DNA of 64,000 nt, from contig NC_089322.1 of assembly GCF_036669915.1 (NCBI RefSeq), positions 12,171,252 to 12,235,251 on the forward strand. The letters are read 5' to 3'. A program made the translations under genes and the position numbers. Each line of letters begins with the position of its first letter. Position 1 is the stretch's first letter. This stretch comes from Pocillopora verrucosa. Its lineage: Eukaryota > Cnidaria > Anthozoa > Scleractinia > Pocilloporidae. The notes under the pieces were generated by a model, which saw nothing but the letters and a program-made list of their open reading frames with translations, did no database searches and was not told where the DNA came from. Of the stretch, positions 1 to 64,000 are shown in pieces.

Positions 1-582
1 CAGAAGTCTAAATTAACTTTGTACTACTTTACTTAAAACAAATAACACTGTCACATACAAAAGCATGCAGCAGTTCAGTTAAAGTTACTGTCTGTAACTT
101 TGTTATTTAATAAATCTATATTAATATGCATCAATTTTATTGGCTTAGATGCAAAAGTAGATGATGTTTTTAAGGTTACAATAAAAAAATTACCAGAGAG
201 TAAGCTAAAGTCTGTCTATTTTTCTCCTCTGTTAGATATGTTACATTACATTGTTCTTGGCCCAAGAAATAGACAGCTGGGGTGTTACAAATCCATATAG
301 TTTACCATGGTGTAGATTGGCTATTAAAAATTTCCCAAGCGGGAAGGCTGCAAATACTCCATAAACCAAGTTTAGTATGCTGAATACCAATCATGGAATT
401 ACATTACTTTCCATTGTGGTTTTCCATTTTTCCAAATTAGGGAAAACGGTTAGAACCAAATTTGTTTAGATACAAATACAAACATTTATTTAGTAGCAAA
501 ATACACAAGAGTGGTTTTCTCACTTTACACAGTGGGTTCTTTTAAAATCCAAGTATGAAAAAAAAGAAAAGAGAAAAGAAAA
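1..582. other. No gene recognised (5' flank)
   Basis: A+T-rich sequence with only short random open frames. A 66-residue frame at 100-300 has no recognisable motif and no splice context. I see no RNA gene here. Confidence 0.5.
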
Positions 583-584
583 AA

Positions 585-772
585 TCCATGTTTGGGAAAA
601 GGAAGATCCCAGTACGTTCACCTGTTGCCAACAAATCCAAATAAGGTTTTGTTTATTTCCAATTACGATGTTCTCACCCAAATTTTGGAATCCAAGTTTG
701 ACATAATAAAAAAACACATTGGTATGAAGACAAAATCCATGTTTGGAAAACTTGTATTATTTCCATGTTTGG
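585..772 (+). repeat. Three scattered copies of TCCATGTTTGG
   Basis: The 11-mer TCCATGTTTGG occurs at 585, 736 and 762, each followed by an A-run. The copies lie just upstream of a helicase remnant. They may be a degraded minisatellite or chance A/T-rich similarity. No function is evident. Confidence 0.4.
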
Positions 773-833
773 AAAATAGTCAACTTCCACACAAAATCCA
801 TATAATACCATATAAAATTCCCAATTAGGAATT

Positions 834-1290
834 TTGCCCAATTTTCCAGTGTATGTCACACTAAGTAGAGTTACCACCTTTGAAGGCTTACCTATAACGG
901 ATCTCTGTGAAAACAAAATTGCCATCCATGCCACTGTTGAGAAAGAGATGGAGCGATTAAGAACTGCCAAACTTAAGCTTTGTATATCACCACTTTATGA
1001 CACAACAAGTTATATTCTAAAAATCTGTTATCTAAATGCAAGGTCACTGCATAGACACATACAAGACATACACGAAGACTTGAACTATTCAAGTTCTGAT
1101 ATCAATGTTTGTGTAGAAACAAGATTCAGTTACCAAGACTCTTGAGACAAATATAACATAATTGGTTACAGTCTTTCAAAATGATAATCCACATAGTCTT
1201 AGATCAAGACCTTTTGGTGGTACAGCTGTGTACAGAAAAATCCCATATTCCCCTGGATATCCCTACTGTCATTGTCCAGTATCAATGGGT
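834..1290 (+). pseudogene. Helentron-type PIF1 helicase C-terminus joined to endonuclease domain (fragment)
   Basis: The frame at 834-1145 begins with the motif YVTLSRVTTFEGLPITDL, typical of the last motif of PIF1-family helicases (Y-V-x-LSRV...GL). It is followed within about 40 residues by LNARSLHRHIQDI, which resembles the start of an exonuclease-endonuclease-phosphatase domain. After a TGA at about 1143, other frames give further endonuclease-like text, such as RPFGGTAVYR at about 1207-1236. Helicase followed by an endonuclease is the C-terminal order of Helentron (Helitron2) proteins, which drive rolling-circle transposition. The Rep part, the helicase ATPase core and most of the nuclease are missing, so this is a dead fragment. 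The TTTTCCAG just before TGTATGTC (about 843-853) could be a splice acceptor. Alternatively it is a host PIF1 pseudogene next to a retroelement, which is less likely given the joined domains. Confidence 0.6.
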
Positions 1291-1846
1291 TAGTATTCTT
1301 TTCACTTCTTCTTAATATAGCCCCCTAACCATTGTCCTCCATAAGAAACTTATCACTAGTTGTTACTAATTCTTTTACTAAATCCGTTTAGTTGACCTCT
1401 TTGTCATAGGACTATCATTGTAGTACTGTTCTGATTTCAAAAGTCATGTTCCTTTTTTCCCCTTCTCTTCAAACAGACTTCATTCACATGCATCATCTCA
1501 AGAGGACATGTGTACATGGCAAAAGCAGTGTCTTGCAGTTCTCCTGAGATGAAGAATACAGCTTAATGAAACAATCTCTCAAGATTACATAAAATCACAT
1601 CTTTCATGTAGCCACAGTTAAACCACATTCTGCACAGTGCATGTTACTTCCACCACAAAGTCATACTTTGATCACTTTAATCTGCTCTCTTATGAAAAAG
1701 ATGTACATGGAAATTTATTCTTCTTTGTGAAAAGTGTATTTTTTCTATACCAACACTGTATTTAATAGATCAACCTCATATATATACCACATTGCCTATA
1801 TACATCTATATACTGTAGAAACATAACTATCATAACTATTATGTAG
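1291..1846. other. No gene recognised
   Basis: Non-coding, A+T-rich. The stretch at 1818-1860 holds a small direct duplication of GTAGAAACATAACTATCA, the second copy ending where the retrotransposon coding frame opens. Confidence 0.5.
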
Positions 1847-3763
1847 AAACATAACTATCAACAACTGGATGAGGTATGTGAATTCCTCTTTCCTAAGATA
1901 ATTCACCAAGAAATATTTATTGATTCCTGCAAACACTACAATGATCTTCTAACAGCGACAAAGACAAACTATTATCGGACTCTGATCAGCTCCTCTGACC
2001 AATCACAACTATTCAAGATGGTATCTCGCCTATTCTTATCGAAGAACATTGCTGCACTCCCTAATAATGATTCATTGGATACATTGACCGAAACGTTCAA
2101 CGATTTTTTTATCAAAAAAATTGAGAAAATAAGATCGGATTTGGACTCCCATACTGCCCAAGCACCCGACATCAACGTCAATTATCCAGTCACCTCGTCG
2201 TTCCAAACTTTTCAACCTGTATCTGCTGATATTGTTCACAAACTTATTGTTCAATCTCCAACTAAGTCTTGTCAACTGGATCCCATTCCAACACGAATTC
2301 TAAAGTCAATTCCACACTTGACGCCAATTATAACCAAGATTATCAACGCCTCCATGGCTAACGGAGAATTTCCTGATCAGTTAAAACAATCCCTGGTATG
2401 TCCATCTTTAAAGAAGCCTTCATTGGACCCGAACTGTCTCTCAAATTACAGACCGATTGCAAATCTATCTTTTCTCTCAAAAACAATCGAAAGGGTGGTC
2501 GCAAATCAAATATACAGATTTATGGCCGAGAACCAGTTATTTCCAGCGATGCAGTCAGCATACCGCAAATACTACTCCACTGAAACTGCTTTAATAAAAG
2601 TCTCAAATGACATCCTAAGAGCTGTAGATCAAAAAGAAGAAGTAGTACTTGTTTTGCTAGACCTTTCCGCTGCGTTCGACACGATCGACCATAACATATT
2701 ACTTGAAAGAATGGAGAAACGTTTCGGATTTAGAGGTATCGCACTAAAATGGTTCAAATCATACCTAGAACATCGTGTTCAGTCAGTGAAGATCAAACAC
2801 TCTATCTCTAAGCCTCGACATATCTCCTACGGCGTACCCCAGGGATCAGTACTTGGTCCACTACTCTTTCTAATGTATACCTCGCCTACAGAAGACATTG
2901 TTGCTGAACATGGCCTAAACTGTATGATATATGCCGATGATTCGCAACTTTACATAAAGATAAACTCCTCTGACAGAATGCTAGGCATGGAAAGATTGAA
3001 ATCATGTGTTAATGCAATCATGGAGTGGGCCAAGAAAAACAGATTGCAGTGCAACCCTTCAAAAACAGAAATCATTCATTTCCTCTCACGCTTCTCAAAA
3101 AATCCTCCTTTCTGTAATATCAATATTGGAGATGATATCATTAATTTATCTAATACTGTCCGAGACCTAGGCGTCACGCTTGATTCTGTGATGAACTTAC
3201 GCTCGCATATAAATTCCATCTGTAAATCGTCGTCTCTAGCAATCAGAAATATTGGTCGCGTTCGTAAATACCTCTCGACGCAGCAAAATGAAAGATTGAT
3301 ACACGCCTTTATCTCATCGAGACTTGATTATTGTAATAGCCTATTGTACGGTCTACCGATTTGTGACATCGAAAAATTCCAACGGATCCAAAACACAGCT
3401 GCCCGCTTGTTAGTCGGTGCCAAATCAAGAGACAGTATAACACCTATACTTAGGAAACTTCATTGGCTCCCGGTCACAAAACGAATTCAATTCAAGATAC
3501 TGTTGATAACATACAAAGCACTAAATGACATGGCTCCAACCTATCTTGTTGAACTTCTTAGTCGATATATTCCAGCACGAAACCTCCGTTCATCAAATAT
3601 GAATCTACTTGAGGTCCCAACAATTCGAACTAAAACGTATGGGCAAAGAGCATTCTCCTACGCAGCACCGTATTTGTGGAACCAACTACCTGAATGCATA
3701 AAAAACGCCGAATCTGTTGACTCCTTTAAACGCTTATTGAAAACTCATCTTTTCAAAAATTAA
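1847..3763 (+). CDS. Reverse transcriptase of a non-LTR retrotransposon, N-terminally truncated
   Basis: RNA-directed DNA polymerase that would copy element RNA at a nicked genomic site. The first ATG is at 2018 (581 residues), but the same frame stays open upstream to the TAG at 1844-1846 and reads like family sequence (for example CKHYNDLLTATKTNYYRTLI), so the true protein began further 5'. Counting from the ATG, motifs appear in order: linker; SNYRPIANL near 145; LLDLSAAFDTIDH near 213-225 with the first catalytic Asp; GVPQGSVLGPLLF near 272; YADD at 305-308 with the catalytic Asp pair; then the long C-terminal region with KLHWLPVTKRIQFK near 488 and a final LKTHLF. No internal stop was seen in this part. 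Without an endonuclease the copy cannot move by itself. It resembles CR1/L2/jockey-like RTs common in cnidarians; exact clade is uncertain. Confidence 0.85.
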   Translation, partial: KHNYQQLDEVCEFLFPKIIHQEIFIDSCKHYNDLLTATKTNYYRTLISSSDQSQLFKMVSRLFLSKNIAALPNNDSLDTLTETFNDFFIKKIEKIRSDLDSHTAQAPDINVNYPVTSSFQTFQPVSADIVHKLIVQSPTKSCQLDPIPTRILKSIPHLTPIITKIINASMANGEFPDQLKQSLVCPSLKKPSLDPNCLSNYRPIANLSFLSKTIERVVANQIYRFMAENQLFPAMQSAYRKYYSTETALIKVSNDILRAVDQKEEVVLVLLDLSAAFDTIDHNILLERMEKRFGFRGIALKWFKSYLEHRVQSVKIKHSISKPRHISYGVPQGSVLGPLLFLMYTSPTEDIVAEHGLNCMIYADDSQLYIKINSSDRMLGMERLKSCVNAIMEWAKKNRLQCNPSKTEIIHFLSRFSKNPPFCNINIGDDIINLSNTVRDLGVTLDSVMNLRSHINSICKSSSLAIRNIGRVRKYLSTQQNERLIHAFISSRLDYCNSLLYGLPICDIEKFQRIQNTAARLLVGAKSRDSITPILRKLHWLPVTKRIQFKILLITYKALNDMAPTYLVELLSRYIPARNLRSSNMNLLEVPTIRTKTYGQRAFSYAAPYLWNQLPECIKNAESVDSFKRLLKTHLFKN

Positions 3764-3955
3764 GCCACCAGATTATTTGATATCGTACGTTGTCAAACAT
3801 ATGCATAACACGTAATAATTCATTAGTTTAGATAGAGTAGCGAATTGCATGTATAGGATTTTTATCGAAATTTTGTTAATTTGTAATTGTAAAGCGCATA
3901 GAGTTCAATTTTAATGCGCTATATAAGAACTTATTATTAAATTAAATTATTAAAT
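1847..3955 (+). mobile_element. 5'-truncated non-LTR retrotransposon (CR1/L2-like)
   Basis: This is a reverse transcriptase frame followed by a 3' untranslated region of about 190 bp. That region carries a GCGC-bounded hairpin-like segment (AAAGCGCATAGAG...ATGCGCTATATAAG, about 3890-3930) and ends in A/T-rich ATTA-type repeats near 3930-3955. The endonuclease and ORF1 are absent, as expected for a copy truncated during target-primed reverse transcription. The 3' end resembles the solitary tail at 40030-40201, suggesting related families. Confidence 0.75.
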
Positions 3956-4260
3956 AACATAAGAAAGTAGTTAGATAAATTATACACATATATCAAAACT
4001 TTCTGATGCATTGTTCCACATGTGCTCTCACAAATGGTTCATTTACAAAAAGACCACCCTACCAGCTTGAGTTCTGTGACACTGAAGTCATTGATTGCAT
4101 TGTGAAATAAAATTCAATTTAACCTTTTACATTAACTGCAGCAACTCTTGCACATGCATTGGCTAGTTTTCATTGTCAATTGTGGACGGACACATGAATT
4201 TGTAATTTTTGAGAAGCATCAACAAGTGAGCAGACAATTTCACTATTTGTTATCATAAAA
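3956..4260. other. No gene recognised
   Basis: A+T-rich, no open frame of note. A 14-bp match to the outer part of the next element (GGACGGACACATGA at about 4184) hints at a decayed relative of that element. Confidence 0.4.
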
Positions 4261-4548
4261 AACAAATTGACATCAGTTTTTCATGCATCTGTCCTGTTAG
4301 TGATCATGGATTTAATCATAACATTGTCAGAATAGTAGCTGTAGGTCCACAAGGTGATGGCCACGTGGATCCACAATTTTCCATGCATTTTTTCCGTTAT
4401 TAGCAGTGAATTTCGTCATAACATTGTCAAAGTAGTCTGTGGATCCACTCGGCTATTGCCTCGTGGACCCCCAGCTAGTTTGACAATGTTGTGACAAAGT
4501 ATATCATCAATAGGGGACGGATGCATGAAACACTGACATCAACTTGTT
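4261..4548. repeat. Fold-back / MITE-like element with long imperfect inverted arms
   Basis: The left arm (4261-4374) and the reverse complement of the right arm (4439-4548) align with only scattered differences. Outer ends: AACAAATTGACATCAG against AACAAGTTGATGTCAG. Middle: TTTCATGCATCTGTCC against TTTCATGCATCCGTCC. Inner: GGCCACGTGGATCCAC against GCCGAGTGGATCCAC. A 64-bp spacer (4375-4438) separates them and repeats part of the left arm (CATAACATTGTCA). There is no coding capacity. The single strand could fold into a hairpin of about 110 bp. A target-site duplication could not be fixed. Confidence 0.75.
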
Positions 4549-4845
4549 AATTGGAGATCAGCTGTCTAACAGGTATAAGATGTAACCCCCACAGCAAGGA
4601 GGGAAAACTTCCTTTTGTTCATTTCCTAAAGATTACAAAAATCATTCTAAACCTATTTTCATTCTATTTGCTCATTCTCGACTTTCTCATTACCACTAGG
4701 GGTGGACCATTCGATTTTTAAGGGGAAATGTCGTTGAATTCAGCAAAAAAAAAGTTCCTAGAGACTGAATAAAAGTCACTACATGGCGTTTAAAAAATTA
4801 GAGCCTTATACACTGTCCCAAAAAATTTTCCTACTGGGAACAACT

Positions 4846-4878
4846 CACCCACCCACCCACCCATCCCCTCCCCCTTCA
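4846..4878 (+). repeat. (CACC)n microsatellite
   Basis: Five adjoining CACC/CCAC units followed by a C-rich run. Confidence 0.8.
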
Positions 4879-7271
4879 GAACTCAAATGGTCTGCCAGTA
4901 GGACATCCTTTTAACCCCATAAAATTGTGTAGATTTGTTTTAGAATTCACTAGGGACATCTCCATGTTGCAGGAGATTGCAAACAATGATTACCCAAAAT
5001 TTTGCACGTGCCAAGCCTCAAGATAACAGTCCTTGACCTTTGTTGCCCTATGGATCGAAAAACACCAATCAAAATGCCTGATTTTCTAACAGAACTATGA
5101 ACCCTGTTTTCTCAGTGGTAAGTTCTTTCTATATATTAACCATCAAAACCACCACCCTCTTATTCAAACTGCCAAATTGGTTCAGAGAATTTCTGTCCAC
5201 CCATGTTCGTGTTAGAGACATGCTGCCAAAGGTGAAAGCTGCTAAAAAGCATTGAAAGACTGGTCTGAGAGTGTCTCAGTTAGTCAGATGTCCACAAGTA
5301 ATAGTTCCACATGAGTCTGCCCTCTAATACGCCAGGCAAAATAAACCAGTTTGCATTGCCCCCAAAAAACCACGCTTCCATGATTGCCTGTGCATCAACT
5401 ATCCCCACCAAGACAAAACAAAAAGAACAGAATGGACTACAGCACCCTGGTTTAGCAGGCTGAAGAGAGCACAAAGGAAGCCTTTTGCTATTCAAAGAAC
5501 AAGCAACCATTACTAAATGAAGGTCAAAATAGCCACACACCAATTAAGTTGCAGAAGTTTACCTTCACCAAAGAATGAGCAAAACTTGTCAAAAATGACA
5601 TGACTAATATCAGCCAACCTCTTCCTACTGAATATTAATTTCAGTTCTAGCCACCTGCTGCAAAGTCATACCCAAACCTAACCCTTGACTAAATCAAGCA
5701 ATTGTCACACCATGGGGACTTGCTTACCTTCCAAGGAAAACTACTTTACCAAGCTGATTATACCCTTATTGAAAAAAAAAACCTATTTTTGGAGATACCA
5801 CAGGAACAATAACTGTCAGTCTGTGGAGAGAATTCATTCGAGTGGTACAGGTAGGAAAAGTGCACCAAATTGCTCCTCTGCAAGTTAAAACCTGGAATGG
5901 TCTAGAGAGGTTGTCTGGAAATTCAATGTGACGGCCTCTTCAAATGAAAATTTTCTTTTATGTTTACATAGCTCCACTGATAGAGGTCACAAACATCTAA
6001 TGCCTAACCAGAATCTGTAGTTTATCATTAACATGAAAACCTTGGTGCTAAATGTCCATTGTGATTGATTCCAAACTTTGAGGAAGTAATACATTGTAAC
6101 TCTGCAACAAGGTGGTTTTGCTTTTATTAGAATATGATACTTATGTTTGGTAGCAATACATGTGTATTAGGCCTTTATTTGTATACTACCACTCCTTTTC
6201 AGTTAATTGTTTGGTTTTAGTTAACTCATCACAATATTGATATAGATAAAAAATTATACTCTTTCGATGAGCTGAAAACAGCAAGGTGCCTTTTCATGTA
6301 TCACCAGCGCAAAAGTAATAACTCAAATACAAATGTTAACTAGGCTCAGCAACAATAGATCACACTAGCAACCAATCAGATGGACACGAAGAAGGTTGTG
6401 CTAATCGATACACACTGTATCTGACCAAAATAAAAAAAAGCTTGGATATTTCTATGTAAATTGATAAACACTAACAAAAGTGCATTCCTGAGAGAGAATT
6501 CGGCTAAAGGACAAATTTTGATAGCACACACTTCACTTAGTCAATACTTTCAAATTTACCTACTGTCAGTTTGTTGATTTCCTGTGAATGTTTCTCTCAT
6601 GTATACATCACAAATAAGTAATAACATGATTTCTCATGTGATAAGCACTTGTAAATTTTTCAAATACTTCAAACTGCACACACCCTATGACTTCATAACA
6701 TTTGTTGTTCGTGAAAAATTTACTTGTGCTTATTTAGAATGCTTAGATCAAACACTTAGATCAATTTAGCTTAAACTTTGTTGAGTTTTTATGAAGACAG
6801 TTCAATAGAAGTGACATTTGTTAAGTCTATAGTTAGAGCTACTTGATGTGGATTAGATAACCATCAGGCATCCTTGGAGACCCAAGGTTAAATCAAATCT
6901 GTAGACCTCCTAAAACCACAGTCTTAACAGATCAGTTCCAAACTGTCACAGTCATTCTGCATTTTGATTGGCATTTTGCTCTTGACCAACTGAAAATAAA
7001 ATTTTGTGCCCTGATGGACAAAAGAAACCTATGCTCAGCATTGTCTTACTTTACATGTATGTATTGTCCACAATTAGTCATACATTCAAACTAAATCAAG
7101 CTCCGGATGGCTTCTAGTGTAGACTAAATCATTTCTCAAATGTCCTGGACCCATCTACAAAGTTTTTTCCTTGTGTTCTGGTACACAAAATGTGAATAAT
7201 ACTCATATGAAATGCTTCCTTAGAGTTAATTTCACATTTTTGTTAATATCACATTTTCACTGTGGGAATAG
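4879..7271. other. No gene recognised
   Basis: About 2.4 kb of A+T-rich DNA. Open frames at 5280-5543 (minus), 5685-5888 and 6584-6769 (plus) have no recognisable motif, repeat or splice support. I see no transposon ends. Confidence 0.5.
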
Positions 7272-8045
7272 GTGTGGCGTCTGCCACAGCGACAGTAGGC
7301 AATGTTCGTGTAATGAATGCCCACCTCAGAAAAGAAAAAAGGCATCTAAGAAAAAAGGCATCTAAGTCAACAGCCTCCAGTCAACAGCCTGCAGATACGT
7401 CGCACGACGATCTAAAGAAAAAGTACGAGTCACTGCAAAAGGACTACAAAAGAGTGGGTCAGGCCTTCCAGAACCAGCAGGAACAGAACCAGGAGCTGAC
7501 GGCATTGCTAGAGGAACACAAGAAAGAGGCTGAAGAGCTAGCCAACCTTGTGCAGAACAAGGACAAGGTCGTTAATAACCTCGAGAGGCACCTCTTAAAC
7601 GCAAAGAAGGTCATCGCAGAACTCCGAGCGGAGGTGCGACGCAGAGGCCAACCCACGCCACAAGAAGACCCACCCACATCACAACAGCAACACCAGCAGA
7701 CCGCAGACATTCGCGTCATCACCCACAGCCTGGCCAACATACACGAACGATATGAACAGGTTCTCCAGACGATGAAAGAGAACAGATGCAGCAGCATGGC
7801 CTGTGCCTTCCCTCTTGCAGGCTGTCCTCGGAGCACACTACAAGACTTCGTGGCGATAGCAGAACTGAAAAAGGTCGACTCGAGGGGAACCGGACCTCGT
7901 CCTCCACGACCAAGAAGTTAAATCGGTGCGAGATCTGGAGGTTGTCTGTCGCAAAAGACTTCGGCGCTACATCCCGGTCATGAGCAACATGAGGAGAGAG
8001 GGGCAGCTGTTGCCAATGAAGTTCGAGGCACGATTCTACGAGTGA
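7272..8045 (+). pseudogene. Unrecognised Cys-rich / coiled-coil protein gene, broken by two frameshifts
   Basis: I do not recognise a named family. From a possible splice acceptor (GGGAATAG at 7264-7271) the frame reads a compact Cys cluster, CGVCHSDSRQCSCNECPP, spaced like a zinc-binding knot, then a Lys/Arg patch. A tandem duplication of a 16-bp unit (7335-7366) shifts the frame. The next frame (to about 7880) holds a strong heptad-type coiled coil (about 7400-7640, K/E/Q/L-rich), a Gln-rich linker, then CPRSTLQDFVAIAEL, which could be a helix-turn-helix. A second 1-bp shift near 7878-7884 moves to a frame ending ...VMSNMRREGQLLPMKFEARFYE at the TGA of 8043-8045. Removing both shifts leaves one uninterrupted reading path, so it was a real protein gene. 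It is clearly richer in G+C than its surroundings and intronless as far as seen. Cellular role is unknown; DNA or RNA binding is a guess. A histone-type stem-loop follows 31 nt after the stop. Confidence 0.6.
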
Positions 8046-8076
8046 AGTATCTTGTATATTTCACCACTCACAAAAC

Positions 8077-8092
8077 GGCTCCTTTAGGAGCC
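8077..8092 (+). promoter_or_regulatory. Histone-mRNA-like 3' stem-loop
   Basis: GGCTCC-TTTA-GGAGCC forms a perfect 6-bp stem with a 4-nt U-rich loop. It is preceded by CACAAAAC and followed by ACCAAA, both in keeping with the flanks of metazoan replication-dependent histone stem-loops (CAAA before, ACC after). It differs from the usual form only in the loop-closing pair, C-G in place of U-A, a paired change that keeps the stem. It starts 31 nt past the stop at 8043-8045, a histone-like spacing. The purine stretch GAAAGG at about 8105 could stand for the histone downstream element. In histone genes this loop binds SLBP and directs cleavage without polyadenylation. Confidence 0.6.
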
Positions 8093-8194
8093 ACCAAATC
8101 TATGAAAGGCTATTCTTGTCAATGTAGTGCACATGTTGGATGTTGTATCAAGCAAAAACCGAGAGAAAACATTAAGGTTTGTGTTAACGTTTAA

Positions 8195-8346
8195 CCGACC
8201 AGCTACCGACAGGTTACCGACACATTACCAACAGTCGGCCGACTGTCGGCCAACAGGTAGCCTATAAACGGCTGACAATCGGCCAACTGTCAGCTGACTG
8301 TGGGCTGACTGTCGGCCGACAGTTGACTGACAGTCAGCCGACAGGT
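8195..8346. repeat. Palindromic GTCGGCCGAC minisatellite
   Basis: About 150 bp built from overlapping 10-14 bp units around GTCGGCCGAC/CTGTCGGC, many individually self-complementary (CTGTCGGCCGACAG is a perfect palindrome). It is much richer in G+C than the flanks. Units alternate orientation, so the array can form many small hairpins. Confidence 0.75.
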
Positions 8347-9594
8347 TTTTTGGGGAGCTCTTCCTCACAATTACCGAAAAGTCAATCAACCTACAAACTT
8401 CAGAACTCAATTCCACTTCATTATCCAAACAAAATCATGACTGAATCTATCAGGCCACTATGGGAGATGATGCTGAGGTTTTTCAGTTCCTAACATCCTC
8501 AGGTTACATGTGCAACCTTTGTTGTCAAAATGAGACCTTCATAACAAAGTTTGGCCAATAATCCTCATCTTGAAAATGAACATTTCAGGACTATTGTATG
8601 CTAGTTATCTTGTTTTATTGATGAACAGGAACAATATTGAAAACCATCTAACCATAATTGGCTACTAGCTCTTCTGATAGAAACTCAATAAGACACCAGA
8701 CACTAAAAAGTAGCTCAATTTTGTAAGCCACATATGTACGCAATGCAGACCTGTTTTTAAATTATTATTATTTTACAATAAATATAACTTCACGATTATT
8801 TAATTCCGTTTCAGTAAGTTTTGTTTAGTTTACTCTTTTGGAACTTTCAAAATATGATGACACATCCAATTAGCTCTTAGGTCATAATTCCTTTTTTCCA
8901 AGGAAAAGTCCACTTTCCTTCCATGGATGTGGGTGGAAAAGTTTGTCATAATTTAAACTCATGGACTGAAGAAAATAAATGCTGGGTGTTTCTTCTTAGC
9001 AATCTTTTCAAGAAAATGTTTGGAACTGACCTTTTAACCTATTATTTTGAGAAAGATATAGAACTAAAATTGATGATTACAAAACATTAATTTTTTTAGT
9101 GCTGTCATGAGTCTTGGGAAAAGCATTTCTCTGGAGAAAGTCCAGAGCCACAGGACAATGCCAAACATCTTTGTCATCCCAGAATCCATCTTAGTTCACA
9201 TGCCAATCTTTATCCGCAACAGCCCCCACCCAAAAAAATAACATTTGATATTCTTGATTCAACTTCATCTAACATCTAACAAGATGAAAACTGTGATTTT
9301 GCACCTATCATCAGCCAAACATCCCCAAAGCCTATTAGTGACACTTCTGTTGTTGGTGAAGATGATGATGATGATGATCCTGCAATGCCACATTAATTTG
9401 CAGTTAAAGCTGCAATGGCACCTGATATTGTACCCGACCCTGTACCCATAAAGCATACTTTTACCAGGATCATTAAGCCGCCTACTTAGTTCAAGGACTT
9501 TATATGAACCATGGAGATTTAAAAGGACACAGATTCGCTGAATTCTACCGCAGCCAGTATGGACAAATTATGAACGTTATTCACACAAAACACA
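8347..9594. other. No gene recognised; weak retroelement-like tail
   Basis: A+T-rich. A (GAT)n run lies at 9360-9378. Between 9390 and 9510 one frame reads PDIVPDPVPIKHTFTRIIKPP, with stops just before and after. The IIKPP-type ending resembles C-termini of LTR-retrotransposon integrases, but the evidence is too thin to call a gene. Confidence 0.4.
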
Positions 9595-10045
9595 TCCAAA
9601 CTTAATAATTTGTAGACAAACTTAACAAAAAGCCAGCAAACTTAATAAAATGCATGCAAACTTTAAAGAGCGCTGACAAACTTAATAAAGGACATGCGAA
9701 CTTAACAAAATGAGTACAAACTTAATAATTTGTGGACAAACTTAACAAAAAGCCTGCAAACTTAATTAAATGCACGCAAACTTTAAAAAGCGCTGACAAA
9801 CTTAATAAAGGACATGCAAACTTAGCAAAATGCATACAAACTTTATGACAGGCACGTAAACTTTAAAAATAGCATGCAACGTTGACATGAAACGTATACA
9901 AAAAATTAAACACACAAAGTTAAAATGAAATACACAAACTTAAAACGAGACAAACTTAATAAAACATGCACAAACTTAAAATGAGACATGCAAACTTAAT
10001 AAAACTTACACAAACTTAAAATAAGACAAACAAACTTAATAAAAC
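9595..10045 (+). repeat. Tandem repeat: ~20-bp CAAACTTAATAAA units with a 120-bp higher-order period
   Basis: The core CAAACTTAA recurs about every 20 bp. At 9600-9840 six variant monomers form a block that is repeated: CTTAATAATTTGTAGAC at 9602 returns as CTTAATAATTTGTGGAC at 9722, exactly 120 bp later, with the intervening monomers in the same order. From about 9840 the order breaks down and monomers become simpler. No coding potential. Confidence 0.85.
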
Positions 10046-10672
10046 GTGCATGTCACGTTGCTGTACAGAGAACGCTTTAGAACATTATATGACCTTTTGT
10101 TTTCTTAAAACGTAGCCTTGTTTCGTTTTGATTGCGTGATTATAAAACATCCTTTTTTGGCTAGCTGCACAAAGAGTTGTTTCAGTTAAGTTTCCTTTAC
10201 GTCATAGAGGTATATTAGGCCTTTTTTCATGCGAATATTTTAGTTTTAAGGAGTTGTCCCTGGAGCAAAGAGGAGTTTTATAGGAGTCTTACGGAATTTT
10301 TTTTTACAACTTGGAGTTTTCTCCTCCCTGGAGCCAAGATCAGATGTAAGTCACGATCGTTAGTTGTGTTTTCTATCGTCAGATTTATAATTTAGCTCGT
10401 TTCCTTAGCTTAGACAGATCGTGCATTCCTTTTTAGCTTTCACTGCAATTGTTGTAACAAGTCAGCTACCCTGATTACATGATTTAGTCCAATAAACGAG
10501 TGTAAGAGTCTGCTGTCCATCCCGTACTTCACTGTGGTTGACCTGGTGGACTCAATTGCGCTGCACCCCATGTCTGCTGTGCTGGGAACGCGACAGTAAA
10601 AAGTCTGATTGTCAAAGACACAAAGGAGTCAAAAAACAGATAGAGGTAAGCTGTATCGTAGAGATTAAGTAA
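10046..10672 (+). other. Possible 5' LTR/leader of the BEL element
   Basis: No open frame. It lies directly upstream of the BEL gag start and contains an AATAAA-like AATAAACG at 10491. I could not find a matching 3' copy near 20.4 kb, so an LTR assignment is unproven. Confidence 0.3.
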
Positions 10673-11029
10673 ATGGCCCCAATCATGAATGGAGCAAATA
10701 AAGGAGAACCACCAGTTCACCAAAAGATCGACGATTGTGATCCTGAACTAAAGAGTAAGAACTTTGTCTACAAGGGCTTAAGAGAATGCTGTCGAGGAGA
10801 AACATTCCGAGATAGCTTGCGTGTATAGATTGTTTAAAGAAACAATGCAATCTGCTGAGGAGCTTAGTGAAGGATCAGATTTCGAAATTACCTTGCGTGA
10901 TCTGCGAGTATCTGAGGAGCTGAAGATGAAAATAGATGAATTGCGAGACCTTTACATGCAAGACAAAAACAAATACCTTAGAGACAAAGAACCACTTCTA
11001 ACTAGCAAGAGCCTAACTCTCTACCAAGC
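10673..11029 (+). pseudogene. BEL/Pao gag, 5' part (interrupted)
   Basis: An ATG at 10673 opens a 52-codon frame ending in TAG at 10828-10830. The overlapping frame continues the protein with a charged, helix-rich stretch (for example ELKMKIDELRDLYMQDKN), so one frameshift lies at about 10825. The frame runs into the left end of the Gypsy element at 11030. Joining 11029 to 15672 over one copy of the CAAGC target gives an unbroken reading frame (LTLYQ then AYKLVEEIK). This shows the Gypsy landed in a then-open gag. Gag would form the capsid; identity rests on position in a BEL element rather than a domain match. Confidence 0.6.
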
Positions 11030-11173
11030 TGTTATGGTTTTCCAGTGTGTTGTATGTTGTGTGTTACCATATATGGTTTGCTCATGCGCACGCATGAGGC
11101 TTCATTAAACAGTCTTTTACTTACCGAACCGCCATGTTGTTTGGGGTGTGTAGTTCTTAAGTAATACATGACA
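11030..11173 (+). repeat. 5' LTR of the Gypsy element
   Basis: 144 bp, TG...CA termini. It carries GCTCATGCGCACGCATGAGG, where the 3' LTR has A for the central C of GCACGC, the only difference seen. The LTR would supply promoter and polyadenylation signals. Confidence 0.95.
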
Positions 11174-11177
11174 ATTT

Positions 11178-11194
11178 TGGCGACGAGGATGGGA
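11178..11194 (+). other. Primer-binding site, tRNA-Ser type
   Basis: TGGCGACGAGGATGGGA begins 4 nt after the 5' LTR. From memory it is complementary to the 3' end of metazoan tRNA-Ser(GCU), ...CCTCGTCG plus CCA, with one mismatch. The position is standard for minus-strand priming. Confidence 0.65.
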
Positions 11195-11261
11195 TATTAA
11201 GGGACCTTTTTGGCTGCTAAAAGTGAAGACATCCCTAAACTAAATCCACATAACGTCCACG

Positions 11262-14200
11262 ATGGCCAGCGATGCAAATACGGCACCAAATCCAGTTCGT
11301 AACATCGGAAAAGTTCAAAAGTTCACTGTGGGAACTGACTTCGAGGCGTATACAGAACAGTTAGGATTCTTCTTCGTGGCCAATGGAGTGACCGACGCGA
11401 AACAGAAGAAAGCCATCCTGTTAACCAATCTTCCCACTGAAACGTACCAACTGGCGAAAGATTTGATGGCTCCGACCTTGTTAGGAGAAGATTTTCTCAC
11501 GTACAACGCAATCGTAGAGCGTCTCCGCGAACAATTGAAGCCACAGAAGTCTGCTTTAGTAGCCAGGTATGAGTTTGACAACCGAGCACGTAACGCAGGA
11601 GAAACGGTGAGTCAATATGTTGCTGTTTTGAAACATCTAGCTATGGATTGCAAATTTAACGACGCCATGCGTTTGGAAAGGCTTAGAGATAGACTGGTTT
11701 CAGGTATTCGAGATAAGAGAATGATGTCAGAGCTTTTGAAACTTAAGCTTGAGGAACTAACATTTGACATTGCTGTTGCAAAGTGCTTAGCTATTGAGCA
11801 ATCTTACAAGGATGTTGAAGCTCTCCAGGGGAATAAAGCGTCAGAATCAATCGATCTATTAGCCAAATCAAAGCCAGGCAAGAAGCTTAAATTCAAGAGA
11901 GAAGCCAAGCTTTCAGAGAAAAAGGGTTCTTTTTCCCCCAAGAGAACGGGTGATCAAAGTTGCTACCGCTGTTTGGGAATTCATGATCACAAAAGTTGTC
12001 CATTCAAGAAAGAAAAATGCCACCACTGTAACAAGACTGGTCACATTGTGAGGGCTTGTAAATCAAAGAAAAAAGAGACACAAGTTTCCCAACCCCCAGT
12101 AAATTATGTAGACAGCGATGACGGGGACAGCGATGATTATTTGGCATCCCTTGAGGTTAATAATGTGGGTGACAAGGATCACGTAATATGGGTCAACCCC
12201 GAAATACAGAGAAAGGTGGTCAAGATGGAACTAGACACAGGGTCAGCGGTGTCTGTACTTCCATACAAACAATATAAGGAACATTTTAATCATGTCAAAC
12301 TTTCAAAGAGCCTTGTGACACTTAAGACATACACTGGGCAGAAAATCACACCTAAGGGAGAGATGAGATGTAATGTTAAGTTCAAGGGCCAGGAAAAAGA
12401 GTTAAACCTACAAGTTGTTGAGACGCAGGGACCAGCACTGTTTGGGCGTGACTGGCTGTCCAACATTCAACTGAACTGGGGTGAAATCAAAACCTTTAAG
12501 CTTAGCAAGACTTCAGAAGGGGGTATGGCACGCAAAGTGGATCAGCTACTACAGAAGTACGAGTCTGTATTCTCCGAAAATCTGGGCACACTTAAAGGCT
12601 ACAAGGCGGATTTGAAGGTCGAGGAAGGCTGCCAGTCCAGCTTTCATAAACCACGCCAAGTGCCATACGCACTCCGCCCCAAAGTAGAAGCAGAATTGAC
12701 ACGCTTAGAGAAGGAAGGTATTCTCTCTAAAGTAGAATACAGTGAATGGGCGACCCCAATTGTCCCGGTAGTCAAGCGAAACGGATCGGTACGAGTTTGT
12801 GGCGATTTTAAGGTCTCAGTGAACCCAGTACTTCTTGCAGAACAGTACCCTCTGCCACGTATAGAGGATATTTTTGCAAATTTGGCTGGCGGTAGACATT
12901 TCAGCAAGCTTGACCTTCGCCAAGCTTATCACCAGATGGAAGTAACCGAAAGATCCAAGGAACTCCTTATGATTAATACACACAAGGGCCTTTTTCGATA
13001 CAATCGCTTAGTCTTTGGCATCTCTTCGTCTCCAGCCATTTGGCAGCGTGCCATAGACCAGGTATTACAGGGAATACCTGGGACCCAGTGCATCCTTGAT
13101 GACATGATTGTCACAGGCAAAACCGATGAAGAACATTTGGAGAACCTGGAGAGTGTACTCAAGCGATTACAAGATGCGGGTCTGAAGGCTAACAAGGAGA
13201 AGTGCGAGTTCTTCAAAGATAGAGTTCAGTTTTGTGGGCATGAGATCGATAAGGAAGGTCTACACAAGACACAAGAGAAGATTGAAGCAGTGGTCAGTGC
13301 ACCAAGACCTGAGAATGTGTCACAGTTTCGCTCATTTTTAGGGCTCGTAAACTATTACAACCGTTTCTTGCCCAATGCGTCTACAGTTCTCCACCCACTT
13401 CACCAGTTGTTAGAGCAAAACAACGAATGGCAGTGGACTGAACGGTGCGAGCGAGCGTTCACTGAGGCTAAGCGTATGATTACATCTGAGCAGGTGCTAA
13501 CGCACTATGACCCAGCATTACCGGTTAGGCTGGCATGTGATGCTTCACCAACTGGCATCGGCGCGGTTCTTTCACACGTCATGTCCGATGGTAGCGAAAG
13601 GCCAGTAGCTTTTGCGTCCCGATCGTTGACCAAGACTGAACGACGGTATGCACAGATAGACAAGGAGGCATTGTCCATTGTGTGGGGGGTGAAACGATTT
13701 CATGTTTACCTCTATGGGAGACGATTTACGCTCATTACAGACCACAAGCCCCTCACTGCCATCTTCCACCCAGAAAAGGGAGTTCCAGCCATGACTGCTG
13801 CAAGGCTTCAGCGATATGCATTGTTCTTGTCTGGGTTCGACTATATCATTGAGTATAAGAGTACAACCAAACACTGCAATGCCGATGGACTGTCGCGGCT
13901 CCCTCTCCAGCAGAAAGAGCGAGAAGACTTGGAGGTGGATTCAACAGAGGTGTTCCACGCCTCTCAGTTTGTGCCATTACCTATAACCAGTGAAGCAGTG
14001 GCAAGAGAAACACGTCGTGACGTTGTCCTAGCGAGGATACATGATTCTATTGTGAAAGGATGGTCTACTCGTGTGGAGGGAGACAAGCCTTATTACGAGC
14101 GACGCAATGAACTGACAGTTCACCAAGGCTGCATCCTATGGGGAATGAGAGTGGTAGTTCCCAATAAGTTACAAAGCAGAGTGTTAGAGGAACTTCATGA

Positions 14201-15365
14201 TGGGCATCTGGGCATGGTCAAAATGAAAGCACTCGCGAGGAGCTACGTATGGTGGCCTAATATCAATGGTCATCTGGAAGAGCTAGCGAAAGGCTGCAGC
14301 GGGTGTCAGCAAAACCAGAAGATGCCTGCTAAAACACCACTACATCCGTGGGAGTGGGCCACTACACCATGGCAGCGTATACACATCGACTACGCAGGGC
14401 CATTTCAGAACTCGATGTTCTTAGTGGTTGTCGACGCACACACCAAGTGGCCAGAAGTGGTTCCAGTCAAGTCAACTTCATCAAGTTCGACTATCGAAAT
14501 TCTACGCGATTTGTTCGCCAGATTTGGAATTCCAGAACAGATAGTCAGTGACAATGGTACACAGTTTGTTTCTGAGGAATTCCAGACATTTGTCAAGTCC
14601 AATGGCATCCGCCATATAACTTCAGCACCGTACCATCCAGCGACGAATGGTCTTGCGGAAAGGACAGTACAAACCTTCAAACAGGCTTTGCGTTCCATGC
14701 GTCAAAGCCCCAAGCCAGTGAGGGAGAAGTTGGCGAAGTTTCTCATAGCTCACAGGAACACTCCACACTCCACCACCGGTGAGAGCCCAGCACAGTTACT
14801 CCTGGGAAGACCATTGCGTACTCTCCTAGATTTGGTGAAACCTAACTTAAACCGTAAGATGGTTAACCAACAACACCAGCAGAGCATTAAGGCAGCGATT
14901 GACAAGGGTAAACAGTATCGCCAGTTAGAGATTGGTGACTCAGTTATGTCACGGGATTATCGAGGGGATCTGAAGTGGCGTCCAGGGCTGATTGTTAACA
15001 AAACAGGTCCGCTGATGTATGAGGTACAGGTGGCACCGGGACTGATCTGGCGCCGACATATTGATCAGTTGAGACCAACGGCAGTTGGACACACAGTTGA
15101 AAGCACTGACGCCGACTGTAGTGTTGAAGTCAGCCAACCTGAAGTGGCCAACACACCACTGACCCCAATTACATCAAGTACTCCAACCACTGAGGGCGGC
15201 ACAGCTCCAGGAGGTTCCAAAAAAGATCAACCAAAGATGGTTCCTGTTTCCACACCTACGGTACCTGACCCTCCTGATGCTAAACCAGCTACAGTTAGTC
15301 TGATGGTCAAAATGCGACAACACCCTCAGAGAGTTCGCAGGGCACCACAGAGGCTTGATCTCTGA
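11262..15365 (+). CDS. Gypsy Gag-Pol polyprotein (1367 aa)
   Basis: A single frame encodes capsid and all enzymes of an LTR retrotransposon, with no frameshift between gag and pol. Order by residue: Gag/capsid about 15-190; a double Cys-His knuckle about 234-266, the second canonical (CHHCNKTGHIVRAC); aspartic protease with LDTGS, Asp near 325; reverse transcriptase about 470-680 with KLDLRQAYHQ and the catalytic pair in CILDDM near 613; RNase H from about 755 (CDAS near 760, DHKPL); integrase zinc-binding HHCC (GHLG near 981, CSGCQQ); integrase core with Asp near 1043, Asp near 1097 (SDNGTQF) and Glu near 1133, giving D-35-E; then a basic C-terminus ending RRAPQRLDL. All catalytic residues are present and no stop interrupts. 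The ATG at 11262 is the first good start after the primer site. Domain order and single-frame layout resemble the Mag-like/K02A2.6-like animal Gypsy group; the clade is inferred. Confidence 0.95.
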   Translation: MASDANTAPNPVRNIGKVQKFTVGTDFEAYTEQLGFFFVANGVTDAKQKKAILLTNLPTETYQLAKDLMAPTLLGEDFLTYNAIVERLREQLKPQKSALVARYEFDNRARNAGETVSQYVAVLKHLAMDCKFNDAMRLERLRDRLVSGIRDKRMMSELLKLKLEELTFDIAVAKCLAIEQSYKDVEALQGNKASESIDLLAKSKPGKKLKFKREAKLSEKKGSFSPKRTGDQSCYRCLGIHDHKSCPFKKEKCHHCNKTGHIVRACKSKKKETQVSQPPVNYVDSDDGDSDDYLASLEVNNVGDKDHVIWVNPEIQRKVVKMELDTGSAVSVLPYKQYKEHFNHVKLSKSLVTLKTYTGQKITPKGEMRCNVKFKGQEKELNLQVVETQGPALFGRDWLSNIQLNWGEIKTFKLSKTSEGGMARKVDQLLQKYESVFSENLGTLKGYKADLKVEEGCQSSFHKPRQVPYALRPKVEAELTRLEKEGILSKVEYSEWATPIVPVVKRNGSVRVCGDFKVSVNPVLLAEQYPLPRIEDIFANLAGGRHFSKLDLRQAYHQMEVTERSKELLMINTHKGLFRYNRLVFGISSSPAIWQRAIDQVLQGIPGTQCILDDMIVTGKTDEEHLENLESVLKRLQDAGLKANKEKCEFFKDRVQFCGHEIDKEGLHKTQEKIEAVVSAPRPENVSQFRSFLGLVNYYNRFLPNASTVLHPLHQLLEQNNEWQWTERCERAFTEAKRMITSEQVLTHYDPALPVRLACDASPTGIGAVLSHVMSDGSERPVAFASRSLTKTERRYAQIDKEALSIVWGVKRFHVYLYGRRFTLITDHKPLTAIFHPEKGVPAMTAARLQRYALFLSGFDYIIEYKSTTKHCNADGLSRLPLQQKEREDLEVDSTEVFHASQFVPLPITSEAVARETRRDVVLARIHDSIVKGWSTRVEGDKPYYERRNELTVHQGCILWGMRVVVPNKLQSRVLEELHDGHLGMVKMKALARSYVWWPNINGHLEELAKGCSGCQQNQKMPAKTPLHPWEWATTPWQRIHIDYAGPFQNSMFLVVVDAHTKWPEVVPVKSTSSSSTIEILRDLFARFGIPEQIVSDNGTQFVSEEFQTFVKSNGIRHITSAPYHPATNGLAERTVQTFKQALRSMRQSPKPVREKLAKFLIAHRNTPHSTTGESPAQLLLGRPLRTLLDLVKPNLNRKMVNQQHQQSIKAAIDKGKQYRQLEIGDSVMSRDYRGDLKWRPGLIVNKTGPLMYEVQVAPGLIWRRHIDQLRPTAVGHTVESTDADCSVEVSQPEVANTPLTPITSSTPTTEGGTAPGGSKKDQPKMVPVSTPTVPDPPDAKPATVSLMVKMRQHPQRVRRAPQRLDL

Positions 15366-15511
15366 ACTTTGTTTTATTCTGTTCGTTTTCTTGTTTAAAG
15401 GTCGTTCTTACCTTTCGAACTGTGGTTACCGGACACTGTTGGTTTATTTTATGTTTTCCTTGAAATTGTATTTTAGGGCTTGTTTTGAAAACTAGGGACA
15501 GATCGTTTAAT

Positions 15512-15522
15512 GTGTGGAGGAA
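15512..15522 (+). other. Polypurine tract
   Basis: GTGTGGAGGAA lies immediately before the 3' LTR at 15523, the expected place for plus-strand priming. Confidence 0.6.
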
Positions 15523-15666
15523 TGTTATGGTTTTCCAGTGTGTTGTATGTTGTGTGTTACCATATATGGTTTGCTCATGCGCAAGCATGAGGCTTCATTA
15601 AACAGTCTTTTACTTACCGAACCGCCATGTTGTTTGGGGTGTGTAGTTCTTAAGTAATACATGACA
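15523..15666 (+). repeat. 3' LTR of the Gypsy element
   Basis: 144 bp, matching 11030-11173 except GCAAGC for GCACGC. Followed at once by the target duplication CAAGC. Confidence 0.95.
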
Positions 15667-16800
15667 CAAGCTTACAAACTAGTAGAAGAAATAAAGGGTA
15701 GACAATCTGACACATTGTTGGAGACAGGATCGGGTCTATCTTATCAATCTAGCTGCAATAAAGTCTCATCATGCGCATCTACTACAAGCAACGCAGCCAA
15801 AATGAAAGCACTTGCTGAAGCAGCAGTGCGAGAGGGCACAGAATTAAAAAAGGGTATTGCCGCAATGGAACAGAAGCGCAGGAAATGCGAAGCTGAGATC
15901 GAGCAAACATGCTAAAAGAAAGATCGTGATTGCGCAAAAGCTAAAAGCAATTGAACAGGCGATGGAGGAAGAAGATACAGGCAACAAAATTGAAATTGCG
16001 GGTATTCCAAACACAAAAGGTGGAGAATGAACATTCACATGGCTTAACTCAACGTCACAAGAAACCCCCCAGCTGGGAACCGATTTGACAAAACAGAAAA
16101 CCCTTTCAAAGTGCCCGAAAAGCCGCCTGCAAAATTGTGTGCTGCTGCTATTGAGCAGTCTATGGGCTGAGTTGGAGGCACTTCAGAAGCGCGGCTGCAA
16201 TAACAAGAGTGCTATTAGAATGCATGAATAAAACAGCCCCATTCAACAACTTAGAGAACGCAAAACTGCGAGAGTTCCCTGACCTCTGCACGGACATGGA
16301 GAGCCAAATGAGCTATCTGCCCGGCCTTGCTTGCCTAATCTTTCCTAATGCAATACAACTAATTCCTGAAAGGCTGCCCCTATTTTATGTCAAAAATGGG
16401 AGAAAGAAATCTCTAAACACACGGAGTGCTTAGCCTTCCATGCTAAATCTCTTGATGAGGGGACCGAATGGTTTCTTGCAGCCGGACTTTGCTACTGCTG
16501 CCTGTCAAAGGGACACATGGCCAGTGACTGTAAGGAGAACATAGAGTGCAGCATATGCAAGGACAAAGTCATGCAGCTCTCCTTCACAGAGAGAGAACAA
16601 GGCCCCCTACCCAAGGTGGAGAAGCCATTGACTCAAAATGCAGATCGATGTGTCATGCTATAGAAGGCGGTGCCTCATGTAGTAAACTGCTTTGGGTCGA
16701 TTTGTTAAGTAAGAAAAAGCCGCACGCAATCCATCGAGTGTGCACCATTATAGATGAACAAAGCAATTCGTCCCTGATCAGCACTGAGCTTGCGGATTAA
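15667..16800 (+). pseudogene. BEL/Pao gag 3' part and protease region (degenerate)
   Basis: The frame to 15915 continues the interrupted gag with Ala/Lys/Glu-rich helical sequence (NAAKMKALAEAAVREGTELK), then frames change repeatedly. Near 16485-16560 two Cys-His knuckles are legible (CYCCLSKGHMASDC and CSICKD), typical of BEL gag C-termini. Near 16738-16797 the text VCTIIDEQSNSSLISTELAD resembles the start of the BEL protease, whose active-site Asp lies in an IID-QSN context. Several stops and shifts make it non-functional. Identity is supported by the pol remains that follow. Confidence 0.65.
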
Positions 16801-17379
16801 TTGAGGGCAGAGGGACCTGAAGAAAAGTACTTTCTTACCATGTGCAGTGGCACAAAGGAGACCAAATACAGATGGTGCATGACAAATGTCATTGTTCAAT
16901 CCATCAGCAGAGCAACAGCAGACCTGCCTACTCTCATCAATTGGGGCAATATCCCTCAGGACAAACGAGAGATTCCCACACCTTCAGAAGATCACCAACA
17001 AGATTCCACCCCTCAAGGGGACTGCTAACATTCATCTCCTCAGAGGAGATGCCCCAGAGCTTTTTAAAGTTCAAGAGTTTAGGAACGGACCTAAAGGAAC
17101 CCCCTAAGCACAAAAGCTTTCTTTAGGTTGGACAATATTCGGTCAGATGTGCCTAGACCTCGTTGGGGGCCCCACACACATGTTCATCCGCCGTACAAAT
17201 CTCTTATTAGCCAGCCTCACTAGCCCAAGGAGAAGAATGGTAAAACTGCAATGTTACGAACTTATCCCACGCCCCAACCAGTTACGAGTTAAGGATAGTT
17301 TCACCAAGCAGGATCAAGGTGTGGAAAGCGACATCTTCTGAAACACTCAAGAAGACAACGATGTTAGCCTTTCCTGTGA
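16801..17379. other. Degenerate BEL spacer
   Basis: Probably protease-to-RT linker of the same element, but frames are too broken to assign. Overlapping open frames at 16801-17126 give no family signal. Confidence 0.35.
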
Positions 17380-20350
17380 AGATCAGAGATTTCTGGAGAT
17401 AATGGAGGTGAATATTCACAGAAACGATGATGGAAACTGGGAGATGCCACTCCCCTTCCGCCTCAAAGATGTCAAGATACCAAACAGTAAGACGTTAAGA
17501 TACCAAACAACTGGAGTCAAGCAGTAAACTACTTAAACAACCTGATTCGTACCCTAGGAAGAAAGCCCCAGATGGAGAAGGATTACTTCGCATTCATGCA
17601 AAAGATCCTCAATAAGAGCCATGCCTCCCCAGTCCCTTTAGATGATATAAGAGTGAAGTCCCAACCTGGGAAGGTCTGATACCTTCCGCATTTTCGCGTC
17701 TATTACCCAAAGAAACCAACACAGATACGAGTGGTCTTTGATTTGTTGGCCGAATACTCAGACATTTCCCTAAATAAAGAGCTGCTTCCCAGCCCAGACG
17801 AACAGCCTCTTGGGAGTCCTAATTCACTTCAGAGGGAGACAACCGTCATCATGTGTCCTATTGAGCAGATGTTCCACTCCTTTCACATGGATCCCAATCA
17901 CAGGGACTTTCTTCGCTTCATGTGGTTTGAGAACAACAAACCTGGAAAGCCGATAAAGGAGTATTGAATGAACATACACCTCTTTGGTAATAGCCCCAGT
18001 CCAGCCATAGCTACATTCAAACTCAGGAAGACAGCTGCTGACGGCAAGGAGGAGTTTGGAGAGGATTCCATGAAATTCATTCATTGAAATTTCTACGTCA
18101 ATGGTGGCCTAGCATCACCACCCACAGCAAAACAAGCCATTGCACTCGTTACAGCAACCCAAGCAATGCTCCACACAGCAAATTTGAGACTACACAAGAT
18201 CATCTCAAATTCAATCGAAGTAATGGAGGCCTTCCCAGTGGAGGAAAGGGGAAAGGGAGTACGCGACCTGGACCTACGCCATGAGAGCTTGCCAGCACAG
18301 CATTTGCTTGGAGTATTCTGGGATCTGAAGAACGACAGCTTCACCTTTCAAGTAACCTTGCCTGACAAGCCATTCACAAGAAGGGGCGTACTATCCACTG
18401 TAAACTCAATTTATGACCCACTAGGCCTGGCCGTTCCAGTGCTACTGGAACGGAGACTGTTGCTTCATAAATTAGTTATCATGGGCAAGAGTAAAAACAA
18501 TGACAAGCCTTTAGGATGGGATGACCCCCTGCCAGACACCCTCCTGACACAGTGGCAATGTTGGCGCAACTCATGGGACGATTTGGAGAAAGTATCACTT
18601 CGCTGTTGCCACCACCCAGTAGGATTTGGCACAATTGTCAGGAGAGAGATTCATGCTTTTGCAGATGCAAGTGAGGACCCAATCAGAGCTGCCATTTACC
18701 TGCATTAAGCTGATGACAGAGGAGAAGACTGCACGGCCCTAGCCTTTGGTCAGTCTAGAGTAGCACCTGTCCAAATCACTAGTATTCCTGACTAGAACTG
18801 TATGCCGCTGTACTAGCAGCACAAGTGGTTGACAAGGTCATCAAGGGGATAGACATGGGGATTGATGAAGTCACTTTCTATACTGACTCGAAAGTCGCCC
18901 TTGGATACATCCAGAATGAAAGCCGAAGATCTTATGTTTATGTCGCAAACTGTGTCCAGCTAATTCACAATATCTCAAGTCCAGAGCAGTGGACTTACAT
19001 TGACACAGACGAGAACCCCGCAGACCTCACTATACGTCCCTTGTGGAATCAGACTGGTTAACTAGTTCAAAGTTCCTAAAAACCACGTTGAATTCTTGAA
19101 AGGAGAGACAGGAGAAAATACCATTAAATGAAAGTGACCCAGAAGTTTGTAAAGAAGTCATAGCCTTCATCACAAAGTCAAGCAAGCGCTGTGGTCTCAG
19201 AGCCGAAAGGTTCTCATGTTTCTCAAGCCTGTACTCACTGCAGCATGCCATCGCCAACCTGATTGTCGCAGTCAAAGAATTTAAGCGGAGAAAGAATGGA
19301 GCCCAGAAAAAGCAAGGACCAACGACCAGGAAGCACAAAGAAAGAAACACGTCTGACGAACCCCACAGCAAAGGAACTTCAGCAAGCATGACAGTTATAG
19401 TCTGTACCGTTAAGAGAAAATTCCTTGGTCCTGATCTTAGCTCTATGCTCTACATTGGTATTGAAAAGGCAAAAGTGAGTCGTAGGGAGAATGGAGAGAA
19501 GAAACGTGCTTTAAAGGGATTGCCACTTTATCAGCCAGACCCATTTGTTGATTCTGATGGCACTGTGTGCGTAGGAGGCCATCTACGGCAAGCACGATTG
19601 GAGTATGAAGAGAACCACCCTGTGCTTCTACCCAAGAGCCACTATCTTGTTAATTTGGTAGTACATCACTACTATAATCAAGTCCACCACCAAGGATGTC
19701 TGATCACACATAAAGCAATTTGACAAGCTGGCCACTGGCTCATTGGAGGTCACAGGACAGTATCCAAAGAATTGAACAAGTGCATTGTTTATAAGAAGCT
19801 TAGAGGGCTGTTCTTAGTCTTAGATTATTGCATGGCCAAAACACCTTTCACTTTGGAAGAGCATGGGAACAGCAAATAGGGACAATCCACCACATACTGG
19901 ATGCATTGTTTGCTGAGCTTGGAAGCGCCCGATTGCCTCACAAACTCCTCATGACCTTAATGGCTGAAGTGACTGTGATTGTCAATACTCGTCCCATTGC
20001 TTTGGTGCCAACTGACATAGACAAGCCGCAACCACCCTTGCCTTCCATGCTTTTAACAATGAAAGCACACCCAGCTGGACACCACCTGGAGTCTTTCTTG
20101 GAACTGACCTGTACGCCTGCTGTTGTTGGAGGTGGGCACAATACCTCACTGACCAATTCTGGCTACGATGGAGGCAGGAATACTTACAGAACACGCAGCC
20201 CAGAAGAAAATGGTCATCATCCAGACAAAACTTGACTAATGGAGATGTGGTTCTGATGAAAGAGGAGGGAGCCTACCGCAATGACTGGCCCATGGGCAAA
20301 GTGATGGAGGCTATCCAGAGCAAAGATGGTCAAGTAAGGAAGAAATAACC
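17380..20350 (+). pseudogene. BEL/Pao pol (RT, RNase H, integrase), heavily decayed
   Basis: In order: FLEIMEVNIHRNDDGNWEMP at about 17390, a conserved RT N-terminal stretch of BEL elements; RIRVVFD-type text at about 17719; MCPIEQMFHSFH at about 17851, where the first catalytic Asp is replaced (CPIE for the usual CDIE); FYVNGGL at about 18090 in place of FYVDDGL, so the catalytic Asp pair is lost; connection domain with SIYDPLGLA at about 18407; RNase H with HAFADAS at about 18651 and FYTDSKVALGY at about 18876. Integrase zinc-binding text (VHHQGCLITH) sits near 19683-19712. The frame then passes almost directly to the final Glu region (AWEQQIGTIHHILDALF at about 19862). The two Asp of the integrase core and about 150 residues between are missing, so an internal deletion is likely. 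A C-terminal piece (NGDVVLMKEEGAYRNDWP) lies near 20240-20293. Confidence 0.8.
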
Positions 20351-21149
20351 CGAGAAGGCAAGAAAAAGGTCTTCCTGCATCCCATTAAGGATACAAAAAT
20401 TTTGAATGCAAATTTGTTGCAAAATTTTTGAACGCAACCATGTTCCACACTAAAAAAAAAAGTCTCAGGAAAACTGTTAGGGTCAGCATTTTAGCCAAAA
20501 CCAGCCTATTCCGGTTCAGCCATGCCTATATATCCAAATTATTAGATGTCTGTTGGTTGACATTGGTGAGAAGCTTCAAAAAGTGCACAATTCCCTAGAA
20601 TTGTAGTCTTGACTACTAGAACAAATGTCATGATGGTGTTGTCACTTTTATGAGATCACATGGCCAAAAACCTGGATTCTGTGAGTACTGAGAACTGAAA
20701 GGTGTGGTGCGAGTTCTTTTCCAATTACCGGGACTAATTCTTTTGGAAGGGCAATTCTAATAAACCTAAATATTGGGCACACCAAGACTCTGAAGAAAGG
20801 GTTTTAAGTTACTTGGTATACACTGTTGACAGTGTTCTTGATCAAAGCCAACCTTTGATTGTTATTTCAAAAGGGAAAGTGCAAGAAATCCTGGGCAATG
20901 TTCATAGTTCTGCTGAAGGAAGCTGCACTTTAGAAATGACACCTGGAAGGCTGGATTGTGGTGCTGTATGAGCCACAAATGCGACCCCCCTGAAACTGCA
21001 GAACAAACAGTCTGAGAGCTGAACCAAAAAGGCTTTTGAAATATCTTATCACACCCAGCTTTTGTACCAAGTTTCAGCCAAATTGGTTGATGACCACTTT
21101 TGGCCCCTAGAACACCTTCTCAGACAGGAGCACTTAAACCCTATTACAA
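20351..21149. other. No firm gene; possible integrase zinc-binding remnant
   Basis: A stop-free stretch at about 20746-20967 reads SKGKVQEILGNVHSSAEGS in its middle. This faintly resembles the H2C2 zinc-binding segment of retroelement integrases (basic helix then HS...H). The second His and the Cys pair are not convincing. The rest is featureless. Confidence 0.3.
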
Positions 21150-21540
21150 TACAGACCTTCCTGCAAAGTGACTTGAATTTAGCATCTAATTGGTTTCAGG
21201 CTAATGGTGTGACATCTAACCCAAGCAGACATCTCTCTTGAGGTTTGGAACTGACTCTAATGATCTCTCTGTTTCACTTAATGGCACTCTAATCGATAGC
21301 ACTAATACAATGCAACTCCTTGGTGTCAGCATCGATGAAAATCTTCATTTCACTCATGCTAAGGATCTTGTAGGAAAAATTAGCCCTAAGTTGCGAGTTC
21401 TGAAGTGTTATTAATACCTTATCCCTACTCATGCCAAGAAGAGGCTGTATCTAGCTTATTTTCTCCCACATTTAACCTACTTTTCCACCATCCAGTTCCA
21501 CTATGGCAAGTGAAATGCTGATATAATTGAGAAATTCAAT
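21150..21540 (+). pseudogene. Non-LTR reverse transcriptase C-terminal fragment
   Basis: Frames around 21160-21530 read LQSDLNLASNWFQANGV, FGTDSNDLSVSLNGTLI, MQLLGVSIDENLHFT and LIPTHAKKRLYLAYFLPHLT. This is the conserved sequence after the catalytic motif of CR1/jockey-like RTs (thumb and connection). A TGA at 21239-21241 and shifts break it. It probably belongs with the 3' piece at 22340-22775, the two being separated by an unrelated insertion. Confidence 0.7.
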
Positions 21541-21949
21541 GAATCCATCCTTTCTGATGCGTGATTTTCTATTTTTCAAGCTCGTGACACGTGATTTACA
21601 AGACTTACTAATTAGATTTCCATGATAAGTGATTGCTCTTTGACCTTGAAGGATACCAAGGAAATTCAAAGGAAATAGAGTCTTGACAAAGATGAATAAA
21701 TCACGCCAGCCATGTTTTCTGGTCTTGACTGTCCTTGCTGACCTTTGCTTGACCTTGATGACTTTGATCTTTGTGGTAGGTTCAAACAATCATAATGCAA
21801 TAGGCTTTAGTTTATACACAGTTTTCATAAAGGTGGACATACTGCAAGGCCTGGTGAGAACAACATGAAAACAAGGTCACAAAGGCCTCAAAATTTAACT
21901 GTATAAATATGGCATCCTCTTGGAGTAGCTAATGCAATGATTCCCCAAA
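21541..21949. other. No gene recognised
   Basis: Short random frames only. Lies between two parts of a probable non-LTR element. Confidence 0.4.
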
Positions 21950-22260
21950 TGCGATTTTTCTCATGGAAGATGATATTCCAGGTGCTCCACTGCTTAGATG
22001 AAAGCCTGAAGAGCTGAAAAATGCAGAACTATCATTGTGGCTGGAGTGCCATGGTGAATTGGGAAAAGGTCTGAAGATGAAAGGGCACCTTGTGAAATGA
22101 GTGTATGAGTACATCATAACTGGCAAAGATAGAAACATCACATTGTTGACCCAGATCCAGACAAGATTTACAGTTGCAGAAAAGAGTGACTGAGCACCTT
22201 TACTGATGTTAGCAGAAAAGAGAGTGTTTCGGTGCAGTTTCCCAACAAAAGTTGGGAAAT
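21950..22260 (+). pseudogene. SAP-like N-terminal fragment of a SWIM/YqaJ-type transposon gene
   Basis: The plus frame reads EDDIPGAPLL, stop, KPEELKNAELSLWLECHGEL, LKMKGHLVK, stop, VYEYIITGKDRN, then in another frame VDPDPDKIYSC and SVQFPNKSWEMG. The pattern of two helices with LK-x-x-EL-x-x-WL-x-C-x-G and K-G-LVK resembles the SAP-like module that I recall at the start of cnidarian YqaJ/SWIM transposon proteins. At least two stops and one shift make it non-functional. It links loosely to the YqaJ gene at 45.7-47.4 kb, which lacks this module in the window. Confidence 0.4.
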
Positions 22261-22339
22261 GGGAATTAATTCTTATGTATAAGGTTTAGAATTATATAGC
22301 ACCACAGCAGGTATGTAGCATTTTCTTAAAGCAATTTTG

Positions 22340-22775
22340 CTATTCCTAGTTTCAATTCAATAAAATACAGAAAGCACAGTTTAAGACTTTAGGACCCTAT
22401 TTGTGGGGAGAAATAGAAAATGAACTCAAGAGCGAGACGAGCCTTGCAGCATTTAAAAAAGCTATTTGTAAAATGAATATTTTTAATATCTTAGATTGTA
22501 ATTGCACTGCATCTCAGTCTTAACCAAAGTCCGCATTCTTATTATATCAATTTTTCTTTAAAATATCCCATTTCCAATATATTTAAAAATAGATTACTTA
22601 ATATTTTAATACATATTTTATAGTTTATATAATTAAATTTTATATCTTAATGTGTATAGCTATATATGTGTATATTGTTACTCTTTTATATACATATTAA
22701 GGTGGAGTGTCCCCAATTAGTTGTAATGCTAAATACAGAGACACTTAAATAAAGTTTATGTATGTAAGTCATATT
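22340..22775 (+). pseudogene. Non-LTR retrotransposon 3' end (RT C-terminus plus 3' UTR)
   Basis: The frame at about 22350-22510 reads FKTLGPYLWGEIENELKSET and FKKAICKM, matching the C-terminal G-x-x-LW-x-x-x...F-K pattern of non-LTR RTs. After a stop comes A+T-rich 3' UTR ending with AGAGACACTTAAATAAAG and short TATG-type repeats near 22760-22770, a typical element terminus. Probably the same element as the fragment at 21150-21540. Confidence 0.65.
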
Positions 22776-24143
22776 ACAATGTTAGATAGGTTAAGGTATG
22801 ACTAAAAGCCCTCTACAGTTTTTTCAGGAGAATATCCTTTCACAATAACGAAAATTTTGTAAAATCGTCTTATCAGGTGCTAAATTATTGAACGAGTTTA
22901 AACATTTCGTATGTAAATGCACATCATTCTACTGCCTTCAAATTACTAAAATCTCTAAATATGTTCTAGAAGAGACTTTGAAAGGTGTTGTCGACGTTTT
23001 GTCTTTCTGGTAAATGGTATAATTTAATTTTGACCACATAAATTTCACTGCTGTAAAGGTACGTGTACCTCATAAATAAAGCTAATTTTTAACATGTGCA
23101 AAACCTTCAAATGGCTCAAGCTTCTGGCGGATGCATTTCAAAAGGTTAATGGATAGATTTCTGTAAAAGTTTCTGTAGGCATTTGATTTTCTGCAACATG
23201 AGAGGTTTTCAAAGTCAGTCAAAAATGAAATACTTGACTTCCTGCAATCATTGTTGATTTAAAGGTCAGACAGGTATTTTACCCTGAGTCAATTGTCTTG
23301 ATCCATTTCAAGTCAAAAAAAGCACATGGGAATAAAGCAATGAAATATTCTAACCTTTCTTTGTTGTAGAAGGCAGCTTTAAAACCATTTTAGTGTGGTT
23401 TATTTGTTGCTGTTCACGAGTCATTGTCAACTTCTGTACAGGTGGTTAGATGCACATTTATTGGCAGGAGTCAACATGTTCCTTGTTACCTGGTAAAAAC
23501 ACTCTTTAATCATCTTTCGTTATATCATTTCACTGGCACATCTAATCAAAAGGTTAAGTCATCTGGTGAACATGTTCTGCTTTGTTCTGTGAAATACTGC
23601 ATCCCAAAACTTGCTGCTAAAACACATGGCGGAGTTACAATTTACCACTGACTGTCAGTTAATGGTCATGCAATGCTGCTGTTACATTAAAGGAGGTAGG
23701 AGAAGAGCTGTGAGAAGGGCTAAACTGTACATAGATTGCAGTAACAAAATTTATCAACTCCATTTACTCAATGCTTAAAAACATGTAAATTATGATACGA
23801 ATACTGATTCTCGTCTCTTTTTAGAAATCTCCAAGAAAAGTTTGCTTTATTGTTTTGGTGGATGAGGGGTGGTGGAGGGTGGAATGTTGGAATTCTTTTT
23901 ACCGCTGCAAAATCTTTACTTTTTCCCAACTAACCGAAATAAAATCCATGAAGAGCTCTAAAGCATAATAATATCTATAATATTTTTATATTTTTGCCAA
24001 TATGTTCTAGGAACTGTTGTTCTAGCTGGGCACTAAAAAGGGACTTTCTGAAGTCAACTTTTAGAAGACAATAAATAATTCAGCCGTTTGGCAGAAGATG
24101 TGAACTAACAAGAACAAAGCAAAAAAACTAATTTTTTATTTAA
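22776..24143. other. No gene recognised
   Basis: A+T-rich. The open frame at 23424-23651 shows no motif. No repeats of note. Confidence 0.5.
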
Positions 24144-25460
24144 ATGAATCGCCACAAACTGATGGTTCTCACCCAGACCCAAAATATACCTTTTGTCCTT
24201 TTCACAGATTCTACCACCCCAACTGTACCAGAAGAAATAATATGCTATATACATGGTCTATTGCCAGTAAAGAATGCCAGGAACTTTGAAAAAAAGTACT
24301 TCGACTGCACACTGCAATGTAAAGAGGGTTATTGCTGTGCTCTTTGTTTCTCACAACAGAAACAACCTGAGATAAAATAACATTTGAGAAAACAAAATGT
24401 ACAGTTAAAATTTTAAATTTTACAACCTCCACAAGTGATGACATAATATTAAATCACTAGAGCAAGATAATTCCAAATGAACAATCTGCAGGATTTAACT
24501 ACTCTGAGGATCTGATACCCAGTGGGGTGGTAAGCAGCATTTCCACACTGAATAATGTTGCCTCTGAGAACCTCATCACCATCAAAGCACAGGTGGTGAA
24601 CATTGCAACAACAAAAGTAGTCAATATGCAATATCAACGAACATTAAAGAAGCAAGAAGTTTTAATAAGAGACCCTACAAGCTCCATTAAAGTCATTCTC
24701 TGGGAATCCTATGTCGACACCCTCACCCTAAATTCAACTTACATTTTTAGAAACCTTAAGGTGAAACTATCTAAAAATAAAAACGAAAGACACTTGAATA
24801 CCGCCAAAGATGTGTCCTTTTACGCCAAAAAAACTGCACCATTTACTCAGCCATTAATAGATGTAAACAGAGAGTTGGCAAGCATGGTAACATCAACAAT
24901 TAATGGGAAGATAATAGGATTCCTTGAAATAAACACTGGGGTTTGTAGAGGATTGTACCAGTATGTGCATATACCACCGTGTTCCCCAAGATGAAATGAC
25001 TTGAGCGGTTTACAATCTTCGCATTGTCCAAGGTCTTTGCTGTATTTATTTGGAACAACTTTTTCCCTCCATGATATGCAGCCAATTGAGTCAAACAGCG
25101 CAGACTAACTCTTTACCATCAACAAATTCAAGAACTTATAACTCACATGAAGTTGGATTTGAACTTGAAAAGTGTCAGTAAAACAGACATGACACTTGAA
25201 ATATTGAAAGCAAACCCAGCCATCAACATAACTTATGATTTGCATTCAAACAAAGCACAAGCAATCAATTAATTAGCATAACTATACTTGACATTCTTTA
25301 GCCATGAGATGATATGATAGCTGCATTTTTCCCATTATAGGACAAGCACAAACAATTAATGGAAAGAGAATAAGATTACTTCAAGTAAACAACTCAATTG
25401 GCTGCATATCATGCAGGAAAAAAGTTGTTCCAAACAAAGACAATCAACTCATTCCATCTT
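24144..25460 (+). pseudogene. RPA-like OB-fold / zinc-ribbon protein gene, rearranged
   Basis: Single-stranded-DNA-binding type protein. A first piece (24144-24380; EEIICYIHGLLPVKNARNF) is continued in a second frame from about 24377. A TAG at 24458-24460 precedes the main open part, 24461-24994. That part reads VSSISTLNNVASENLITIKA and VLIRDPTSSIKVILWESYVD, then a HLNTAKD-type end: the strand pattern of an RPA70 OB fold (K-x-x-V, D-x-T-x-x-I-K-V-x-LW, Y-x-F). The C-terminal zinc-ribbon text is present twice, once inverted (25094 to 25000 on the minus strand, IGCISWREKVVPNK...QCEDCK) and once in plus orientation (25395-25440, IGCISCRKKVVPNKDN). Flanks of both are also duplicated. RPA-like proteins are carried by some Helitrons, so this may be element cargo. 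Stops, a shift and the inversion make it inactive. Confidence 0.6.
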
Positions 25461-26957
25461 AGTTATCCAGCATAACTATACTTAACATTATTTGTTAAGC
25501 CATGAAATGATATAATAGTTATATTTTGCCATTATATGTTAACCATAACTTTGTTTTTGTTTCATTAAAAATTTTGCCTTGACCTACAATCAGTTATTAC
25601 CCAAATATATTAAACTTCTGTATAATTATGTAAATTACTATGCTAAAATCCAGACTATTTTGAGCCATTTTTACCTATCATAGTTAAGTTGTAATTACAA
25701 TTACAGTTACAGTTTAAGATACCACTATACCATTGCCATTTTACTGTTATAGCTTAAGATACCAATATACTGCTGTTTCGCAACAAATTTCCCTTAACCT
25801 TCGATTAATTACAACACTGATCTATTATGCTATTTTTGGAATTTAACAAAATGTCATTTTACAACTTCAGGAATAAATTGTGTTACAAATGACTTCCCCT
25901 TTCCTTCTGTATTTTCTTGCATGTTTCTTTTCATTATGAAAAAGTTGGAAGACCCTTTCACACCCAATCCCCAACACTGTCCCTGTCCAATCAAACACAC
26001 CCCATAATCTCTGATTACTACCAGTTTCAATTCTTTTCAGGTTTTTCAGTCAAGGAGTTTTTTGAAGCACCTACAACACTGTAAAATTTAAGATATTATG
26101 CTATTTAAAAAATCACTTTCCAAACATTTTCCAATTTTTTCTCAAACAAATTAATCTTATTAGAATTGAAAGGGATGTTTCTTTCCGTTTAATATCTCTT
26201 TTTCAAAATTATTTTAAAGTGTCTTAGGTTCGGATTAATAACTTTTTGTTTAAAGGTCCAAAGTTAGATTTTTCCTAAATTATTATATAATTGTCAAGAT
26301 CATTGGTCTCTCATGAAGTAGTCATGACCACATGTACATTTCAACGGTTATCTTGTGAATTAAATCTGCAATGCTCCTTCTTTCGATCTTCATCAGTCAA
26401 ACCCACTAACAAATTATGGCCACGACAAGAACCAGTAATCCCTCAACTGATGTATCCCAAACATCATTTCTGTATTTTTTTTATGACCAAACATTTTTTT
26501 TATTTTTCTTTATGACCCTTTAGTTCTTACTGATTGAACACACTCCATGGTGACCAATCGCAAAGCTTGTTGTCAAAACATGACCAATCACAGAAAAGTA
26601 AACAAAACTATTCAAAGACCAAATATTGTACTAAAAGACATGAATGGGAAGGTTGTAAATCGCGCAACTATTCAACCCTTCAAAGATCGAGAGCTGAAAA
26701 CACAACGTAACGATAATTGTTATATTTTTCAGCATCGGCAACAGTCGGATTACAGAGCGACACTAATTTTCGCTTTGTATCAGGTGGATTAAAGTACCAG
26801 CATTAAGCGAAAAAGAGGAAAATCATTCATCGCTTCATATATTTCAGACCCAGCTTTGGTATAAAGCATAATGCAAACAACTATTAAGAATAATTACCAT
26901 GAAAGACGCAGTAATTAAACTAGCTGTAAGTTGCTTTTAGAAGACATAAAAACAAAA
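25461..26957. other. No gene recognised
   Basis: Very A+T-rich. A short segment (AGCTTAAGATACCAATATACTG at 25752) echoes one at 25710. Open frames 26291-26515 and 26547-26792 lack motifs. The latter could be an upstream exon of the following gene, but nothing in it shows this. Confidence 0.4.
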
Positions 26958-27085
26958 TGGTTGTCACAATTAATCTCGACAGGTGTCGTAATTCTTCACG
27001 ATTCCCTGATCTTCTTTCAGTGGTTGATTTGGGATAAAATTGTACTTAACCTACTTCACACAGGGCTTGTTCGAGTACTTCCCTT
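26958..27085 (+). repeat. Left copy of a ~130-bp inverted repeat
   Basis: Reverse-complement match, about 90% by eye, to 31026-31155. Shared blocks include GTCGTAATTCTTCACGATTC, GATCTTCTTTCA and GGGCTTGTTCGAGTACTTCC. Confidence 0.8.
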
Positions 27086-27227
27086 AGTATGCTTAGGAAT
27101 AAAACAAAAACTGTTTAACATTAACTACAACACCAACAGACCAAGCCACACCATGCCCTGTGAATTAAAATCTCAACAATTAAATATGAATGGTGCATCT
27201 ATATCCAATCATTTTCATATTTCTCAA

Positions 27228-29591
27228 GGACAAAAAGGAAAAAGTACTACAAACATAACATTAAAGCAAGAGTGAACCCAAACAAGCCCTGGTCCCTTAC
27301 CATTGATGGCATGGACCAAGCAAATCACAACTTGCCACATTTTAATACAAGTACAAAGGTAAAATCAATCCAACTTGTACATGTATTGAATATAATATTG
27401 GAATGTTTCCGAATTTTAAACGCTTCAGTTATAGGGTCTTCATTGCGAAAAAAGTTGACATTGAGAAAACATAGATGTCGGGTTGTTCCGCACAAACATC
27501 AACGTTGCACTAGATCACATTGACACAACTCTCACCGTACTAGCATGTACTTGCATAAGGATTTGGCTGAAGCTACAAGGTGTGAACATCAATTCATCAT
27601 TAGATGTTTCGACATAATTGCATTTCATTGTTCCACATTCTCATCAGGTAGACGAAGGTACATGGAAATTAAAAACGCATCTCACAGGTGTTCTTGTCAA
27701 TCAGAAACAAGAAGCCCATGCGTTTCTTGATTAATGCGAGTACCCCCATGATTCTAATTTGACCATCAACGTCATGCTGGAGACTCTGTTGCACATTAAA
27801 AGATTGGTAAGTTTAGCCGATGGACCACAAGTTGCCTTTACCCAGAGCCTAACATTAGTGTGCATATTGTTTTTGCCCCTTACTACGTAAAAGAAAGAGA
27901 TTCCATTTTGCCGTGCATCTCTTTCGTAATGAATCACAGAGGACGTCACCATGTGGTAAATACATAACACTCTCAGCTGCACCGTGTGCACCACATTGAC
28001 TTTTTACTGCATTTGGACGTTATCAGCAATATATTACTGAACAGGGTCACAGCAAATTGGATGATGAATTGACAAAATTACAATACATAACATTAGAGAA
28101 AAGCTAAAAGCTATAGTTCCAAATAGAATGTGTTGCAGTGTTTCGCCCAATACCTCCTTGTTGATCATTTTGTTGATCAATTCATTTTTTCGTTACTCTT
28201 CCCCCTGCCCTTACCTTCAGATGGACAACTATTGGAGGGAGCACAAAAATCGTTGTCTTAAGGTTTCTGAGTTTATTGGTAGAGGGGAAAATTTTGAAAA
28301 TAAGTTCAACGAGGATTAAATATTCCTCTTTTTGTCAGGACGTTCGTTACCACTTTAAGTCCTGGTTTACTGACCGTTGGTCTCTTTGACTTTGGTTGGC
28401 CTACTATTTTGTTTCATTTTATGCCAGCGATATTACTCTCAGTAATTGAAATGACAACAACATGTAACTATGTAAGGAAATTTGACTATGATTCATTCAG
28501 AACTAGGGTTAACAAACTAAATCACATGTTTTACTTTTTGACAGATCAAAATATATTTCTTGGTGGTGGGTCATACACATGAAAACATCGATCAGATGTT
28601 TTCATGTGTAGCAAGAAGACTTGCCAAGAATGACGCCCATACTTTAGAGGCACTGAAGGAACAGATTAAAGTATCGTACACCCCTCCTGTGTTAGTGGAG
28701 GAATTATCATAAAATATCATGTTCGAGATCAAAGCGTGGATGGAGAACTCCATTAACAACATATCAGGCCACGTCCACCAACACGTTTTTAAAATTCAAA
28801 ACAACAATGGCAACTCCAAGCTGTTCTATAAGAAGTGGTCCACCTCACCTGTCTGGCTGCCTGATGGCGGAATAAGTCTCATCTCGACCATACCAAGAGG
28901 AGTTCCCAAGCTTGTCAAACCGAACACTCTCGGTGGCATGTCCCTTGACAAGCTTGAAATGGACCTCCCAAAATACGCCATGAAATTGAAAGACTCAGAA
29001 ATGGTATGGTGGAGAGAATTCATAACCAGACAGAGGAATCGCCATCAGCAGCCAGACAGGACTAAAAAATGGGACTTGCATGGCCTGGAAAATACTATTT
29101 GCCAAGTTGCCACAGCGCAGTCTACTTCTTCTGTGGAGTTGAGTAGACTCGTATCGAGAGAGGAAAGAGAAGTCGAGGTAACTATAACCGCTCGACGATA
29201 ACAAAGAATAAACACCCAGGGTACCTCTTATGTGCAACAGTATGTTGCCGGATTTTAGCCAGCAAAGGCCGCACAAAGATACTATGAAATAACAAGTAAC
29301 GCAAATTTAAATATCGAGTTAATCTATATAGTAACCTGTGCCATATTGGTCTTGACTCTTACGGACACATATTATTCATCCGAGATGCAGATAACAGAAT
29401 CGTGGCTTTGATAATAACGAATGTTTTTCTTAAAAATGATGTGAACATTACCAGGTTATAATCATTACCCTCTGCTACTTTCCAAACAGATCACTGTAAG
29501 CAGAAAAAGAAAAGCAGATAGAAAAGCGGGTGGAAAGGCGAGTGGAAAAGCGGGAGAAGGGCGAGCCAAGACAAAGAGGACGAAAAAATAG
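27228..29591 (+). pseudogene. DUF7869-type transposase-like gene, five exons with two internal stops
   Basis: Exon A (about 27228-27358) reads KYYKHNIKARVNPNKPW, then LTIDGMDQANHNLPHF. Exon B (27648-27806) reads LKTHLTGVLVNQKQEAHAFL, stop (27732-27734), then CEYPHDSNLTINVMLETLLH. Exon C (about 28190-28270) gives QMDNYWREHKNR. Exon D (28545-29177) gives FLVVGHTHENIDQMFSCVAR, a stop at 28710-28712, then a long C-terminal region (ISTIPRGVPKL, DSEMVWWREF). Exon E (29490-29591) encodes a Lys/Arg tail ending KTKRTKK. AG-acceptor and GT-donor bases fit at 27359, 27647, 27807, 28544, 29178 and 29489 and keep phase. The DGMDQ, LQMDN and VGHTHE-x-x-D blocks are those of proteins I know as DUF7869, an RNase H-like fold suspected to be transposase-derived; the acidic residues sit where catalytic ones would. 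Function is unproven. Apart from the two TAA codons the visible part is clean, so loss is recent or the stops are alleles. Confidence 0.7.
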
Positions 29592-31025
29592 GTAAGCATT
29601 ACTAAATTAATGGATTTGTAGTCAGATTTTATAGAATACATCGGAAGAAAATTGTGGGCAATAGAGAGTGATGACATGATGCTTTTTTCCGACCTATGTC
29701 ATGTTAATTCCGAGAGGGGAGTGGGGGGAAGAAAATCCCTCTCACGGCAACATAATAGTATCCTGATGTCTATTTGTCAAATCTTCAGGAGGCTGGATCA
29801 CTATAAGGTTTTTTTTTTATTATTTCTGGTGGTTTAATTGAGCTGAATTAGAGGTCAATTCAAATTAGCACTATTAGCAGTTGTAGTAAATGTGGACTCA
29901 TCAGCTCAGTCCTCAATCAAAACCTCAGCGAATGACTACAGGGGGCATTAAAATTTTATTAACTCAAAAAGAAAGACACATGGAAAAAGTAAAACTACAT
30001 TTTAAGTATAATGACTGTAACTACTTTTTTTTTAATTGCAGAACCACTACTTACTGCTGAAAAGATTGTAGCATCAAACCAAGCATTTAGATTTTTTCAT
30101 TGTTTTTGTTTGTTTGCTTTCTTTTGTTTCTTTCCTCACATCATTTACCTCCAATTCTGAATTAAATTAACAATAAACAAAATCTACTATATCGTGTTTT
30201 CAATCTTTGAATGGCGTTGCGTATCAAGCGAAAATTTGTCGATCAGGCCACCGGTGGGTATACTTGCTGGACACCTTTCACCTAACTTACAGCCTATGTA
30301 ATTCAATTGTCTTCATCAAGGAAGCAGGCTACTTCTACACTATGGCCCTGGCTGGCTTGCGATGTTATTCTACACTACCTCCTATTACTATTTTAGTTGA
30401 TAATAAATATTATAGTTTCGCTGGCTAAAACTTTCTAATATGACATCTCAGGTATTCCTCAACTTTGAACTTCCTATCTCTTTCTGGATTTATCCTGTCA
30501 GATACAAAAAAAAAAGGTGAATACGTGACAATAAATGATATTATCACAAGCCGCAACACTGTTAAACAAAATTCGAATACCACCAGCTTTCATGGTGCAA
30601 GAAATTTAATCGATACTTAATGGATGGTTCACATTCATAGTGATAATCTCGAAAATATGTGCACAACGAAAAGGGTTGTTTAAGACTTAAATGCAGGGTG
30701 GATTGAGTGTCTCATCAACGCTTACTGATATCACGCAATGTTGCGTGACATCGCTTGGAGACCGATGGTGACGGAGATTGAATTGACTCAGGGTGAATTC
30801 AAGCTATCTCAGGTGGCTATGATTCTCATAACATCTCATTTTTCCATACAGTAGACATGGTCTCAGCGGACACAACTGAGCACACGTATGAACGTTTTGA
30901 CTTTGCCTTCTGCTTGGTAGTATATCTTTTCAATTTCAGTTAAGGTTACTTTTCTGTGTATCTCGCTCTTTCTTATCAAATACTAAAATAATCAAATCTT
31001 TGGTGTTATATGTATTACACGAAGA
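29592..31025. other. No gene recognised
   Basis: A+T-rich. The frame at 30207-30428 has no motif or splice support. A short perfect hairpin, TCACGCAATGTTGCGTGA, lies at about 30732. Nothing else stands out. Confidence 0.45.
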
Positions 31026-31155
31026 AAGGGAAGTACTCGAACAAGCCCTGTGCGAAGTAGGTTAAGTACAGTTTTATTCCGAATCAACCATTGAAAGAAG
31101 ATCGGGGAATCGTGAAGAATTACGACACTTTCTGTGTAAATTAATTGTGACGACC
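31026..31155 (-). repeat. Right copy of the ~130-bp inverted repeat
   Basis: Minus-strand counterpart of 26958-27085. The two enclose 3.9 kb that holds the DUF7869-type gene. Similarity fades beyond both ends, so I cannot say whether these are terminal repeats of one element or two insertions of a short dispersed repeat. Confidence 0.8.
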
Positions 31156-32164
31156 AATCGTATTTTCGTGGGGTAAGAAAGAGCTTACTAGAAGAGTTCA
31201 TTTCGTTGTTGCGAATCAATAAAACATTACTCTGCGAATTCCAGTGAATGTTTTTAAAATGTTTCTGTTGCCATGACAAGATGTTTGGGATGAAACAGAG
31301 CGATAACTTGTTATTTCTAGCGCCAACATATTTTTCTCACCCAGAGAGGGTGCTTGATGTCAGCTTCGAATTCCGCATAGAAAGGTTTGGCGGCGGAAAG
31401 GAAAAGCACTTTCGATGAGAACCCTCTGTGCACTTGTTTAGAAGTTTAGTATATCTCTCCGGAATATGCTAATCGAATGAAAGCAGTTTCGGAAACCACG
31501 AATACCCATGCCGACATTACGTGTTTGGATCTAAATAATTTTCCTATCAAAATAATGAATCGACAGTCGCGCACTGTTTTTAGATGTTTGCGTCAATTTC
31601 TATGTGTTATCATATACGTGTTATTAACGAAAGAGTGTGAAGTTTTTTTTATTCTTCCAAAAAAGTGAAGTAGGCCGTTCTTGTTGTTGTCTGTAAATCA
31701 GTCTCAGGTCAAAAACTACTACATTTTGCCGTTGGACACGACTTACAGATAGAGATGAGGAGGAAATAAGCACCTGCTTGCCGTCAACAAACCGAGCGAA
31801 GGTGTTGAGAACACTCCAATTTAGCTTGGCCAACGTCTCTTCTACCACTTGTACTTCTTCATTTTCCAGTCTGCCACTGCTAACTGGAGCGAACCCCCTT
31901 AGTTCTGTTCGTGGCTTCTCATCTCCATTACAGGAAATCAGTCCAGACTTTCATCCCCCTTGACTTCAACCCCTTCATACTCGTCGGCAAACCTCAGTGA
32001 AAAGAGCCGCATGGAAACTCAGCAAGTGAGGCTATCTGTGCAGTATCCCAGTAAAAGCCTGAACAAGAATGTTGGTAAAGCACTCACTCATGGAGTTCCC
32101 TCAAGAATTGCAACAGCAGTGATGAATTGCTTGCCAGTGAGAAACCAATCATTCTCACGTCTCC

Positions 32165-32207
<43 letters not shown>

Positions 32208-32260
32208 CTTTAGTTGTTCAAAAAGCACAGAAAAACAAAATTGTTTCTTTTTCTCTTCTA
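31156..32260. other. No gene recognised
   Basis: Mixed composition. Plus frames at 31778-31963 and 31960-32442 are Ser-rich without motifs; the second runs through the (TAT)n microsatellite and overlaps the BEL start, so it is unlikely to be real. Confidence 0.45.
32165..32205 (+). repeat. (TAT)n microsatellite
   Basis: About 13 TAT units immediately upstream of the truncated 5' end of a BEL/Pao element. Confidence 0.9.
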
Positions 32261-35200
32261 ATGCAGATTTTTGCAACCGAAGACACCACTCGTCAATTTG
32301 TCCCGAGAAGATACCTCAACAAATCGCCAGAGCCTATGTTGGTAGCTACTGGGAAACAAGCGAGCAACAGAGAGATCGAAATTTACAATGTTGTTATCAG
32401 CAGTTTGACGGGGGAATTTCAGCTTCGAACCGAAGTGACTAAGGTGGACCGCGGAACGCTACTCAGTTTGGAAAACCCTCAGTACAAGGAGCTGGTGGAA
32501 AGATACAATCACCTGAAAAAAGTCACAATGGATGACGTAGACGAGAAGGAGGAGCTTCCCGTACATCTTCTCTCGGAACATACGAATACGTGCAGATAAA
32601 GACCGAGACCACACCCAAGATCGGGAAACCAGGAGAACCCATTGCCGAATTAACAAGATTAGGATGGACCATCATGTCACCCGGAAGTGAATCTGACCTC
32701 ACAAACATGTTCCTGACCCAAACCTCTGCGGCTGACTATGAAGCCTTGTGTAGACTTGATGTGCTTGGTCTACAAGACCATCCAGTTGGCGACCAAGATC
32801 TCGTATTTGAAGAATTCAAGGAGCAGCTAACAAGAAACCCGCAAGGATGGTACGAAACAGGCCTCCTTTGGAAGGGAAATCATCCACCCCTCCCTAACAA
32901 CAAACATGGCAGCCTGAAACGACTAGAGAACCTTGTCAGAAAGCTAGAGAAACAACCAGGCATGTTGCAGAAGTATGACGGGGTCATTCAAGATCAGTTA
33001 TCTCAAGGAATAGTCGAACGAGTGCATAGCGAACCCAAAGGGAAGGAGTTTTTCATCCCGCATAAGGCCATGATTTGAGAGATGGCAGAGAGCACGAAGA
33101 TTCGAATTGTCTACGATGCGTCCGCCCGAGCGAACGAGAAAGCACCATCCCTCAACGACTGCCTAGAGACTGGGCCACCATTGCAAAACAAACTTTGGAG
33201 CGTACTCATGAGAAACCGGTTCCAATCCGTGGCCCTAGCAGGGGACCTGAAGCAAGCTTTTCTACAAGTGAGAATCCGAGAGGAAGACAAAGACGTGATG
33301 CAATTTCACTGGCTCAAGGACCTACACACCAAACACGTGGAAACTTTACGCTTCACACAAGCACTGTTCGGCTTGTCCACGTTGCTATTCTTGCTTGGGG
33401 GAGTGATTGATCAGCACCTAAAAAATCTTCAGAACGCCTACCCAAGGGAAGTTGAAAAGATCCGACGAAGCCTCTACGTGGACGACTTGATCAGTGGTGA
33501 TAAAACCGTGGCTGGCGCACAACACCTGAAACAAGCATCGCAGTCCATTTTCAGAGCTGGGAAATTTGAACTGCACAAATGGCACTCTAATGTCCCGGCC
33601 CTGGAACAGCCTTCACCCCACGAAGAAACAATAAAAGAACTACCCACTACCCATCAAAGTGAGAACCAGAGCTATGCCAAGGACCAGTTAGGAGTCAAGA
33701 AAGGAGAAACGAAGCTGCTGGGTGTACCATGGGATAAACGAGAGGATACAATACAAACCAGTTTCCCTGACCCGATTTCGAAAGCAACTAAGAGAGAATT
33801 CCTCGGAAAGATCGCTAAGATCTACGATCCCCTCGGTCTAGCATCACCAATCACTTTGGAAGGGAAATTTCTTTACAGAGAAATGTGTGAAGCCCGAATC
33901 CCATGGGACCAAGAGCTACCCCAGGGACTCGAGATCGGTTGGCAAACCTGGGAGAACAACCTAACAGACAAAGTAGAAGTACCAAGAAGCATTGCCCAGC
34001 ACCAAGAAGAAATCACTAGCATCAACCTGCATGCCTTTGGCGACGCAAGCAGCCAGGGCGTGTCAGCTGCTGTTTACACCGTCACACATCAAGCGACGGG
34101 GCTATCACAAGGGCTCGTAACAGCAAAGTCTAGACTGGCGAAGAAAGGACTCACCATACCAAGACTCGAACTAGTGTCGGGGCACATGGCAGCCAATCTT
34201 GTAGATAACATTAAAGAAGTACTGCAAGGTTTCATAGTTGAAGGTGTTCATTGTTGGCTCAATAGCAGCGTAGCTCTTCACTGGATCAAGGGGGCAGAGA
34301 TTACAAGCAGTTTGTTAGCAATCGAGTGAGGAAAATCCAAGAGAAGAAGTACATCCAGTGGAGGCACGTGGGTACCAAGGAAAACCCTGCCGACCTGGGT
34401 AGCCGAGGCAGGCAAATTAGTAACTGCTCAGATCTGTGGTGGCATGGGCCAACATGATTACCTTTCCCAGAGAGTTGGCCAGCAGATATTGTCACCACTC
34501 CTACCAAGGAATCACAAGCCGAAGCCAAGATCATAAGGGGAGTTCTGGGCGTAACTGTGAAGACGGATGACAATCTAGACCTGGTGATGCACAAGTACAA
34601 CTTATGGAAGGCCATCCAAATCTGCTGGTGGGTTGTGCGATTTACAAGGAACTGCAGAGCTAAACGCCAGCAAAAGGATCACCGGACCAATCACTACCGA
34701 AGAGACAGCCAACCAGTTGCAGTTCTGGGTAAGAAGATCACAAGTCAGGAGTCAAGGCACCATCAAGTTTGATGAAGACCAAATGAAACTGAACCTCCAG
34801 AAGAACATAGAGGGGATATTCGAGTGCCGAGGACGTATTCAAGGCCACTACCCAATTTACCTACCTGACGATGGCGTGTTTACTGGAAAACTAGTGACAC
34901 ACTTCCACAAGCACACCCTACATGGGGGAGTTGGTTTGACCATGGCCAAAGTACGCGAGACGTATTGGGTACCTAGATTGCGCCAGCTTGTTAAACGCCT
35001 TATCAAGCGGTGCTATGGATGCAAAAGATTTCATGTATCAGCATTTGCCAACCCTCCTCCAGGCAACCTGCCTACAGATAGGACAGAGGGAACCTCGCCC
35101 TTTCAGGTTGTTGGAATAGACTACGCCAGACCGATCAAGTACCATGACAGCAAAAACAAAGGAAAAGCGTACATAGTCCTGTATGCCTGTAGCCTGTCCC

Positions 35201-36113
35201 GAGCCTTGTACCTCGAATTGACCAAGACCATGGAGACTGAAGAGTTTATCACTTCCTTGAAGCGGTTCATAGCAAGAAAAGGTCGTCCTGTAAAAATCTA
35301 TTCAGACAATGGTAGGACTTTTGTAGCTGCAGCAAATTGGCTACGGAATGTAATGCAAGACGAGCGCCTCCATGACTACCTTACCAAGATGAATATCAAA
35401 TGGCAGTTCAATCTCAGTAGAGCTCCATGGTGGGCGGGCAATTTGAACGGATGGTCGGTATTTTCAAGCAGGCCTTCAGTAAGTCTATCGGAAATGGAAC
35501 CCTCACCTGGGCAGAACTGCAGGACGTGCTGCTAGACATGGAGGTCGCACTGAACAACCGTCCTCTGAGTTATGTAGAAGAAGATCTACAGCTTCCTTTG
35601 TTGACCCCTAACATGTTACAGTTCGGACGCCCTAACTTGTTGCCTGATCCTGAAGCACACCATCAAGAGAATCCTGATCTGAGAAAGCGTGCAAGATATC
35701 TAGCGAGATGCAAAGATGTGACCTGGAAAAGGTGGTCTGCCGAGTACCTAAGGGGACTATGCGAAAGGCACAACATGAAACACAACAAAAGGCAGCTATC
35801 TGTAACAAGTGGAGACGTCATTATTATCAAGGGCGACGAGAAGAACCGCGGGCAGTGGAAGTTAGGAATCGTAGACGAGCTGTTTCCAGGAAGTGATGGT
35901 GTCATCAGGGCTGTTAAATTGCGAGCTGGGAAGTCTTATCTAGAGAGGCCCATACAGCACCTCTACCCGTTGGAGGTATCTTGCGACAGGACCACAGACA
36001 AAACCAAAGCACCACTGAACGCAGAGGCGCCAACCTTCAGGCCAACCAGAGACACTGCAGTCGCTGCGAGGGCGCAAATTCGAAGTATCGCAAGTGATGA
36101 GGAGTCTGGTTGA
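32261..36113 (+). pseudogene. BEL/Pao pol: protease end, RT, RNase H, integrase
   Basis: Protease C-terminal text (EIYNVVISSLTGEFQLRTEV) starts near 32375. The RT part includes RIVYDASARANEKAPSLNDC at 33106, AGDLKQAFLQV at 33238 and LYVDDLISGD at 33472 with the catalytic Asp pair intact. After AKIYDPLGLASPITLEGKF comes RNase H with HAFGDASSQG at 34030. The integrase has the HHCC segment (HKHTLHGG, CYGCKRF), Asp in VGIDYARP near 35112, Asp in YSDNGRTF near 35301 and Glu in QFERMVG near 35442. Damage: frameshifts at about 32570, 34296 (a G-run), 34676 and 35432; stops at 33076-33078 (TGA where CGA is expected) and near 34456 (TGA where TGG is expected). Catalytic residues survive, so decay is modest compared with the other BEL copy. 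The C-terminus ends at the TGA of 36111-36113. Confidence 0.85.
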
Positions 36114-36245
36114 TGACAAACAATTGTCTTTGAAAATTTGAACATTTGATTGAGACATTTTGAGCATATTCGCATTTATTGTACTCGCTTCTCGGATTAT
36201 TCATATTTGCCACTGTAACCGAAGTGTCAAATAGGGGGAGAGTAG

Positions 36246-36504
36246 TGACGGAAAGCGTGACATAGCATGACATAACGTGACAAGAAAGCATTACTATTAT
36301 TAATATTAAGTGAAAGACAAGCTCCTTTGAACATTAGACTTGATTGCGAAACAGTGTAAGAAGATTGGTTTTTTAAGGGGTGTGTGTGTTAGAGAGAGAC
36401 AGAGCGAGATAGCGAACCGAAGATATCTGTAATCAGGGGAAACAACAGTAAACCAGTTTGAAACTTAAACCTGTGACTTATTTGTCGGATACCCGTTCCC
36501 GACA
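36246..36504 (+). repeat. Probable 3' LTR of the BEL/Pao element
   Basis: Starts TGACGGAAAGCGTGACAT just after a purine tract and ends CGTTCCCGACA. It includes internal GTGACATA/ATGACATAACG repeats. No 5' copy exists in the window, so boundaries are estimated. Confidence 0.5.
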
Positions 36505-36599
36505 GCACTGTCATATTCCTTTTTACTCAGTAGGCTATCCTCTGCCAATTCAACAAGCTGACGTTTGCAAATTCAAACCGCCAGACTCTGAGAACTCTG

Positions 36600-39230
36600 G
36601 ATATTTTGGGTGAAAACCATGACAACTGTTTAAAGCAGATAAGAGAGGATTACAAAGGAAAATGAAGGATTGCACCTCCTCGAAGAGAAGATCAAGAGTC
36701 TAAATAATGTGCATTCTTCTCATCTTTCTTCTGTATCAACATGCTGTGACTGCAGTGGAGAATTGTCTGTACTGATGAAACATGCATTTGAGTTAGAGAA
36801 GTCCAGTCACCCTGGTTTTGTGATTTCATTTGACAACTTGGATATTCAGTTGCAAAGGAAAAATATGTCAATGGAATCACAAAACAGGGATTACCACTGT
36901 GTAAATCATCAGATGCTTGAGAACTGTGTGTCTGGGGCTCATCTCAGATCGGACCTCAGAAAGTACCGAATGCAAACCTGGAGGAAGTTTCAAACCTCAA
37001 ATTTCTTCCTACTCTTGATGCCCAACAGCAACAACAGTCCAACTGTATTATACTTACTGCACGGATCCTGGTTAACTACTTTGATTCTTTGGCTCCTCTG
37101 AAGTATGCATGAATCCTTCATATCCCCCACAAATACCCAAATGAGATGGCTCAGAAGTCCAAGTAGGTATTTCCCTTTTTTCATGTGTAAAAGTATTATC
37201 TAGTACACCTCAACATTACAACCACTGACCTATACGATAAACATTAACATGGCCAGGTTACCATTATTTGAGATTCTTACATACAGTGTAAGAGTTTGAT
37301 GTACAGAAATCTTAAGAATTTCTACTCTGATACATGGCCATGGGTACTCAAAATATTATTGTTTTAGTAACCACACCATATTGTTTGTGGTGTGGTTTTT
37401 TTGTAAGGTTTTCAAGTCTCCTAAGAACATGACATTTTAATTATCATTAAAGTAATAATATTTACTTTTCAGGTTCCACTTGCCATCATTTTCAAAAATG
37501 AAAACATCAATGAGGACATGGTTTCCATCCTGCAGCAATTCTTTTCCTACCTTCCAAAAACTGGAGATGGTGGTGTTGATGGTCAGCTATTCTCTGGTGA
37601 CCAACTAACAGTAGAAAGGGCAGTTAATGTAATTTCCTCTGTAGCAAATGGTTTTACCCCAGAGGATCGTTTAGAAGGCATTAACCTTTAGTTGGGTGAT
37701 TGGCATGCAGCTGTGAAAGTTCTAACTGTAAGTCAGACAGTAGTCAGTAGCTGTATGTAGTAGGGGCAATAAATAATTTATTATTAGTTTAGATTAAATT
37801 TGTCTAATGAATGTTTTTTTTTTTTTTTTAATGCAAGTTTATCTGACTTTGGGTTTCTACCTGCCCAGAATGTTTTTACTCAGGCAGTAAAAGACGATAA
37901 GATTCATAATAGCAGTGATATAAACAGTAATGCAAGGCATTATGATCTTAACCATAGTAAATTACAAAATTATCACAATTATTATGGGAATTTTCCCCTA
38001 TGTTCACCTGATACCTATCAAATCCAACAAATACCAATCATAAGTTACTTGTTTCAACAGTTAATATACTCCTGATTCTTCAATAGCAAGTCAGATTCAG
38101 ATCTCGGCACCCTTTTTCCAGACCGCACCCTTATCAACTGGAGGAATGTAACTGGTGATCCTCCTTCTTCTTTCAGAGCAAATGGGGACTTTCTCCATGT
38201 CATTTTCCTGTCACAATGTTATCACAGCAGCATGACAGTGTTGGGATTTGCTGACAAATCAAGTGCCCCAGAACACTACCCCCTGCCAGAAGACATGGAG
38301 AAATTGAGAAAAGCCCAAAAACTTGAGTACCTTCATGGCTCTGAAAAGGAGGTTGATTCTTTCATTTTCCAGTCAGAAGAACAAATGCAAAAACTAAAAT
38401 CTGAAGAAGAGATAGACATTTTGCAGCAGCAAGAAGTTACTGCTAAGGGAAGATTTCCCTGCAGATTCCCTGGATGCAACAAGTCATTCAAGTACAATGG
38501 CAAAACCAGAAGGAACAATGAACTGTTCCATCATCCACGTGTTCAGTTTAAGGATTCCATGATAATGACTCAATCTTCACCTGAATGCACAGCCCTTCAA
38601 AAAGAGACAAAAGCAGGTGATGATGTATACAACTATAACTGTGCAATTCTAGCAGATTGCTTTTTATTTTTTAATTTTCTTAACACTATTAAAGAAGGGG
38701 ATGGAGAACGAATTGTGCAGCAATACAAGTACATCATGCTTTCTTGTAAGGCCAATGGCTCACATAGCACCAAGTATGCACTAGAATGTTTAACTCAGTT
38801 TTTCTTTGTGTTTGCACTGTTGTTGCAAAGAGACAGTGAGCAGTTTGTATGGAACCGCTCTGTAAACAACAGTGGTAAAAAAGCTCCTAATATCCCAATT
38901 GATGAAGACATGGAACATGAGAGCAATGCCATAAAGCAAGGCATTAGAAATATTGGGCCTAATGTCACTAAGAATGCTGTTCAAAGAATATATTTTGCAT
39001 GACGTCCAACAGCATCAATACTGAGCAACCTTATTAATAGCATCAAATGACAGTTGCCATCAGGCAAACACTCTCATGGAAATCTGGAAAGGGACTTAAA
39101 TAAGCTCATCAAAGAGCATTTGAATTTAAAATATTCAGTGAGGTCAAGGGATGCAGTTACAAAATACTTAACAGCTTCCAGAGAGACAGACTTGCCAATT
39201 TGGATGTGTCTAGTTTGCACCATTAGCTAA
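36600..39230 (+). pseudogene. DUF6589-type transposon-derived gene, several exons, decayed
   Basis: The first legible exon (about 36600-37166) contains HPGFVISFDNLDIQ and the block NRDYHCVNHQMLENCVSG, then after a frameshift near 36962 LPTLDAQQQQQSN and LVNYFDSLAPLKY. A second exon (37473-37727) follows TTTTCAG and reads VPLAIIFKNENINEDMVSIL and LFSGDQLTVERAVNVISS, ending before GTAAGT. The last large exon, from about 38095, reads DLGTLFPDRTLINWRNV, a Glu-rich helix, a zinc-finger-like CRFPGCNKSFKYNGKTRR with His pair, then VYNYNCAILADCFLFFNFLN and WNRSVNNSGKKAPNIPIDED. The blocks FDN-x-D, GDQLT, GTL...L-x-N-x-x-N and WNRSVN match the cnidarian/fungal family I know as DUF6589, thought to come from mobile elements. 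Stops near 37107, 37164, 37689 and 39001 disable it. Biochemical role is not established. Confidence 0.65.
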
Positions 39231-40029
39231 GAAAAAACGCAAGAAAAACATCATGTGGGGAATAGGGCAAGATGAACATTGACAATAAATTTAATTTGCA
39301 AATTAACCAGAAAGCTTTACAAGAAACATTTTGTACTTCAACTGAATTTAATTACTGAGTGAAAAAAAAAGAGCCATTTTTTCTTTTTTGGCTAGTGGAC
39401 AGTTCCCCCACCCCCTTTTAAATATGGCAGGAATCAATACCCTCAATTTTTTGTCACTTTTGAAATCAAGACAGTTGAGTTTTTGTCAACACCTTTGAAT
39501 ATACTGTCTCTGGGAATAAATTTTGTAGGATTCTTTGAAGGAAGAATCCAAACTCACTTTTCCAATATAACACGGCTATCATACTTAGCAGTGTTACAGT
39601 CATACAAATAAAAAATGGAACATCTCATAAGCACTCAAGTCTCAGTTTTCCTTTAGGAATAACCATAACCTCTTCCTTGTTAATGACAATGTTGTTGTAG
39701 CTTTGTACAATAGAATCTAATTTGTTGAACCCTCAGTTCCTTTACCCTTCTGATAAGATAAAAAAGGACATTCCAGGCTGTCTCAGAAATGAGAAATTTA
39801 AATAAGAGGGATAAGATTTAGATTTAATGTCCCTTATAACACAAACAGACTAGTTTTCTGGGCTGTCACTTATTGCCAGGGGCTGGGGATTTCCTCCTGT
39901 TACTATAAGCATGACCATTGGTTATTTTTTGTAGGAAACAAAAGGAAAATGAGACCAAAAGGACTCCCTGGCTGTTCAGTTCCCAACAACTTTTAAATTA
40001 GCTTTTTATTAGTTCTTTTATTAACTCAT
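39231..40029. other. No gene recognised
   Basis: A+T-rich with no long frame or repeat. Confidence 0.45.
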
Positions 40030-40201
40030 ATTTTCCTTTTATTGTTTTCCGAAAATTGTAAATTATTATTATTATTATCATTATCTGGACTAGCAATTTA
40101 TTACTTTAAGATTTTAGTGTTGTAATGCGCACTCGATCATATCTTTATCGCATGCTAGACTGCGCAATATAAGAAATAAACATTATTATTATTATTATTA
40201 C
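40030..40201 (+). repeat. Solitary 3' tail of a non-LTR retrotransposon
   Basis: GTAATGCGCACTCGATCATA to GCGCAATATAAGAAATAAAC, followed by (ATT)n ending at 40201. This layout matches the 3' UTR of the element at 1847-3955. An (ATT)n run also opens the piece at 40062. No coding sequence remains. Confidence 0.6.
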
Positions 40202-40379
40202 TACCGACTACATATACCTAGTAACTTGAAATCTTAGTAGCAACCCTGAGTTGGATTGTCATGATGTTCTACAACGGTTCAGACATTGTTTTCAAACTAT
40301 ATTTTCTCATCAATTAATCTTGCAATTGGGCACAGATTGAAATAACTATCAAGGTTTAACAAAAGTACATAATAATGAC

Positions 40380-40551
40380 TGTAACGAGTACGCTTACATG
40401 AAGCATTGAGCTTCCTGCGGCCGCATGGCATCTTGGGAACAGCTTCCTCGTGTGTCGGCCATGTTGTTAGCATAGTAAATTGTAGCTCTGTTCTTGGGTT
40501 AAATATAAGTTGGTGTTTTGGTACCTGACTGCCTGTTTAGCTATCGTTACA
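40380..40551 (+). repeat. Solo LTR (172 bp) with 5-bp target duplication
   Basis: Begins TGTAACGAG and ends TATCGTTACA, so the termini are inverted (TGTAACG/CGTTACA) as in LTRs. ATGAC lies immediately before (40375-40379) and after (40552-40556). The absence of internal sequence indicates LTR-LTR recombination. The sequence does not match the Gypsy LTR at 11 kb. Confidence 0.75.
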
Positions 40552-40756
40552 ATGACTTTCATATATTCTTAACCATTTAGTACATAATAAACTTGCAATT
40601 ATCATAACCAATGGTGTTGTTATTGAAGTCAACATTATTAATTAAGGTTTCTCTGCTTCTTAGCTGGACTTTGTAGGCCTTTTTACAGTTCCCGGCGCCA
40701 TCTTGGAATAGTAACCGCGCAAACATCATGTTGAGGCTAACGAGAAACTAATTGCT

Positions 40757-43149
40757 TCAAACGACGTCCTTATGTCAACTATTAGCGATCACAATCTTGT
40801 TTACATCTCGCTGAAGTTAAAAAAGCCAAGGATCAAGCCCTGTTACGTCACTATTAGAAGCTATACTAATTACAGCGCCGACAATTTCCTACGTGATTTG
40901 TCATATGCGCCTTTTCACATAATAAGCCTATTTGACGGTTTCAACGATCAAGTTGATGTATTCAACGAACTGTTCTTGGAAGTACTAAGTCAACATGCTC
41001 CAGTCAAGAGGGTTAAAATTAGATCTAAACCTAACCCCTTTATAACACCAGAAATTCGTCAACTAATGAGAACGCGCGACCAATGGCGCAAACTTGCGGG
41101 AAAAACAAATGACCCTTTCCACTGGAACGGATACAGATTTTTTCGTCAAGAAGTGAAAAGGGAGATTCGTGTGGCCGAAAAAGTTCACGTCAGGACTCAG
41201 ATCCTGGATAGCAATGGAAATTCTAACTCAATTTGGAAAATCATTAACCGGTGTCTACCATGTAAACAACAAGATAGTTTTATGGCTTCTGAGGATCCCA
41301 CTGGGTTAGCTAACGAATTAAATGATTTCTTCATTTCCGTCGGCAGTATTACTGCTCAAAAAGCCAGGGACCTATCTTTACATCATGGACTTAATGTAAA
41401 TTTGGATGTGCCGACTCCTTTACACATATCCACCGACGTTAGCCCCGAATTATTCGTTCTCCATCAAGTCACGGAAAATCAGGTAGAAAGGGTGATTAGA
41501 AGCCTACCATCTAACAAAGCTCCTGGAATGGACAAGATATCTTCTAGAATTCTTAAAGACAGTTTACCCAGTACGCTAACAACAATTACCCACATTGTGA
41601 ATAACTCCTTTGTTACCAACACATTTGCACGTGCATGGAAAACAGCAGAGGTTACACCTATTCTCAAATGCAGTAATCCAGATGTCCCTAACAACTATCG
41701 CCCCATCTCATTATTACCAATAGTCTCAAAAGTCACTGAAAGGTTGGTACATGGACAACTTATGGAGCATCTAATTAGAAATAATAAACTGGCAGCACAT
41801 CAGAGCGGAAATAGAAAGCTTCACTCGACAGAAACAGCTCTGTTGTACGTTACAGATCAGTTGCTCCAGGCTATGGATAACAAGAAAGTTTCCATCATGG
41901 TCTTATTAGATATGTCTAAAGCATTTGATAGTATTCGACACGACATCTTGTTATCCAAGCTACAAAATCTCGATTTTTCCCAGGGTGCGTTGAATTGGTT
42001 TCAGAGTTACCTTTCTAACCGACAACAGTGCGTTCGAATTGGTGACGCAGTTTCTAAAGTACTCCCACTTGAGTTCGGAGTTCCGCAAGGCTCTATTTTA
42101 GGTCCGGTTTTGTTTACAATCTATGTTAACGACCTCCTTTCTGTTCCTAAACGTTGTCTATCTGCCTCCTATGTTGATGATTGTAAATTGTATTTGTCCT
42201 TTTCACCTGCCGAATTACCCACGTCCATCCTCGCCTTAAACGAAGATCTTACGAGAATATCTCAGTGGTGCTGTAAAAACTCTCTTTTGATTAATCCGGA
42301 CAAAACTAAAGTTCTAGCTGTTGGATTACCACAACTTTTAAAGAAACTGTCATCATTCAGTATAACACTTTTTGACAAGGAAATAACACCTGTGCCTGTC
42401 GTTAAGGACTTGGGTGTTCTTCTCGACACACACCTCAGTTATAACCAACATATCACTGAGATTGCCTCTAAATGCCTTTTTAAATTGTACCAAATTAACA
42501 GAATCAAGCACCTCCTGGATAGGAAAACACTTCTGTTAGTAATAAATTCATTTGTCTTTAGTAAACTCCAATATTGTTCAACTGTCTGGAGTAATACCAG
42601 CAGCAGCAATATTGACAAGTTACAAAAAGTCCAAAACTTTGCTGGGCGAATTATTCTGGGACTAAGAAAGTATGACCATATTTCGGATGGGTTGCGATCG
42701 TTGAAATGGCTTCCTATTAGAGAGAAACTCATTCTAAATGACGCTACTATGATGCACAAATGTATTAACAAGCTTGTTCCAGACTATCTTGCTGATATGT
42801 TTAAATCACGTTCTCAAGTCCATAATAGACAAACTCGATCATCTGGTGCTTTGGATATACCTTTATGTCGCCTGTCAACAGGGCAGCGCTCCTTTGCTTT
42901 CAGAGGAGCCAAACTCTGGAACTCCTTGAATGATAACATTAAGTCCTTAAAATGCCCCAGGAATTTTAGACGTCATCTTGCAAATGTTTTATTAAGTTGA
43001 TATATTATATTATTGATATATATTTTGTAATTATAATATTATTGTATTTACATTCTCAATTAATTTATATATTTGTATTTTTTTATTCTATTGAGCTGAA
43101 AAGCCCACTTAGGGAGCATCAATAAAGTGTAAAGTGTAAAGTGTAAAGT
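40757..43149 (+). mobile_element. 5'-truncated non-LTR retrotransposon with 7-bp repeat tail
   Basis: Retains the end of the endonuclease, the complete RT region and a 3' UTR. It terminates in tandem GTGTAAA units (43127-43147), a tail type of CR1-like elements. The 5' break lies close to 40760. Confidence 0.8.
40772..43000 (+). CDS. Endonuclease C-terminus plus reverse transcriptase (742 aa)
   Basis: Uninterrupted frame. Residues 4-9 (ISDHNL) are the last motif of the EEP endonuclease with its catalytic His, so the protein is truncated within that domain and the ATG is simply the first Met in frame. A linker follows to about residue 270. RT motifs: NNYRPISLLPIVSK near 310; STETALLYVTDQ near 352; VLLDMSKAFDSI near 380 with the first catalytic Asp; FGVPQGSILGPVLF near 435; YVDD at 467-470 with the Asp pair; DLGVLLDTHLSYNQHI near 548. 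C-terminal connection: LKWLPIREKLIL near 648 and GAKLWNSLNDNIK near 713. No stops or frameshifts are seen, so the insertion may be young. It differs from the RT at 2.0-3.8 kb (YVDD versus YADD, different 3' tail), so it represents another family. It would polymerise but lacks a complete nuclease. Confidence 0.9.
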   Translation: MSTISDHNLVYISLKLKKPRIKPCYVTIRSYTNYSADNFLRDLSYAPFHIISLFDGFNDQVDVFNELFLEVLSQHAPVKRVKIRSKPNPFITPEIRQLMRTRDQWRKLAGKTNDPFHWNGYRFFRQEVKREIRVAEKVHVRTQILDSNGNSNSIWKIINRCLPCKQQDSFMASEDPTGLANELNDFFISVGSITAQKARDLSLHHGLNVNLDVPTPLHISTDVSPELFVLHQVTENQVERVIRSLPSNKAPGMDKISSRILKDSLPSTLTTITHIVNNSFVTNTFARAWKTAEVTPILKCSNPDVPNNYRPISLLPIVSKVTERLVHGQLMEHLIRNNKLAAHQSGNRKLHSTETALLYVTDQLLQAMDNKKVSIMVLLDMSKAFDSIRHDILLSKLQNLDFSQGALNWFQSYLSNRQQCVRIGDAVSKVLPLEFGVPQGSILGPVLFTIYVNDLLSVPKRCLSASYVDDCKLYLSFSPAELPTSILALNEDLTRISQWCCKNSLLINPDKTKVLAVGLPQLLKKLSSFSITLFDKEITPVPVVKDLGVLLDTHLSYNQHITEIASKCLFKLYQINRIKHLLDRKTLLLVINSFVFSKLQYCSTVWSNTSSSNIDKLQKVQNFAGRIILGLRKYDHISDGLRSLKWLPIREKLILNDATMMHKCINKLVPDYLADMFKSRSQVHNRQTRSSGALDIPLCRLSTGQRSFAFRGAKLWNSLNDNIKSLKCPRNFRRHLANVLLS

Positions 43150-43269
43150 AAACGTTGAGTCGCATTTCGCATCTGGTGTGTTTAACAGAGAATCTACACC
43201 CATCTTTGCTTTTTCTCCGGTTTTGTCCTGCTTTTTTTTGCCATACTTTTCGATAATGAACAGCAATAA

Positions 43270-45216
43270 TACCCACGAGGGAAAGAGTGTGCCGTTTATG
43301 GCTGTCACAACAGCTATTACAATGACAAGGGGCTCTTCGCCGGTTACCATTTTTTCAGTTTTCCAACCGACCCCAAGACCAGAAATCGCTGGTGTAACCT
43401 TATAAAGCGGCAACATGGAAAGGATGACTTCAATGTAACTGCTACAACTGTTGTTTGCAGTGAACATTTTAGACAAGAAGATATTATAAGAAAATTGACC
43501 CGCAGGTACTTAAAGAAAGGTATGTGACATGCAAAAACAGATATAAAAAAGTCATATATAGTAAATATTTCATTACAGCTGCATTATCAGCTAAGTTTTT
43601 GTTCCTTTTTACATTAAGCTTTAAAATTGTAACACTGTATAGCTTTTGACTGAAGGTTGGCTTTTCACATCGAAGGAAATATAGTTACCCCAATACAACA
43701 TTTCAATACCACTGGATTACTGTTGTGCATCATTAATTGTACCAAATTCCCTAGTGCCATATAGATGTACTGAGATCAAAAACATTTAAACTGACATTAC
43801 AGTTAAGTATTTTTCATAACTGTATCAAAATGACCATTAACACCACAACATGTACATTTATTATGGTCATGTAATTATTTTGATTTTTATTGCATTTTGT
43901 TTTAAGGTGCTGAGCCATCTCAGTTTTCATGGAGCGTGCCAAAAAAGTCTCAAAAAGCTCCTCCAAGGCGAACCCAGACTAAAGTAGTTTTAGCTCAGGA
44001 AATGGATGTTGCAGACTCCTCGAAAGTCACTGAAGACGCAATAATCATATCAGTACCACCTGAAATAGTTTCCACCGCAGTCAGCAGCAGTCAATGTTCA
44101 AATTCATTAGCTACTGATCTGGATCGAGCTGAAACCTCTAAAGGCAATGTTGTTGAACAACTACAGAGGCATATTACATAACTGGAACTAAAGTTAGCTG
44201 ATCGTGAAGAAAGTTGGCAGAGATGGAAAAAAGAGAATGAGATTTTGCTAGGGCGCCAATTTTCCTTAGACAAAATAAAGGATGATAATTCAGCAATCCT
44301 ATTTTACACTGGGTTTCCTTGCTATGAAGCACTAATAAGTTTTTTCAAGTATCTTGAGCCAAAATTGGGGAAAATGCAGTACTGGAAAGGAGAACACTTA
44401 GTGAGAGAGAGCCTGCCTTATCAAGAGGATGAAAATAGAAATAAGCCTGGACCTACCAGGAAATTAACATTTCTTGATGAATTTCTTTTAGTATTGATGC
44501 GACTGAAGGCTGGATTATTCGTGCAGGACCTTGCAGACAGGTTTGGTGTTAGTACAAGCCTTGTGTCCAGAATATTTATAACCTGGATCAATTTGTTGTA
44601 CTTGGAACTCAAAGACCTTTTCCCTTTTCCATCACAAGAGTTGGTACGCAAAAACATGCCAGATGAGTTTGCCGAGTTTGCAACAACTAGAATAATATTG
44701 GACTGCACGGAGATATTCATTCAGCGTCCCTCTGCCATGCTTGCGCAGTCTGAAACTTGGTCAGACTACAAGCACCACAATACTTGGAAGCAACTTGTGG
44801 GAATCACTCCAAATGGGCAAGTCACCTTTCTTTCAGACCTCTGGGGTGGACAGGTGTCGGAAAAACAGATAACCAGAGAAAGTGGAGTGCTAGATTTATT
44901 GAATAGTGGTGACAATGTTATGGTTGACCGTGGCTTCGACATAAAGGACATTGTACCTGATGGTGTCACGGTTAATATGCCCCCTTTTTTAGCCGGACGA
45001 GATCAACTGACTGCATCAGAGACAGAGGAAACTATGACCATCGCCTCTGTGCGAATACACGTGGAGAGGGCAATTGGTAGGATCAAGACTTATTATATTT
45101 TGGATGGGAACTTACCCAACACTTTAAGCCCTTACGCAACACAAATAGCCACAGTATGTGGACTATTGACAAATTTTCTTCCTCCATTGCTGCCCCCTGC
45201 AAAACCAAAACCCTAA
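43270..45216 (+). pseudogene. THAP-domain DDE transposase (ISL2EU-like), one internal stop
   Basis: Exon 1 (about 43270-43519) encodes a THAP zinc finger: CAVYGCHNSYYNDKG, then FPTDPKTRNRWCNLI and VVCSEHF, giving the C2CH ligands. It ends AAAG before GTATGTG. The exon from 43907 (after TTTTAAG) continues in phase (GAEPSQFSW...). A TAA at 44179-44181 is the only break before the stop at 45216. After a coiled coil (about 44180-44260) come a helix-turn-helix (LKAGLFVQDLADRFGVSTSL), then the DDE_Tnp_4 nuclease: Asp in ILDCTEIF near 44700, Asp in MVDRGFDI near 44926, Glu in HVERAIGRIK near 45062. All three acids are present. No in-frame Met precedes the THAP Cys after the TAA at 43267, so a 5' exon or start has been lost or lies further upstream. 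A convergent YqaJ gene follows, a pairing typical of ISL2EU transposons. Confidence 0.8.
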
Positions 45217-45738
45217 ATTCTTTTTTTATTACCAGTAACTTTATTTTTTTTACACACCTAAAATGATTTCTGGTATGTTTATCACTGATTTTGCGACCCC
45301 TAGACAATCAGATGGGAGATAAAGCAACAAACACAAAATTTCAAGAAACAAGATAATTAAATTGACAGTGTGGTTTCTTGAAGTTACGTTTTGTGGTTTG
45401 GTCTCTCTCCTGAGTGGCTCTTAGCTACTGTTGCTTAACTTTGGGGTTCTGTTATTTTAAGTGGAAAAGTGTATTGGTACTCTCCCAACACATTCAATAT
45501 ACCCATGACAAAATAAGTCTTAGTTTTATAAAGTTGTTGACTGTAACTAATGTAACACCTAGGTGACAATTCAAGTATTGTCAGTTCAAACTTCACTCAA
45601 TAGAAGTGCAAATTCATCCTGCAAGGCGATTTGCTTGTGTCATCAAGGTTCTTATGGGTACAGTTTTAGCACTGTTACATGAAAGGAAAAGTAATGGTTG
45701 TAGTTATATATGATGTAAATTTACTACAGAATAATTGT
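45217..45738. other. Intergenic spacer between convergent transposon genes
   Basis: A+T-rich with no open frame of note. It should contain the 3' ends of both transcripts; no clear terminator signal was fixed. Confidence 0.45.
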
Positions 45739-47357
45739 TTACAATTGCCTTTGAAATCGCATTTTCAAACCAGTACTTGTGCAGCAATATTGGCCATATG
45801 GCAACCAACCTCCATGCAGGTATAGAATCTTACCCCGCTGCACTCGTCTGGTAATGAGCTCAGGGAAAAGAGCACATCTGTAAAAGAAATCTATCTTTGG
45901 CAGGGAGTCACTGATCCAAGAGTTGTCCAAGTAAATTTTCTCCACAAATAGTGGTCTACTCTCTCCAAAGTATACTACAAGAATGATCCCTTTAAGATCC
46001 AAGTTAGAACAGTAGAGCTACCCTAATAATCATGATTTCGTTTTAACCTTACAGTTCCTCAGCAAGTTTCTCTAGAAAAAAAGTTTTATTTTGGCAGGTT
46101 TCTTCGATAGTCATGCCTGCTTTGCTTAAAGGAGATTTAATTTCCATCCCCCATTTTTCGTGAGTATCCTTAATGGTTACAATCCTGTCTATGCTTGCCC
46201 CCAGGTATGGCTTGTCCTTGGACACCAGTAGCCCAATTTCCTCAACAGTAACATCAATGCCATTATTTTCCATTTCCCTCATGTAAAGGGTCACTGCCTT
46301 TACTTCACTTTCAATGCCATATTGAGTAGCATCTGTAGTAAAATTCGAGTAGAGGATTGATTTCAACTTATTTGAAGGTTCCACTTTGTTCTTAACTGCT
46401 TTTCCAAAGTTTGAAGCTGTCAAAAGAGATTTCCTCTTTTCAAACCAAAGATTGTTTTTGTTTTGTCCTTGAGTTGTTCTCTCCGTTTCATCTATCTCTT
46501 CTTGAGTGATTGTTAAGCTGGAAACATAGGAATCAACCATAGATTTAAAGCGCTCAGTAGCAATATCGTAACTGTCTGTAAAAGGCACAGACTCTGGTGC
46601 CTTGTTTGTCTCTTCAGGGTCTGACTCCTCTACACAGTTTGACTTGATGTCATGGAACAAAAAAAAGGAACTGGCAGGGAGACAATTTTGAAGACTTTCA
46701 CTTAAAATCTTGAAACTGTTTTCCTCTCTTGCTCGTTGATTGGGTGATCTTGGATCAAATTTTATAACCTTCGACTGAAGACGAATATTTTTCTTACCAA
46801 ATTGTATCTTTCTGATTAGCACTTGGTCGAGAGGTTTAGCTGCAACGCTTTGGTTGCGGGGTACAACCCACACAGACAGCCGCGATGTGCATGACAAAGG
46901 CTCGGCATGCCTTTGTAATCCCCTTCTCGTAAAATCTTCAATCACAAACAACACTCCTCCAATGTGGTTACATTTACCTTTTCCGGATAAACCAAGCCCA
47001 GCCGGACACGTGCATGCCGCATGGATGTTAATGTAGTCATATTGCATTGTTTATTAGTACAGGTTAATGTATTGGTTAATGTATTCTTCATCTTGCTCTA
47101 TAGCTAGATTTTTGTTGCTTAAAGTGCAGTATGTCTTCCTTTTTACATCACTTCCAGTACACTGTCCTTTAACAATGTTATGTTCTAATTCTACAATATC
47201 AATGTTTATGTTATGAATGTCATCAATTTCTGTTATTGTAGTTGCTTTGTTTGTATTGACATACTTAACATCATCAAATGTGCAAACTGTGAGATTTTTT
47301 AAATTCTCTCTTGGCTATAATGTTTATGCAATCGATTGAAGTTTTTGCGGTTGCCAT
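45739..47357 (-). pseudogene. SWIM zinc finger - YqaJ nuclease gene of an ISL2EU-like transposon
   Basis: Minus strand. A Met at 47357-47355 opens MATAKTSIDCINII. After a frameshift near 47320 it continues LTVCTFDDVKYVNTNK, and a TAA-TAA pair at about 47055 interrupts. The main frame (47047-46049, 332 codons) begins with a SWIM-type zinc motif, CTCPAG...GKCNH, then a linker. The YqaJ/lambda-exonuclease fold follows: KRKSLLTASNFG, YGIESEVKAVTLYM, GASIDRIV with the metal-binding Asp, and the E-x-K pair in MEIKSPLS. A separate exon (46002-45739, after an AAAG acceptor) gives VEKIYLDNSWISDSLPKIDF and ELITRRVQRG. The YYxQxQ segment expected between these parts is not visible, so an exon or its core appears lost. 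The protein would act as a 5'-3' nuclease during transposition. It faces the THAP transposase, with the 3' ends about 520 bp apart. Confidence 0.75.
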
Positions 47358-47380
47358 GTTGTTCCTTCAGGTACAACGGA

Positions 47381-47609
47381 ATCCGATGAAACAAAGAAGT
47401 CAGTACCCCATTAGTTGGCCATCTTAAAGGCAAATAAAAAGAGGAAAACCACTTCTGATGTATTTGCAAAGTTTGATAAAGTGTTTGAGTCCTTTGCGGA
47501 GTATCAGCAAGTGCTGACAAGAGCTTCCTTGAACCTGAAGCGGCAAGAGAGAGGTGAGAGGAGGAAAGAGCAGAGAAACAAAGAAAGTAGGATCAAGAAT
47601 TTCTCCTGA
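47381..47609 (+). pseudogene. Charged coiled-coil exon, possibly Harbinger-associated Myb-like protein (fragment)
   Basis: After TTCCTTCAG (47372-47380) the frame reads a short start, a stop near 47412, then VFAKFDKVFESFAEYQQVLT and LKRQERGERRKEQRNKESRI to a stop at 47609. Such R/E/K-rich C-terminal helices are common in the second (Myb/SANT) protein of Harbinger transposons, and a Harbinger transposase lies 1 kb away on the other strand. There is no DNA-binding domain in view, so the assignment is tentative. Confidence 0.35.
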
Positions 47610-48557
47610 AACAGGCGCAGGTTCTTCACAAGTAAAACCAAGTAAGTACCTGCATCAGTTTCCATTTCGGTATTGACATTTTGTGCAAGCTGTTAAAAAA
47701 AATTAGACTAGCTTATGAGCAATTTTGAAACGTTCATTCCTTTAAATTATATTTCTTATAGTTAATTTCATGGCATCTGAATTATATTTGTGACATCGTG
47801 ACAATTGCGTTACCCTTTAGTCTCGTGATCAGTGATGCGCAACAATGCCTAGTAAGCAGATCTCGTTTATAGTTTAGTGTCGATGGTGCTCTGGTTTCTC
47901 GGTAGCACCCAAGTTTCTTCGAGACTTCTTATTTCACGTTTCTTTCACGTCGTTGTCCGCCCCGATCGGGATAGAGCTATGTTCATGTGACATTGTAGCG
48001 CTCCTAGGTTATGTTTATTGTTGTACATTTGATTTAAGTACTCGTTATTTGGTGATTTCACGAATGATCAATTCTGTTGTTGTTGTATTGTTTTTGGATC
48101 ATTCACCTCAATAGTTTTCGCTTATTAGTTAAGCTCATGATAATTAAGTTTAGTTGGCCATTGTATGATTATTTTCAGTTTTTACGTGTTGGATCATAAT
48201 AAAGGATTGCCATCGTGGTGTTGCGAAATGGTAAAATATGGTTCAACTCAGTTTGTAAACCTATCGCCGCTGTTATAATATTGTTAATTAATTTGCTGTT
48301 ACTTATTGCTCAAACTGTATAGCTTGCATTTTTTTGTGGTTTTATCTCGCATGTGATTGGTAAATACACAATTAAAATGTCAAAGTCAAAAAAATATTGA
48401 AGTGTTCATGAATTTTGGATTCACATAGTACATGTAATAGCTAAAATCTTTCTTTAATTAAACTTGCATAGTCTGCACAGTAGTTCATGTTAGTCAATAA
48501 AGTTGTTGTTTTGTTTTGCTTTTTAGTCTCTTGGCTCACAATCTCTTATTGAGCAGG
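47610..48557. other. No gene recognised
   Basis: Spacer between two convergent Harbinger-like pieces. No motif-bearing frame. Confidence 0.45.
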
Positions 48558-49300
48558 TCAGGAGAGATTGCATGATGAGCCAAAAGAATGTCTGCATGGG
48601 ATTCTATTCACACAGTAATTAGCTTCTCTGATGGCTACAGCATTCCTGTTTTGTCCTTGGTTTGGGTCGACTGGGAAAACACTAAGATGGAGCTGCACAT
48701 CTTGCAGCCACTCTTCATTTAAGTCCTCACCCATGACTTCACAGAAGTTGTGCAACACACAACAAGCAGCAATGACAAGACACACAGTCTCAACATTGAG
48801 GTCCACCGTCTTTGCAATGCTTCTGAACCTACCCTTTAGCCTTCCATAGGCATTCTCAACCACCACTCTTGTCATGTTGGGGATCTTGTTGAAATTCACT
48901 TCTTCTCCATTAAGTTCCCATTACTGTATACCACTTCATTAGCCTGTCACTGATGTGGAGTCTCCAACTATCAAGGGCGGAACTCTCACGCCTGATATGA
49001 CTCAAGATAATTGAAGTGGTAGGAAAGTCCTCTCACAGCCGTGGGAAAACAGGGGTAAATTTTTAAATAAGCGTGCATTGTGAACTTTAGCCGGCCATCC
49101 AACAAAACTGTCAACAAAACGATAGTTGCTGTCAACCAATCCCTGCAATGTTACTGCCTGGAATCCTTTTCAATTCACATAATCTTCCGGACTTTGGAGA
49201 GGTGCAATGACAGGCATATGGCAAACATCAAGAGCGGCCACTAATTGGGGATGAAGACCTGCTTTCACTCCAAACTCGAAGTAAGCTTGGGGCTCATTGA
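48558..49300 (-). pseudogene. Harbinger-like transposase (DDE_Tnp_4), degenerate
   Basis: Read on the minus strand from about 49300: KAGLHPQLVAALDVCHMPVI with the first catalytic Asp, KGFQAVTLQGLVDSNYRFVD, VGWPAKVHNARLFKN, then PPLIVGDS with the second Asp. After a frameshift comes RLMKWYTV. The frame 48899-48558 gives RVVVENAYGRLKGRF with the final Glu and VIAACCVLHNFCEVMGED. The order D...GDS...VENAYGR and the C-C-VLHN helix are the signature of Harbinger transposases. Stops (for example after DYVN at about 49175) and at least one shift disable it. The Gly usually after the first Asp is Val here. Confidence 0.75.
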
Positions 49301-49357
49301 AATAGCTTGTGCGTCAACAACAATACAGATGATACAAGACATCTGCATTGGAAGTAT
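49264..49357. repeat. 94-bp direct repeat, copy 1
   Basis: Matches 49512-49605 with about five differences. It overlaps the N-terminal part of the Harbinger-like frame (CACTCCAAACTCGA...GGAAGTAT). Confidence 0.9.
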
Positions 49358-49511
49358 GAGAGATCCAAAAGGTCAAAAGAGGCAAAGTAATTTAATTTTT
49401 GTTTGGCAATGTATGAGAGAGTGAGCACACTCAGTTTCTCCTTTTCAGTGAATTCTTTCACAGAATCACTGCATGTTGTTTGCAATTGATTTTCATTATC
49501 CTCTATGTCTA

Positions 49512-49605
49512 TTCACTCCAAACTCGAGGTAAGCTTGGGGCTCATTGAAATAGCTAGTGCGTCAACAACAATACAGATGATACAAGACATCTGCAGTGGA
49601 AGTAT
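49512..49605. repeat. 94-bp direct repeat, copy 2
   Basis: Second copy, 248 bp downstream. The 154 bp between holds no recognisable insert, so a segmental duplication is likely. Confidence 0.9.
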
Positions 49606-49855
49606 CTGTAGAGTTGTCTCCTGGCAAGCTTTAGACAACTTTCCGCATTTTTTCGGCTTTCTTCTCTCTCTGTTTTCCAACACAAAAGGACAATATTTCG
49701 CCCATCCACCATTTTGCTTACATTTTACATGTTGTGGCTGTATGATGTTGTAACATTTCACGTCAATTACACTTACATGAGTACGAGGCCGAGCATGAAC
49801 ATGAGGCTGCATTGCTGTCAGCTCTTGTTGTTTGCTGTGAGCGGGTTGATCAGTT

Positions 49856-49879
49856 AACCATGTTTAATTAAACATGGTT
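49856..49879. repeat. 24-bp perfect palindrome
   Basis: Centre CCATGTTTAATTAAACATGG (49858-49877), extended by AA/TT on each side. A related GTTTAATTAGACAT follows at about 49890. It could be a cruciform-prone relic of joined transposon ends. Confidence 0.8.
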
Positions 49880-52800
49880 TCATTAAACTCTGTTTAATTA
49901 GACATATTTTGATGGTGTGAACATGGTATAAGTTTGAAATGCAATGTTAAAGTTGCTGTGTTTGAAATACAATTTAAAAGTTGCTATGTTGCTGTTTGAA
50001 ATTAAGTATTAAAGTTATAATTCAGCTTTCCTGAACAGTTGTGGAGTTGCTATTTAGTTAACATAATACATTATATGATTAATTGCTTCTGGTTACAATT
50101 GGGTTATTCCATTTTATCATATCTGCTCCCCCTATACAAGAAACTAGTCTTTGATTAAGAATTAGCCTACACAAGTCTAAGAACTATATATAATCTCCTA
50201 GATACATGCTGTCATTGACTGCCTATTTTTTAGTATATCTAGATCCAAAGGCAGATGGGAGTGACCTACAAAATGTACTTATGTTTGAGAAAGGTATTGA
50301 GTTTTTTGTTTACATTATGTACCATCTCTTTTGGAGAGGAAACAAAAGTGAAATAAAATTACTATTATCATACGACTCCACAGGTTCTCAAGCTGTTGTG
50401 TTATAAGTAATTGTTGTTGTTGTTAATATAAGCTTCTAGAAATCTCCAGACTGCTTAGTCATGCTGATATGTGTACCAAAGAACTTTCTTCAACATTTCA
50501 TCAAGTCACGCTGTTATTATGTAATACTACTACACTGGTTCTTTTGAAATGTTCCGGAACACATTATGTGGTATTTATAGGAGTTGCTCCTTGTTAAGAA
50601 TATCATTCTTTGTTTTATAAAGTAGCTGAGTTTGTAGGATTGCAGAGTTTTTCTGCTGGTTACATTATACAGTAACAGATGTGCAACACCAATGTTGTAT
50701 TAAAATGAATATTGGCTTCACCCTTAGAAAGAACACCAACCAACTTCATGCAACTACCTTTCCGAAGGTTGTCAGTGATTTCAGTGATTTTGTCAGTGAA
50801 AGGCATCTATGTTTATGGGGAAGACACCACCCCTCTTGAAGAAAAAAAATACTTCCTTTCAGACATGTCAATTTTCAGCTTTCTAAGATAAAAAACTAAT
50901 CATCTCTATGACAAATCATACTGATGGAGAGTCTCAGGCACAGGAAAACACAGATGAAACCAACCTGGTACAAGGATTGACACAATGCACAACTACAGCT
51001 GTGTAACACAATGTGATAAAACACCAAAACTTCAGTAAAAGAGGTGAAATAATGGTCATATCCATTGCAAGTGTTGTTGTGGTGTAGAACACAAAAAATA
51101 TAACCAAAATTTTAAGTCAATGCATAACATTACTTAGGTATGTTACCAAAGTCCATTCCCAATACCCATTTTATACTGTTATAAGAGTGTCACAGTTTCT
51201 TTTTCCTCATCCATGTATAAATTCTTTTTCGCTTTACTAAAGTAAATGTTTCACATTTTCCCTACTCCTTTGTTTCAGGTCATCGATAAAAATTTGTGTT
51301 TCACTGTTGTGTTCATAAAACGTCTCAATCCAACTCACTAGAGTAACCCCAATCCACCTGAGAGTTTCCATATTTCTAAAAATACCTTCACCATACTCTT
51401 TAATCTTACAAAATAATATTACATTCTTTTGCTTTTCATGACAGTATCTTTTTCTAACAACAATATCCAACCTATTACCAGCATTCTGCATGCAAGGGCA
51501 GCTTTAGTGATAACTATTACTAATAGCTTCTTTGATGTTTGACATCAGAGACAGAAATGCACCTCACAGCATTCAATAACTCTTCAAGATATTTGGGAGA
51601 TCCATTTTTATAACAACCAATCTTCCGCCTCTGGTAGCTTTTATAAACAAACCTGGTCAATGAGGAATGTGTGAAGTTGAGTGCATGTTTTAGACAGTTT
51701 GGAGATCTCCACAAAGAGATAAAACTTCTCAGTGGAGGATGCTTCTTTTAATACAAACTAATTTTGATGCAAGTCAATTTAGTACTTAATTTTTATGACG
51801 AGCCCACAGGTAAGAGTTTCAGACTTGCCAATTTCAATGGGCAGGAGGTTGATCAGCTGGTCGAACTAAGAAACGTGGAGAAAACCAAGAAAACAACAAA
51901 CGAGTCTATATCAACCTTTCTAAATGAATAATAAATACCAGCAGTTTGAGATAATAAAACTGCTCTGGTATGGGAAGCCATTTAAATGCTTTTGGCAACA
52001 AAAACTGTACCGAGTGAGTTATGCAAAGTTTCTTTCCTAAAGGCCTTCTTTTTTTTTAATCAAATACAGAAAGTAACGGAGATCAATTTCTATCAGTCAT
52101 TCTACTGTTCAGTTTCAGCCTGTTACTCAAAGAAAGCTATACAAACACCACTCAAAAACATGAAGATTGGCCAGCTGGACCACAACCTGGGGCAATTTTG
52201 CACTGAAGCACAAAAGGGGAGCCACACATTAAATCCACCTTGCTTGGATCCAGATAAAGAATTGAAAGATATCTCAGCTCTTCTGGATAAACACAACTTT
52301 TCAATTTTAGACAAAGCGGAAAGGAAAACATAACTCACAAGCCTAAGCACCTCAAAAACCTCGAAGCTAGAGATATCTTAACTCATTTTTCGTCACTTTC
52401 CCTTTGAGAAATGTCTGCTTACCTATTGTCCTTTTCTCTCTCTGGAAAGGCTGTGAGAGACAGAGAGGTCTGACGACCAAGAACTTTTAAGTTTGGCAAC
52501 TATGCAACTAGGCAAAAGTTTGCAACCATAATCAAGCTTCAAAAAATCATTCAGGCAGTGCCAATGACAAGTTCAGTAAGGAAAAGAAAGATGTACAAAC
52601 TGCAGACCAATACAGTGGCTGCAAAGCCATAAAGCTTTATTGTAAAAAGATTAACCGGAGATGCAGTGCATTTTTTCCTGTAGCCAGGCAAGTTTCAGTG
52701 TTGAAGATGGTGTGGTTTAAGCAAAGGCCAATAGGCATCAGCACACTGGCAACCATGATAAAAATCAGGGAAGCAGCCTGACTGTCCAAAATATACAGAA

Positions 52801-53264
52801 ACCAAAGTATAACGGCGACAGCCATAATTCTGTGGTCCAATAAGTATATGTCGTTATCTTGGCAATGCTGGTCAGTTAGCACAGAACAATCTGCTCTTAA
52901 TCTTGACCATTCAACATTATTCTTCTCATTCATCGTACATTAGAAAAATTTGCAGCGGAGATATTAACACAGCTGTGTTTTTATTCACTTATTATGCCTT
53001 CTCCAGGTTTCAGTATGCTTTATGCCTTACTCAATGTTACAAAAGAGTCAAAACCTTCACCATTCACAATCCATGGTCATTTCTCGCTTTACATCTGCTA
53101 AATCACTTAAAAATTTGTATCACTTACAGACACTGACATTCAAAATTTCCTTGAAGAGGAAGAACACTAAAATATGCTAAGAAAAAAACTGGAGGTACAT
53201 GTTAATGGCATTTCTTGGGGCTTTGAACATTGAAGATTTGCCACAGGGCTATTTTAGCTGCATA
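49880..53264. other. No gene recognised
   Basis: About 3.4 kb, A+T-rich. Minus frames 51237-51491, 51520-51714 and 52637-52933 (the last with a hydrophobic middle) and plus frame 51986-52333 have no motif, conserved splice sites or repeats that I can identify. Confidence 0.45.
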
Positions 53265-53338
53265 CTGTATTTACCTGCATGATACACACATTTTTTTGGA
53301 AAAATAACTTTCAAAATTTTGGTGCATATTACACACAG
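53265..53338 (+). repeat. Probable left terminus of a pogo/Tigger-like transposon
   Basis: Starts CTGTATTTACCTGCATGATA directly after TA (53263-53264), the pogo/Tc target dinucleotide. It continues through an A/T run to GGTGCATATTACACACAG. The CTGTATTT...GC-rich...ACACAC style is that of pogo-family ends. A matching inverted right end was not found. Confidence 0.45.
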
Positions 53339-53539
53339 ATCTTATTGTTTGACATGTGCCTCCTAATTGGCATACAGTGACAAAAACAAAAGGAAGACTG
53401 TAACAAGCTCAGTTGTAATTGGTCTTTGTTAACTTAAGTAAAATCATTTACCAATAAAATTTTTCAATTTTGATCCACAAATAAATTTAGTTGACTATAT
53501 AACAAACAGCTGATGAGATAAACATCATGATTTCTCTCC

Positions 53540-54250
53540 ATCAATCCAGAGAGACAAGAACTACAATGTGGCAACAAACCTTACCACTGAGAAATGTCAG
53601 GGCAACACAGTCTCTGACAAGCTACAAATTGTCAAGTTTGTTAGACAAAATGGAAACCATGCTGCCAAACATAAATTTGGTGTGTCAGAGAGCCATGTCA
53701 GGCTGTGGCAAAGAAGTAAAGAGGATTTACAGAAGATATCTCTGCTCAAACATGCAAACTGTGGAAAGCAAGCTGTGTGGTTGGAGTTGGAGATTGATCT
53801 GTTGGCACAGATTACAGAGAGGAGAAAGAATGGCTTAGCTATCCTTCTTTCCTTCGTTTGAATGAAAGCACTTAGGCTTGCCAAAGAGGAGAAATACAAC
53901 ATTCCTGTTGGAGTGTCTAAAGGCAGCAATCACTGATGCCAGGGATTCATGAAGTAGAATGGCCTTTCACTTCAGCAGAAAACCATATTGGCACAATGAC
54001 TTGCCGACGATTCTGGGGAGAAGTTTGCACTGTTTCATCACTTCATCATCAATCACCACAAAAAACACAACTATCCTCTGCACCTGATTGCTAACATGGA
54101 GGCTCTGCTCACATTTAACATCCCACCAAATTGCACAATCAACAACACAGCTGAGAAAGCCTTAAAAATATGCACAAAAGGAAATCAGAAGAACTGTCTT
54201 ACAGTTGTGTTTCCCTGCTGTGGAAATGTTTCATCTCACCTTTTATCCAC
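53540..54250 (+). pseudogene. pogo/Tigger-like transposase, degenerate and truncated
   Basis: The N-terminal Brinker-type helix-turn-helix reads DKLQIVKFVRQNGNHAAKHK, then FGVSESHVRLWQRSKEDLQK; LELEIDLLAQITERRKNGLA begins a CENP-B-type second domain. After a stop at 53859, other frames give MKALRLAKEEKYNIPVGVSK and LSLQQKTILAQ. The DDE_1 start reads LIANMEALLTFNIPPNCTIN, then ALKICTKGNQKNCLTVVFPC. The first catalytic Asp (usually N-M-D-E-x-P) is Glu here. The frame is lost near 54250, where helicase sequence begins, so a second element probably landed in or replaced the rest of the nuclease. Non-functional. Confidence 0.65.
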
Positions 54251-55245
54251 ACATGTGAGCGCTTGGTCAGTGATAAGACCTCTCACATTTTCAGACATTT
54301 CTCAACAATCACACTTTTATATAACCTCATTAATACTGTTAAAAACCTACTTCAACAATGTGCAGTGACAGCTACAACTGGCAAAGCTACGTTTAGCATA
54401 GATGGTTGTACTATCCATTCACCATTAAAACTTCCTGACAGTGCAAAAGGCAACAAATATTTAACTGGGCAAAGCCTCATTAGACTACAAAATATCCTAA
54501 AAGAAGTAAGCTATGTTATAATTGATGAATACTCAATGTTAGGCCAAAAATAGTTTCCTGGGTTGACCAACAGTGCAGGCAACCTACTGGTTTAACAGAT
54601 CAACTCTTTAGTGGAAAGTCAATTATATTAGTCGGTGATCCTAAGCAATTACCTTTGCTAGCAGATAAGCCTCTTTATCACTCTAAGCCCTCCAGTACTC
54701 TACAAGAATAAGGTCATTTAGCCTATTTCAAGGTTAACACTGTTTATAAACTAAATGAAACAGACAGTAAAAGGATCCACCCCAGAACAAGGTACATTAA
54801 AAGATTTATGGAACCAATTGTGCACAAGAAATTGCTAAAAAGATGAGTAAAACCTTCTCTTAATTTGTCAACCATTAATAGCACAAAATATCACTGAGTT
54901 TGAAAATGCAACTAGACTGTATTACAGCAAAGAAGTTGCAAACTACAACTTTCAAAAATTACCTTCTCTCCAACAACCAACAGCAGGGATTAATGCACAA
55001 CACTCAACTGAGGCAGCCAAAAAGATAAGTGCTGATGAAATGTCAGGATTAGAACTTGTCTTCCTTGCAAAAGGGACACATCTTATCCTTACAATGAACT
55101 TGTGGGCAGACATTGGTCTTTGCGATGGTGCAACTGGAACTATAGTTCATTGTGATGACGTTGCTCTTTACCACAAATCCACAAGTGTGGTTGATATCCA
55201 AAATTCCAAAAGAGAAGACCATAACAGCCCTACTTGGAGGTATCA
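54251..55245 (+). pseudogene. PIF1-type helicase fragment (Helentron/Helitron-related)
   Basis: TATTGKATFSIDGCTIHSPL at about 54370-54430, YVIIDEYSMLGQK (Walker B) at 54511-54549, then in other frames ILVGDPKQLPLLADKPLYH near 54630-54680 and the C-terminal block VFLAKGTHLILTMNLWADIG and CDGATGTIVH at 55060-55155. This is the motif order Ia, II, III and beta-hairpin region of PIF1 helicases as carried by animal Helitrons/Helentrons. The Walker A (GGTGKS) is not legible upstream, and stops and shifts occur at 54551, 54711, 54844 and elsewhere. The final LSRV motif is absent. It may be unrelated to the Helentron tail at 0.8-1.3 kb, since both lie on the same strand 53 kb apart. Confidence 0.7.
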
Positions 55246-57112
55246 CTGAAATCGATGTAGAGAAGTTTCATTTGCATTTGCAAGATAAAACACAAAATGC
55301 AACCTTGAGGTGATGAAATCTGACAAATTGCTTCACAAAAGCAAACATCACTATCATAGCTGAAAATGGTGAAAAAGTTGCAATATATTACTGTCCTCAA
55401 ATAGTCACCCAAGAGTTCTTCACAACCATATCCTGCACTTGTGGCAGCACTTTGGACCAGGATGTATCACATATGTCAGCTGATCTTATGGAGGAAAATC
55501 TTCTTAAAGTTACTTAAATGACATAGTTGATGAACACACAAATATCCAATCCACTAATCCCCACAAAAAGATGCAGTTTCAGTGACATTCTAATGAAAGT
55601 TGAACACAGCACCTCCTGATGAGACTTTTTTTGTTTTAGACACAATGTTCAGGAATATTTTTGGATTTTCCACACAATTAAACCATTTACTTTCTTTTTG
55701 CAAAATGTAAAAAATGAACAAAAGGCATACATATTTCTATTTTTTTACTTCTACAATTATTTTGTAATTACCTAAGAGATATCGAAGACCATTAAAGTTG
55801 TAAAACAAAACAAAGCAGCATCAAACAAGATTCTTATTGCTGAGACTGTTGTTTTTTGTTTAGAAACTTATTCTTCAGGAAATTTTCCTGAATTTTTTCA
55901 TGCACACTTGTGTATATTCAAACTATTTTGTTTTTCTATCTATGGTACATTTGTAACATGCTTGAATTAACATTGTTTATCTTGTTGATATCTTTTTGTT
56001 GTTTGTTTCTGTAGGAGACCCTGCATACAATTCTTCAAATGAGCAATGACACTTTGGTTGATTCTAGAATAAACCCATTTTAGCTGTTAGTTTCATTATT
56101 GTTCTTTCTGACACGCATTTTATTTTGAATTCAGTTCAATGTCCTTTTTTTGTAACATCATTCTGCTACTACAACCCCATTGATTAAAAATTACAGTTTT
56201 TTATGTAATACTGAAACCCATAGCTCTCCACTACAAGCTAACATGAATTCAAGAAATTCACAACATTCCCCCATTTTTCCTCACCTGGAAGAATCAAGAT
56301 TGTTGTGTCTTAGAAGGCTTTTAAATGCATTAATACAGTTACTTTCAGTTTCAAATGTTAAAGAGAAATTAGTACTCAGAATAATTCTACAGAGTACCTA
56401 AACATCTACCACCACATAACTCAGTGGGCAAGACCAGTTCTGCCTGATGATTTCAATTATTTAATTAAGAGCAGTGGCCACACATAGTCCTTGCCTACCT
56501 ATGGACTTCCAGGAATTAAACAATATTGAAACTAAGCTTTTCACATCTCTAAATATCTTTTGTTACCAGAAGTTGGAAACCATAGTGTGAGCCCTCAATG
56601 AAAGATTGGAAAACATAAGATAAAGAAGATTGAAACACAGCTAACATGATTAACAAGTGAAGAATTCTTCACAGGAATTTTTAGTTCAATAATAGTCTTC
56701 TCCGTAACTGTGACTGTTATTTTATCTTTCATTTATATGTCATTTTATCATATCAAATTTTAACTCTTTCTCATTTAATATCTTTAATCTGGATTAATAC
56801 CACATACCTGATTGTAGTTTTTCTATCTTAGTATTCTTGTAATTTATTCTTTTACCTTATGGCATACTACCACAAAGCAATAGCAGGTTTACCACTACCA
56901 GCAAAAAAAAAACCTTTAACATGAAAGTGTCAGGAGCCCATCAGCACAGAGCCTGCACCTTCCATACTGATCCTTTGAGTCAACCCTCCCCCTTTTTTAT
57001 CATTAGCGGGGGTCTTGGATTCCCAGGTATTCTTTGGAATGCCCAATCAGAACATAGCTGATTATCTTATGTCACACACCACTGATCACAGCTATCAGGG
57101 GCACACAGCAAT
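55246..57112. other. No gene recognised
   Basis: A+T-rich; may include the decayed downstream part of the helicase up to about 55520. The frame at 56180-56401 shows no motif. Confidence 0.45.
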
Positions 57113-57433
57113 ATGATTGCAGTGATAGCAGAGCACAGGGAAAATTCATCAAATGAAGAAAGTGAAAGTTCTGATTGTTACAATGTCTCTTCATCTGAAT
57201 TAAGCACATCCTCCAAAATTAGTGGTGAGGAAGAAAGCATATCAAACCAGGTTAAAGTGAAAGGTGATGTGTCCACCACAAAGAACTCACAACCGGGAAG
57301 GAGGCAAAAGAAAGATACATCTTTAAATGCTAAAGATATGGAAGACATCAAAACCTGGATTTTCACAGTAGCAGAAGTCAAGAAAGTCAAAGAACAGCTC
57401 TGGTTGATTCTGATAGGGGGATGCACAAATTAA
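57113..57433 (+). CDS. Unrecognised Ser/Glu-rich frame (106 aa)
   Basis: An acidic Ser-rich first half (SSNEESESSDCYNVSSSELS) followed by a basic patch (GRRQKKD). Composition and length suggest a disordered N-terminal exon, but there is no domain, repeat or neighbour that supports a function. A further frame at 57480-57689 may belong to the same gene. I do not recognise either. Confidence 0.2.
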   Translation: MIAVIAEHRENSSNEESESSDCYNVSSSELSTSSKISGEEESISNQVKVKGDVSTTKNSQPGRRQKKDTSLNAKDMEDIKTWIFTVAEVKKVKEQLWLILIGGCTN

Positions 57434-57689
57434 AGGTTATCGTAAATGTTTTCTGGAACATCTGTTATTCAAAGCAGAAGTGAACAATTTTCAGTTGCTG
57501 GTGAGTGGGTTTTGCCACAAGTTTTCTACTCTAGCAATTGAAGCATTCAAGAGCAATCTTCACACTTACAGGAAAGCACCTTTTTTCGGTTGCATGGATG
57601 AAGTTTCTGTCCAACATACTTCCTGGAAAAACAATGCAAGAGCAAATGATCATGGAGAGGGTATTGAGGAATTTGAATCAGCAGTCTGA

Positions 57690-58497
57690 TTCATGCTCAG
57701 TTCACAGCGTTCTAAGTGAAATACATTAAAGTGCAAGGAATCAAATCTAGCTTTCAAGAGAAATCAATCCCCCATCTAAGTTTAAGGTTTGATCTCTGTA
57801 ACCTTTCTCTGAATATTTGTTTTGGGTTAAACTCTTCCTGTCAATTAGTTTTCCTAATACAGCTGAGTAAGTAAAGACAGACAAATTCCCTCCACTTATG
57901 TGCTTAAGTGCACTGAAAATTTCCTCCAATGCACTGCCATCGATCCTTAATGGACTGATGAAATATCTCCCATCTGGCAACACACTGATAACAAAACCAC
58001 TCACAGCGTAAGAGAAAGCAATGACCGACAACTTGAGGGAGATTCCAGGTCTATGAAAAATAACAGTGACACAATAATTCAGTATGGCACAGTAGCAGGC
58101 AAGGTTTCTGTTAGAACCAAGACGCCAGGACCTTTACTCAGCTATTTGAATGTTTGTTGCAGCTATTTCACTTGATGTTTTACTATTAAGTTTTAAAATT
58201 GAGCTGACATGCATTAAGTATTTTAACTTTATTTCCTATATATCAAAACAAAATTGTTATTTATTTCATTGTGGTTAGGTATTCAGTCTTGCCACATAAT
58301 CTTTAATGATTATCTTCTTTCAAATTCCTGGTTGCTCTTCAACAAAACAAATAAATTCTAAAGTTTGTCCTACTGGTTTGATGTAAACAATGTGAGGTGA
58401 AGCAAAACCATAGTCTACTTTAACTTGTTTATCACTTTATGAATATGATATAAACATGCTTTGAGTTTTAAGTGTAGTTTTAATAAAATTACAGGCA
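57690..58497. other. No gene recognised
   Basis: A+T-rich. The minus frame at 57747-58031 lacks motifs. Confidence 0.4.
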
Positions 58498-59336
58498 GAC
58501 AGTGAAAAGAACTTTTGCTCCAAGTGCAGATAAGACCTCTCCAGCAAGCGCTTTGTCTGTTTCAACCACTGAAGAACCTTCCAATGAAACCTCCTCAAAT
58601 CTTAAGCTCAATCACAGTGTTTCCAGGCCACAAGTGATTGCTGAGGATTCATCCCTTCTTCCCATAGCCCATTCTTCATCTACTTCTTCCAGCAAGCCAA
58701 CTTCAACAAAGCCGCCTGTTTAGAGCGATGTCAGCACTATGTGTGAACTGATATATGGTTTATTTCCTGGAGGTGAAATTGTGCATAGTTTCTACCACTG
58801 CTCTGAAAGTGAATGTAACTAAAAGAAGGAGAAGGGGATGAAAAAATTTGACCATGCATGGATCTTTAAACACAATTTAACTTAGGATACAACAAGACGA
58901 CCATGGTGGTTGCTTTTTGTCCAAGAAAAGGGAATGTACTATTTGCTCTGCCGACTTCACCATGCCAGGAGTAAGCATAGTAAGAGCTCATTGTAAGGTA
59001 TGTACCCTGCTGTACAATTCCAAACCTCAGTGCTTATGGAACACTGTAATGGACAGAAAAACTAAAATTCCACTGTAGCAGAAATGCTGAAGAGGACCTC
59101 GATTTTCCAAGCAAAACTAAATGAGCACAATCTCCACCAGCATGAAATTCTGTTTAGTGTTTTTATGTTGTTGTACTGGCAAGTTGAGCATTAAGAACCA
59201 GATGATCTCCCTGCAACTTTGGAGATTGACCCATGTTCCTCCCGTGTCCCAAAAGTTGTCAAAGAGCCTAACTTTAATGCATATATGGCCTTAACTGTGA
59301 TGATGTGGACAACATAGAGGACTCTGACAATGAATA
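58498..59336 (+). pseudogene. TTF-type zinc-finger protein fragment (ZNF862/hAT-like)
   Basis: A Ser/Thr-rich exon (58498-58723, after AAAATTACAG) precedes a decayed domain from 58831: MKKFDHAWIFKHNLT, stop, PWWLLFVQEKGMYYLLCRLH, AVQFQTSVLMEHCNGQ, VAEMLKRTSIFQAKLNEHN. The KFDHAW...W-LLF...M-x-CLLC...H layout is that of the TTF-like finger found at the start of ZNF862-like and hAT-derived proteins. An acidic end, YGLNCDDVDNIEDSDNE, closes at 59336. Stops at about 58880, 58995 and 59190 disable it. The hAT nuclease domain is absent, so this may be a short non-autonomous or host-like member. Confidence 0.5.
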
Positions 59337-60966
59337 AAACTATTTTTGTGAATAAATCTTTAGATAATTTCTTGCAGCATTTCGAAGCTTTTACGTATAC
59401 AAATACAATTATTAGAAGTGTAATACAGTGAAAAAATTGAATGATAATGATTATGTAATGATTTTAATCAAGTTTTCAGAATGAGTTAAATCAGTTCAAG
59501 TAGATTGCTTGAATAAAAATGGACAGATTGTAGTGAATTTAATTGAAAAAGAAAATATCAAAACCAAATACGCACAGAGTAACACCAGTCTGAGGAATGT
59601 AATATGGAGTGTTTAAACGCTGTGAAATATTCCAACATACGAGGGTGAGAAATTGAGAGATGATGCTGTTACAAAGCACACATTGTTTTATAAGCTTGTT
59701 TGCCTTAATAAGACTGATTTCAGACAAGTTCTGAAGGGAAAACATTGAATATTGAATCATCTATACTTTCACTAGGCACAAAATGATGCAAGAGTACATG
59801 CTTGCTGTAGCATTTTCTTCCCTGTTTGATCAGACAAAAGGTGCAAAGATTTCAGTACAGTAAAAAATTAGTCACAAAAATGTCTTCGTTTCTTAGCTTT
59901 AGATTTCTTAAGAACCCTTTAAAAATTTCCTAGACAGCCTCAAACATCTCAAAACTTAATCTGAGCTCAATCCTCAAAGTTTACAAAAATTAAGAACTGG
60001 TTTAGAAGGACTATGTACTCACTTGTACACTTGTCTGATAAAATATCTCTATGGGATGAATAAGCCACAATCTTCAGTAGATTTTGTCACATAATACAGT
60101 ACTGCTCACATATACATTGACCAAAAAACATGAATTAAACACACAAAAAATTGCATGCAATTGTGAATAAAAAAAAAATTGTGTGCATCAAAAAATCACA
60201 CGTGCGCTCACAACTTTGAGACATCAGCCTCATTAGTACGTATGAGGTAGTCCTCTTGTTTTTCTATCGTTGGCGGTTTATGTTTTAAAGAATAGGATTC
60301 AATTCAATAGCACTAAAATACTACACGGCTACCAATGACAAGCAAACTTATTGTTTGCAATCGCCATTTGAACCGACCTTCTCAATATGCTATTACCAAT
60401 GTGACTTCATAATCGGAATATATAAATGATTTACTATTTTCCAATGGAATTCATTTATCAAAATAGCTATTTCCCACTTCATATATAAAAACATCCATCA
60501 CAACAGCTTGGGAATTTGTTCAAAATAAATTCATTCTCAGTGTATCGTAATTCAGTAGAATCAGCTAAGGCACCCCTTTGTAACCAGTTGTCGCATCCAG
60601 AATGCAAACCCACGCACAAATGCTTATTTCATAGCTTTTGTCATCGATGAACATGCTGTTCTCAAAAACTGGTTCATTCATCTCGCCATTTATACAAAAA
60701 CTAATAAGTGCTACTCATTTATTTTAATGGTGTGGTGTTACAGTATGATTACTTGTCAAGACTACATCTTGCTCTAACTCGTATGCAAATTTTTTATGGG
60801 AAACCAGATTCGCTTTTTGTTTCAATATTTGTCGAATCATCGATCAATGTTCACCAAATTGCTCAAAAAAATGGAACAGAAAAATTAACTGCAGGATACA
60901 TGTAGCTCCAGTTTGTTTAAGACTCACAGGCAAGTGTAATTAGGCAAAACATCAAGATGGCAATAA
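59337..60966. other. No gene recognised
   Basis: A+T-rich. Small purine/pyrimidine hairpins (for example around 60130-60180, TTGCATGCAATTGTG) but no frame of note. Confidence 0.45.
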
Positions 60967-61236
60967 TTGAACTTGTGTAGTCAACTTACTTATCGAACTT
61001 ATGAGTCAATGAACTCAAAGCAGTCAGAAGTGGAAACTCGTGATGATACCCTTCTTTTACTAAGGTCGCAGTCAACATCAGAAAAAAATTTTGTGGTTCA
61101 TCTTATATGCCATTTCTTTTTGCCGCACGAATTGGATGGACAAAATTTTAGGGGGGTTGGAAATAAACTTCTGCTTGATCCACTTAAAATGGAAAGGATA
61201 AGACAGATAATCTTTAAATTTTTTCCATTAACATGA
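60967..61236 (+). CDS. BEN-domain-like exon
   Basis: The frame ends FVVHLICHFFLPHELDGQNF, then GVGNKLLLDPLKMERIRQII and a final FP. The helix - LFLP-x-EL-x-G - G-x-x-x-K-x-LDP-x-K-x-x-x-I - FP pattern fits the C-terminal half of BEN domains (DNA-binding/chromatin modules, also carried by some DNA transposons). Only one exon is visible and there is no adjoining coding piece, so it may be an isolated exon or a relic. The start at 60967 is not certain. Confidence 0.45.
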   Translation: MNLCSQLTYRTYESMNSKQSEVETRDDTLLLLRSQSTSEKNFVVHLICHFFLPHELDGQNFRGVGNKLLLDPLKMERIRQIIFKFFPLT

Positions 61237-61677
61237 ACACAACAAGAACAGTAACATGCTTTTTTTTATAAATTATCTAACATGTCCTATTACCACAAAC
61301 ACATGAACAAAACAACATTCTCAGAGAGGATACTGTACTGCTTCTAATTTGGCTCAACATTTGTCATCACTAGAGTTTGTTTTATCATTTTCTTTTGCTT
61401 CCAAAGATGGTGTTGTCCCCCAGTGCAAGCATTCTACCAACTTTTCCTTACCTAATGCTGGCAATCTATTGTTTTGCAATTTTTCCATGAGAGAAGTACA
61501 TCCAGTGATTTCTTTTTCCTGAAAAGCAGGAGCTGGACAGACGTGAATCTGACAGATATGTCAAATTTACAACCTAAGATTTAAAGGAAAACGTCAATTA
61601 AGAAGATTTGATCTCTCTTCTCTAACACGAGTCTTTCAGGTAGAGGGCTGCCAAAATAATCTATTTTACTTAGTAGT
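61237..61677. other. No gene recognised
   Basis: A+T-rich, no features. Confidence 0.4.
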
Positions 61678-61968
61678 CAAATGTTGAAGATAAATGATTT
61701 GTACCGCGGGATGCTGTATGACGATCAACACTGAGGATATACGTGTACGTCCACATGTACGCTAAATCTCCAAGTCTAAGAACTGGTCAATTTTTAGATC
61801 CAAATTTAATTTAGCGCAGCAATCAAACGATGAAGATAGAAGATTCATACCGCGGGATGCTGCACGATGATGAACACTCAGGATAGTCAGAATACAACTT
61901 ACTATGGCTTCCAAGTTTACGTTTGGGCTAAATCTCAGAGTCCAATTACTGGTCAATTTGTAGATCCA
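61678..61968 (+). repeat. Imperfect tandem duplication (two units, ~145 bp)
   Basis: Unit 1 (61678-61802) and unit 2 (61824-61968) share TACCGCGGGATGCTG, CACTSAGGATA, GCTAAATCTC and ACTGGTCAATTT-TAGATCC in the same order. Unit 2 has about 20 bp inserted in the middle. Confidence 0.8.
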
Positions 61969-62607
61969 TGTCTGTAGTTAACAAATACTTTGCCGCTTTT
62001 CAGTGCACCCACGACTGACAAATTGAAAATTTGGCAAAGACAAATTTTGTCGAGAGTATATAAGGAGCCAAACAAACTTCCAGCGCGCCCGGGCTTACAC
62101 ACACCCTTTCGCACCTACCGAGAACGAATCTACGCGCGAAATTCCCATGATCAGGAAAATTTTAAAACATAGCTGACACATACTGTTAACTTTGACAAAA
62201 ATTATAGTTTACTTAATCCAAGAAATGTGTGCAAGCATGAGGCTATACGGAAATCTTGCCCGACTAATCACCACTGAGCTATCGATTTCAGCCGAATGAT
62301 AATTTACGTAAACAGTTAAATACAATATCGCTTATGAAAAGGTTACCTGCTCTTCCAACATTTCTGAAGTATAAGCTTAGGCTGCAGTTACATGTGCGAC
62401 CACAGCGACCGTCAAACAGAAGAGTACGTGGCTCAAATGCTGTTAATTCTGGTCCAAGGAGAAACTGAAAATTTGGAGCGTGCGCGGAGTTTTGCGGTGC
62501 GCGCCAGTCGATAACTTGTTTCCAGACTCTACTCCGCCAACCTAGAAGTAAAGGGGTAAGTAGTTTCCAACGAACCTGTGGTGCCGTGTCGGTGGGGTGG
62601 TGTAACA
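61969..62607. other. No gene recognised
   Basis: A 60-residue frame at 61990-62172 is Arg/Lys-rich and could be an exon end, but has no motif. Confidence 0.35.
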
Positions 62608-62754
62608 AGATAATTTGGTTTTATCAACTGAGTTGATAATGTAATTTGGCCACAGACGTTTTGAGCGCTAGCCCTTAACAAGAGCAAACTGTCAGCTTAG
62701 AAATTCTTTACTGTGGCCAATTTACATCAACTCAATTGATAAACCAAATTATCT
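62608..62754. repeat. Short hairpin element (MITE-like) with ~46-bp inverted ends
   Basis: AGATAATTTGGTTTTATCAA at 62608 and its near reverse complement ending at 62754 (TTGATAAACCAAATTATCT) extend inward to TTTGGCCACAG/CTGTGGCCAA. The centre reads ACGTTTTGAGCGCTAGCCCT, a phrase I recall from dispersed invertebrate repeats. Non-coding. Confidence 0.75.
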
Positions 62755-63633
62755 CAGAGCTGAGATGTCGGTTGTCTCAGGAGTCATCCCTTGATTATGA
62801 CTATACCGCAGAATAGGCGCATATTCTTGAGTTTCTCGGGCAAGCGAGAGACGAGAACGAAGCACGAGTCACGCATGAGGGGAGGAAGAGAGCAAACAGC
62901 TTGAGGCTCTTCGAGTTAGGTTACTTCCCACCCTCAGAGGCCGAATCTTTCATTTGACTAAACTGAATTCAAACATTCAACCTAACGTTTCCATAAACAA
63001 ATTTTCTAAAAACTTTAAAAGCACCCGAGCTATTCAGAAGAACGTATTTTCAAATAAAAGTTATTAAATCAGGAATGATCTCGGACCTAAGAGAATCCCT
63101 TAGGGGAGTTTTCGCGGCAACCGCCCATCATGATGTTGGGGCTCGTTTTTCATGTTATTTCCATATTTTATTTACATCGCGCACTTGACAAAATTCACAC
63201 GTGGGGCTCTTTGCTTATGGAAAAATCTTTGCTCAGGAAAGATCAAAGGTGGAAGAAAGTCCTCGGTAAAAAAAAAAGGCCATTGAAGAAAGAGGGAAAA
63301 AAGAAAGAGTACCATTCTGTCCAGAAAAGAAATTCCTTTGTGAAAGCGACTGGTACTGTTGGAGCTCCACACTGGCGTCAGATTTCGAACAGAGAAGTCG
63401 CCGTCAGACCAAAATTTGCCATATAATGTATTTTCCGCTGGTATTCGAAGTAATTAGGCGTACTTGTTTCGCTTTGACACCTGGCACTCCCTTTATTGTG
63501 CTTTCTACGCTGTTATTGGTCGGCTTCTAGTACTTATACTCTCTACTGTTCACTGTTCACCATTCACGTTTGCGGTTTCCTACTTCACAATTTTACATCT
63601 TTTCGCGAGTGTTTTTTCAAGCGTGTGCTTCTA
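62755..63633. other. No firm gene
   Basis: A plus frame at 63130-63426 is strongly Lys/Arg-rich (GKKKRPLKKEGKKKEY) without a domain. The 63430-63630 stretch may be the leader or terminal repeat of the next element, but no repeat partner is in the window. Confidence 0.35.
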
Positions 63634-64000
63634 ATGTCCAGCGAACAGGAGCAAACCGAAGGTTCTTCCCGCTCAACAGATACGACCCAACCGGTTCATG
63701 GTGGTGGCAACTCGGCATCTGTCGACCAGGTTTTCTGAATGTTTAAAGATTACCTGGAGAAGAAATTGGAGGTTAAAACCAAGCAGATCGAGCAAAATAG
63801 ACAAAGAAGTCGTGCAATTGAAATACAAGGGCAACCAGAAGCAGTACGAGCTCAATGCAGAATTGGATTCTATCACTGAAAGCTTAGAAACCGAGTCAGA
63901 GCGCGGCGAACCAAATTTGCCGCTGATTAAGAAGTATTCTCAAGAGGCCAGGGAGCTTATTCGCAAACGGCAAAAGCTAATAAAAATTGCCGACAAGAGC
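63634..64000 (+). pseudogene. ORF1/gag-like gene of a retroelement, 5' part, running off the window
   Basis: The Met at 63634 opens MSSEQEQTEGSSRSTDTTQP, then a TGA at 63736-63738. In the same frame KDYLEKKLEVKTKQIEQ follows, then after a 1-bp shift KEVVQLKYKGNQKQYELNAE and IKKYSQEARELIRKRQKLIK up to the window end. A low-complexity start followed by a charged coiled coil resembles gag-like ORF1 proteins of cnidarian tyrosine-recombinase (DIRS/Ngaro) elements. That recollection is not certain, and no recombinase is in view. One stop and one shift in 120 codons suggest a dead copy. Confidence 0.35.

Follow-up and report, generated by a model that had tools for sequence, protein, structure and literature searches.

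Histone-type 3' stem-loops behind transposon genes in the scleractinian Pocillopora verrucosa

Histone genes are almost the only animal genes known to have a stem-loop mRNA ending. Among the closest described relatives of the locus reported here are DNA transposons. In the accessible portion of PMC8101967, Merlin elements are described as having ends that start with GG and target duplications of 8 or 9 bp, and the words "histone", "stem-loop" and "accessory" have 0 occurrences in that portion. The accessible portion of PMC2872659 deals with piggyBac-related coral elements, which are another group. In the titles and abstract openings of the open-access papers searched, no report was found that joins transposons with the histone stem-loop, SLBP or U7.

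The window is a 64-kb stretch of the P. verrucosa genome, and the features of interest in it are listed in Table 1. A first-pass annotation of this DNA had read a coiled-coil gene that ends in a histone-type stem-loop. Such a loop does stand behind a coiled-coil-like gene (gene A), but this gene belongs to a DNA transposon and not to the host. By its sequence, the unit is a dead, truncated and frameshifted copy of a Merlin-type DNA transposon. The bounds originally proposed, 7272 to 8110, need to be moved outward on both sides: 7272 is no start, because homology begins upstream of it, already within coding sequence, and the right end is that of the transposon. No left terminus of this copy was found in positions 1-20000 of the window. 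The gene A remnant consists of two gene A matches, 84% and 81%, in two frames; its open frame departs from the frame that ends in LLPMKFEARFYE and the stop codon, while the copy at locus L019 stays in one frame throughout, so the frameshift was correctly recognized. The G+C content is indeed high, 0.52 for 7262-8046 as compared with 0.39 across the window. The gene was also rightly called non-histone: the window open frame and the L019 gene A have no histone family among their Pfam matches, and the Pfam matches of gene A are all weak and below cutoffs, mostly to coiled-coil families. Solved structures resembling gene A numbered 0 up to an E-value of 0.1. Elsewhere in the window, long open frames are present at 2018-3763, 11262-15365, 40772-43000 and 44245-45216, of which two resemble LINE reverse transcriptases, one a Ty3-type polyprotein and one a Harbinger-like transposase.

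Table 1. Features of the transposon copy, in window coordinates
Feature	Position	Strand	Basis
5'-truncated copy of a Merlin-type DNA transposon	7254..8375	+	Homology to L019, L020 and L021 begins at 7254; right terminus CACAATTACC ending at 8375
Gene A remnant (Cys-rich N-terminus, then coiled-coil-like protein)	7254..8045	+	Open frame 7262-7921, then shift to the frame ending at TGA 8043-8045
GGCTCC-TTTA-GGAGCC, a histone-type stem-loop with ACCA directly after it (8093-8096)	8077..8092	+	Site scan, folding, Rfam; identical to host H3/H4 loops
Weak candidate downstream element AAAG...TGTCAA (tentative)	8105..8122	+	Read from the letters; fits neither the strict nor the loose host motif
Subterminal CCGACAG-type repeats	8200..8337	+	Sequence reading, homology comparison
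Right terminal inverted repeat	8338..8375	+	Same 38-nt end, inverted, at the opposite end of complete copies

The stem-loop itself, GGCTCCTTTAGGAGCC, is as first described: it lies in sense orientation, preceded by CAAAAC and followed by ACCA, and 31 nt separate it from the TGA, which is in the frame of the gene's C-terminus. It is the sole such site in the window with up to 2 mismatches allowed, the chance expectation at this stringency being 0.03 per 64 kb. Its folding energy is -11.4 kcal/mol (z -4.5), a value equalled by 0 of 200 shuffles. The Rfam model RF00032 matches 8072-8117 with 36.5 bits, and by the Rfam gathering threshold of 34 it is a genuine histone-type 3' stem-loop. RF00032 also scores above cutoff in other transposon loci, and these scores are like those of host histone loops. 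The host H4 genes (L053-L055) and H3 genes (L054, L055) carry the same 16-nt loop as the window, followed by ACCA; the loop of one more H3 gene, at L053, is a variant. The C-G closing pair of the stem had been taken for a compensatory change that shows selection. It is no evidence of selection, because the host H3 and H4 loops have the same sequence.

When the window segment 8000-8200 was compared with the 353-Mb genome, at least 43 matches were obtained (40 scored of 74 candidates). Complete copies have inverted repeats that begin with GGTAATTGTGAAGAAGAGCTCCCC, that is, with GG ends, at both termini, and CCGACAG-type subterminal repeats inside them. Among 21 scanned loci, 17 end pairs were found, and all 17 are flanked by a direct repeat of 7-10 nt (8 nt in 11 pairs, 9 nt in four, 7 nt in one and 10 nt in one) in a scan that tolerated shifts up to 3 nt. 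The complete copies are therefore bounded by inverted repeats and target duplications, and the family displays the 5'-GG terminal inverted repeats and the 8-/9-bp target site duplication by which Merlin elements are recognized. Two copies contain additional sequences. First, the gene A of L018 harbors an insert at 4008-4181 with long inverted repeats (gggcctatttacacgg...); it is probably a further small element that sits inside the transposon. Second, an open frame at L019:3138-3617 lies immediately upstream of gene A; it may be part of a RecQ-type helicase.

Gene A is not the only gene of this lineage with a histone-type loop. The short copy L027 has a second loop on the opposite strand, behind a different coding tail that ends in PFDNLLEAIAEFCPPN and a stop; L058 and L059 carry the same tail and loop. 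In the diverged element L057, gene A and an IS1595-like transposase are found on opposite strands, pointing apart, with a loop behind each of them. The gene A of L057 is 27% identical to that of L019 over 194 residues and 38% over 42 residues. Its degraded transposase pieces match PF12762 (E-values 0.0062 to 0.22) and NF033547 (0.021 and 0.11), all below cutoffs. With the L057 transposase as query, matches were found at 10 places, and a divergent gene A match adjoins the transposase at 4 of these 10 loci, L057 itself being among the 4. The transposase on C12 ends in DRFNHMLSHIAEIVPPN and a stop, with a degenerate loop 27 nt further on; its tail is similar, by eye, to the second tail of L027. 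The second gene of the lineage is thus very probably the transposase, given the divergent layout at L057 and the resemblance of the C12 tail to that of L027, even though the domain scores of the degraded pieces are weak. In gene A and the transposase, the distance from stop to loop is some 23-34 nt.

The same hairpin is found in other repeats. One of them is a second dispersed transposon, represented by L041 and L049, whose ends (GGTATCCGGTTAGATCGCTCC) are unrelated to those of the window family and which is flanked, by eye, by 8-bp duplications at several copies. A protein piece of L049 contains the MULE transposase domain PF10551 (E-value 3.7e-13; 50.2 bits, cutoff 27.6). The last open frame of this MULE stops 34 nt ahead of an exact loop, and the loops of L041 and L049 score 39.6 and 40.3 bits with RF00032. 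The reading frames suggest that the MULE transposase gene has an intron, which would be unlike typical histone genes. L045-L048, L050, L051 and L056 are also of the MULE family, across which exact loops stand behind the last exon or are kept in short copies. The loops read behind gene A, transposase and MULE genes lie in the sense orientation of the gene and are of the TTTA type; an A-rich stretch precedes them on the 5' side, and ACCA mostly follows. An exact histone loop and a host-like downstream motif are also present in a third repeat (L042, L043, L044), two copies of which, L043 and L044, show no difference over 3059 bases. Finally, L052:1509 is a single exact loop with a host-like downstream motif and no recognized gene ahead of it.

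How well the loop is retained is best judged from diverged relatives. Gene A has 90 matches in the genome, with 28-100% identity, some of them without a stop in the matched stretch, and the first-pass view of the window copy as one member of a larger family holds. Among the 66 of these 90 that were classified, 47 reach residue 265; 12 of the 47 have a recorded loop or tail, and 7 of the other 35, loci without a previously recorded loop, were read over 150 nt beyond the match. A loop with at most one change was present in five of the seven: L060 (53% protein identity to gene A), L061 (55%), L064 (42%), L065 (50%) and L066 (28%), the last with an exact loop and AAAAGTCAATGTCCAAC downstream. L063 retains only a relic within the 150 nt, and L062 has no loop there. 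L062 belongs to a group with a recurring 128-residue frame. The matches at C13:7617828, C14:22328171, C10:16912463, C8:15419908 and others cover only gene A residues ~171-273 at 35-42% identity, often in a 128-residue open frame without stops; L062 is the one of these that was read. In two further relatives of gene A, RF00032 matches lie 28 and 32 nt beyond the gene A match. On the transposase side, a loop was seen at 6 of 6 loci examined, exact in L027, L058 and L059 and degenerate in L057, L067 and L069; at L067 the reading comprised the loop relic and not the coding tail. The expectation that homologues keep the loop is therefore borne out in many of them, including most of the diverged relatives sampled, and fails at L062, at L063 and at L021, where the loop has been lost (the one locus among the 20 from L018 to L037 without a loop within 2 substitutions).

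Near copies of the gene A tail, 25 in number, were compared as well. Their loop core departs from the majority at 5 of 650 sites; the upstream flank does so at 110 of 1225 and the downstream flank at 144 of 2202. As a sign of constraint on the core these figures are no more than suggestive, since recombinant ends raise the values of the flanks and a dead copy has no use for an mRNA. We argue for selection on the loop from two other observations: deeply diverged copies have retained it, and within a single transposon lineage it follows two genes that are unrelated to each other. These observations also bear on the possibility that an ancestral element took up histone 3' ends which are now functionless and merely copied along. 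Passive capture of this kind would account for the loop in short copies that have lost their genes, and for the similarity of the loop and its adjacent sequence to host histone tails. Against it stand the loops of at most one change behind relatives of gene A that share only 28-55% of their protein sequence, the loop behind a second, unrelated gene, and the host-like downstream motifs found with the loop in the MULE family, in the third repeat and at L052. We regard passive capture as unlikely.

Alternatively, the palindrome may have its role at the DNA level, perhaps by forming a cruciform or offering a binding site during transposition, instead of serving as the 3' end of an RNA. Short copies that lack most of the coding sequence kept the loop and still moved, as this possibility would predict. 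The constant sense orientation, the TTTA-type loop, the A-rich 5' flank and the usual ACCA are features of an RNA ending, the Rfam histone model scores the loop like host histone loops, and the same hairpin occurs in the MULE family with its different ends; a role at the DNA level appears quite improbable. Both passive capture and a DNA-level role are less likely than use of the histone pathway. A host family of coiled-coil protein genes with histone-type mRNA ends, compatible as it is with 90 gene A matches that include stretches without a stop, is highly improbable given the gene A matches that adjoin the transposase, and it is rejected for the subfamily of the window, whose complete copies have inverted repeats at their ends and target duplications around them.

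The explanation that we favor is that transposon mRNAs of this kind receive their 3' ends from the SLBP/U7 histone pathway of the host, which would tie the expression of the transposase and its partner to S phase. We consider this to be probably correct. The ancestral element would have had two divergently transcribed genes, gene A and the IS1595-like transposase, each of which stops shortly before a loop identical or nearly identical to that of host histone genes, with a host-like downstream element in some copies. Host SLBP would bind the loop and the U7 snRNP the downstream element; the mRNA would be cut a few nucleotides past ACCA and would have no poly(A) tail. Transposase and partner may then be made mainly when histones are made, to the benefit of the element. 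There is perhaps an even chance that a broader statement is true as well, namely that the transposase genes of at least two unrelated superfamilies of DNA transposons have taken over the replication-dependent histone mRNA ending of the host. The transposition proteins would then come from tail-less mRNAs confined to S phase, when newly replicated DNA lets copy number rise.

The sequences downstream of the loop give a mixed picture. The motif AAAG..TGA[CT]CAA is found 12-13 nt past the loop in all seven host histone tails. In its strict form it is present in 4 of 8 tails of the transposon set (twice in the MULE family, in the third repeat and in L052) and absent from all four gene A and transposase tails tested; a looser form fits the two transposase tails and neither of the two gene A tails, both forms having been picked after the sequences had been seen. 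Of the sequence evidence, it is this missing host motif that speaks most against full histone-type processing of the gene in the window. Between its stop and the end of the transposon, over 330 nt, the window copy is free of AATAAA and ATTAAA. AATAAA sits near the loop in L058, L041, L060, L064 and L066, so poly(A) ends are possible at these loci. An RF00066 search of the genome gave 0 matches to U7, and 0 of 14 control genomes matched either, which makes this search uninformative. The RF00032 census of the genome yielded at least 74 matches, at least 69 of them above cutoff (75 scored of 73,233 candidates), and one control genome matched, below cutoff; since the window's own loop was missed, the census is a lower bound and its misses carry no meaning. 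Sorted by position, the 74 comprise 31 clustered matches, 6 in gene A tails and 37 solitary ones, only some of the clusters having been checked as histone genes.

If transposons do depend on the histone ending, there would be a means by which some cut-and-paste elements could become active in step with DNA replication. SLBP/U7 would have natural substrates other than histone mRNAs, host genes would have a mobile source of histone-type ends, and cell-cycle-coupled expression would be a strategy of mobile DNA.

Compared with the 3' ends of replication-dependent histone mRNAs, the window gene has the same 16-nt loop, A-rich 5' flank, trailing ACCA and a stop 31 nt away; it differs in that it encodes no histone and lies in mobile DNA, and in that the strict host downstream motif is missing from gene A and transposase tails. 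The lineage shares with the Merlin superfamily (IS1016/IS1595-related) the GG-starting inverted repeats and 8-9-bp target duplications, as described in the accessible portion of PMC8101967, and its relatives contain IS1595-like transposase pieces, albeit below cutoffs. In contrast to that superfamily, it has a second, divergent gene, gene A, and histone-type loops behind both genes. Likewise, the L041/L049 family resembles MULE transposons in its PF10551 domain and, by eye, its 8-bp flanking duplications, and it is set apart from them by a last exon with a histone loop 34 nt beyond the stop.
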